34,815 bases of DNA, taken from positions 1-34,815 of the IMG/VR virus record IMGVR_UViG_3300047551_000666. One strand, given 5' to 3'. The position numbers and the translations under genes are program-made. Shown here piece by piece: positions 1 through 34,815 of this stretch. Numbering within the stretch: position 1 is the first letter of the stretch; every line of letters starts with the position of its first letter. A model generated the notes under the pieces. The model had not been told where the DNA came from. It searched no databases and saw only the letters and a list, made by a program, of their open reading frames with translations. The DNA comes from a virus.

Positions 1-1
1 C

Positions 2-616
2 AATATACGTGAATATCAGGTTTGGATCAATAAGGGCAGATATCAAGCATATGAGTTAAGTCCATATGATGAAACATTATTGCTTGACGTAGATTATATG
101 GTCAATTCTGATAAATTATTAAAGACCTTTGATACTGGATTAGACTTTTGCTGTCACGACAATACTAGTTTCTTAATGCATCCTGGCGCCGCACAAGAAG
201 TATTGAGTTCATATAGTTTTAAAACTCTTTGGGCTACAGTAGTCATGTTCAGAAAAACAGAACGTGCTAAACAAATTTTTGAATGTTTGAAAATGATACA
301 GGAAAATTATAGTCATTACGCTGACATTCATAGTTTTGTAGCAGGCGTGTATAGAAACGATTACGCACTTACACTTGCATTACGCATAGCAAATGGACAT
401 AGTGTTGCGTCAAATGATATAATACCCTGGGACTTAATACATGTAGGTAAGAATACCACTGTATATAGAAATAGTGATGATCCATACAATACAGAATTTA
501 TAGTAATGTTTGATAACTGGCAACGTGGTAAAATTCGTAAAGAATATGCAATTATTAAAGATTGCGATTTTCACGTAATGAATAAAGATAATTTTGTGGA
601 GTTAATTCGTGAATAA
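2..616 (+). CDS. GT-A-like glycosyltransferase, 5' truncated by the window
   Basis: The reading frame is open from base 2, so the gene starts before the window and only its C-terminal part (about 204 residues) is seen. The first visible methionine-type codon (TTG at 80) lies inside a conserved stretch and is not the start. The segment ETLLLDVDYMVNSDKLL contains a DxD-type motif (D-V-D) at the end of a hydrophobic strand, as in metal-dependent GT-A glycosyltransferases, where it binds the nucleotide-sugar. Downstream come aromatic-rich helices of no recognised family. It overlaps the next gene, also GT-A-like, by 8 bases, so the two are probably translated together. Donor and acceptor cannot be told. 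The glycosyltransferase call rests on the DxD context and resemblance to phage proteins of this type. Confidence 0.6.
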   Translation, partial: NIREYQVWINKGRYQAYELSPYDETLLLDVDYMVNSDKLLKTFDTGLDFCCHDNTSFLMHPGAAQEVLSSYSFKTLWATVVMFRKTERAKQIFECLKMIQENYSHYADIHSFVAGVYRNDYALTLALRIANGHSVASNDIIPWDLIHVGKNTTVYRNSDDPYNTEFIVMFDNWQRGKIRKEYAIIKDCDFHVMNKDNFVELIRE

Positions 617-1403
617 AGGATTTGTAATCTTAGCGCAGAACACTAATAAAGTTGACTATGTACAATGTGCAGAAGTTTTAGGACGTAGCATTAAGCGAAC
701 TATGCCAAATAGTCACGTTACGTTAATCACAGATGAAAAAGTAAAGTCAAAAACATTTGATAACGTAGTTAAATTACCATATGGAGACTTAGCGCCCAAT
801 AGTGATTGGAAACTAGTCAACGACTGGCAAGTATATGAAGCAAGTCCATATGAATACACAATTAAATTAGAAGCAGACTTGTTTATTCCAACATCAATAG
901 ATTATTGGTGGGATGCATTATCAATTAGAGACCTTGTAATTTCTACTACCATCAGAAACTTTAAACAAGAAATATCTGATATACGTGCTTACAGAAAGTT
1001 TATAGATGATAATGGATTACCGAATTGCTACAATGCTATTACATACTTTAAAAAATCAGAATTAGCAGAGAAATTTTTTGCTATTGTCAAAGATGTATTT
1101 GAAAATTGGAAATATTATATTAATATATTAAAGTGTAATGCCGATGAGCCAGTGACAACTGACTGGGCATACGCTATAGCGTCACATATACTAGGCAAAG
1201 AAAATACAACATTGCCTAATTTTGAAGCGATGAGCATGGTTCATATGAAACAATGTATCAATGGCATGCCAACAGAAAATTGGACTGATACACTAGTCTA
1301 TGAGATATTACCGCACACACTACGAGTTAATACAGTACCGCAACAATATCCATTTCACTATCAAATCAAGAATTTTTCTGATAAACTAATGGTGTTAAAA
1401 TGA
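609..1403 (+). CDS. GT-A-like phage glycosyltransferase
   Basis: A 264-residue protein starting at GTG 609, inside the end of the preceding gene. The N-terminus (GFVILAQNT, then a helix with C-A-E-V-L-G-R-S-I-K, then HVTLITDEKV) has the beta-alpha-beta pattern of a nucleotide-sugar binding domain. IKLEADLFIP near residue 90 supplies an E-x-D variant of the DxD metal-binding motif. This layout is that of the GT8-like glycosyltransferases common in marine T4-like phages. It probably transfers a hexose to a protein, glycan or DNA acceptor in the infected cell; the acceptor is unknown. It ends in an ATGA overlap with the next gene, so coupling is likely. Family assignment is fairly sure, substrate is not. 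Confidence 0.65.
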   Translation: MNKGFVILAQNTNKVDYVQCAEVLGRSIKRTMPNSHVTLITDEKVKSKTFDNVVKLPYGDLAPNSDWKLVNDWQVYEASPYEYTIKLEADLFIPTSIDYWWDALSIRDLVISTTIRNFKQEISDIRAYRKFIDDNGLPNCYNAITYFKKSELAEKFFAIVKDVFENWKYYINILKCNADEPVTTDWAYAIASHILGKENTTLPNFEAMSMVHMKQCINGMPTENWTDTLVYEILPHTLRVNTVPQQYPFHYQIKNFSDKLMVLK

Positions 1404-1750
1404 GTGATACTAAAGAAGATTACATTATAATTTGGGAAGCACCCAAAATCGTTCCACCAGAGTTTCGTTTATATTATGACGATGCTGGTAGAGTGATCAC
1501 CTATACATCAGAAAAGTTAGAAGGCACCTACATTCTGATTGACGCAATGACATTTGCGGCTGCAAGACCTGATGTTAGAGTTATAGATGGTAAAATCTCA
1601 ACTGTTCAACCTAATGCAATTATATCTAAGTTGATGCCCGACAATAAAGAAGGGCGTGATTGTGCATTAGAAGATGTTAGTATAGTTGTAGAAAAGAAAG
1701 ACAAAATTAAAAAACAAAAGTGGAAATTAAACACATATGAACTCGGATGA
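1400..1750 (+). CDS. small conserved-looking protein of unknown function
   Basis: A 116-residue protein whose ATG overlaps the stop of the preceding glycosyltransferase (ATGA), with its own end overlapping the next gene by 14 bases. It has no signal peptide or membrane segment. The middle part, with EGTYILIDAMTFAAARPDVR and VIDGKI, reads as a compact beta-rich fold. The C-terminus is charged and lysine-rich. It resembles small hypothetical proteins found between glycosyltransferase genes in marine T4-like phages, but no function is assigned to them. Its tight placement between two GT-like genes suggests an accessory role to one of them; that is inference only. Confidence 0.6.
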   Translation: MSDTKEDYIIIWEAPKIVPPEFRLYYDDAGRVITYTSEKLEGTYILIDAMTFAAARPDVRVIDGKISTVQPNAIISKLMPDNKEGRDCALEDVSIVVEKKDKIKKQKWKLNTYELG

Positions 1751-2690
1751 TATTGTTGACGTTGCAGATTTAGACTGCGTATACCTAAGTTATGATGAGC
1801 CACAAAAAGAAGAATTTTGGCTCAAGATTAAGAACATGGTTCCTTGGGCTAAACGTGTTGACGGTGTTAAAGGTAGCGATGCTGCCCATAAAGCCGCCGG
1901 CGAAGCAAGTGATACTGAACGATTCATTCTTATCGATGGCGACAACATGCCTGATGAAGAATTCTTTAACATTCAATTAGACTTTACTGGTAAGGATCCT
2001 AAATACAAAATAGCACAGTTTCGTTGGAAGGCAGTCAACGCCATTAATGGATTACGTTATGGCAACGGCGGCATGAGTTCTTGGACAAAGACTTATGTTG
2101 CTAATATGAAAACACATGAAAATCAAAAAGAAGGTGATATAACACGTATCGCCGATTTTTGTTTAGATAGTAAAGACAATTTGTATTGGGCTATGTATGA
2201 TTGCTACTCAACGACACATCCTAACTACACACCCTTTCAAGCCTGGCGTGCTGGATTTAGAGAAGGTGTTAAGATGTGCCTAAACAAAGGTGCTGTACCA
2301 ACAGTAGAAGAATTCAAAGAAACTGTGGCAAGCAGAAATCTCAACAACTTAACTATTTGGCAGAATGTCGGCATGGATGTAGAAAATGGTGAGTGGGCTA
2401 TAATGGGAGCCCGTATGGGGACACATATGACAATGCTTACTGACTGGAATCATGCTAATGTACAATGGTTTGACAACTATATTGAAATGTGGGATAAAAT
2501 TAAAAATGAAGATCCGTTAGAATTATCAGAGGCATATGGTATAGATTTAAAAAATAAATTAGGCTTGCCGATGTGTGCATTAGATAGTGACCAAAGTAAA
2601 TTCTTTAAACGTCATTATAATAGTGACAAACATAACTTGGGACCATTGATCACTGAAATGGAAGTTATTCGCAGAATAGAAGGCTGGTAA
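1737..2690 (+). CDS. glycosyltransferase-like protein, related to the C-terminus of the giant repeat protein
   Basis: A 317-residue protein. The N-terminal half reads LDCVYLSYDEP, then a helix, AKRVDGVKG, an alanine-rich helix and RFILIDGDN near residues 62-70. That is the order of a GT-A nucleotide-sugar domain with a D-G-D (DxD) motif. Later segments (AINGLRYGNGG and FQAWRAGFREG) recur in altered form at the C-terminus of the 2599-residue protein at 22941, where D-G-D is not kept. This stand-alone copy therefore looks like the intact enzyme. Reaction and acceptor are unknown. It starts inside the preceding gene and its TAA overlaps the ATG of the first radical SAM gene (TAATG). Confidence 0.55.
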   Translation: MNSDDIVDVADLDCVYLSYDEPQKEEFWLKIKNMVPWAKRVDGVKGSDAAHKAAGEASDTERFILIDGDNMPDEEFFNIQLDFTGKDPKYKIAQFRWKAVNAINGLRYGNGGMSSWTKTYVANMKTHENQKEGDITRIADFCLDSKDNLYWAMYDCYSTTHPNYTPFQAWRAGFREGVKMCLNKGAVPTVEEFKETVASRNLNNLTIWQNVGMDVENGEWAIMGARMGTHMTMLTDWNHANVQWFDNYIEMWDKIKNEDPLELSEAYGIDLKNKLGLPMCALDSDQSKFFKRHYNSDKHNLGPLITEMEVIRRIEGW

Positions 2691-4093
2691 TGTCATACGA
2701 AACAAATAGAATTAAAGACATTAAGGTCGTAGTAGAGCGTGAAGCAGGTTCAACATTTTGTTTAGCAAAATGGCATCACGTTACTATGTACTTGCAATCA
2801 GGTGAGACACATAGTTGTTATCATCCCCGTCCACACAAGATTCCATTAAGTGAGTTGGCAGATAACCCATCGGCGTTACACAATACACAAGAAAAGAAAA
2901 TAGAACGTCAGATGATGCTTGAGGGCAAGAAGCCCGAAGGTTGTCAGTATTGCTGGAACATTGAAGCAATGGGTCCTGACTATATTAGCGACCGTCATAT
3001 ACGTAACGCTAGTATCTTTACTGAAGAACGTTTTGAACAGACAGCAAAGGGACCGTGGGATCAAAACATTAATCCAGAGTACATTGAAATTAACTTTGGT
3101 AATGAATGTAACTTCAAGTGTGGATACTGTCATCCAAAGTATAGCACAAGTTTCTACAAAGAAATTGAGAAGTTTGGTCCTGTAACCAGCGTAAAGAATC
3201 ACCGTTGTGATGTTGATTGGATGAAGTTATATCAACGTGAAGATGATAATCCATATGTAGATGCGTTTTGGGAGTGGTGGCCAGAGATGCGTAAGACATT
3301 GAATATCTTACGTGTAACAGGTGGCGAACCTACATTACATAGTAGCACATGGAGACTGCTAGAACAGATTGATCAGGATCCTATGCCATGGTTAGAACTA
3401 AACATCAATAGTAACTTTGGAACAAAGACTGTATTGTATGAACGTCTTGCTGAAAAGGTAAAGAAACTCACAGATGAAGGCAAGATTCGTAGTTTCAAAA
3501 TGTTCACTAGTATGGATACATGGGGCGAACGTGCTGAATATATACGTACTGGATTAGATTTGACATTGTGGGAAAAGAACTTCCATACATATTTACAGGG
3601 TACTAACAGCCCAGTTACGTTTATGATTACGTTTAATATATTCAGTGTTACAACATTTAAGAGTTTGTTAGAGAAGTTCTTAGAGTGGCGTAAGAATTAT
3701 GGTTGGTATGATGATAAACCAAACGATAAACATCGTGTACGCTTTGATACACCATACTTGCGTGAGCCTATTCAGTATGATATGAATATACTTCCCAAAG
3801 AGCAGTTTATGCCATACATGTATGAGTCATTGAAGTTTATGGAAGAAAACACCGATGACTCACGTCCTGACGCATTTACTACAATTGAATATGAAAAGTT
3901 CAAACGTGTAGTAGATTACATGGCTGAAACACATTACAGCGAAGATAAATTAATAGAAGGACGCAGAGATTTCTATAACTGGTTCAACGAGTTAGATGAC
4001 CGTAGAGAAACAGATATGCTTTCTGTGTTCCCCGAAATGATGGATTTTTATAGATTATGTCAGGAAACAAACAGGACAAACCCACTTTCTTAA
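2690..4093 (+). CDS. radical SAM protein with N-terminal cysteine module
   Basis: A 467-residue radical SAM enzyme. C140-x3-C144-x2-C147 (NECNFKCGYC) ligates the 4Fe-4S cluster that cleaves S-adenosylmethionine, and VTGGEPTLH supplies the GGE motif that contacts the SAM amino group. In front of the core lie C24, C43, C85 and C88, the spacing of a SPASM/twitch-like auxiliary cluster module. This places it with the N-terminal-twitch radical SAM proteins, but it is the most divergent of the five here: it has a single Cys at 43 where the others have Cys-Cys, and lacks their C-P-W motif. The substrate is unknown. It overlaps the next gene by 37 bases. Arginine codons are almost all CGT, unlike the glycosyltransferase genes at 10025 and 15160. 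Confidence 0.85.
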   Translation: MSYETNRIKDIKVVVEREAGSTFCLAKWHHVTMYLQSGETHSCYHPRPHKIPLSELADNPSALHNTQEKKIERQMMLEGKKPEGCQYCWNIEAMGPDYISDRHIRNASIFTEERFEQTAKGPWDQNINPEYIEINFGNECNFKCGYCHPKYSTSFYKEIEKFGPVTSVKNHRCDVDWMKLYQREDDNPYVDAFWEWWPEMRKTLNILRVTGGEPTLHSSTWRLLEQIDQDPMPWLELNINSNFGTKTVLYERLAEKVKKLTDEGKIRSFKMFTSMDTWGERAEYIRTGLDLTLWEKNFHTYLQGTNSPVTFMITFNIFSVTTFKSLLEKFLEWRKNYGWYDDKPNDKHRVRFDTPYLREPIQYDMNILPKEQFMPYMYESLKFMEENTDDSRPDAFTTIEYEKFKRVVDYMAETHYSEDKLIEGRRDFYNWFNELDDRRETDMLSVFPEMMDFYRLCQETNRTNPLS

Positions 4094-5349
4094 GAAGGTT
4101 GCTACTAGAAAAGAGCGACACTTTTTGCATAGTGCCTTGGACGCACTTACATACGACACCTACGGGTATTGCCGCTCCTTGCTGTATCGCTGAGAGTTGT
4201 GCTACTGAGGATGGTGTTGGCGATGCTAAGAAACAGGGTTTGATGGAGTTAGTCAACAGTCCAAAGATGAATCAATTACGATTGGACATGTTAAAGGGTG
4301 TAAAGAATAACGAATGCAACAAATGCCATAAGCACGAAGAGCAGGGTATCAAAAGTTTCCGTCAAATGATTAATGACGAAATGGGTAATTATTTTGAGGA
4401 AGCCATTGAAACTACAAACTTAGATGATGGTTCATTGTCTGAGTTTAAGATGCGTTACTTTGATATACGATTCAGTAACATTTGTAATTTCAAATGTCGT
4501 ACATGCGGGTCAGCATTCAGCACTCAGTGGGAACAAGAAGATTTAAAGAATAATGTATGGTATGCTAAAGTTCACCCTAAAAATGATAACAAAGCATTTT
4601 TGAATGATGTTATTGAACAGATTGATCATATGGAAACTGCATACTTTGCAGGCGGTGAACCATTAATAACAGAAGAACATTACATCTTATTAGAAGAAAT
4701 GATTAAACGTAAACGCACTAATATTAAGTTGCGTTACAATACCAATATGAGTAACTTGAAGTTTAAAGATAAGGATTTATTGTCATTATGGAAAAACTTT
4801 AAGAGTGGTGTAAACATCTATGCTAGCATCGACCATGTTGGTGAACGTGCAGAATATATCAGACACGGCACTGATTGGGGCGTAGTAGAAACTAATTTCT
4901 TAAACGCTAAGAAACAAAACTTTATTACAATTCAGATTAACACGGTATTAAGTGTATTCAACTATCTTACAATATTTGATTTCTACAAGTATTTGATAGA
5001 TAAAAAATTGTATTCAGCAAAGGATAGCATTTACACTGTATATAACATGTCTACCCCTGAGCATTTAACATGTCACATATTGCCACCTGACTATAAAGAA
5101 CGTGGCAATGTAAGCATGCAACAAGCAATTCAATACATGCATTCACATGGGTTTGGTCAAGATAAGATTAAACAATTGTCAGATACTACTCAGTGGGTGT
5201 TCTCACAAAATACATGGGATGCACAAAAGGCTAAATTTAGAGAAGAGGTGTCACGTTTGGATAGAATTAGAAGTGAAGATTTCACTAAGGTATTTCCTGA
5301 GATAGGTAATCTATTAAGACCAGATAGAGTAAAATTATGGCCGGTATAA
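4057..5349 (+). CDS. N-terminal twitch radical SAM protein
   Basis: A 430-residue radical SAM enzyme. The N-terminal module has FCIVPW (C24), PCC (C42, C43) and CNKC (C87, C90), the pattern of a SPASM/twitch auxiliary iron-sulfur domain. The core follows with C143-x3-C147-x2-C150 (ICNFKCRTC) and GGEP near 199-202. SPASM domains normally follow the core, so the order is reversed; this is a known family feature, common in phages. ATG 4057 lies 37 bases inside the previous gene without a clear ribosome binding site. A TTG at 4099 would match the start of the paralogues better. The shared RFSNICNFKCRTCGS core shows that this gene and the next two arose by duplication. Substrate unknown. Confidence 0.87.
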   Translation: MSGNKQDKPTFLRRLLLEKSDTFCIVPWTHLHTTPTGIAAPCCIAESCATEDGVGDAKKQGLMELVNSPKMNQLRLDMLKGVKNNECNKCHKHEEQGIKSFRQMINDEMGNYFEEAIETTNLDDGSLSEFKMRYFDIRFSNICNFKCRTCGSAFSTQWEQEDLKNNVWYAKVHPKNDNKAFLNDVIEQIDHMETAYFAGGEPLITEEHYILLEEMIKRKRTNIKLRYNTNMSNLKFKDKDLLSLWKNFKSGVNIYASIDHVGERAEYIRHGTDWGVVETNFLNAKKQNFITIQINTVLSVFNYLTIFDFYKYLIDKKLYSAKDSIYTVYNMSTPEHLTCHILPPDYKERGNVSMQQAIQYMHSHGFGQDKIKQLSDTTQWVFSQNTWDAQKAKFREEVSRLDRIRSEDFTKVFPEIGNLLRPDRVKLWPV

Positions 5350-6563
5350 AAGATAAAGATTACTACTTAAAAGAAAGTAAAACATTTTGCATGTTCCCTT
5401 GGATGCATTTATATGCAAGCCCACGTGGAGATGTATATCCTTGTTGCACAACGACACAGACACAAAAGTTGGGTAATGCAAAAGAAAAAACATTAAAAGA
5501 AATATTCAACTCTGAGCAAACTAAAAAACTACGACTGGATATGTTGAGTGACACGCCTAACGAAATGTGTAATGGTTGCTATAAGATGGAAGAGAACTCT
5601 CCAAATAGTTATAGAAATTATAGCAAAGATATATTTGGCAAGTACTTTGATGATGTTGTTACACAGACATGGAGTGATGGATCAGTAGATGAATTCAAAA
5701 TGCGTATGATTGACATACGTTTTAGTAATATCTGCAACTTTGCATGCCGCACGTGTGGTAGTGAGTGTAGCAGTCAGTTTGCAGCCGAAGAACGTAAGTT
5801 AGGTAAGCATGACTTTATCGTGTTACACGTTGATGATGGTAAGGGTAAGGTGCTTGAAGAAGTATTAGAGCATTTGGATCATGCTGACATGGTTTACTTT
5901 GCGGGTGGCGAGCCACTGATTACTGATGAACATTATATTATACTAGAAGAAATAATTAAACGTGGTAGAACAGATATCAAGTTACGTTATAATACCAACG
6001 CTAGTAATATACATTTCAAAGGCAGAAACTTAATTGACTTATGGAATAAGTTTAGTCACATCGAAGTAGCATGTAGCATAGATCATTTTGGTGAACGTGC
6101 CGAACTTATACGTCATGGTACTGATTGGGGTGTAGTAGAAAGCAACTTACTGCAATTTAGAAAAATGCGTCAGGTATTGTTTAGTGTAAGCACCGTACTA
6201 AGTGTGTTTAACTACTTAACTATACATGACTTCTATAACTATCTGATACAAAAGAATATCATATTTAAAGAAGATACAAATCACTATCTTTGTTTAACAG
6301 CCAATCCTAGTTTCTATTGTGCAACTACATTACCTCAGTCATTGAAAGAGGGTATGCAACCAAACATAGAACAGTTTTGTGACAACTGGAAGCAGTTTGA
6401 ATTGATAACCAAACAGGTTCGTTATGCTATCAACTTTGCAAACAGCGCACATACTTGGGAAGAAAACAAATATGACTTTATCAAGTATAGTTGGTTACGT
6501 GATAGATTACGAGGTGAAGATTTGCTTAAGGTATTTCCTGAATTGGCATTATTAATTATATGA
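5337..6563 (+). CDS. N-terminal twitch radical SAM protein
   Basis: A 408-residue paralogue of its neighbours. Auxiliary-module cysteines are C18 (FCMFPW), C36-C37 (YPCC) and C78/C81 (CNGC). The radical SAM triad is C133-x3-C137-x2-C140 (ICNFACRTC) and GGEP lies near 190-193. An extra cysteine, C144 (GSECSSQF), follows the triad; the gene at 7792 has one at the equivalent place, while those at 4057 and 6560 have Ala-Phe or Glu-Phe there. It shares the segment VDDGxGKVLEEVL with the gene at 6560, so those two are the closest pair. It starts 13 bases inside the previous gene and ends in an ATGA overlap. Substrate unknown. Confidence 0.87.
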   Translation: MAGIKDKDYYLKESKTFCMFPWMHLYASPRGDVYPCCTTTQTQKLGNAKEKTLKEIFNSEQTKKLRLDMLSDTPNEMCNGCYKMEENSPNSYRNYSKDIFGKYFDDVVTQTWSDGSVDEFKMRMIDIRFSNICNFACRTCGSECSSQFAAEERKLGKHDFIVLHVDDGKGKVLEEVLEHLDHADMVYFAGGEPLITDEHYIILEEIIKRGRTDIKLRYNTNASNIHFKGRNLIDLWNKFSHIEVACSIDHFGERAELIRHGTDWGVVESNLLQFRKMRQVLFSVSTVLSVFNYLTIHDFYNYLIQKNIIFKEDTNHYLCLTANPSFYCATTLPQSLKEGMQPNIEQFCDNWKQFELITKQVRYAINFANSAHTWEENKYDFIKYSWLRDRLRGEDLLKVFPELALLII

Positions 6564-7789
6564 ACAAAGACTTCTTATTAAACGAAAGTAAAACATTTTG
6601 CATGTTTCCTTGGGTGCATTTGAATGCTACTCCTAAGGGAGATGTATACCCTTGCTGTAGTAATGACTATACTAAACCAGTTGGTAATACTAAAGAGCAT
6701 ACACTAAAGCAAATCTTTAACAGTCCAAAGATGAAAGAATTACGTTTAGATATGCTAAACGAACGTAAGAATAATATTTGCGATTTCTGTTACAAGCACG
6801 AAGAAGCGGGCCCGCATAGTTTTAGAAACTACAGCAAAGAGCATTTTGCAAAGTACTTTGACGAAGTTGTTCCAACTACTAAAGAAGATGGAACAGTAGA
6901 CGAATTTAAAATGCGTTACTTTGATATTCGCTTTAGTAATATCTGTAACTTCAAATGTCGCACATGTGGTAGCGAGTTCAGCAGTCAATGGGGTGCTGAA
7001 ATGCAAAAGAACTTTGATCCAAAACATCCTGTTGTCATTCACGTAGATGATGGCAATGGCAAAGTATTGGAAGAAGTATTAACACATATTGAACACATTG
7101 ATCTAGCCTACTTTGCAGGAGGCGAGCCACTCATCACTGATGAACATTACACAATGCTTGAAGAGATGATTCGTTTGGGTAGAACTGATATCACATTGCG
7201 ATATAATACAAACGCAAGCAATATCAAATACAAAAAGCATGACATATTAGACTTATGGAAGCATTTTAAAAAGATTGAACTAAGTTGCAGTATTGACCAT
7301 TACGGTGAACGTGCTGAATGGTTGCGTAAGGGAACTGATTGGGGTAAAGTAGAAAGTAACTTGCTTACTTTTAGAGAACTTGACTATATCAGTTTCCAAA
7401 TGAATACTGTGTTTAGTATTTTTAACTACCCTACAATAGGAGAATTTTATCAGTACCTTAAAGAGAAAAATATCGTTCGTAGAGAAGATTGGTATCATTC
7501 ATTGTACTTGGCTGTTCATCCTTCTTATTATTGCGCTAAGTCATTACCTAAAGAATTAAAGGGCCCTGCTGCCGAAAGTGCATTGAAATGGGCTGATAAT
7601 AATGACGGTGATGGAACTAGCCTGTCACGACTAGTGCGTGATGCAGTAAACTTTGCTAGTGATAGGGATCAATGGAGCGAGGTGCGTGAAAGTTTCTTAA
7701 TGCATACCGGTTCAATCGATAGAATACGTGAAGAAAACTTCTGGGAAGTGTTCCCCGAATTAAATAAATTACAAGACTTGTTGGAGTGA
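6560..7789 (+). CDS. N-terminal twitch radical SAM protein
   Basis: A 409-residue paralogue, closest to the gene at 5337. The auxiliary module has C14 (FCMFPW), C32-C33 (YPCC) and C74/C77 (CDFC). The core triad is C129-x3-C133-x2-C136 and GGEP is near 187-190. The start is an ATGA overlap with the previous stop, and the downstream stop overlaps the next gene's Shine-Dalgarno region, so the whole radical SAM run is translationally coupled. Tandem retention of several intact copies, each with all cluster ligands, suggests that they act on different positions or substrates and are not decaying duplicates; that is inference. Confidence 0.87.
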   Translation: MNKDFLLNESKTFCMFPWVHLNATPKGDVYPCCSNDYTKPVGNTKEHTLKQIFNSPKMKELRLDMLNERKNNICDFCYKHEEAGPHSFRNYSKEHFAKYFDEVVPTTKEDGTVDEFKMRYFDIRFSNICNFKCRTCGSEFSSQWGAEMQKNFDPKHPVVIHVDDGNGKVLEEVLTHIEHIDLAYFAGGEPLITDEHYTMLEEMIRLGRTDITLRYNTNASNIKYKKHDILDLWKHFKKIELSCSIDHYGERAEWLRKGTDWGKVESNLLTFRELDYISFQMNTVFSIFNYPTIGEFYQYLKEKNIVRREDWYHSLYLAVHPSYYCAKSLPKELKGPAAESALKWADNNDGDGTSLSRLVRDAVNFASDRDQWSEVRESFLMHTGSIDRIREENFWEVFPELNKLQDLLE

Positions 7790-7791
7790 CA

Positions 7792-9063
7792 ATGGAAAAG
7801 GAAGTTGTAAAAAATCTAGTAGAAAATGGCAAACATTTTTGTGTATTGCCCTGGGTGCATTTTCATGCATGGCCAGATAAGCGTGTATTGCCCTGCTGTG
7901 TAGCAGACAGTAACATGCCTGTCGGAGAAATCAAATCAGACGAATCAATTATTCAGATGATGAATAGTGAAGAATACAAAAAGATGCGTTTGGCTATGAT
8001 GAACGATGAGTATGTTGAGGCATGCAAACGTTGCTATGACTTAGAACTTATGGGTACTTGGACTATGCGTCAAAGTCACAATAAGCGCAAGGGTCTAGAT
8101 TATGTAGATTATATCGTTGACAATACTAACGATGATGGCAGTCTCAAAGAGTTTGAGATGAAGTACATGGACATACGTTTCAGTAATCTATGTAACATGA
8201 AATGTCGCAGTTGTGGACCTAGTTGCTCAAGTCAGTGGGCGCAAGAGTTTATGGACAATCGTGGGGAAGAGATGTTTAAGAAGTATTTCCCTAATCAAAA
8301 GATTGTTATTAACAACAACGAAGACCAACAGTTTATGGCTAAACTAAAGCCATACTTACGTGACGTAACAGAAGTTTATTTCGCAGGTGGCGAAATTATC
8401 ATTACCCCTGAACACTATGAGTGTTTAGATTATTGGGTAGAGAACGATTTGTGCGACCAAGTTGAATTAACTTATACAACAAACTTTAGTAGTTTGAAAT
8501 ATAAGAAAGATGTTGACTTGATTGCTTATTGGAAAAAGTTCCCACAACTTAAAATATGGGCTAGTTTAGATGCTCATGGTGAAGTTGCAGAGTGCATTAG
8601 AAAAGGCACCGATTGGGATAGGATCGTCAGGAATATCAAAGAAGTAAAAGAGCAAGTACCTCATGCTCAGTTTCAGATCACTCCAACAATTTCCATCTGG
8701 AACGTCTTTGATTTTCCTGACTTTTTTGATTACATGGTTGATAACGGCTTTATCGATACTAAGAGTAGCCCAAGATTCAATCTTGCTACTAACCCATGGT
8801 ATGCTAATATCATGATATTACCTAAGCACGTTAAGCGTAGACTAGTCGAATTGTATCGTGTATATCAAGAAAGGTATAAAGACAACATTGATATCTATAA
8901 TGGTTTCAAAATGATCATTTATAATCTTAGTGTTGGAGATGAGAACAAGGGTGGTATATTAGAATTTAAACAATTCAATGATGAATTAGATCAGTTCCGT
9001 GATGAAAAGTTTGAAGACCTTGTTCCAGAAATTAAAGAGGTGTATGAGTGGGCAGCAAGTTAA
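7792..9063 (+). CDS. N-terminal twitch radical SAM protein, divergent copy
   Basis: A 423-residue protein from ATG 7792. This start is preferred over GTG 7786 because GGAG at 7783-7786 sits at the right distance from it. The auxiliary module has C17 (FCVLPW), C35-C36 (LPCC) and C78/C81 (CKRC). The core triad is C134-x3-C138-x2-C141 (LCNMKCRSC), followed by an extra cysteine at 145. The usual GGEP is GGEI here (YFAGGEIII), the only member of the tandem set without the proline. The C-terminal third differs more from the other copies, suggesting a different substrate. It overlaps the next radical SAM gene by 16 bases. Confidence 0.86.
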   Translation: MEKEVVKNLVENGKHFCVLPWVHFHAWPDKRVLPCCVADSNMPVGEIKSDESIIQMMNSEEYKKMRLAMMNDEYVEACKRCYDLELMGTWTMRQSHNKRKGLDYVDYIVDNTNDDGSLKEFEMKYMDIRFSNLCNMKCRSCGPSCSSQWAQEFMDNRGEEMFKKYFPNQKIVINNNEDQQFMAKLKPYLRDVTEVYFAGGEIIITPEHYECLDYWVENDLCDQVELTYTTNFSSLKYKKDVDLIAYWKKFPQLKIWASLDAHGEVAECIRKGTDWDRIVRNIKEVKEQVPHAQFQITPTISIWNVFDFPDFFDYMVDNGFIDTKSSPRFNLATNPWYANIMILPKHVKRRLVELYRVYQERYKDNIDIYNGFKMIIYNLSVGDENKGGILEFKQFNDELDQFRDEKFEDLVPEIKEVYEWAAS

Positions 9064-10019
9064 TAGAAATCTTTGCTCCCGAACCATATATTGCAGTAAC
9101 TTGGCAAGTTAATAACTATTGTAACTTTCGCTGTAGTTACTGCAACCCTGGTAATTGGGGCGGTGAAAATCCTAATAATGGAAACTTAGACAAATATCTT
9201 GCTAACTTAGAAACGATTGTTGGTCGTTATAAGAAAGCAGGATACAAACACTTTAAGTTTTTCTTTAGTGGCGGTGAACCTACTGCTTGGCGCAACTTCA
9301 TACCTATCTGTGAATGGATACATGAAGCCCTTCCCCAATCTACATTAGCAGTCAATACTAACTTAAGTCGTCCACTAGCATGGTGGGAAAAACACCATCA
9401 TTTGTTTGATGATATTGTTGCTAGTTTTCACGTAGAGTTTGCTGATAAGAAACGTTATGAAGAGAATAGCATTTTCTTATGCGAACGTGTAAACTATCTC
9501 AGTACAAAGATGCTCATGCATGAAGAACGTTTTTGGGAAGTTGTAGACTTTGCAGAACATCTAAAGACTGTAATGCCTAATTACTTTATTGAATGGACTC
9601 CATTATACGATGAGTTGAATCACGTTACTGGTCCGTGGCAATATAAGGATCCTGCAAAAACAGAATTTTTTAAGACGCACAATATTGAAATGCAGTTTAC
9701 TAAAGACAAGCCCGGTAAACGCACAGAGTATACAGTAAGTTATAATAGATATCAAGACCAATCTACTACAGTCTGTAACGCTAACGATTTAATTGTTAAC
9801 GGACAAAACTTCTTTAGTGGTTGGCGTTGTAACGTAGGTGACTGTATCTTTATTAATACAGTGGGCGATGTTAGTCTAGCCAGTTGTGGGTTAGGTGGAC
9901 ATGTAGGGCATATACTAGATGATATCAGCAGAGTAGGTCCTAAGCAAATCACATGTAAAAAAGAAATGTGCATGTGTGGAACTGATATCATCATACCAAA
10001 ATTTACACTAGATAAATAA
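9048..10019 (+). CDS. radical SAM protein with C-terminal cysteine module
   Basis: A 323-residue radical SAM enzyme of a different subfamily from the five before it. The core begins almost at the N-terminus: C25-x3-C29-x2-C32 (YCNFRCSYC), with FFSGGEPT following. The C-terminal third is cysteine-rich (TTVCN, WRCNVGDC, LASCGLGG, and a final CKKEMCMCGTD), the arrangement of a SPASM/twitch auxiliary cluster domain in its normal C-terminal place. GTG 9048 is chosen because a GAGG at 9037-9040 precedes it by seven bases and no ATG is suitably placed. It may work with the preceding enzymes on the same substrate, which is unknown. Confidence 0.84.
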   Translation: MGSKLIEIFAPEPYIAVTWQVNNYCNFRCSYCNPGNWGGENPNNGNLDKYLANLETIVGRYKKAGYKHFKFFFSGGEPTAWRNFIPICEWIHEALPQSTLAVNTNLSRPLAWWEKHHHLFDDIVASFHVEFADKKRYEENSIFLCERVNYLSTKMLMHEERFWEVVDFAEHLKTVMPNYFIEWTPLYDELNHVTGPWQYKDPAKTEFFKTHNIEMQFTKDKPGKRTEYTVSYNRYQDQSTTVCNANDLIVNGQNFFSGWRCNVGDCIFINTVGDVSLASCGLGGHVGHILDDISRVGPKQITCKKEMCMCGTDIIIPKFTLDK

Positions 10020-10024
10020 AAATC

Positions 10025-11377
10025 ATGACAGACTTAGAAAAAGAGAGAATCAAAGTAGTTTACAGTTGGATTGGTCCTCGCGGTCCTATATGGAACACAG
10101 AACTCCCACATGTGTTGAGTTTCGCACAAGTTGCAGAAGGTGGTCAAACAACTTCTAGACATTGGTGGGCAGATGATCTATGGAATAGATTGTTTAGACA
10201 CCGCAAACATTCATATGAATTATATCCTGCACAATCTATTGAAATAGATGATGAGCGTCCTTTTGTATTTCCATTCTCATTGGCTTGGAGAATTCCATTT
10301 GAACGTTACTTTGTAGGTGGCACAGGATTGTTAGAATTCTCACATATGCCTTATCACTTACGTCATTTAGTAAGAAATTCAAATGGGTATATATTAGTAG
10401 ATTTGAGTGTTGAAGCATTCATGTCAGACAATGATATACGTTCTATTACAAGTTATTTTAGAGACAGTTGTGGTTTACCACTTAATAAAATAATTTATAT
10501 GACAGGATGTATGAATGCTAATCATTTATATGAACGCTACTGCCAAAAATTTAGAGTTCCTAACGATCCATTGAATCGTATGAGAGTAATTTCTTATCCA
10601 TCAAGTCAGCAAATATTTGCTACTAACATTGAAAATGGATCAGTATCAGAACCACCTTACGATGAAAATTTTGTTCCTGAAAAGTTATTCTTAATGTGGA
10701 ATCGTAGATTCAGAACACATAGAACACAACTTAGTTTGGCATTGTTTAAAGCAGGGTTAGTAGATAGAAGTTATATAAGTTTTAACTTACGTGATCCTGA
10801 GAAACAAGATGCAATTTTTAGAGATTCATTTCATCATACTACTGTTTCTTATTTAGGTATAACACCTCAAGACATTGATGATTTTAATGCTAAGTTGCCA
10901 TTAGTAATTGATGGTGCAACAAACATTAATGCAATGTGCGAAGATTTAGATAGTCAAACTAGACCTTACTATCATAACAGTCTAGTAAGTATTGTTACTG
11001 AAACTAATTGGGATCTTCCTGAAGTAACACTAACAGAGAAATCGTTTAAGCCATTAAAAGAAAAGCATCCTTTTATTATAGTGGGCGTACCCGGTGCATT
11101 GAAATCATTAAGAGAAATGGGATTCAAAACTTTCAATCAGTTTTGGCCAGAAGATTACGATGATATCGAAGATCCAAACATGCGAATGCAACGCATAGCA
11201 ACAGTTTGTCAATTGATTGGTAGTTGGAATCAAGATCAGATTAGAGACTTTAGAAGGCAAGCAAAGCCTATTATAGAACATAATTATGAAATTCTTAAGA
11301 GACCCACTAGTGAAATTGCTGTGAGAAAAATAACGGAGATCGTAAGAAGTAACCTTAGGAGAAATGCTGATAAATGA
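10025..11377 (+). CDS. GT10-like glycosyltransferase
   Basis: A 450-residue protein. The middle carries MWNRRFRTHRTQ, and the C-terminal half carries SLVSIVTETN, then LTEKSFKPLKEKHPFIIVG and a GFKTFNQFW segment. The TEK-x-x-K-P-x6-PFI region resembles the donor-binding end of GT10 fucosyltransferase-like enzymes, which use GDP-sugars. Three further members lie at 15160, 30740 and 34249. With a GDP-mannose epimerase-like gene directly after it (ATGA overlap), a GDP-linked sugar donor is plausible. By eye about 22 of its arginine codons are AGA against about 8 CGT, the reverse of the radical SAM genes upstream, which hints at separate acquisition. GT assignment is moderately sure, the donor is inferred. 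Confidence 0.6.
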   Translation: MTDLEKERIKVVYSWIGPRGPIWNTELPHVLSFAQVAEGGQTTSRHWWADDLWNRLFRHRKHSYELYPAQSIEIDDERPFVFPFSLAWRIPFERYFVGGTGLLEFSHMPYHLRHLVRNSNGYILVDLSVEAFMSDNDIRSITSYFRDSCGLPLNKIIYMTGCMNANHLYERYCQKFRVPNDPLNRMRVISYPSSQQIFATNIENGSVSEPPYDENFVPEKLFLMWNRRFRTHRTQLSLALFKAGLVDRSYISFNLRDPEKQDAIFRDSFHHTTVSYLGITPQDIDDFNAKLPLVIDGATNINAMCEDLDSQTRPYYHNSLVSIVTETNWDLPEVTLTEKSFKPLKEKHPFIIVGVPGALKSLREMGFKTFNQFWPEDYDDIEDPNMRMQRIATVCQLIGSWNQDQIRDFRRQAKPIIEHNYEILKRPTSEIAVRKITEIVRSNLRRNADK

Positions 11378-12351
11378 AAAAGATTTTAATTTGCGGTGCT
11401 GGTGGATTCATTGGATCACATTTAGTAAAAACATTCAAAGAGCAGGGCCATTATATTATTGGCGCGGATCTAAAACATCCATTGTATGAAAAAACTGTAG
11501 CCGATGAGTTTCACATTATGGACTTGCGTGAACAAGAAAATGTACGCAAATTAATTACCAGTGACATAGATGAAATTTATCAACTAGCCGCTGATATGGG
11601 CGGCGCCGGCTATATCTTTACAGGCGAGCATGACGCTGATATAATGCACAACAGTTGTCAAATTAACCTTAACATATTGCACGAAATGGTAGCAAAAAAG
11701 GTTAAGAATGTTTTCTATAGTTCTAGTGCATGTATGTACCCCTCACATAATCAAGAGGATCCTGACAATCCACTATGTACTGAAGAAAGTGCATATCCTG
11801 CTAATCCAGATAGCGAATATGGTTGGGAAAAATTGTTTAGTGAACGCCTATACATGACGTATGCTAAAAATTATGGCTTACGTGTACGCATAGCACGTTT
11901 TCATAACATATATGGTCCTAAAGGTAGTTGGAACAATGGTAAAGAAAAAGCGCCTGCTGCCTTATGTCGTAAGGTAGCAATGTGTGATGAAGGTGGTATA
12001 GTAGAAGTTTGGGGACCAGGTATTCAAACACGTAGTTTTCTATTCATTGACGAATGTATAACTGGCATTCAGAAAATAATGGAAAGTAACTGTGAAGAAC
12101 CTGTTAATTTAGGTAGTACAAGAATGATTAGTATAAACGATTTAGTGTTACTAATCGCACGTATTGCTGACAAGACAGTGTTGATAAAAAATATACCAGG
12201 CCCAATGGGAGTTATGGGACGCAACAGCGACAACACAATGATTAGAGCATTGGTTGGTTGGGCGCCCGACGAAGATTTAGAATACGGTCTAAAAATAACA
12301 TATGACTGGATACAGGAGCAAATAAACAATCATGTTCCTGATCATGATTAA
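11374..12351 (+). CDS. GDP-mannose 3,5-epimerase-like NAD-dependent epimerase
   Basis: A 325-residue extended short-chain dehydrogenase. GAGGFIG at residues 8-14 is the NAD-binding loop and YGWEK (Y149, K153) the catalytic Tyr-x3-Lys. SSACMYP (C120) and EKAPAALCRK (K192) match the Cys and Lys that do acid/base chemistry in plant GDP-mannose 3,5-epimerase, and the RFHNIYGP and TRSFLFIDEC segments are also typical of that family. The known enzyme converts GDP-mannose to GDP-L-galactose and GDP-L-gulose through a 4-keto intermediate. A related GDP-sugar epimerase is possible. It would feed the GT10-like transferases here. It overlaps the upstream gene by 4 bases. Confidence 0.8.
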   Translation: MKKILICGAGGFIGSHLVKTFKEQGHYIIGADLKHPLYEKTVADEFHIMDLREQENVRKLITSDIDEIYQLAADMGGAGYIFTGEHDADIMHNSCQINLNILHEMVAKKVKNVFYSSSACMYPSHNQEDPDNPLCTEESAYPANPDSEYGWEKLFSERLYMTYAKNYGLRVRIARFHNIYGPKGSWNNGKEKAPAALCRKVAMCDEGGIVEVWGPGIQTRSFLFIDECITGIQKIMESNCEEPVNLGSTRMISINDLVLLIARIADKTVLIKNIPGPMGVMGRNSDNTMIRALVGWAPDEDLEYGLKITYDWIQEQINNHVPDHD

Positions 12352-12366
12352 CCTAACGGATAAACA

Positions 12367-13242
12367 ATGAAAAAGTATATAATTGGATTAGGATGTAGTT
12401 GGACTCAAGGTGAAGGCGGCTACCCAGAAGAAATATGGAAAGAATATAACGGTAGAGTACAACTACGTGGTGTAGATGATTATCATTTGCGTCACTATGA
12501 ACATGAGAACAGTTGGGTAAATGTATTGTGCAGGGATCATTTCCCTGAGTATACTCCTATGAATTTAGGGGCACGTGGTATAGGTAATCGTGCCGCTGTT
12601 CACCAATTGCACTTTTGCGATAGAATAGATTGGAATAATAGTACAGGACTTATTGTATTAATGCAAAGCGGATTTGAACGCTTTGACTTCTTTCAACAGC
12701 ATCCTAAGCATCAACGTAATCAAGACGATGGATATAGCAACGGTGAGTACGTACATTACAAATGGCGTACAATGTGGCCATTCTCAGGTAATGGTGGTGC
12801 AGAAGAACCATTATGGGCAGCATATGAACGTATGCTTTGGAGTGATCAATTTGTTGCAAGTGAACAAATGATGGCATTATTAGATTTACAAACTTTTGCT
12901 AAAGCACACAACTTTCAAGTTGTTGTTGCAAATGGATTTAACCAACAGCACAGGGGAGTTAAGCATTACTTACGTGAGCATGCAGGATATATAGCAGACA
13001 AGTTTGATTGGAATACTTTTTTACATGACACTACACCTTATTCTGCAATGATTCAAAAATTAGTAGAATTAGATGGTATATTAAAACCCGAAGATTGGGG
13101 AGCATATCATCAAGTGTATTATAATAGAGATTGGCCCGCTAAATACTTAACCAACTGTCAAGGCGCACATCCAACCATAGAAGGGTACAAAGTGGTCGCT
13201 GAAGAGTTGGCTAGATTTATAAGATTGCGTGGGTATGTCTAA
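12367..13242 (+). CDS. SGNH/GDSL hydrolase-like protein
   Basis: A 291-residue protein. GLGCSWTQGEGG puts the nucleophile Ser11 in block I. LGARGIGNRAAVHQL carries the glycine and asparagine that form the oxyanion hole, and GAHPTIEGYKVVAEEL near the C-terminus supplies the histidine. The Asp two residues before that His in most GDSL enzymes is not obvious here. Families of this fold remove or transfer acyl groups on sugars and lipids. Here, among glycan genes, an O-acyl esterase or acyltransferase of the glycan is the likely role. No signal peptide, so cytoplasmic. Weak Shine-Dalgarno (ACGGA) upstream. Confidence 0.65.
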   Translation: MKKYIIGLGCSWTQGEGGYPEEIWKEYNGRVQLRGVDDYHLRHYEHENSWVNVLCRDHFPEYTPMNLGARGIGNRAAVHQLHFCDRIDWNNSTGLIVLMQSGFERFDFFQQHPKHQRNQDDGYSNGEYVHYKWRTMWPFSGNGGAEEPLWAAYERMLWSDQFVASEQMMALLDLQTFAKAHNFQVVVANGFNQQHRGVKHYLREHAGYIADKFDWNTFLHDTTPYSAMIQKLVELDGILKPEDWGAYHQVYYNRDWPAKYLTNCQGAHPTIEGYKVVAEELARFIRLRGYV

Positions 13243-15163
13243 AAAGAAAATAAGTTTTGTTAGCCCTAACTTCCAACAAGGACCTAAGGAATTTAATGCA
13301 TATTATCTTCCTTATAGTCCTGCTGTCCTATGGAGTTATGTAGTACAGTTTCCTCATATCAATGATAACTTTGAGTTGGGTGACTTTATATGGCGAAGAG
13401 ACTTAATAGAAGAAGCAGTAGAATTACTTAAAGATAGTGATATTGTAGGGTTCAGTACCTACATTTGGAATCGTAGTTATAGCGCAGTACTAGGTAGAGA
13501 ACTAAAGAAGGCTAATCCTAATATTTTTATTATAGCAGGTGGACCTGAGTATCCTATTGAGAAGCCTGACTTCTTTAAAAAGTATCCCTTTATTGATGTA
13601 TGTGTTAAACTTGAAGGCGAAATTACTTTTAGAAAGATATTAGAAAATCTAATATTACCTGAGCCTGACTTTAAATCAATCCCCGGCTTACTAATTAATA
13701 ACAACGGTGAAACTATAGACACTGGCAGTAGCCCACGTATAGATGACTTAGATAAGATACCTAGTCCTTATTTGACAGGTATATTTGACAAGTTAATGGC
13801 GAAGCACCCTGAGATACGTTGGAACGCAACTTTAGAAACAAATCGTGGTTGCCCCTATGCATGTACATTTTGTGATTGGGGAAGTCTTACATACAATAAA
13901 GTTAAGAAGTTTAACCTTGAACGTGTATATGCTGAACTAGAATGGATAGGCAAAAAAGGGTTAGACTTTGTAAGCATCACTGATGCTAACTTTGGTATAT
14001 TCCCTGAACGTGATATGTTAATCGCTGACAAACTTATTGAAACGCAAAAGACATATGGTAATCCAAAGGCATATACGATTGCATGGGCAAAGAATCAAAA
14101 ACAAGAAGTTGTTGAAATTGTTCGTAAATTGATTTACGAAGGTGGAAGTAAGATTGGTCTAAACTTATCAGTTCAGACAATGGATGATAATGTGCTTGAT
14201 ATTATCAAACGTAAGAATCTTGAAATGAATAAGATTGAAGAAGTATTCAAAATGTGTGAAGAGCATAACATTCCTCTTTACACTGAATTAATATTAGGGT
14301 TACCAGGAGAGACATTAGAGAGTTGGAAAGAAAACTTCTTTAAGTTATACAAGAGCGGTAACCATACTGGTATCACGATTTATCAAGCACAGTTGCTTGA
14401 GAATGCTGAAATGAATTTGACACAACGTGGCCTATATAAGTTAGAAGGTCGTGTTGTTTATGATTATCTTGTTGGTACTTATAACGAACATGAATTACGT
14501 GAAGGTGTAGAAGTTGTAATCTCTACTAGAGATTTACCTAAAGAGAAAATGACACAAGCGCAACTTATAAGTTGGTTTCAAAATACCTTTCATATCAACG
14601 GCATAACAAATTATATTAGTAGAGTATTATATAAACAACAAGGTATTGAATATAGAGAGTTCTATGATAAACTTTGGAACCACATACAGAAAGATGAATG
14701 GTTAAAGAGTGAAGTAGACAGAATCGCAGACCACTATGGTAATTGGTCTAAACATGGACTTATTGACCATACTCCTATACAAGGTATGGAGATACATGGT
14801 TGGAATCTAGTCCATAGTACTACAATTAATCTACACAGTGAAGGAAAGCACAGTCATATTTTTGATGTAGTTGAAGATTTTTTACGTAGTGAGTTCACAA
14901 TAGAAGAATCATTATTGCAAGAACTAATGCTATTCCAACGTACATATCTTATCGACTATAAGGACTGTTCTAACTATCCTAAGTTACTAAATTTTAAACA
15001 TGATATTCCAGGATATGTGCAGGATATAGCAGAATTAAATACACCCTGTGTTTATGAATTTGATTTTCCCGAAGATAAACACCAGTCGTTACAACGATTC
15101 TGTGAGCAGATATTTTTTGCTAGACGCAGAAATTTTGGAAAATCATGGATTACTAAAAAATGA
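13235..15163 (+). CDS. radical SAM protein with B12-binding-like N-terminal domain
   Basis: A 642-residue protein counted from ATG 13235; a GTG at 13229 would add two residues. Residues 5-140 form a Rossmann-like B12-binding fold (ISFVSPN, DIVGFSTYIWN, IFIIAGGPEYP, EGEITF), but the Asp-x-His-x2-Gly cobalamin ligand motif is not seen, so it may not bind B12. The radical SAM triad C206-x3-C210-x2-C213 (RGCPYACTFC) follows, with ITDANFGIF and a LILGLPGET segment typical of the B12-type core. The last 230 residues are an unassigned extension. It starts 8 bases inside the SGNH gene and ends in an ATGA overlap. Substrate unknown. Confidence 0.85.
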   Translation: MSKKKISFVSPNFQQGPKEFNAYYLPYSPAVLWSYVVQFPHINDNFELGDFIWRRDLIEEAVELLKDSDIVGFSTYIWNRSYSAVLGRELKKANPNIFIIAGGPEYPIEKPDFFKKYPFIDVCVKLEGEITFRKILENLILPEPDFKSIPGLLINNNGETIDTGSSPRIDDLDKIPSPYLTGIFDKLMAKHPEIRWNATLETNRGCPYACTFCDWGSLTYNKVKKFNLERVYAELEWIGKKGLDFVSITDANFGIFPERDMLIADKLIETQKTYGNPKAYTIAWAKNQKQEVVEIVRKLIYEGGSKIGLNLSVQTMDDNVLDIIKRKNLEMNKIEEVFKMCEEHNIPLYTELILGLPGETLESWKENFFKLYKSGNHTGITIYQAQLLENAEMNLTQRGLYKLEGRVVYDYLVGTYNEHELREGVEVVISTRDLPKEKMTQAQLISWFQNTFHINGITNYISRVLYKQQGIEYREFYDKLWNHIQKDEWLKSEVDRIADHYGNWSKHGLIDHTPIQGMEIHGWNLVHSTTINLHSEGKHSHIFDVVEDFLRSEFTIEESLLQELMLFQRTYLIDYKDCSNYPKLLNFKHDIPGYVQDIAELNTPCVYEFDFPEDKHQSLQRFCEQIFFARRRNFGKSWITKK

Positions 15164-16299
15164 GTATAGAGATTGAAGATGAAAATATCTATATGAAATA
15201 CATGGTATCTAAACATACCGGAGTTCCATTAGATCACATAATTGTAGTTACTAGACACTTAAATAATAGCGCCGACAATAATACACATGTTTTTGTAGAT
15301 TTTTTACTTGAGAAGTTTATAAAAAACAATCGTATAAAAATTTATTTTAACCATCAATCTGAAGGTTTGCAACATGGTTTTTTAAAAAACGTTAATATAA
15401 TTTTTAATGAATTGGCAAAAAAGTGTAAGATAAATCTTGAACAATTCAATGTTGTGTCAGGAGCAGTTAACTGCCCTAGATTAATAGATGTTTACAAAAA
15501 TACTTGTTTGGAAAACGATTGGCATCTGTTCCCACTGTGGACAGATAGTTATTGGGAAACACACAACGTACCAAACTTACTACCGTTTGAAATAGATTTC
15601 AACCCTAAAACTAAACGCATACTATGTTTCAATGGTATTGCTAGAGTACATCGTATGGCATCAGTATTAGAAATGTTTAAAAGAAACATATTTGATAAAG
15701 CATATGTTTCTATTAATCCAACTCCATTTGATTTAACTAATGCAAATTTCCTCGAAATGCGTAGAATGTTAGGTGATAATGTTTTAGGATATCCCGACAT
15801 ATTGGAAAAGCATAAACATCTTTTCCCAATGAAACTTACGTTGGATAGTGACATAAAAAATGCATACATTATTAATGATTCAGATAGAAAATTATATAAA
15901 GACACAGTGGTGTCATTAATAAATGAGACAATGTTCACTAGTAAAGATCCTATTAAATTTAATTTTAGAGATAGACTCACACAGCCTTGCACGTTTGCTA
16001 CAGAAAAGACATGGAAAGCCTTTCAAGCATTTCATCCATTCATAATGTTGACAACACCCCATTTTTTAAAGGATATAAGGCATTTGGGTTATAGAACATT
16101 TTCACCTTATATAGATGAATCTTATGATGATATTGAAGATGATGCATTAAGATTTAAAAGAGTTATGGATGAGGTGGAAAGAATTGCCAATATGACAGAC
16201 AAACAGGTATATGATTTTCAACAAAACGTTAAGAAAATACTTGAGTTCAACAGTAAAATGATGAGAACAAAAAAACCTGAGTTTGTTAGAGCCCTATAA
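15160..16299 (+). CDS. GT10-like glycosyltransferase
   Basis: A 379-residue member of the same family as the gene at 10025. The central ILCFNGIARVHRMASVLEMF aligns with that protein's N-R-R-F-R-T-H-R helix. The C-terminal block has SLINET, TFATEKTWKAFQAFHPFIM and GYRTFSPY followed by YDDIEDD, which is nearly the same as in the other member. This block resembles the donor site of GT10-like enzymes. Arginine codons are mostly AGA. The stop codon TAA at 16297-16299 lies within a TATAAATA late promoter, so this gene closes one transcript while the next starts. Acceptor unknown. Confidence 0.6.
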   Translation: MSIEIEDENIYMKYMVSKHTGVPLDHIIVVTRHLNNSADNNTHVFVDFLLEKFIKNNRIKIYFNHQSEGLQHGFLKNVNIIFNELAKKCKINLEQFNVVSGAVNCPRLIDVYKNTCLENDWHLFPLWTDSYWETHNVPNLLPFEIDFNPKTKRILCFNGIARVHRMASVLEMFKRNIFDKAYVSINPTPFDLTNANFLEMRRMLGDNVLGYPDILEKHKHLFPMKLTLDSDIKNAYIINDSDRKLYKDTVVSLINETMFTSKDPIKFNFRDRLTQPCTFATEKTWKAFQAFHPFIMLTTPHFLKDIRHLGYRTFSPYIDESYDDIEDDALRFKRVMDEVERIANMTDKQVYDFQQNVKKILEFNSKMMRTKKPEFVRAL

Positions 16300-16302
16300 A
16301 TA
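16295..16302 (+). promoter_or_regulatory. T4-type late promoter octamer
   Basis: An exact TATAAATA, the -10 element recognised by the T4 late sigma factor gp55. It overlaps the stop codon of the preceding gene and lies about 18 bases before the ATG of the dehydrogenase-methyltransferase fusion. GAGGA at 16312-16316 serves as ribosome binding site. The position in one of the few non-coding gaps supports a real promoter. Confidence 0.6.
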
Positions 16303-16320
16303 TTAAAAATTGAGGAATTT

Positions 16321-18276
16321 ATGAAAAAAGTAGCAATGATAGGTGTGGGTAAATTGGGACAAGATTGTGCCGAAGTTATGTTCGAAGCAGGACATGATGT
16401 TATTGGGTATGACGTTGAAGTTCGTAACCCAATGTTCCCAATGAAAGGCACAATAAAAGAAGCGGTAGAAGATAGAGATTTAATTTTTATAGCCGCACCC
16501 ACTCCTCATGATCCTATATATGGCGGTGAAACACCTACTAGTCATTTACCAAATAAAGATTTTGACTATTCAATAGTTAAAGGTATATTAAACGAAGTCA
16601 ACGCACATGTTACTAAGAATCAACTAGTAGTACTAATCAGTACAGTATTACCTGGAACAGTTAGAAATCAACTTGAACCATGTATCACAAATGCACGTTT
16701 CATCTACAACCCATATCTTATTGCTATGGGGACAATCAAATGGGATATGACTAATCCTGAAATGGTCATCATAGGAACTGATGATGGATCAGTAACCGGC
16801 GATGCTAAAGAATTGATTGACTTTTACAAGGGATTTATGCAGAATAATCCTAGATATGAAGTTGGTACATGGGACGAAGCAGAATCAATTAAGATTTTCT
16901 ACAATACATTCATCAGCACCAAATTGGCATTAGTCAATATGATACAAGACGTTGCAGAACGTAATGGTAATATCAATGTTGATATAGTAACCAATGCATT
17001 AGCAAATAGTACATATAGAATTATGGGTCCTGCGTATATGAAAGCAGGGTTGGGCGATGCAGGCGCATGTCATCCACGTGATAATATTGCATTGCGATAC
17101 TTAGCAGAACGTTTAGATTTGGGCTATGATTTGTTTGACGCTATTATGAAAGCACGTGAAGTTCAAGCAGAAAACATGGCACTAAAATGTTTAGAGCATG
17201 GTAAGAACGTTACGATAGTTGGTAAGGCATACAAACCTAAAGTACACTACACTAACGGTAGTGCTAGTATGTTAGTTGGACATTATGTTGAGAAACATGG
17301 TGGTACAGTAAATTACTATGATATCCATACCGGTGATAATGATTTAAAAACAGAATGGACTAACGTTTACCTAATTGGTTATTGGGAAGAATATGTAGAA
17401 CAGATAGTGTTCCCAAAACAAGTTACAGTAATTGACCCTTGGAGAAAATTAAAACAAAGTAATGTTAAGGTCATTCATTACGGTGATACTAGAAAGAAAT
17501 CAGATGTATCAGAGTTAAAGGATTTTAAAGTTTTTACTCACACCGCACCTAATGGCGCAAAAGTAGAATTAGTTCCTATAGATGTAGATTTACTTGACTC
17601 TGCTAAAATTGAAAGAGAATGGCAGTTAAACAGTGGTATCAAAGTAAAATCACCATTGATGTTTAATGGTGGAGGATTAGAATATAAAGATTTCTTAATT
17701 GAAACAATAAGAAGAACAGGCAAGTACACATACAATCGTGCATTTGAATGGTGTTCAGGGTTTGGTGTTTTAGGATTTGAAAGTTTAGGTATGAGTGTAT
17801 GTAATCATATCGTATTCTCAGACTATCATCCTAAGGCAATTGAAACTTGTTTAGACAATGCAAAAAGAAATAATTTAACACATTATGTCACAGGTTATGT
17901 AAGCCCAACAATAAGCGAGATACCTAAACATGAATTATGGGACTTAGTAATTTCTAATCCACCCCACGCCCCCGACCTTGACTCAATAGTTAAAGGTATG
18001 ATTGATGAAGGGCAAGACCCTAAGGCAGCATTAAATTCTGCTAGATTAATTGTTGATTCTAATTGGACAATTCATAAAGAATTTATGGAGAATATTATTC
18101 CGCATTTACAATCTGATGCAGATATATACCTAATAGAGAATTTACATTACGATTCCTTAGTACATTTGGGTAAATTAGCAGGTTTAAGATACATAAATTC
18201 TTACGAATATCCAGAAACACACTCGACAGGACATTCAAGGCATGTTATAATGCACTTTAAGGGTCCGATTAAATAA
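16321..18276 (+). CDS. fusion of nucleotide-sugar dehydrogenase and methyltransferase
   Basis: A 651-residue two-domain protein. Residues 1-390 resemble UDP-glucose/GDP-mannose 6-dehydrogenases: GVGKLG at 8-13 binds NAD, K191 and N195 (ESIKIFYNT) match the catalytic Lys and Asn, and C250 (GDAGACHPRDN) matches the cysteine that forms the thiohemiacetal. That family oxidises the C6 alcohol of a nucleotide-sugar to a uronate. Residues 400-651 are a class I SAM methyltransferase: motif I FEWCSGFGVLGFE at 475-487, acidic FSDYHP near 500 and NPPH at 546-549, the motif IV form seen in N-methyltransferases of the HemK type. The frame is continuous across the join. It may oxidise then methylate the same sugar, but the methyl acceptor is unknown. 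Confidence 0.78.
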   Translation: MKKVAMIGVGKLGQDCAEVMFEAGHDVIGYDVEVRNPMFPMKGTIKEAVEDRDLIFIAAPTPHDPIYGGETPTSHLPNKDFDYSIVKGILNEVNAHVTKNQLVVLISTVLPGTVRNQLEPCITNARFIYNPYLIAMGTIKWDMTNPEMVIIGTDDGSVTGDAKELIDFYKGFMQNNPRYEVGTWDEAESIKIFYNTFISTKLALVNMIQDVAERNGNINVDIVTNALANSTYRIMGPAYMKAGLGDAGACHPRDNIALRYLAERLDLGYDLFDAIMKAREVQAENMALKCLEHGKNVTIVGKAYKPKVHYTNGSASMLVGHYVEKHGGTVNYYDIHTGDNDLKTEWTNVYLIGYWEEYVEQIVFPKQVTVIDPWRKLKQSNVKVIHYGDTRKKSDVSELKDFKVFTHTAPNGAKVELVPIDVDLLDSAKIEREWQLNSGIKVKSPLMFNGGGLEYKDFLIETIRRTGKYTYNRAFEWCSGFGVLGFESLGMSVCNHIVFSDYHPKAIETCLDNAKRNNLTHYVTGYVSPTISEIPKHELWDLVISNPPHAPDLDSIVKGMIDEGQDPKAALNSARLIVDSNWTIHKEFMENIIPHLQSDADIYLIENLHYDSLVHLGKLAGLRYINSYEYPETHSTGHSRHVIMHFKGPIK

Positions 18277-18292
18277 ACAATAGGAGATAGTT

Positions 18293-20581
18293 TTGGATTT
18301 CACGTTAAGGCACCTTGCGGTTGATGAACTTAAACCACATGAGAAACCAACTGAAGATATAGCAGATGCACGCCATCGTAGCATGATGGAGGCTATTGCA
18401 CCTTATGCGAAACAAACACTTCAAAAGAATTTAACACCTGTTTATGTAGATTATAAAACACGTAATACTAAACTTGTATTAGTGTTATGTCCTGAGTGGT
18501 CACCTTATATGCCTCCTTTTAGTCTTGCTAGACTTAGTGGAGTTGCAAAAAGTGCAGGATATGAAACTCATATCATGGACTTAAACGTCAAAGCATATAA
18601 TGCTTTCCGTGATGATTGGTGGCCAAACAAGAAATTGCCTTTTAGACTTTGGGATCCATCAAGCAGTTGGCATTGGTTAGGTGATACCTACATGAATGAT
18701 ATTCATCCTGTACTAGAACCTATACTAAGCGAAGCAGTGGATAAGATTATTGCTATGGATCCGCAAGTAGTAGGCTTTAGTATCTATTACATCAGCGAAG
18801 AGCCTAGTAAGTGGATGTGCCAAGAGATTAAACGCAGAGCACCTCATATTAAGATTGCTGTTGGTGGACCTAATGTACATAAGAGTTGGTTCCCTATTCA
18901 AAAGTATTATGACTATGTTATCATTGGTGAGGGTGAACAGAATCTACTTGTTATGCTTGATGAAATTGAAGCAGGAGCAGAACATACAGGTGCACCTAGA
19001 GTATTGACACAGCCTGAAGATCAACGTATCAACATTAATGGTCTTCCTATGCCTGACTATGAAAGTATTGATTTTAGTCAGTATGAAGTTCCTAACGGAG
19101 TCAATAGTGAAATTAGTCGTGGATGTACTGCTAAGTGTACATTCTGCGAAGAAACGCACTTTTGGAAGTATCGTCAACGTCAAAGTGTTGACTTAGTTAC
19201 AGAAGTAGAATGGTTGTACTATAATAAGGGTACAGATATTATTTGGTTCATTGATAGTCTTATCAATGGTAACGTTAAAGAACTTAGAGCATTTGCACTA
19301 GCACTTAAAGCAAAGGGTCTAAAAGTTCGTTGGACAGGTTATGCTCGTTGCGATGGTCGCATGGATTTAGAATATCTACAAGACCTAGCCGACGGTGGAT
19401 GTATCATGTTTAACTTTGGTTGTGAATCAGGTAGTCAAAAAGTACTTGATGATATGAGCAAAGGTGTTACTATTCAGGAGATGGAACAGAACTTCATTGA
19501 CTGCAAGAAGGTTGGAATATGGGCCGCAACTAACTGGATCGTTGGATTTCCCACAGAAGATTTACAAGACTATAGCGACACAATGACATTCATGTGGCGT
19601 ATGAAAAACAATAACATGAATAACGCAGGTTTGGGTGTAGGATATGGATTAGGTCCCGAAACAATCGTTGGACAAAATCCTGACAAGTTTAATATCAGTT
19701 GGCACAAGTATCAGAATCACTGGATCACTAAAGATTTAAAGATGGGTGGCACACATGTTATGACACGTGTGAAGTGCATACATATGTGGTTAGACTTCTT
19801 TAGAGGTTGCACTGATGTACCTATCAGTTACCCTGTACGCACAGCATTAGAAAAGGATCATTATCATATCATACTTGATAACCCAAGTACAATGCGTGAT
19901 ATTGAATATGAAAAGTTTGATTATAATATCATCAAGCCAAACATCAATCCCTTCGCTGACACATTAGTAAACGAAATGTGGCCCTTCTTTAGAAATCTTT
20001 GGAGAGCAAGAGGCGGTTATATAGCACAAGTTAAGTTTAGTCCTGAACTAGACTTAAAAGAATTTGGTAGTCAATATGGTCCTGGTATGTATACTGCAAC
20101 ATTTAACTTTAGAATCAATGATGCAGGTCAATGGCATGCAGACTTTAAGTATAAGTTTGACCAAATAGATAACCCATATGATGATAGACTTCCTCCACCA
20201 GAAGGTCGTAAAGGTCCGTTCTACGCACAAGATTACTCACGTTTGCAAAGTAATACTGCTAAACGTGCTAGAAAGATTGCAAAGCCAACTTGGAGTGTAG
20301 ACGAAGGGCGTAGCGGTCAAGACTTCAGCGACTTACTACGTGAAGAAGCAGAACTCAACGCTAGCGTGGACTTTTCATTTGAATATCATTATGTTGGTGA
20401 CGGTGACTGGAGTAATTTAGAAGATTATAGAGTAGATGTTTCTAACGTCAAACGTGAAGCGATTCCAGAGAAAGAAGCAATGAGTGCATTGGACTTTGCT
20501 AAACAAGCACAACCTAATGTACAATCGGTGCCAATCACTAGCATAACTCGCAAAATTAGTAAGCCACAATTCCCAGTATAA
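18293..20581 (+). CDS. radical SAM protein with B12-binding-like N-terminal domain
   Basis: A 762-residue protein starting at TTG 18293, chosen because AGGAG stands seven bases upstream and no in-frame ATG occurs for 30 codons. Residues 60-225 are a B12-binding-like domain (KLVLVLCPEW, DPQVVGFSIYYI, IAVGGPNVH, IIGEGEQNL); the cobalamin ligand motif D-x-H-x2-G is absent. The radical SAM triad is C278-x3-C282-x2-C285 (RGCTAKCTFC), followed by WFIDSLINGN and a NFGCESGSQ segment as in this superfamily. The last 250 residues are an extension without a recognised domain. It is the second such protein here; the other is at 13235. Substrate unknown. Confidence 0.85.
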   Translation: MDFTLRHLAVDELKPHEKPTEDIADARHRSMMEAIAPYAKQTLQKNLTPVYVDYKTRNTKLVLVLCPEWSPYMPPFSLARLSGVAKSAGYETHIMDLNVKAYNAFRDDWWPNKKLPFRLWDPSSSWHWLGDTYMNDIHPVLEPILSEAVDKIIAMDPQVVGFSIYYISEEPSKWMCQEIKRRAPHIKIAVGGPNVHKSWFPIQKYYDYVIIGEGEQNLLVMLDEIEAGAEHTGAPRVLTQPEDQRININGLPMPDYESIDFSQYEVPNGVNSEISRGCTAKCTFCEETHFWKYRQRQSVDLVTEVEWLYYNKGTDIIWFIDSLINGNVKELRAFALALKAKGLKVRWTGYARCDGRMDLEYLQDLADGGCIMFNFGCESGSQKVLDDMSKGVTIQEMEQNFIDCKKVGIWAATNWIVGFPTEDLQDYSDTMTFMWRMKNNNMNNAGLGVGYGLGPETIVGQNPDKFNISWHKYQNHWITKDLKMGGTHVMTRVKCIHMWLDFFRGCTDVPISYPVRTALEKDHYHIILDNPSTMRDIEYEKFDYNIIKPNINPFADTLVNEMWPFFRNLWRARGGYIAQVKFSPELDLKEFGSQYGPGMYTATFNFRINDAGQWHADFKYKFDQIDNPYDDRLPPPEGRKGPFYAQDYSRLQSNTAKRARKIAKPTWSVDEGRSGQDFSDLLREEAELNASVDFSFEYHYVGDGDWSNLEDYRVDVSNVKREAIPEKEAMSALDFAKQAQPNVQSVPITSITRKISKPQFPV

Positions 20582-20597
20582 ATTTCCGTCAATTTGA

Positions 20598-20620
20598 GTG
20601 ACTATAAATAAGAAAGTCAC
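20598..20620 (+). promoter_or_regulatory. T4-type late promoter inside a short inverted repeat
   Basis: An exact TATAAATA at 20603-20610 in the 50-base gap before the SGNH gene at 20632. It is flanked by GTGAC (20598-20602) and GTCAC (20616-20620), a 5-base inverted repeat around the promoter. The octamer is the late -10 element of T4-like phages. Whether the flanking repeat is a binding site or chance is not known. Confidence 0.6.
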
Positions 20621-20631
20621 ACTGGGAAACA

Positions 20632-21378
20632 ATGGAAAAAATAATGCTAATCGCCGGATGTAGCCATGCAGCCGGATCCGAAATAAATGGCTTAGAAGAT
20701 AGCGTATATAATAGGCAACATTCTTTTGGGAATCTAGTTGCCTTTAATTACGGATATAGACCAATCAACATAGCACAAAATGGGATGACCAATAGTGGTA
20801 TCACAAGAAGCATATTGAAGTGGATTGAAAAACACTATGACCCATCTAAGATGGAACTTTTTGTGTTAGTGTCATGGACAGAGAGTACTAGAATAGAAGT
20901 TCCGTCAAATAGAAACTTTTTATATAATATTTCTAGTAAAGCCGCAGATTGGTTTGATGAAACTTCTAACATGTATTTTAGAATAAACTTTGGTTGGGAA
21001 GGTGGTGATGCAGAAGAAAAAGCATTGTTCCCGTACTATCAAGAATTTATGGCTAATAATTCCAATCTGTTAGAACTACAATGCATAAACAATGTATTAT
21101 TGATACAATATAGATTACAGGCGTTGAATGTTAAGTATATCATGTGTAACGCTATGCATATGTTTACTAGCAATAACAAACACAATAAAGACCTACTGTC
21201 TATGGTAGATTCTAATAGGTATTATAACATGCATAACAATGATGCGGCATTCTTTTGGAAGTTTAGAAATTTAGGCTATACTAACTCAAAAGCAAAATAC
21301 TGGCATCATGGAGAAGAACCACACCAACTCTATGCCAAAGAACTGTGTGAATTTATAGGAGAAAACAAATGCTTATAA
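20632..21378 (+). CDS. SGNH hydrolase-like protein
   Basis: A 248-residue protein. IAGCSHAAGSEI carries Ser11 as nucleophile, AQNGMTNSGI the oxyanion Gly and Asn, and KYWHHGEEPHQLYAKEL the C-terminal histidine. This is the layout of the GDSL/SGNH fold. It is only distantly similar to the SGNH protein at 12367. It has no signal peptide. It is the first gene after a late promoter and heads a run with the 31-residue gene, the carbamoyltransferase and the giant repeat gene, so it may acylate or deacylate the same product that is carbamoylated. Substrate inferred from context only. Confidence 0.6.
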   Translation: MEKIMLIAGCSHAAGSEINGLEDSVYNRQHSFGNLVAFNYGYRPINIAQNGMTNSGITRSILKWIEKHYDPSKMELFVLVSWTESTRIEVPSNRNFLYNISSKAADWFDETSNMYFRINFGWEGGDAEEKALFPYYQEFMANNSNLLELQCINNVLLIQYRLQALNVKYIMCNAMHMFTSNNKHNKDLLSMVDSNRYYNMHNNDAAFFWKFRNLGYTNSKAKYWHHGEEPHQLYAKELCEFIGENKCL

Positions 21379-21464
21379 GATGGATTAAAACTCTTATTAG
21401 AGAATATAAGTATAGAAAACGTTTAAAAGAATTACGTAAAAGAGACCCATTTATTTACAAATGA
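21369..21464 (+). CDS. 31-residue basic peptide gene before the carbamoyltransferase
   Basis: ATG 21369 opens a 31-codon frame rich in Arg and Lys, beginning MLIRWIKTLIREYK and ending RDPFIYK. It overlaps the end of the SGNH gene by 10 bases and the start of the carbamoyltransferase by 4 (ATGA), so it fills the gap exactly. A frame bounded this way by coupling overlaps on both sides is likely to be translated. The peptide would be an amphipathic, strongly basic helix. It might serve mainly to couple translation, or act as a small partner; neither can be decided from the sequence. Confidence 0.6.
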   Translation: MLIRWIKTLIREYKYRKRLKELRKRDPFIYK

Positions 21465-22939
21465 ATCACATAGGAATAAGTTGCGGTTTCCATGACGCTG
21501 GATTAAGTGTCATAGGAAATAACGGAGAAATACTATTTGCTGGTCATAGCGAACGCTACAGCAAATATAAACATGATAAAGACCTGTGCGGTGATATCGC
21601 AAGGGATGCCCTACGCCACATCACAGATGATTATCAGTTACACTATTACGAAAAACCATGGCTTAAGGCATTGCGTCAATTACGTGCAGGACAACGATTA
21701 GGTCCTTTCTTTATGAGTAGTATCATAGGACCTGCAGTAATGGAAGAGTTTGGTAATAGAAAAGTCAAAACACATATACATCATATGACGCATGCGGCAG
21801 CAGGATTTCAAACAAGTCCTTTTGATAACGCTACAGTAGTTGTTATCGATGCTATTGGAGAACTAGATTGTATTACAATTTGGGACGCTTGGTATGATGA
21901 CAATGGTATAGCGCAGTACAAAAAACTTTGGAGTAGACAATACCCCAACAGTATAGGACTCATGTACAGTGCATTGACCGATTATGTTGGATTAAAGCCA
22001 ATGGATGAAGAATATATTCTTATGGGTATGGCTGCATACGGTAAAGTAAAATACTATAACAAAATTGAAAGCGAGTTCTTAGAAGATAGAACTGCTATGA
22101 CATTCAAGCGTAACCTGCACATAGGTATAGAAGATAAGTTCTTTGGTGAAGCAGACAACATGGACATAGCCGCAAGCGCACAGGCTCTTACTGAAGATTT
22201 GATTCAAGTAGTAATGAGTAAAGCACGTATGATGGGTAAGAGCCGTAACCTTGTATATGGTGGCGGTGTTGCACTTAACTGTCTTGCAAATAGATTGTTA
22301 GGTAACTTCTTTGAGAAGATGTGGATCATGCCTAACCCAGGAGATGCAGGTAATAGTTTAGGCGCAGCCGCATTGGGATATGGCAAAAAACTTATATGGC
22401 ATGATGCCTTCTTAGGACATAATATAGACGGTGATTATCCTGTAGAAGCAGTAATACAAGAATTAGAAACAAATAAAATGGTAGGCGTTGCTAATGGTAG
22501 AGCAGAGTTTGGACCACGTGCTTTAGGCAATCGCAGTTTATTAGCCGATCCGCGCGGTTCTGAAATTAAGGATAAAGTAAATGAAATTAAACGCAGACAA
22601 AAATTTAGACCGTTTGCTCCTGTTATACTTGAAGAACATGTCCATGATTATTTTGATATGCCTCGCGGCTGGAATGACAGTAGGTATATGCAGGTCATCG
22701 CTCGTTGCAGGCATGTTGACTTATTCCCTGCTATCGTTCATTATGATGGCACCAGTCGTGTACAAACTGTACAAAGAGACGGCACGGGAATACGAAAGTT
22801 ATTAGAAGCCTGGTATGCTAAAACAGGTTGTCCTATGCTACTTAACACTAGTTTAAATATCCGCGGAGAACCTATGGTTAATGATAGATTTGATGCTGAT
22901 AGATTTGAAAAATTATATAATTTGAGAGTTATTTCGTAA
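21461..22939 (+). CDS. NodU/CmcH/TobZ-type carbamoyltransferase
   Basis: A 492-residue O-carbamoyltransferase. The N-terminal GISCGFHDAGLSVI with His11 and AGHSERYSKYKHD are family signatures. H107-x3-H111 (HHMTH) and VVVIDAIGE near 127-133 match the metal and adenylate-binding Kae1-like domain. YGGGVALNC and GRAEFGPRALGNRSLLADPR mark the second half. The family makes carbamoyl-adenylate from carbamoyl phosphate and ATP and places the carbamoyl group on a hydroxyl of a sugar or antibiotic. It is shorter than the 560-600 residues of TobZ or NodU. The acceptor is probably the sugar built by the surrounding genes. Only one base separates it from the giant gene. Confidence 0.88.
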   Translation: MNHIGISCGFHDAGLSVIGNNGEILFAGHSERYSKYKHDKDLCGDIARDALRHITDDYQLHYYEKPWLKALRQLRAGQRLGPFFMSSIIGPAVMEEFGNRKVKTHIHHMTHAAAGFQTSPFDNATVVVIDAIGELDCITIWDAWYDDNGIAQYKKLWSRQYPNSIGLMYSALTDYVGLKPMDEEYILMGMAAYGKVKYYNKIESEFLEDRTAMTFKRNLHIGIEDKFFGEADNMDIAASAQALTEDLIQVVMSKARMMGKSRNLVYGGGVALNCLANRLLGNFFEKMWIMPNPGDAGNSLGAAALGYGKKLIWHDAFLGHNIDGDYPVEAVIQELETNKMVGVANGRAEFGPRALGNRSLLADPRGSEIKDKVNEIKRRQKFRPFAPVILEEHVHDYFDMPRGWNDSRYMQVIARCRHVDLFPAIVHYDGTSRVQTVQRDGTGIRKLLEAWYAKTGCPMLLNTSLNIRGEPMVNDRFDADRFEKLYNLRVIS

Positions 22940-22940
22940 T

Positions 22941-25900
22941 ATGCTAAGAGATGTTTTTTACTTTGGAAAAAAGCCAAACGCACATCCCAGAGAAAGACTT
23001 GCTAAATCATTAGATGATGCAAGAAAGCAAGCCACAACCAAAGACTTTTGGATAATCAATGAATTCTGCGATTACAAAAACTTTGATTGGGACTTTGACT
23101 TTGAGTTTTTACCTGATGAAGATGTATGGGCTGAAGATCATAATAATGTATGGCCCAGTGTTTATCAAAAAGATAGCGGCACATGGTTATGTGCTAAACA
23201 AAAAAGTGATATCACAATATACAGAAATGATGTACAACCATTAAAACGTAAAAACGAAAAGAATGATAACTGGGTATTACATGATTTAATTGACGAAACT
23301 AAATTCGATTTTGGTTGGCATCCTGACCCTACTGACCCTCCTTATATCTATAAGTGGGGTAGTAAGTTTTACCCAGCACAGTTTCAAACTGTATTAGAGT
23401 ATCGTGTATCGGGGGCAACGGATGTTAAGTACATGGATACTATTGTTGAGTTACTACCACAACATGAACGTTGGGTAGAAAATCATAAGATTGACAGGAA
23501 CAAGTTTGACATGTCATGGAGACCTGATCCAATGGATCCTCTATACATTTATGTTTGGGGCAATCCTCATATAGACCCTACATTAGAATCTACACTAGAA
23601 TATCATACACCGGGCGCCACTGATAAAAAGTATATGCCTGAAAAACTTGTTGTATTACCGCAATACGAACGCTGGACACAACATGTTAAGATAGATGAAT
23701 CTAAGTTTGATTTGAGTTGGAGACCTGACCCACGTGAACCTGCATTTAACTACGTATGGGGCAACAAATATGAACCGGGTGAAATCAAACCCACATTAGA
23801 ATATAGTATGCCAGGTGCAACTCAAGTCAAATATATGACTGACCCTGTACCAGTACTGCCTCAATATGAACGTTGGGTAGAACATGTAGCAGTTGATAAA
23901 ACTAAATTTGATTTCAGTTGGAGACCTGATCCACGTGAGCCGGCGTACAACTATGTATGGGGTAACAAGTATGAGCCAGCAGAAATTAAACCCACATTAG
24001 AATATCGCATGCCAAATGCCACTGATGTAAAATACATGAGTGAATGTGTAGACGTATTACCGCAAACAGAACGCTGGACTATACTAGACGAAACAGTTGA
24101 CAAAGATAAGTTTGATTTTACATGGCGCCCTGACCCAAGAGAACCTCCGTATATCTATACTTGGGGCAACAAATACGAACCAGCAGAAATTAAACCAACA
24201 TTAGAATATCATGTTTTGGGCGCAACTGAGCGCAAGTACATGGGTAATGATGTTGCCGTGTTACCACAGTGGGATCGCTGGGTAGAAATAACACCAGTTG
24301 ATAAAAAGAAAAGCAGTAAGAATGGTTTTGATTTCAGTTGGAGACCTGATCCACGTGAGCCTGCATATATCTATACTTGGGGAAACAAATATGAACCGGC
24401 AGAAATTACTCCAACGTTAGAATATCGTATGCCTTCTGCAACAGAGGTCAAGTATATGACTGAACAGGTAGAAGTATTGCCACAGTGGAATCGCTGGATA
24501 GAACACGTACCCGTAGATAAGTTACGTAGTGAAGAGAATGGTTTCGATTTTAGTTGGAGACCAGACCCACGTGAACCTGCGTTTAACTATGTATGGGGTA
24601 ACAAATTTGAAGATGCTGAGATAAAACCCACATTAGAGTATCGAATGCCTAATGCAACCGATATAAAATACATGTCTGAAAGATTAGAGGTTCAACCTCA
24701 ATGGGACCGTTGGATAGAAAATACCCCAGTTGATAAAAAGAAAAGCAGTAAAAATGGTTTTGATTTTAGTTGGAGACCAGACCCACGTGAGCCAGCATAT
24801 ATCTATACTTGGGGGAACAAATACGAACCAGCAGAGATTAAACCTACACTAGAGTATATCGTACCCGGCGCAACTGAGCGCAAATATATGCCTGAATGTG
24901 TAGAAGTACTACCCCAATTGGACCGTTGGATAGAACATACCCCTGTTGATAAGTTACGTAGTGAAGAGAATGGTTTCGATTTCAGTTGGAGACCAGACCC
25001 ACGTGAACCAGCGTTTAATTATGTATGGGGTAATAAGTTTGAAGATGCCGAAATGATACCTACGTTAGAGTATCGTATGCCAGATGCAACACAAGTCAAA
25101 TACATGCTAGAACGTGTTGATGTATTACCACAGTGGGACCGTTGGACAATACTTGAAGAAGTAGTTAAGTCAACATTTGACTTTAGTTGGCGCCCAGACC
25201 CACGTGAGCCTGCATTAATTTATGTATTTGGTAATGAATTATATGACGGCACAATTATGCCAACCATTGAATATAGAATGGAGGGCGCAACTGAAAAGAA
25301 ATATATCAATCATTGGACTAAGCCTACATTAAAACCAAATAAAAAACTATTTGAATTCTTAGAAGATAGTGATGGGTTAGATTATAGTTGGAGACCTAAT
25401 CCAACTAGCCCACCATATATCTATGCGTGGGGAAATCAATGGAATAAGCCAGAAGATAAAGTAAGTGTACAGTATGTTGTCGAAGGTGCAACAGAATACA
25501 AGTATATGAGTGAACGTGCTATACGCAAACACTGCATGGACAACTGGATTATACCTAGTGATGTTGATGTTAAGGGATTTGACTTTAGTTGGGAACCTAG
25601 CCCAGCAGACCCTGCATATATCTATGAGTTTGGTACACAATGGCAAAAAACAGGTGGACCAAAATATGTTGTGCCTGGCGCAACACAAACAAAATATGTT
25701 GATACATTTAAAGTAAAGAAGTTGCCTAGCAAGGCCAATTGGATTATACCTAAGAATGTAGACGTTACAAACTTTGACTTCAGTTGGCACCCAGATGCGA
25801 CAAGTCCTGCATATACATATCACTTTGCTACTCAGTGGGCAACTAGTGGTGGACCGATTTATGCAGTACCGGGCGCCACAGAAGTTAAGTATATTGATGA

Positions 25901-28900
25901 TCAGGTTGCTAAGATGTTGCCTGATAAAACAAACTGGGAATATGATACTAATCTAATTGACGATACAACATTCGATTTCAGTTGGCATCCATATGTAGAA
26001 GATCAACCGTATATCTATGTGTTTGGCACACAATGGCAAAAGACTGGTGGCCCGCGTTATATAACCCCAGGCTGTCATAAAAACAGTCCTGTAAAGTATA
26101 TTGATACACGTATCTTAAAAGCAAAGCGTAAACCATGCATGGATAACTGGGTTGTATTAGATAACTTAAACGTTATTGATTTTGATTATAGTTGGCACCC
26201 AGATGATACTGAAGAAGCATATATCTATCAATTCGGTAATAATCAATATCCTGCTGAGATAATGCCCACTATAGAGTATACTGTGCAAGGCGCAAAGCAA
26301 TTTAAGTATGTGCATGATATCGTTGCTACGTTAGGACCTGATAAAACAAACTGGGAAATTCCAGACAACATTGATGATACTGGCTTTGATTATAGTTGGA
26401 AACCTAACCCTAAAGACCCGTCATACATATATGAGTTTGGTACTCAGTGGCAAAAGACGGGAGGTCCTCGCTATGTAACATATAGAGCGACCGAAGTCAA
26501 ATACATTGATACACAAAAAGTAAAACGTTTAGAATCTAAAGACAATTGGACTGTTCCAAATAATTGCGATATTACAGGATTTGATTTTAGTTGGCATCCA
26601 GATGATACAAGTCCTCCGTATGTTTATTACTTCCCCACTCAGTGGGCACTAAGCGGCGGACCAGTATACACAGTACCTGGTGCTACTGAAGTTAAGTATG
26701 TTGAAGATCAAACTGCTATTGCTACTGTTGATAAAACTAACTGGATAGTACCAGATGATATTGATGCAGATAGTTTCGACTTTAGTTGGCATCCATATGT
26801 AGAAGATCAACCTTATATCTATCAATTCGGTACTCAATGGCAAAAGACGGGTGGACCAAGATATGTTACACCAGGTTGTCATAAGAATAGTCCTGTCAAA
26901 TATATTGACACACGTATTTTAAAAGCAAAAAAGAAATCTTCAATTAAGAATTGGGAGATACCTGATAACTTAGATGTTAAAGACTTTGACTTTAGTTGGC
27001 ATCCAGATGATACTGAAGAGCCATTCATTTATCAATTTGGTACTCAATGGCAAAAGACGGGTGGCCCTCGCTATGTAGTTCATAATGCAAAGGCTTTTAA
27101 GTATATTGATTTACAAAAAGCAAAACATATGCCGTCAATGGACAACTGGGACATTCCTGCATATGTTGATGTTGATAGTTTTGATTTTAGTTGGCATCCA
27201 GATGATACCGGAGAGCCATATAACTATGTGTTCCCTACTGAGTATCAACAACAGGGTGGACCTGTATATAAGATGCATGGTGCAGATAGTGAAGCATATC
27301 TAAATCATCCTGTTGCAAAGACTAAGCCACAACTTGAACGTTGGGAGATTCCTAATAACGTAGACCTAACTGATTTTAAACTCAACTGGCACCCACATCC
27401 TAAGGATCCGCCCTACATCTATCAGTTTGGTACGCAATGGCAAAAAACGGGTGGTCCTAAGTATATCGTAGAAGGTGCTACTGAAGTTAAGTACCTAGAT
27501 ATTAGTAAGGTTAAAGTATTACCTAACAAGAAGAACTGGCAAGTTATGCCTGGATTAAAGATTGATGACTTTGATTACACTTGGCATCCAGATAGTACTG
27601 AAGAACCTTATATCTATGTGTTTGGTAACACACAATACTCAGCAGAAAGTATGCCTACTATTAAGTACGTAGTACCCGGTGCTACAGAACTAAAGTATGT
27701 ACATGATATTGTAGCAAAACTTGCACCTAACAAAAAGAACTGGCATGAGATTATACCTATAGATAAGGATGAGTTTGATTATAGTTGGATACCTGATCCT
27801 AATAGTCCTCCTTATATCTATGTGTTTGGTAATCAATGGAATAGAGCAGAGTTAGAATCTACTGTTGAATATCGTGTACCTGGGGCAACAGAATACACAT
27901 ACGTACAAGATATTGTTGCTAAGGTTAAACCCAATAAAAAGAATTGGAAGATAACAGGCTTAATTGATGAGTCAAAGTTTGACTTCAGTTGGAGACCTAA
28001 TCCCAAAGATCCTGAGTACATTTATCAGTTTGGTACACAACATCAAAAGACAGGTGGACCTAGATATATTGTTAAAGGTGCTACGCAAATAAAATACGTA
28101 GAAGATATTAAAGCAGTAGCATTACCTAACAAAAAGAATTGGGATATTCCTGAGAACCTTGATATAGCAGACTTTGACTTCAGTTGGCATCCAGATGACA
28201 CTGACCCGCCATTCATTTATCAGTATGGTACTCAGTGGGCATTGACTGGTGGACCAAGATATGTAGTGCCCGGTGCGACTAGTACAAAGTACGTTGAAGG
28301 TGTTGTCGCTAAAGTAGGTCCTAACATGCAGAACTGGGAAGTACCAGATGACATTGCAGTTAAAGAATTTGACTTTAGTTGGCACCCATACGCAGAAGAT
28401 GAACCTTTTATATATCAGTTTGGTACACAGCATCAAAAGACTGGTGGTCCAAGGTATATAGTCCCTGGTGCAACTAAAGTAAAGTATATTGACAAACGTA
28501 TTTTAAAAGCACGTAAACTAACTAGAAAATCTAATTGGAGAATACCTGCAGGCATTAATACTGCTAAGTTTGACTTCAGTTGGCATCCAGATGATACAGC
28601 ACCGCCATACATATATCAATTTGGTACGATAGAGGATCCTATTGATGGTCCTAAGTATCTTACTCCAAACAATAACGGAGAAACAGTTTACTTAAACAGA
28701 ATTGAACTATCAGCAGACAACGTAATAGAGGAACCAAAGCATGTTGACTATCCTAAATATCATATTGTAACTACACTAGAAGATTTGATTGAAGAGCATC
28801 CAACTGAAATCTTTTGGGCTATGAGTTCTGAAGTTGATTATACTTCATTTGATTTTGATTGGAGACCTAACATTGAACAAGCACAATATGTACACGTGTT

Positions 28901-30740
28901 TGGTCAGAGTGAAAGTATTAAGTCACAAACATACTTTGTCAATGCTGTGTTATGGTATAAGGGATTCAATGAGTTTAATTTCGTAGAAGAACAAGTACAA
29001 AAGAAAGTCAATGACTTAGATATGTTCTTTGTAGACAGAGGAAATCCTGAGGCACAAAAGCGTTTCGATACACTTAAGGCTAGATATCCTAAACTACAAA
29101 AGACACGTTATCTAAACAGTTGGGTCGATACTGTTAATCGTTGTTGCAATCGTGCAAGTAGCACATTATTATGGGTATTGAATAGTGAATTAGATTATAC
29201 TAATTTCAATTTTGAATACTATCCTAACCCTTGGCAGACTAAAATGGTTCATGTGTTTGGTACACAATGGAGTCATTGGGGTACAACGTTTATGGTTAAC
29301 CGTGAAACATTCTCAGTTGATACAAAGTATATAAAGATCATTGAGCATTTAAGCAATCTCAACTTTGTTAAAGAGATTAAAGCATTTGCTACTAAATGCA
29401 CTTATGATATTGTGTTGATTGATCATGGTAATAAACAAACTAATGATATTGCTGAATACTTAAAAACTAAATCAATCGGTGATGTATCTACATTCAAGTA
29501 TGATGTTAGTTACTTGAACACATTAAAGAATATAGTTAATAAGTTGCCTGCAAAGAAAGAACATTATATTTGGATTTGCAGTAGCGTTTGCGATTATAAA
29601 GGATTTGATTTTAGTTACATCATTGATCCATTCTCTCGGGACAATCTACATGTATTCCCCAGCGAAAAGCAAAAGTTTGGTGACACATTCTTCGTAGACG
29701 TAAACAAATTGCGTGAGTTAATCAATAGTGTTGAGTTGCTTGAAAATTATAAAGTCAATTACAATCAAGCACAACGAGCAACTAGATTACCTGCACCAGT
29801 TGTAGTTGTCAATGAAGATACACATAGCAACGCTGTTAAGTATTTACAAGACTTTCCATACACTGTAATGGTATCAGAAGATAACAAAGATATTGACGGT
29901 GTAGAAATAGAACCAATGTCATTGTGGGATCCTTCAAGTAAGAACATTATAGTTACAAGCGTTGGTGCTACAAGAATTATAGTTCCAAATGAAATTAAGG
30001 ATCATGTAAAAACACAACTGTACGATTATCCGTATATTAAGAAGTCATCTAAACTATCAATGTCTACACCATTAGATATTGTATTTTTAAGTAACGGTGA
30101 AACAGGTGCAGAAGAGAACTACGAACACTTGTTGAAGATTACTAAAGGACTGAAGAACAGAGTTGTTAGAGTCGATGGTATAAATGGTCGTGTGCAAGCA
30201 TATCACGCATCAGCACAAGCAAGTAACACACCATGGGCGTTCACTGTATTTGCTAAACTAAAAGTTAGTGCTAAGTTTGACTTTAACTGGCAACCTGATA
30301 GAATGCAAGTACCAAAGCATTATGTGTTCCAAGCAAAGAATCCTGTTAATGGATTGATCTATGGACACCAAGCAATGATTGCATACAACAAGAATCTTAC
30401 GTTGAAGAACGAAGGATTAGGTTTAGACTTTACAATGGATGATCCACATGAAGTTGTAGAGTTACTGTCAGGTGTTGCTAATTATAACACAGATGCATTC
30501 AGTACATGGAGAACTGCATTTAGAGAAGTTATTAAACTACAATGGGACCGCACCGAAGTTAGTGACAAGAGATTAGAAACTTGGATATCCAAAGCAGAAG
30601 GTGAATATGCTCAATATAGTTTAGACGGTGCAAGAGATGCACTGGCATATTACTCAGAAGTTGAGGGTAGATTTGATAAGTTAAAACTCAGTTATGAATG
30701 GGAATGGCTGAAGAACTATTTTAATAAGAAATATAAGTGA
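22941..30740 (+). CDS. giant 2599-residue repeat protein with glycosyltransferase-like C-terminus
   Basis: Residues 1-105 form a distinct N-terminus (DVFYFGKKPNAHPRERLAKS; later FDWDFDFEFLPDEDVW). Residues about 106-1906 hold about 27 repeats of 55-72 residues with the core F-D-F-S-W-(R/H)-P-D-x4-P-x-Y-I-Y-x-(W/F)-G-N/T. Repeats 1-11 mostly have WGNKYEPAEI followed by TLEY; repeats 12-27 mostly have FGTQWQKTGGP. Three longer divergent units follow near 1956, 2075 and 2208, the last two with strands such as DMFFVDRGN and DIVLIDHGN before the W-x3-S-x2-D-Y-x2-F core. Residues 2377-2599 resemble the GT-like protein at 1737 but lack its D-G-D motif. There is no signal peptide. Function unknown; a scaffold, a substrate of the nearby enzymes or a degenerate multi-domain transferase are all possible. 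Confidence 0.85.
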   Translation: MLRDVFYFGKKPNAHPRERLAKSLDDARKQATTKDFWIINEFCDYKNFDWDFDFEFLPDEDVWAEDHNNVWPSVYQKDSGTWLCAKQKSDITIYRNDVQPLKRKNEKNDNWVLHDLIDETKFDFGWHPDPTDPPYIYKWGSKFYPAQFQTVLEYRVSGATDVKYMDTIVELLPQHERWVENHKIDRNKFDMSWRPDPMDPLYIYVWGNPHIDPTLESTLEYHTPGATDKKYMPEKLVVLPQYERWTQHVKIDESKFDLSWRPDPREPAFNYVWGNKYEPGEIKPTLEYSMPGATQVKYMTDPVPVLPQYERWVEHVAVDKTKFDFSWRPDPREPAYNYVWGNKYEPAEIKPTLEYRMPNATDVKYMSECVDVLPQTERWTILDETVDKDKFDFTWRPDPREPPYIYTWGNKYEPAEIKPTLEYHVLGATERKYMGNDVAVLPQWDRWVEITPVDKKKSSKNGFDFSWRPDPREPAYIYTWGNKYEPAEITPTLEYRMPSATEVKYMTEQVEVLPQWNRWIEHVPVDKLRSEENGFDFSWRPDPREPAFNYVWGNKFEDAEIKPTLEYRMPNATDIKYMSERLEVQPQWDRWIENTPVDKKKSSKNGFDFSWRPDPREPAYIYTWGNKYEPAEIKPTLEYIVPGATERKYMPECVEVLPQLDRWIEHTPVDKLRSEENGFDFSWRPDPREPAFNYVWGNKFEDAEMIPTLEYRMPDATQVKYMLERVDVLPQWDRWTILEEVVKSTFDFSWRPDPREPALIYVFGNELYDGTIMPTIEYRMEGATEKKYINHWTKPTLKPNKKLFEFLEDSDGLDYSWRPNPTSPPYIYAWGNQWNKPEDKVSVQYVVEGATEYKYMSERAIRKHCMDNWIIPSDVDVKGFDFSWEPSPADPAYIYEFGTQWQKTGGPKYVVPGATQTKYVDTFKVKKLPSKANWIIPKNVDVTNFDFSWHPDATSPAYTYHFATQWATSGGPIYAVPGATEVKYIDDQVAKMLPDKTNWEYDTNLIDDTTFDFSWHPYVEDQPYIYVFGTQWQKTGGPRYITPGCHKNSPVKYIDTRILKAKRKPCMDNWVVLDNLNVIDFDYSWHPDDTEEAYIYQFGNNQYPAEIMPTIEYTVQGAKQFKYVHDIVATLGPDKTNWEIPDNIDDTGFDYSWKPNPKDPSYIYEFGTQWQKTGGPRYVTYRATEVKYIDTQKVKRLESKDNWTVPNNCDITGFDFSWHPDDTSPPYVYYFPTQWALSGGPVYTVPGATEVKYVEDQTAIATVDKTNWIVPDDIDADSFDFSWHPYVEDQPYIYQFGTQWQKTGGPRYVTPGCHKNSPVKYIDTRILKAKKKSSIKNWEIPDNLDVKDFDFSWHPDDTEEPFIYQFGTQWQKTGGPRYVVHNAKAFKYIDLQKAKHMPSMDNWDIPAYVDVDSFDFSWHPDDTGEPYNYVFPTEYQQQGGPVYKMHGADSEAYLNHPVAKTKPQLERWEIPNNVDLTDFKLNWHPHPKDPPYIYQFGTQWQKTGGPKYIVEGATEVKYLDISKVKVLPNKKNWQVMPGLKIDDFDYTWHPDSTEEPYIYVFGNTQYSAESMPTIKYVVPGATELKYVHDIVAKLAPNKKNWHEIIPIDKDEFDYSWIPDPNSPPYIYVFGNQWNRAELESTVEYRVPGATEYTYVQDIVAKVKPNKKNWKITGLIDESKFDFSWRPNPKDPEYIYQFGTQHQKTGGPRYIVKGATQIKYVEDIKAVALPNKKNWDIPENLDIADFDFSWHPDDTDPPFIYQYGTQWALTGGPRYVVPGATSTKYVEGVVAKVGPNMQNWEVPDDIAVKEFDFSWHPYAEDEPFIYQFGTQHQKTGGPRYIVPGATKVKYIDKRILKARKLTRKSNWRIPAGINTAKFDFSWHPDDTAPPYIYQFGTIEDPIDGPKYLTPNNNGETVYLNRIELSADNVIEEPKHVDYPKYHIVTTLEDLIEEHPTEIFWAMSSEVDYTSFDFDWRPNIEQAQYVHVFGQSESIKSQTYFVNAVLWYKGFNEFNFVEEQVQKKVNDLDMFFVDRGNPEAQKRFDTLKARYPKLQKTRYLNSWVDTVNRCCNRASSTLLWVLNSELDYTNFNFEYYPNPWQTKMVHVFGTQWSHWGTTFMVNRETFSVDTKYIKIIEHLSNLNFVKEIKAFATKCTYDIVLIDHGNKQTNDIAEYLKTKSIGDVSTFKYDVSYLNTLKNIVNKLPAKKEHYIWICSSVCDYKGFDFSYIIDPFSRDNLHVFPSEKQKFGDTFFVDVNKLRELINSVELLENYKVNYNQAQRATRLPAPVVVVNEDTHSNAVKYLQDFPYTVMVSEDNKDIDGVEIEPMSLWDPSSKNIIVTSVGATRIIVPNEIKDHVKTQLYDYPYIKKSSKLSMSTPLDIVFLSNGETGAEENYEHLLKITKGLKNRVVRVDGINGRVQAYHASAQASNTPWAFTVFAKLKVSAKFDFNWQPDRMQVPKHYVFQAKNPVNGLIYGHQAMIAYNKNLTLKNEGLGLDFTMDDPHEVVELLSGVANYNTDAFSTWRTAFREVIKLQWDRTEVSDKRLETWISKAEGEYAQYSLDGARDALAYYSEVEGRFDKLKLSYEWEWLKNYFNKKYK
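23270..28660 (+). repeat. array of about 27 coding repeats in the giant gene
   Basis: Imperfect tandem repeats of roughly 165-216 bases, in frame throughout. At the DNA level most copies have drifted, but some are nearly identical. The unit with GATAAGTTACGTAGTGAAGA occurs at 24516 and again at 24948, and ATAAAAAGAAAAGCAGTA occurs at 24301 and 24733: both pairs are 432 bases apart. A four-repeat super-unit recurs with an 804-base offset (25981 and 26785). The array therefore grew by duplication of blocks of two and four repeats. Confidence 0.85.
24301..25164 (+). repeat. 432-base tandem duplication of a two-repeat block
   Basis: Two adjacent 432-base units (144 residues each, about 24301-24732 and 24733-25164) carrying repeats 6+7 and 8+9. 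The insert KKKSSKNG or KLRSEENG before the FDFSWRPDPREP core alternates in the same order in both units. Differences are mainly at third codon positions, so this is one of the latest expansions of the array. Exact edges are approximate. Confidence 0.7.
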
Positions 30741-31738
30741 TGAACTATGCAATATTAGACATATGGTTCAATAAAGAAAAAAATGAAAACTTTTACAAAC
30801 GTATAAAAAGTGAAAAGTTCGATAAGATTTTTCTTTTTGCAATGCATGAGCCTGATTATTGGACAATGTTAAACTTTTATCCCATATTAGAAGAATGCGA
30901 AAAGCAAAATAAACAGTTGAATATTATAACCAGTGTTGAAGAATATTTCAATGATATTGAACCTAAAAATTTAAATGTTACTTTTGAGAAATGGCCGACC
31001 TTTTGGTTAAACAGAACCTTAGGTAATTTAGATTTGTCAAGGCAATTTAGTAATACTACATTTAAATATCCATATATTATGATGGTTAACAAGGCACACC
31101 TTTGGAGATGCCAACTATTAGATTTATTAGGTAAACATAAATTGATTCATAAAGGTGCAGTATCTTGGCACCAACTACCTAAATTTCCATATACCTGGAA
31201 ATATGTTAGACCTAGAATAATGACCTTAACAGACCACTACCGTAGGGACATGCATCATGGTAAAGTACCAGAGGAATATTTTAATAGTTTTGTTCAGTTA
31301 GTAAGTGAAACTAGTATTGACGCTAGATGGACAACAGAAAAAACAATTACACCCTTGATGTTAGGTAAACCGTTTATTGTTGCAGCCTCACCATACTTTC
31401 ATAAAATGTTGAAAGATTGGGGAATAGAATTGTATGATGAGTTGTTTGACTATTCATTTGATTCAGTATTAGATACAGAGCAAAGATATGATATGTTATT
31501 AGAAAACATTAAACGTATATGTGAGTATTCACCTAGCGAACTAAGTGTACTATATGAAACGGTCAAAGATAAAATAGAATTCAATAAAAAGAAAATTTTT
31601 GAGATAACATCAGACTTTAATAATTTTCCTGCCACAGCAAAAGAAGTAGTTGATCATTATTTGAAAACAGGAATATCATTGCATGCAGTAACAACTTCTC
31701 ATTACGAAAACCTAAAAAAGGCTAAATTATTTTGTTAA
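30740..31738 (+). CDS. GT10-like glycosyltransferase
   Basis: A 332-residue protein from ATG 30740, which overlaps the last base of the giant gene (TGATG); a GTG at 30737 would add one residue. The N-terminus (YAILDIWFNKEK, then FYKRIKSEK) matches the truncated gene at 34249. The middle RCQLLDLLGKHKLI with SWHQL and the C-terminal LVSETSIDARWTTEKTITPL with GKPFIVAASPYF match the donor-site block of the genes at 10025 and 15160. It is shorter than those two. Its place directly after the giant repeat protein suggests that it glycosylates that protein or shares its acceptor; inference only. Confidence 0.6.
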   Translation: MNYAILDIWFNKEKNENFYKRIKSEKFDKIFLFAMHEPDYWTMLNFYPILEECEKQNKQLNIITSVEEYFNDIEPKNLNVTFEKWPTFWLNRTLGNLDLSRQFSNTTFKYPYIMMVNKAHLWRCQLLDLLGKHKLIHKGAVSWHQLPKFPYTWKYVRPRIMTLTDHYRRDMHHGKVPEEYFNSFVQLVSETSIDARWTTEKTITPLMLGKPFIVAASPYFHKMLKDWGIELYDELFDYSFDSVLDTEQRYDMLLENIKRICEYSPSELSVLYETVKDKIEFNKKKIFEITSDFNNFPATAKEVVDHYLKTGISLHAVTTSHYENLKKAKLFC

Positions 31739-31847
31739 TAGTAGACTATTTTACTGTATTAGTGTATAGTTAAAGCAATAAACTTATATTTTATTACGGC
31801 CTTCACTTTATAAATATTTGTTTCGATGTTTAAAGGAGAATAAACTA
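31739..31847 (+). promoter_or_regulatory. intergenic region with T4-type late promoter
   Basis: A 109-base gap with an exact TATAAATA at 31809-31816, about 31 bases before the ATG of the outer-membrane protein gene, and AAAGGAGAA at 31832-31840 as a strong ribosome binding site. A short A/T-rich inverted repeat (AATAG and CTATT, 31737-31750) follows the upstream stop but is too weak to call a terminator. The octamer makes late expression of the next gene likely. Confidence 0.65.
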
Positions 31848-32387
31848 ATGAAAAAACTCGCAATTGCGTTATTAATCGCTGCAGGTATGGGCTCTGCTCA
31901 AGCCGCTAACTTTTTTGACTTTGAAGTTCAAACAGTTAAGGACAGCAAAACCAAAGCAGAAAGCACTGCACAGTATCTACGTGTAGGAAAAGATATGGCA
32001 GGTTTACACTTTGGATTACAAGCACGTACTCAGGCGTTTGATGGCGGCGGTATGGTCAATAGCCTCGAAGCAACAGCAGGCAAAGACCTTGTAAAAGGAC
32101 TTCATACTTTTGCAGGTGTTGGCTACGACAATGGCTTTAACGGCTCTGGATCATTTCAGTATGGTCTTATTGGTGCATCAACTGGTGCTAAAGTTGGACC
32201 TTTCTTTGGCTATGCCGGAGTAAAGACACGTGTAAACTGGAATGATGCTAATCCTAAGCAAACAGTTGCATTCGCAGGTTTAAGTTATCCACTTAACAAG
32301 CATGCAAGTGTAAGCGCAGGGTATAGCAAGTCATACCAAGATATCAAGGAAGATGCTTGGGGTGCAGGTATACGTTTTAGTTTTTAA
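31848..32387 (+). CDS. predicted phage-encoded outer-membrane beta-barrel protein
   Basis: A 179-residue protein from ATG 31848, seven bases after a strong GGAG. The frame is open upstream to a TTG at 31818 but the ribosome site and signal peptide fix the start. Residues 1-20 are a clean Sec signal peptide (MKKLAIALLIAAGMGSAQA, cut after AQA). The mature part alternates polar and hydrophobic or glycine residues (GLHFGLQARTQAF, FQYGLIGASTGAKVG, TVAFAGLSYPL) and ends GAGIRFSF, with the C-terminal phenylalanine that targets proteins to the BAM complex. It would sit in the host outer membrane late in infection. Phage proteins of this kind (lambda Lom) belong to the Ail/OmpX group; exclusion of other phages or altered surface properties are possible roles. 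Confidence 0.75.
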   Translation: MKKLAIALLIAAGMGSAQAANFFDFEVQTVKDSKTKAESTAQYLRVGKDMAGLHFGLQARTQAFDGGGMVNSLEATAGKDLVKGLHTFAGVGYDNGFNGSGSFQYGLIGASTGAKVGPFFGYAGVKTRVNWNDANPKQTVAFAGLSYPLNKHASVSAGYSKSYQDIKEDAWGAGIRFSF

Positions 32388-32407
32388 TTTGATTTATTCA
32401 AATCAAA
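32388..32407 (+). repeat. A/T-rich hairpin just before the terminator
   Basis: TTTGATTT and AAATCAAA form a perfect 8-base stem with loop ATTC, starting on the base after the stop codon of the outer-membrane protein gene. It may protect the 3' end of the message or be part of a two-hairpin terminator. Confidence 0.55.
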
Positions 32408-32408
32408 G

Positions 32409-32435
32409 AACGGGCTGGCAACAGCCCGTTTTTTA
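32409..32435 (+). terminator. Rho-independent terminator
   Basis: AACGGGCT and AGCCCGTT form a perfect 8-base stem with loop GGCAAC, followed by a run of T (TTTTTTATT). This is a textbook intrinsic terminator. It closes the outer-membrane protein transcript and separates it from the sigma70-type promoter that begins one base later. Confidence 0.9.
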
Positions 32436-32464
32436 TTGACTTTCATATATGGTCAATGTATAAT
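32436..32464 (+). promoter_or_regulatory. sigma70-type promoter, TTGACT-17-TATAAT
   Basis: TTGACT at 32436-32441 and TATAAT at 32459-32464 are separated by exactly 17 bases, near the consensus of the housekeeping sigma factor. It would be read by unmodified host polymerase, so the methyltransferase gene downstream is probably expressed early. The expected start of transcription (about seven bases after the -10) falls on the ATG at 32471. Confidence 0.75.
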
Positions 32465-32470
32465 ACTTGT

Positions 32471-33742
32471 ATGGTAAATCCAATCGTTGCACAATACATC
32501 AGTACTCATGTAGATGGTAGAGGAATACCATGCATTGAAAACGATGAATGGAACGCACTCATACAACAATATAGTAAAGAAGATATAAAAGAAGAACTGG
32601 CTAACTATATTGTTGATAATAAGATTCCTTTCCCAACTAAAGAAATAACCAAAAAAGATTTTGAAGATTTATTCATTCGTTTTTGTAATACATCTATGTT
32701 AGGTGAATACAAAAACTTCCATACGGTATTAGAAAAGTTTGATTACAAATACAAGTACGTTGATAATCCATTAGGTGTCATCGATAAGTCACACACATAT
32801 AATAGTGTCAGCAATTACTTTCAGCAAGAAAATCGTATGCGTTGTGGAAGTAATCTAGTAGACAGTCCATGGGATATATGGCACGATAAAGAAAAATTAA
32901 AAAGAATGAATTGGCACTTTTGGCGTAGTGGTGCATTGGGTAATAGTGATGTTAACGACAGTACATTCCGTAGTGGATTCAGAATTGGCACATATACTGC
33001 CACACAATTTAAGCCTAGCGTAGCAAAAGCACTATACGAAAAACATAACGCCAAATATGTATTGGATACCAGCAGTGGTTGGGGAGACAGACTAGCAGGG
33101 TTTTATGCTACACCTTGTACTGAATGGTATGTTGGATGTGATCCAAATCCTGAAGTATTTGAGACATACAAACAACAATGTTTAGAATATGAGAGATTGT
33201 TGGGTAGCAATCCAACTGTTGTGGAAGATGAAAACTTCTTTAGCATTACCGGTACAAAGAGTGTAGAGATTTGGAATCTACCTAGTGAGGATGTTAATTG
33301 GAGTATATACGAAGATACATTTGATTTTTACTTTACTAGTCCGCCCTATTACGAAACAGAACGATATGCTAGCAATAATTCAAGTACACAGAGTTGGCAC
33401 AGATACCCTGACTTTGACAGTTGGAAAAATAAATTCTTCTTTCCTGTCAACGAAAAGATTTTTAAAACGTTAAAAGATAGTGCATACATGATGATTAATA
33501 TTATCGAACCTAGAATAGCAAAAGGTACAAGGCTAAATCTCTGTGATGATATGGTTGATCATTTAGTGAGTATTGGGGCAAGTTATTTGGGTAAGATTGG
33601 TATGCGTATGCAAGCCCGTCCGCATGCTATAGTAAATACAGTTAAGAATAGTGTTTTTGTAGAACCCATATGGGTTTTTAGAAAAAACAGTAATGAATAC
33701 AATGGCTTAGAAAAGAACACGTTTAATGAGTTTTTTGGGTAA
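32471..33742 (+). CDS. DNA methyltransferase with TSPPY motif (N4-cytosine/N6-adenine type)
   Basis: A 423-residue predicted DNA methyltransferase. YVLDTSSGWGDRL (about 196-207) is SAM-binding motif I, GCDPNP (222-227) the following acidic strand, and TSPPYYE (289-295) catalytic motif IV. S-P-P-Y is most usual in N4-cytosine enzymes, though N6-adenine enzymes also use it. Residues 1-190 form an N-terminal domain of unknown role, possibly target recognition. An ATG at 32456 lies within the promoter and cannot be in its transcript, so ATG 32471 is chosen. No Shine-Dalgarno precedes it and the message may be leaderless. No restriction partner is adjacent, so protection of phage DNA or regulation are likely roles. 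Confidence 0.8.
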   Translation: MVNPIVAQYISTHVDGRGIPCIENDEWNALIQQYSKEDIKEELANYIVDNKIPFPTKEITKKDFEDLFIRFCNTSMLGEYKNFHTVLEKFDYKYKYVDNPLGVIDKSHTYNSVSNYFQQENRMRCGSNLVDSPWDIWHDKEKLKRMNWHFWRSGALGNSDVNDSTFRSGFRIGTYTATQFKPSVAKALYEKHNAKYVLDTSSGWGDRLAGFYATPCTEWYVGCDPNPEVFETYKQQCLEYERLLGSNPTVVEDENFFSITGTKSVEIWNLPSEDVNWSIYEDTFDFYFTSPPYYETERYASNNSSTQSWHRYPDFDSWKNKFFFPVNEKIFKTLKDSAYMMINIIEPRIAKGTRLNLCDDMVDHLVSIGASYLGKIGMRMQARPHAIVNTVKNSVFVEPIWVFRKNSNEYNGLEKNTFNEFFG

Positions 33743-33750
33743 TAGTATAT

Positions 33751-33779
33751 TTGACATTTAATACAAATATAAATACAAT
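33751..33779 (+). promoter_or_regulatory. overlapping sigma70-type and T4-type late promoters
   Basis: TTGACA (33751-33756), 17 bases, then TACAAT (33774-33779) form a near-consensus sigma70 promoter. An exact TATAAATA (33768-33775) overlaps its -10. Both would start transcription within a few bases of each other, so the genes downstream could be made both early and late. Confidence 0.65.
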
Positions 33780-33899
33780 ATGAACATGGATAGAACACAC
33801 AGATTGGTTTTCTTAGGTTTTGGTGCCCTTGTATTGTCGTACACCCTATACAAGTTGGCTTTGGAAGCATGGTGTATAGTTTATGGGCTTATCTATTAA
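33780..33899 (+). CDS. 39-residue predicted single-pass membrane protein
   Basis: A short frame from ATG 33780 (or ATG 33786) to TAA 33899. Residues 8-39 are almost wholly hydrophobic (LVFLGFGALVLSYTL and then LALEAWCIVYGLIY), after a charged start MNMDRTHR, as expected of a single membrane segment. It lies directly behind a double promoter, with almost no leader and no Shine-Dalgarno. Only 15 bases separate it from the next gene. Function unknown. Whether it is translated is uncertain, but the composition is unlike random frame. Confidence 0.5.
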   Translation: MNMDRTHRLVFLGFGALVLSYTLYKLALEAWCIVYGLIY

Positions 33900-33914
33900 G
33901 TCTAGGAGAAAATC

Positions 33915-34289
33915 ATGAAATTAATTGTCGCAGGTATTCTTAGTCTATTTGCCGTAAGTGCTTCAGCACAGGGTATTGATTGCCGATCTGGTGTAGATCA
34001 CAAACATGCATGGTGTGGAGGTATGGTACAGGTACAACATCATCATGGTCACCGTCACTTTCACCGTGCTCCTCCCGTTGTAGTCTATCGTGATTATAAC
34101 TGGGTAGCCCCTGTAGTAGGTGGCGTTATTCTTGGGGCAGTAATTAATGAAGCCGCACGTCCTCGTGTTGTAGAACAACCTGTAATCGTACAGCCTGTTC
34201 AGCCTACTCAACCAGTGTGTACTGAATGGCGTGAAGTGATGCAGAGCGATGGAACAATTGCAAAAGAGAGAACCTGCTACCAAAAGTAA
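33915..34289 (+). CDS. small secreted His-rich protein with a glycine-rich hydrophobic segment
   Basis: A 124-residue protein with ribosome site TAGGAGAA before ATG 33915. Residues 1-19 are a Sec signal peptide (MKLIVAGILSLFAVSASAQ). A His-rich stretch (QHHHGHRHFHRAPP, about 41-54) could bind metal. WVAPVVGGVILGAVINEA (about 63-80) is a short glycine-zipper-like hydrophobic segment. A proline/valine/glutamine linker follows, and the C-terminus holds two cysteines (VCTEWRE and RTCYQK) that may form a disulfide in the periplasm. No lipoprotein box is seen. It resembles small glycine-zipper envelope proteins of Proteobacteria. With the beta-barrel protein nearby it suggests that the phage remodels the host envelope. 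Confidence 0.7.
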   Translation: MKLIVAGILSLFAVSASAQGIDCRSGVDHKHAWCGGMVQVQHHHGHRHFHRAPPVVVYRDYNWVAPVVGGVILGAVINEAARPRVVEQPVIVQPVQPTQPVCTEWREVMQSDGTIAKERTCYQK

Positions 34290-34815
34290 ATTTCCCAATG
34301 CACCTGAGTTCATATGCGTAGATGCATGGGACTCAGTTGTTGCAAAGGAAGAATTTTATCAAAAAATCCTTAAATCAAAATCTGAAACAATAGTTTATTG
34401 TGGTCAGAATGAGTGGAATTTCCACTCTGCTTATCTTAGATTTAATGATACTTTAAAGTTCTTACAGTCACAAGGTAGAACATATCATGTGATGACCGGA
34501 GCATATCCGGATACCGATGATCCTACTCATCCTTCAATGAAAGTTTATTATTGGATAGACTTTTATATGAAAAAGGCATTTAATAACTGCATTTTTATTA
34601 GTAAAGAAATGAGTGGACAAAACTTTGTTGATTTTGAATATTACAAGCAAAGTTTGAGTAGAACAAGTTTTAATCATTATCTTACATCATTAAACTATAG
34701 ATCGCATAATCATCGTTGTCATCTTATTGACTTGATGGCAAAGAATAATCTTATTGAAAATAATGCAATTACATGGCACCAATTGATTGGCCCCGGCGGT
34801 CATGCTTCTATGTAT
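34249..34815 (+). CDS. GT10-like glycosyltransferase, 3' truncated by the window
   Basis: A frame open from ATG 34249 to the window end (189 residues, incomplete). It is the first start after an in-frame stop at 34237 and overlaps the preceding gene by 41 bases; a TTG at 34258 is an alternative. FICVDAWDSVVAKEEFYQKI near the start aligns with the N-terminus of the gene at 30740, and RCHLIDLMAKNNLI with TWHQLIGPGG aligns with that protein's R-C-Q-L-L-D-L-L-G and SWHQL. It is therefore the fourth member of this family. The donor-site block would lie beyond the window. The long overlap without a clear ribosome site points to reinitiation or a misplaced start. Confidence 0.6.
   Translation, partial: MEQLQKREPATKSKFPNAPEFICVDAWDSVVAKEEFYQKILKSKSETIVYCGQNEWNFHSAYLRFNDTLKFLQSQGRTYHVMTGAYPDTDDPTHPSMKVYYWIDFYMKKAFNNCIFISKEMSGQNFVDFEYYKQSLSRTSFNHYLTSLNYRSHNHRCHLIDLMAKNNLIENNAITWHQLIGPGGHASMY

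Follow-up and report, generated by a model that had tools for sequence, protein, structure and literature searches.

The 34,815-base IMG/VR virus record analyzed here (the window) devotes 7.8 kb to a single gene, whose product of 2599 residues is built largely of tandem aromatic-rich units, and thereby raises the question of what such a protein is, from what it derives, and what it may do for a phage. The answer proposed below comprises (i) a likely fold and evolutionary origin for a large unannotated protein common in uncultured T4-like jumbo phages; (ii) a possible path from an enzyme domain to a tandem repeat scaffold, with plausible intermediates in other viral contigs; and (iii) a phage system for sugar modification, so far little known, that pairs twitch radical SAM enzymes with the GT-A-like protein, a pairing kept in Bdellovibrionia as well.

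The Giant Protein and Its Repeat Array

The open reading frame of the giant protein, denoted W in comparisons, begins with ATG and contains no internal stop, its bounds agreeing exactly with the single giant gene described in the initial annotation (Table 1); at the base composition of the window, a stop-free run of 2599 codons is expected by chance with a probability of about 1e-89. The approximately 27 aromatic-rich repeats with a common core, likewise proposed there, are borne out as 27 units (aa ~111–1933) at a spacing of 65–72 residues, the strict core F[DN][FYLM][ST]WxP occurring 24 times versus 0.0 on average in 200 shuffled versions of the protein. Overall, the core motif occupies 32 positions, comprising (i) a related unit at aa 1–110, (ii) the 27 repeats, and (iii) four larger units, D1 to D4, which make up the conserved C-terminus of ~660 residues (aa ~1934–2599). 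Over 940 distinct units of relatives, conservation among the repeat positions is highest at W1 (100% of units reaching W1), P18 (99%), and D13 (96%), followed by F12 (95%), W16 (94%), Y41/Y51 (91%), and K50 (90%), and to a lesser extent by Y27 (86%) and G30 (84%). Two subtypes do exist, the WGNKYEPAEIKPTLEY type of 67–72 aa, found mostly in r2–r9, and the FGTQWQKTGGPRY type of 65 aa, found mostly in r12–r27; the ordering along the protein first ascribed to them is not strict, because long-type units reappear at r15, r22, and r23, and the subtypes interleave in the second half of the array. No stretch of membrane-helix hydrophobicity was found over the whole protein.

Sequence searches of the giant, its repeats, and a stand-alone paralog encoded in the same window against Pfam, PHROGs, NCBIfam, and the PDB returned weak or chance-level matches only, in line with the earlier view of the giant as unannotated, and no description of such a protein was found in the literature. 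Neither the giant nor its C-terminal domain matched Pfam Glycos_transf_2 (GT2) at the family cut-off, and a distant relative on another viral contig (L271) scored E 0.003 and 17.9 bits, below the cut-off of 23.3. The tblastn search of the giant, parts of the giant, the paralog, the distant relative L285, and a 229-aa Bdellovibrionia protein against 50,697 phage records gave no significant match, the carbamoyltransferase query used as positive control finding 145 phage records. The window displays no tRNA or Rfam match.

Relationship of the Repeat to the C-Terminal Domains and the Paralog

The comparison of profiles by hhalign, run for each separate domain with reversed profiles as controls, links the repeat to D1, D2, D3, and D4 (99.0, 98.9, 92.4, and 94.9, respectively) and D4 to the DGD-bearing paralog (96.5), the reversed controls reaching at most 1.6. 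The N-terminal unit aligns with the repeat (89.8), D1 (89.6), and D3 (90.0), against 11.9, 5.6, and 0.4 for the corresponding reversed controls. As D1, D2, and D3 display no direct hhalign match to the stand-alone paralog, their connection to GT-A enzymes goes via the repeat, D4, and the predicted fold. At the level of sequence, these comparisons show that the array, the N-terminal unit, and the C-terminal domains are mutually related, and the links between repeat, domains, and paralog identify each repeat as a segment of a GT-A glycosyltransferase-like domain, namely the part from the DxD-bearing strand onward, its second half. A confident match of the repeat to a characterized domain would, by the initial annotation, have refuted its reading, and such a match exists in part: the repeat is homologous to one half of the C-terminal domains of the giant itself, whose predicted fold is GT-A. 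Taken alone, it matches no solved structure.

Predicted Structure

The GT-A assignment was proposed from sequence motifs ahead of the structure search. For a short homolog, L079 (846 aa), the AlphaFold2 model is of moderate quality (pLDDT 77, pTM 0.50), and its top Foldseek matches in the PDB are GT-A enzymes, led by the chondroitin polymerase K4CP (E 1.6e-4) and followed by LH3, WrtF, and SunS; the simultaneous superposition of several domains keeps the TM-scores low. Compared separately by VIA, residues 537–762 of the model match B4GALNT1 with a Z of 12.2 (139 residues at 3.0 Å), and residues 393–525 match a β-1,4-galactosyltransferase with a Z of 9.7 (130 residues at 3.4 Å). The Rossmann-like α/β GT-A fold is thus seen in the prediction for this short homolog, and the C-terminal domains of the family are predicted to adopt it.

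The structure of adjacent repeats, a check suggested at the outset, was predicted for the N-terminus plus six repeats of the window, with a pLDDT of ~90–97 over most repeats and below 50 in much of aa 38–98. The array is predicted to be β-rich, and in the model (pLDDT above 90) the conserved aromatics seem placed to form the core of a folded unit. Despite the high pLDDT, the repeat model found no Foldseek match among solved structures at E ≤ 0.001, an absence that does not by itself amount to a new fold, and VIA returned nothing above noise; the profile-database search with one repeat, suggested together with the prediction, gave no match to a known repeat or carbohydrate-binding module.

Loss of the Metal-Binding Motif

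The metal-binding DxD motif of the GT-A superfamily is present in the stand-alone paralog, as DGD in 52/52 sequences, all of which also contain YGNGG, and is missing from the giant. D4 is the domain nearest to this paralog, and both the DGD and the subsequent GG are gone from it: the site aligned to DGD reads FAK in 58 of 60 sequences (NAK in one, unmatched in one), and YG is followed by HQA, HQG, or HMA in 58/60. Elsewhere in the giant the DxD site is variable in D1, S-S/T-x-C in D3, and ExD in D2, and about one-fifth of the repeats carry a D.D near the equivalent site, a feature that is not conserved. The NSELDY motif of D2 is kept in 54 of the 60 unique orthologs, the other matched variants preserving E and D with the exception of one NSELNY; with this conservation, D2 may have a substitute metal site or be an active domain. 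GT-A enzymes devoid of DxD are known.

Gene Neighborhood

The giant gene sits in a cluster of the sugar-modification type (Table 1).

Table 1. Features of the locus, with positions in the window
Feature	Position	Strand	Evidence
Stand-alone GT-A-like paralog, 317 aa, intact DGDN	1737..2690	+	Accompanies the giant, one copy per record, in 12/12 large records
Series of radical SAM genes, including at least one of twitch family NF033640 (5337–6563)	2690..10019	+	PHROG 14086/13987; NF033640, 361 bits (5337–6563); Pfam
Nucleotide-sugar epimerase	11374..12351	+	PHROG 540, E 1.6e-72
B12-binding radical SAM protein	13229..15163	+	Pfam
UDP-glucose dehydrogenase fused to methyltransferase domain	16321..18276	+	PHROG 9148; Pfam UDPG_MGDP_dh and MTS
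B12-binding radical SAM protein	18293..20581	+	Pfam, NCBIfam
Nol/NodU-like carbamoyltransferase, immediately upstream of the giant	21461..22939	+	Pfam Carbam_trans_N/C, PHROG 1601; adjacent in 37/44 loci
Giant protein, 2599 aa	22941..30740	+	Single ORF; orthologs in 83 further contigs
N-terminal unit, aa 1–110	22941..23270	+	Kept in orthologs (alignment); hhalign kinship to repeat and D1/D3
Array of 27 predicted half-GT-A repeats, aa 111–1933	23271..28739	+	High pLDDT over r1–r6; homology to D1–D4
D1, half GT-A-like unit, aa 1934–2029	28740..29027	+	hhalign 99.0 to repeat, 98.2 to D2
D2, GT-A-like domain, near-invariant NSELDY, aa 2030–2151	29028..29393	+	hhalign 98.9 to repeat, 97.9 to D3; motif tally
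D3, GT-A-like domain, aa 2152–2268	29394..29744	+	Equivalent L079 region 393–525 matches β-1,4-galactosyltransferase, Z 9.7
D4, C-terminal GT-A-like domain, aa 2355–2599	30003..30737	+	Z 12.2 (equivalent L079 region); hhalign 96.5 to paralog

Among the 12 large phage records, the giant and the paralog occur together in 12/12, and twitch radical SAM genes are likewise present in 12/12, at 1–17 per record and often clustered between the two. The carbamoyltransferase is without a Pfam match in 5/12 of these records, and the set of partners thus varies. Within the radical SAM row of the window, the gene at 6560–7789 was placed by similarity only.

Several minor features of the neighborhood were recorded. 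The 80–10019 cassette begins with two small genes and a short ORF, continues with the GT-A-like paralog, and then has the radical SAM genes, an order kept in several short MAG contigs (e.g., L197–L201) that might be phage sequence placed in bacterial bins. Four proteins (10025–11377, 15160–16299, 30737–31738, and 34249–34815) are without Pfam matches, and the first three share by eye an ...(E/T)KT(I/F/W)..(L/F)...HPFI-like stretch, so that they may represent a further glycosyltransferase-like family. The products of 12367–13242 and 20632–21378 have by eye the look of SGNH-type hydrolases, with no confident Pfam match, and the latter has matches in 37 loci. In two single T4-type phage contigs, L055 (352 kb) and L138 (303 kb), the twitch radical SAM matches number 16 and 17, respectively.

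Orthologs and Carrier Phages

A first scan of viral contigs gave 14 loci, and a second, with the C-terminal domain, was taken to the best 80 of 406 candidates; together they place the giant gene in at least 89 loci on 83 further contigs, some of which may be one phage assembled from different samples. The 46 unique full-length orthologs range from 846 to 2784 aa, with 3–31 repeat-model hits and both ends conserved. The 34.8-kb window itself carries neither a portal nor a gp23 gene, the phage group being known from relatives: on the 12 large contigs (155–524 kb) a T4-type portal and gp23 are present in 11, the twelfth being probably a fragment. These contigs show that the giant gene belongs to uncultured T4-superfamily jumbo phages, the closest isolates by portal being Sinorhizobium phage Phosso (54%), PA5oct and relatives (53%), and Agrobacterium phage Atu_ph07 (52%). 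The restriction to marine phages that the initial annotation gave for similar proteins is not supported, since orthologs reside in these jumbo phages, on contigs of up to 524 kb, and both bacteria and other viral contigs have more distant relatives. The "moraphage" jumbo lineage (PMC12619734) was considered and was not linked to this group; radical SAM and carbamoyltransferase genes are not mentioned there. On the L079 contig (258,859 bases), the T4 portal match at 133637–136276 falls in two pieces ~1.3 kb apart within one open frame of 1034 residues, and the portal gene therefore seems to bear an in-frame insertion.

Selection and Change of the Array

The strong selection that the length of the frame had suggested is observed: between W and its close relative L005, dN/dS is 0.012 in the N-terminal part, 0.048 in the colinear repeats, and 0.040 in the C-terminal part, the last a loose figure from near-saturated sites (dS 2.3). 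Strong purifying selection acts on both the ends and the repeats. Silent divergence in the C-terminal part (28740–30737) exceeds that in the repeats about fourfold (dS 2.3 vs 0.56), which suggests mosaic ancestry or recombination within the giant gene. Relative to L005, W has six extra long-type units, whole units thus being the step in which the array changes; the colinear units nevertheless hold their position and are mostly 92–99% identical, which suggests that individual units are of importance. Within W, r6 resembles r8 and r7 resembles r9 (81–86% at the amino acid level), with a silent distance of about 1 or more that argues against a fresh duplication.

Proposed Role and Alternative Explanations

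Taken together, homology, predicted fold, motif loss, selection, and genomic context lead us to a tentative reading, for which the chances fall somewhat short of even, in which the giant is a soluble, largely non-catalytic scaffold that binds glycans or acceptors for the neighboring sugar enzymes, with catalysis in trans. The GT-A-like half-block is amplified, with 3–31 repeat hits in the full-length orthologs, ahead of the four larger GT-A-like units; the aromatic-rich half-domains would offer a row of putative glycan or acceptor binding sites. With the canonical DGD replaced in the last domain, catalysis would be supplied by the intact-DGD paralog encoded 11–30 kb away, and the C-terminal pseudo-GT-A domains may position this active transferase together with the neighboring carbamoyltransferase and radical SAM enzymes, a phage-made sugar chain being held, extended, or decorated on the scaffold. 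The array length might set the reach or the number of sites, which would account for a variable array between fixed ends. A further step, possible but doubtful, is that a half GT-A domain without its metal motif became a self-stacking module, amplified as a glycan-binding ruler or assembly scaffold for a dedicated transferase and radical SAM enzymes, and hence a new class of repeat protein. The system would not be categorically new, because the GT-A-derived building block is recognizable, and the function given to the giant is a reading of sequence and model.

The giant might itself be an active glycosyltransferase, with D2, through its conserved ELD, or another C-terminal domain transferring the sugar while the repeats bind the growing chain; the predicted GT-A fold of two C-terminal domains, NSELDY in 54/60 orthologs, the DGD/DAD retained in the terminal domain of relatives on other viral contigs, and the strong purifying selection all fit, but the loss of DGD and the following GG in D4, the domain nearest to the paralog, the missing profile match between D2 and the paralog, and a separate transferase-like gene always nearby render it unlikely. 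A role in the virion, as a long surface or tail fiber with repeats that bind host glycans and a host-dependent length, draws on the soluble, β-rich array devoid of membrane segments and on a variation in length and repeat number that resembles that of fibers. It is nonetheless rather improbable given the GT-A ancestry, the location among sugar-modification genes, a portal gene lying 55–85 kb away (nine large records, those in which a quick look located the two genes), and the adjacent carbamoyltransferase in 37/44 loci.

Two readings centered on the neighboring enzymes find little room. That the array is a protein substrate whose aromatics are modified by the clustered radical SAM enzymes, in the style of peptide maturation, would suit the many radical SAM genes alongside (1–17 twitch-family hits per record), the regular spacing of W, F, and Y, and the best NCBIfam hits of the 18293–20581 product, which include RiPP C-methyltransferases, below cut-off; it is very improbable, however, as Bdellovibrionia have a twitch radical SAM gene by a GT-A-like pair without any array, the conserved aromatics look core-forming in the model (pLDDT above 90), and the UDP-sugar genes are left without explanation. 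T4-type phages glucosylate DNA, and the cluster could modify phage DNA bases with sugar or carbamoyl, the giant binding DNA or the transferases. A phage carbamoyltransferase acting on 5-hydroxymethylcytosine is a precedent (PMC8670742), but in the same study the carbamoyltransferases of unmodified contigs are flanked by glycosyltransferases, as at the giant locus. Thymidylate synthase genes occur once per record in 12/12, and the four that were read have Asn at the dUMP-selecting position, which argues against the hydroxymethylcytosine route of that study; DNA modification is accordingly disfavored and hardly to be expected.

Distant Relatives and Nearest Known Systems

Among known systems, GT-A fold glycosyltransferases such as the chondroitin polymerase K4CP, B4GALNT1, and WrtF resemble the giant in the predicted C-terminal fold and in tandem GT-A domains per chain, whereas the giant differs in the missing canonical DxD of D4, an identity of ~10%, 27 additional half-domain repeats, and no Pfam glycosyltransferase match. 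Two unannotated BFVD entries from uncultured phages, A0A6J5LK21 (804 aa) and A0A6J5L5L5 (1076 aa), are clear relatives with the predicted fold of L079 over most of their length, at 37% and 29% identity to it, respectively; being shorter than the giant, they would have far fewer repeats.

Proteins of other viral contigs (L243, L262, L271, and L285) display tandem DxD-less GT-A-like units, as in the giant, but their units are larger (~110 aa by eye) and their terminal domain keeps DGD or DAD. Members of this set are matched by the HMMs of D1, D2, the repeat, and D4 (E 2e-14 for D2 and 5e-7 for the repeat), and the DGD/DAD pattern is found in 70 of 90 unique ORFs of other viral contigs, fragments included. 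Viral proteins with DxD-less units followed by a DGD/DAD domain are plausible intermediates toward the giant. The giant and the paralog share one 303-kb contig with a gene for a 550-aa protein in which each of two GT-A-like domains has DGD (L186:726–2375, minus strand).

Bdellovibrionia contigs of up to 936 kb contain single-domain DGD relatives, mostly beside a twitch radical SAM gene. One case is a GT-A-like gene pair on contig L202, homologous to the paralog and D4, whose members, unlike the giant, are single domains with DGD and no repeat array; this gene set is possibly a cellular version of the phage cassette. At L202:5054–8218, the adjacent genes encode proteins of 319 and 229 aa, both with DGDN, and are followed by the twitch radical SAM gene.

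Follow-up and report, generated by a model that had tools for sequence, protein, structure and literature searches.

Most, although not all, glycosyltransferases of the GT-A fold carry a DxD motif where the third core strand ends. The common core of the GT-A fold enzymes (GT2-like) has been described (PMC7185993). According to an excerpt of the same article, some known active members also lack DxD, the pseudo-glycosyltransferase COSMC (GT31) has lost both DxD and xED, and metal-independent members include GT14, in which basic side chains take over, and prokaryotic GT6 (PMC7185993). Here, we describe a giant protein (P0001) of freshwater phages that appears to be built almost wholly of degenerate or shortened copies of one GT-A domain, an enzyme that the phages seem to have turned into a long, conserved and probably non-catalytic array. 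No paper on such arrays was found in the open-access literature.

The window, i.e. the whole stretch of DNA that was analysed, is a virus record of 34,815 bases, and its relevant features are listed in Table 1. No usable family was found for P0001 or for the stand-alone protein P0002 in Pfam, PHROGs, NCBIfam or PADLOC, and neither protein matched the curated Pfam GT2 families PF00535 and PF13641 above the cut-off. The hits of P0001 to Zn_ribbon_16 (E 0.009) and Acetate_kinase (E 0.2) were below the cut-offs and were disregarded. P0003 shows sub-threshold Pfam matches (PF13641, E 7e-4, 20.1 bits with a cut-off of 27; PF00535, 14 of 23.3 bits). Sequence searches against solved structures returned just one chain (E 0.33), and annotated phage records yielded no matches for P0002, for the short repeats or for the IM domain described below.

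Table 1. Features of the window and units of the giant protein
Feature	Position	Strand	Description
P0002	1737..2690	+	317-aa stand-alone GT-A-type protein; intact DGD (Asp67, Asp69) and WRxxFRE helix; reference intact domain
Nucleotide-sugar dehydrogenase fused to methyltransferase	16321-18276		NCBIfam
Carbamoyltransferase	21461..22939	+	immediately 5' of the giant gene
Giant protein P0001	22941..30740	+	single ORF, 2599 aa
N-terminal unit	22941..23261	+	residues 1-107; weak matches to long units in P0001, E about 0.01
27 short repeats (S)	23262..28715	+	62-70 aa each, residues 108-1925; start at the DGD-strand position, without the nucleotide-binding first half
432-bp (two-unit) tandem DNA duplication	24261..25146	+	2.1 copies, 81% matches
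LU1	28734..29021	+	residues 1932-2027; one strand-helix pair ahead of strand 3, no strand 1-helix 1
LU2	29010..29360	+	residues 2024-2140; full-length degenerate GT-A unit (predicted); DGD site reads NSE or SSE
LU3	29376..29744	+	residues 2146-2268; full-length degenerate GT-A unit (predicted); DGD site without the Asp pair
LU4	29745..30056	+	residues 2269-2372; resembles a truncated LU1-type unit by predicted strand/helix order only
CT	30060..30716	+	residues 2374-2592; complete GT-A-type domain (predicted); DGD replaced by F-A-K, WRTAFRE helix kept

Judging only from its motif and predicted fold, P0002 is most likely the intact transferase of the locus. Radical SAM genes lie near P0002: the gene at 2690 belongs to N_Twi_rSAM (NCBIfam), and that at 5337 matches SPASM and Radical_SAM. 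The region 2690-10019 contains six successive ORFs with radical SAM-like cysteine motifs, of which the first and third were recognized by family match and the remainder by eye. Four other proteins of the window (10025-11377, 15160-16299, 30737-31738 and 34249-34815) are partly alike by eye; three of them were scanned and gave no Pfam matches, and it is possible that they are glycosyltransferases of another family. In 60 of the 80 giant-protein loci, the fetched flank contains a relative of the carbamoyltransferase (median distance 0).

The T4-type major capsid gene (Gp23) was detected in seven of the eight large records with P0002 or the giant gene and in none of the 14 cellular controls, and these records are therefore regarded as phages; several are >300 kb. 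Gp23 was used in place of phrog_2, which was discarded as a phage marker because it was also detected in 11 of the 14 cellular controls. P0002 has one ortholog in each of the 12 large records searched, and in seven of these its profile also found the C-terminal domain (CT) of a giant protein.

The earlier note had proposed that the C-terminus of the giant protein aligns with the protein encoded at 1737 (P0002), and this was borne out. BLASTP aligned residues 2378-2540 of P0001 with residues 12-187 of P0002 (30% identity, E 3e-9 for this one single comparison), and the three pairs of segments that had been quoted (DGVKG/DGING, AINGLRYG/PVNGLIYG and AWRAGFREG/TWRTAFREV) are all present in the alignment. 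Profile-profile comparison of the P0002 and CT families by hhalign gave 98.5% (E 3e-15, 185 columns), and none of 100 column shuffles was as good. In addition, jackhmmer started from P0002 gathered the CT domains of giant proteins collectively, with 32 new targets added in round 2 (post-inclusion E-values are not independent). CT is homologous to P0002. The interval considered in the earlier note, 28690-30740, spans the end of the last short repeat, the four long units and CT, and its first base is out of the ORF frame. The loss of the D-G-D motif from the C-terminus, also proposed there, is real: Lys replaces the second Asp in all 81 distinct CT domains, where the site reads mostly F-A-K, while all 34 P0002 relatives, like all 63 rows of the combined P0002 and IM alignment, have both Asp67 and Asp69. 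The two intact groups share 39 conserved positions, of which CT keeps 23, including E12, R31, W146, R151 and E152; other near-invariant positions have been replaced as well (Y10N, P27N, W84F and G98Q).

Structure prediction using AlphaFold2 yielded a model of the tail of the giant protein (pLDDT 83.5, pTM 0.56) and a model of P0002 (pLDDT 81.5, pTM 0.81). Foldseek comparison of the tail model with BFVD identified two proteins of uncultured Caudovirales phage, A0A6J5LK21 (E 3e-83, 36% identity) and A0A6J5L5L5 (E 2e-78, 34%), as members of the same family; both are named 'Uncharacterized protein' without attached analysis in the table of hits. Individual domains were compared with known structures using VIA and matched GT-A-type folds: residues 6-162 of P0002 and the CT model match 9h6l (Z 9.3, rmsd 3.2, 136 aligned and Z 11.4, rmsd 3.1, 142 aligned, respectively), LU2 matches 2e8b (Z 10.5, rmsd 2.5, 124 aligned), and LU3 matches 1h4c (Z 9.4, rmsd 3.0, 126 aligned). 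These Z values of 9-11 are moderate, and LU2 and LU3 match nucleotidyltransferases (MobA, IspD and GlmU) of the same fold class. According to DSSP of both models, P0002, CT, LU2 and LU3 share the order strand-helix-strand-helix-strand, followed by more strands, and are thus predicted to have the Rossmann-like beta-alpha-beta-alpha-beta start of GT-A, with strands and a helix following. One strand-helix pair precedes strand 3 in LU1 and LU4, and none precedes it in the S units, which lack strand 1-helix 1-strand 2-helix 2 altogether; the S units are best described as GT-A-derived units, not GT-A domains. Because the series runs from full-length units through units without strand 1 and helix 1 to units without the whole first half, it points to graded truncation from the N-terminus. 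From the general GT-A layout, the lost part would be the donor-binding half. LU4 has no profile similarity to any other unit, and it was retained as a possible unit on the strand order only. The N-terminal unit matches MU (see below), LU3, LU1 or LU2 in 33 of the 62 complete relatives and is probably a further truncated GT-A unit.

The profile of the short repeat identified the 27 S units and gave weaker matches in the long units as well as in CT (residues 2432-2471, E 2e-4). The long units had been proposed to carry the W-x3-S-x2-D-Y-x2-F core of the short repeats, and profile comparisons are in agreement with this (98% for LU1-LU2, 98% for LU2-LU3 and 96% for LU2-S). By profile-profile comparison, S matches LU1 at 97.5% and LU2 at 96.4%, and the registers of CT-S, CT-LU2 and LU2-S agree with one another. 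When the transferases were pooled, the match to S reached 80.8% over 45 columns, a score that none of 60 shuffles reached, and none of 100 shuffles was as good as the CT-S match. The P0002 profile by itself scored <1% against S or the long units and did not find the short repeats; the intact transferases alone matched S at only 18.8%, with none of 60 shuffles reaching the score. The link of the short repeats to the transferases therefore rests on intermediates. Of 91 distinct proteins, just 10 gave a match of a single S profile to CT (i-E about 0.02), and LU3 and LU4 were matched in none. The failure of the direct P0002-S comparison and the 18.8% reached by the intact transferases speak for the view that S is a small beta repeat of unrelated origin, similar to the transferase core by chance or by convergence on an aromatic-rich strand motif. 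However, S-LU1, S-LU2 and LU2-IM (96.8%) all match in one register, and the shuffling results given above for the pooled transferases and for CT also argue against that view, which we consider very unlikely. The long units, the short repeats and P0002 thus appear to share a GT-A core, with the short repeats lacking its first half, as the earlier note had supposed; S is placed in this scheme by the chain of profiles.

The intermediates include a family that we refer to as IM. One record encodes a 528-aa protein with two P0002-like domains, DGD being present in both, and the second domain of this protein has 208 relatives among viral contigs, the best 80 of which were kept. All of the most frequent IM variants listed have D-G-D or D-A-D at the motif site, and both Asp residues are invariant in the 43-row IM alignment. 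The IM profile matches P0002 (99.8%), CT (100%), LU2, LU3 (74%) and the MU units (98.0%), the latter being units of ~98 aa, up to eight of which lie ahead of the intact domain in some IM proteins. By these profile matches, IM, with its intact DGD or DAD, connects P0002 to CT, to LU2 and to the MU units of its own proteins. The intact transferases alone match MU at 97.7% and LU2 at 95.7% (none of 60 shuffles reached the score in either case). An earlier MU profile had been iterated with inclusion, so that the E-values it gave with the intact transferase lack independence. With a clean MU-only profile, 60 of 66 distinct proteins gave a match within the intact transferase, in the same register (i-E 2e-11 at best and 2e-5 at worst; reporting used a cut on the conditional E-value, and some of the listed i-E values are >1e-3). 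From the profile registers, the MU match begins at helix 2.

Two tandem P0002-like domains with DGD in both are present in a protein of locus L125 (781-2364, minus strand), and 12 distinct ORFs are fusions of P0002-type and IM-type domains. In addition, IM-type domains occur in contigs of bacterial MAGs (L216 at 5027-8200, L213, L215, L217, L218, L219 and L222) with radical SAM genes nearby, six of which were scanned in five loci and the others recognized by sequence only; a P0002-type domain accompanies the IM-type domain in L213, L215, L216 and L217. At least some IM loci look chromosomal, because the IM domain of L222 adjoins uvrA. The two GT-A proteins paired with radical SAM/SPASM enzymes may constitute a conserved system of their own.

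The proposed amplification of the repeats is directly visible. The 432-bp duplication, which sits within a stretch of 216-bp period (23907-25146), is a recent amplification, and the 62 complete relatives that have two or more S units (867-3084 aa) contain 2-33 of them each. CT forms the C-terminal end in all 62 complete S-array proteins, and the entire LU1-LU2-LU3-LU4-CT tail is present in 60 of them; the count is pooled from loci of a tail query and of a short-repeat query, and the tail query by itself would favour CT. The short-repeat query contributed the best 80 of 257 relatives, another relative search the best 80 of 404, and the tail-locus subset comprised 23 of 30 tail loci plus the window. 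From 97 distinct S-containing ORFs, 35 that were cut by locus ends or had fewer than two S units were left out of the 62. In locus L109 (7461-11808), the giant gene is broken into two frames near its end (1308 + 140 aa) by a frameshift or an assembly error. In a tree of the core, S and LU1-3 are separated from IM, P0002, CT and MU (99/97), and S forms one branch (96/89). This unrooted tree is based on 75 columns and 110 rows with long branches that meet, and it therefore merely suggests that the S and MU arrays arose by two separate amplifications.

By alignment-column counts, a DxD with both Asp residues is present in none of 350 S units and in one of 56 MU units, and D-x-D is absent among the triplets listed for LU1, LU2 and LU3. 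The dN/dS values calculated for five pairs of relatives, in some of which dS is saturated, are mostly <0.1 in all segments; the highest, 0.215 (S units) and 0.161 (LU4), come from one pair, and those of CT are 0.026-0.065. A sequencing artefact or a pseudogene was ruled out by the 62 complete ORFs and the purifying selection. The description of the repeats as remnants of a glycosyltransferase fold holds with regard to the common core, the loss of the first half in S and the amplification. If decay is meant, it does not hold, because strong purifying selection acts on every part and the motif site of CT has undergone a fixed replacement by Lys, not random change.

A rival explanation is that CT may still be an active, metal-independent transferase, in which the Lys stands in for the metal as in GT14, and that the array would be an arm that presents its substrate. 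The invariance of the Lys, the 23 retained positions and the low dN/dS of CT are in line with this idea, as is the precedent of the metal-free GT14 and prokaryotic GT6 enzymes, with basic side chains named for GT14 in the excerpt cited above (PMC7185993). However, Y10, P27, W84 and G98 have been replaced as well, and every large record searched has a separate intact P0002; we regard an active CT as unlikely.

We lean towards the reading that the giant protein is a modular array derived from one ancestral GT-A domain by shortening and amplification, and that it most likely serves as a non-catalytic scaffold or glycan-binding arm. The ancestral glycosyltransferase domain would have given rise to the complete CT and to the complete but degenerate LU2 and LU3. 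Other units would have been shortened from the N-terminal side, with removal of the donor (nucleotide-sugar) half and retention of the acceptor-side half, and the short form would then have been amplified, its number still changing. This direction is deduced from the completeness of the intact domain, and the order of shortening is likewise presumed. The array most likely transfers no sugar and may form the long scaffold or glycan-binding arm of a phage glycan-building locus, alongside P0002 as the intact transferase and the carbamoyltransferase; CT may be a pseudo-enzyme, or else a metal-free transferase with the invariant Lys replacing the metal. This functional reading is drawn from the anatomy of the protein and its neighbour genes.

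The very variable copy number of S and the two-unit DNA duplications, as expected for repeats that set length or mediate binding, would also fit a virion or adhesin-like surface protein, the repeats of which set its length or bind host glycans and for which the transferase was a mere source of the fold. The location of the gene among glycan-building genes, with carbamoyltransferase relatives in most flanks, speaks against a surface protein, and no virion family was matched in Pfam or PHROGs, which is weak evidence because nothing usable matched at all. Such a role seems rather improbable to us. Beyond the preferred scaffold or glycan-binding array, we can raise a broader proposal as a doubtful possibility: phages may have made a new class of tandem repeats by cutting off the donor half of a transferase and multiplying the acceptor half, independently at least twice. 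The S arrays would belong to freshwater phages, some >300 kb and with a T4-type capsid gene, and the MU arrays with an intact transferase to other phages; a tape of acceptor half-sites would hold the glycan while the other enzymes of the locus decorate it.

Across many related phages, these results connect an intact enzyme fold, via a full but degenerate domain, to a repeat of ~65 residues that retains less than half of the fold; this traceable series makes the giant family a testable case for enzyme domains becoming repeat proteins. The results also name a group of proteins, reaching about 3000 residues, whose annotation is 'uncharacterized' and which the four family libraries searched do not recognise. 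The strand/helix order, the DGD that closes strand 3 in both P0002 and IM, and the VIA matches of the P0002 and giant-tail models to B4GALNT1 (9h6l), 6p61, WrtF and others resemble the GT-A (GT2-like) enzymes, from which the giant protein differs in consisting of only degenerate domains and N-terminally truncated units in a long tandem. Like GT14, CT lacks DxD and has a basic residue at that place, but unlike the metal-independent enzymes of GT14 and GT6, it has changes at other conserved positions. COSMC is a single domain. As in COSMC, a GT-A-type domain has been maintained in the giant protein despite the loss of the metal motif, whereas the giant protein consists of an entire array that includes units reduced to less than half of the fold.
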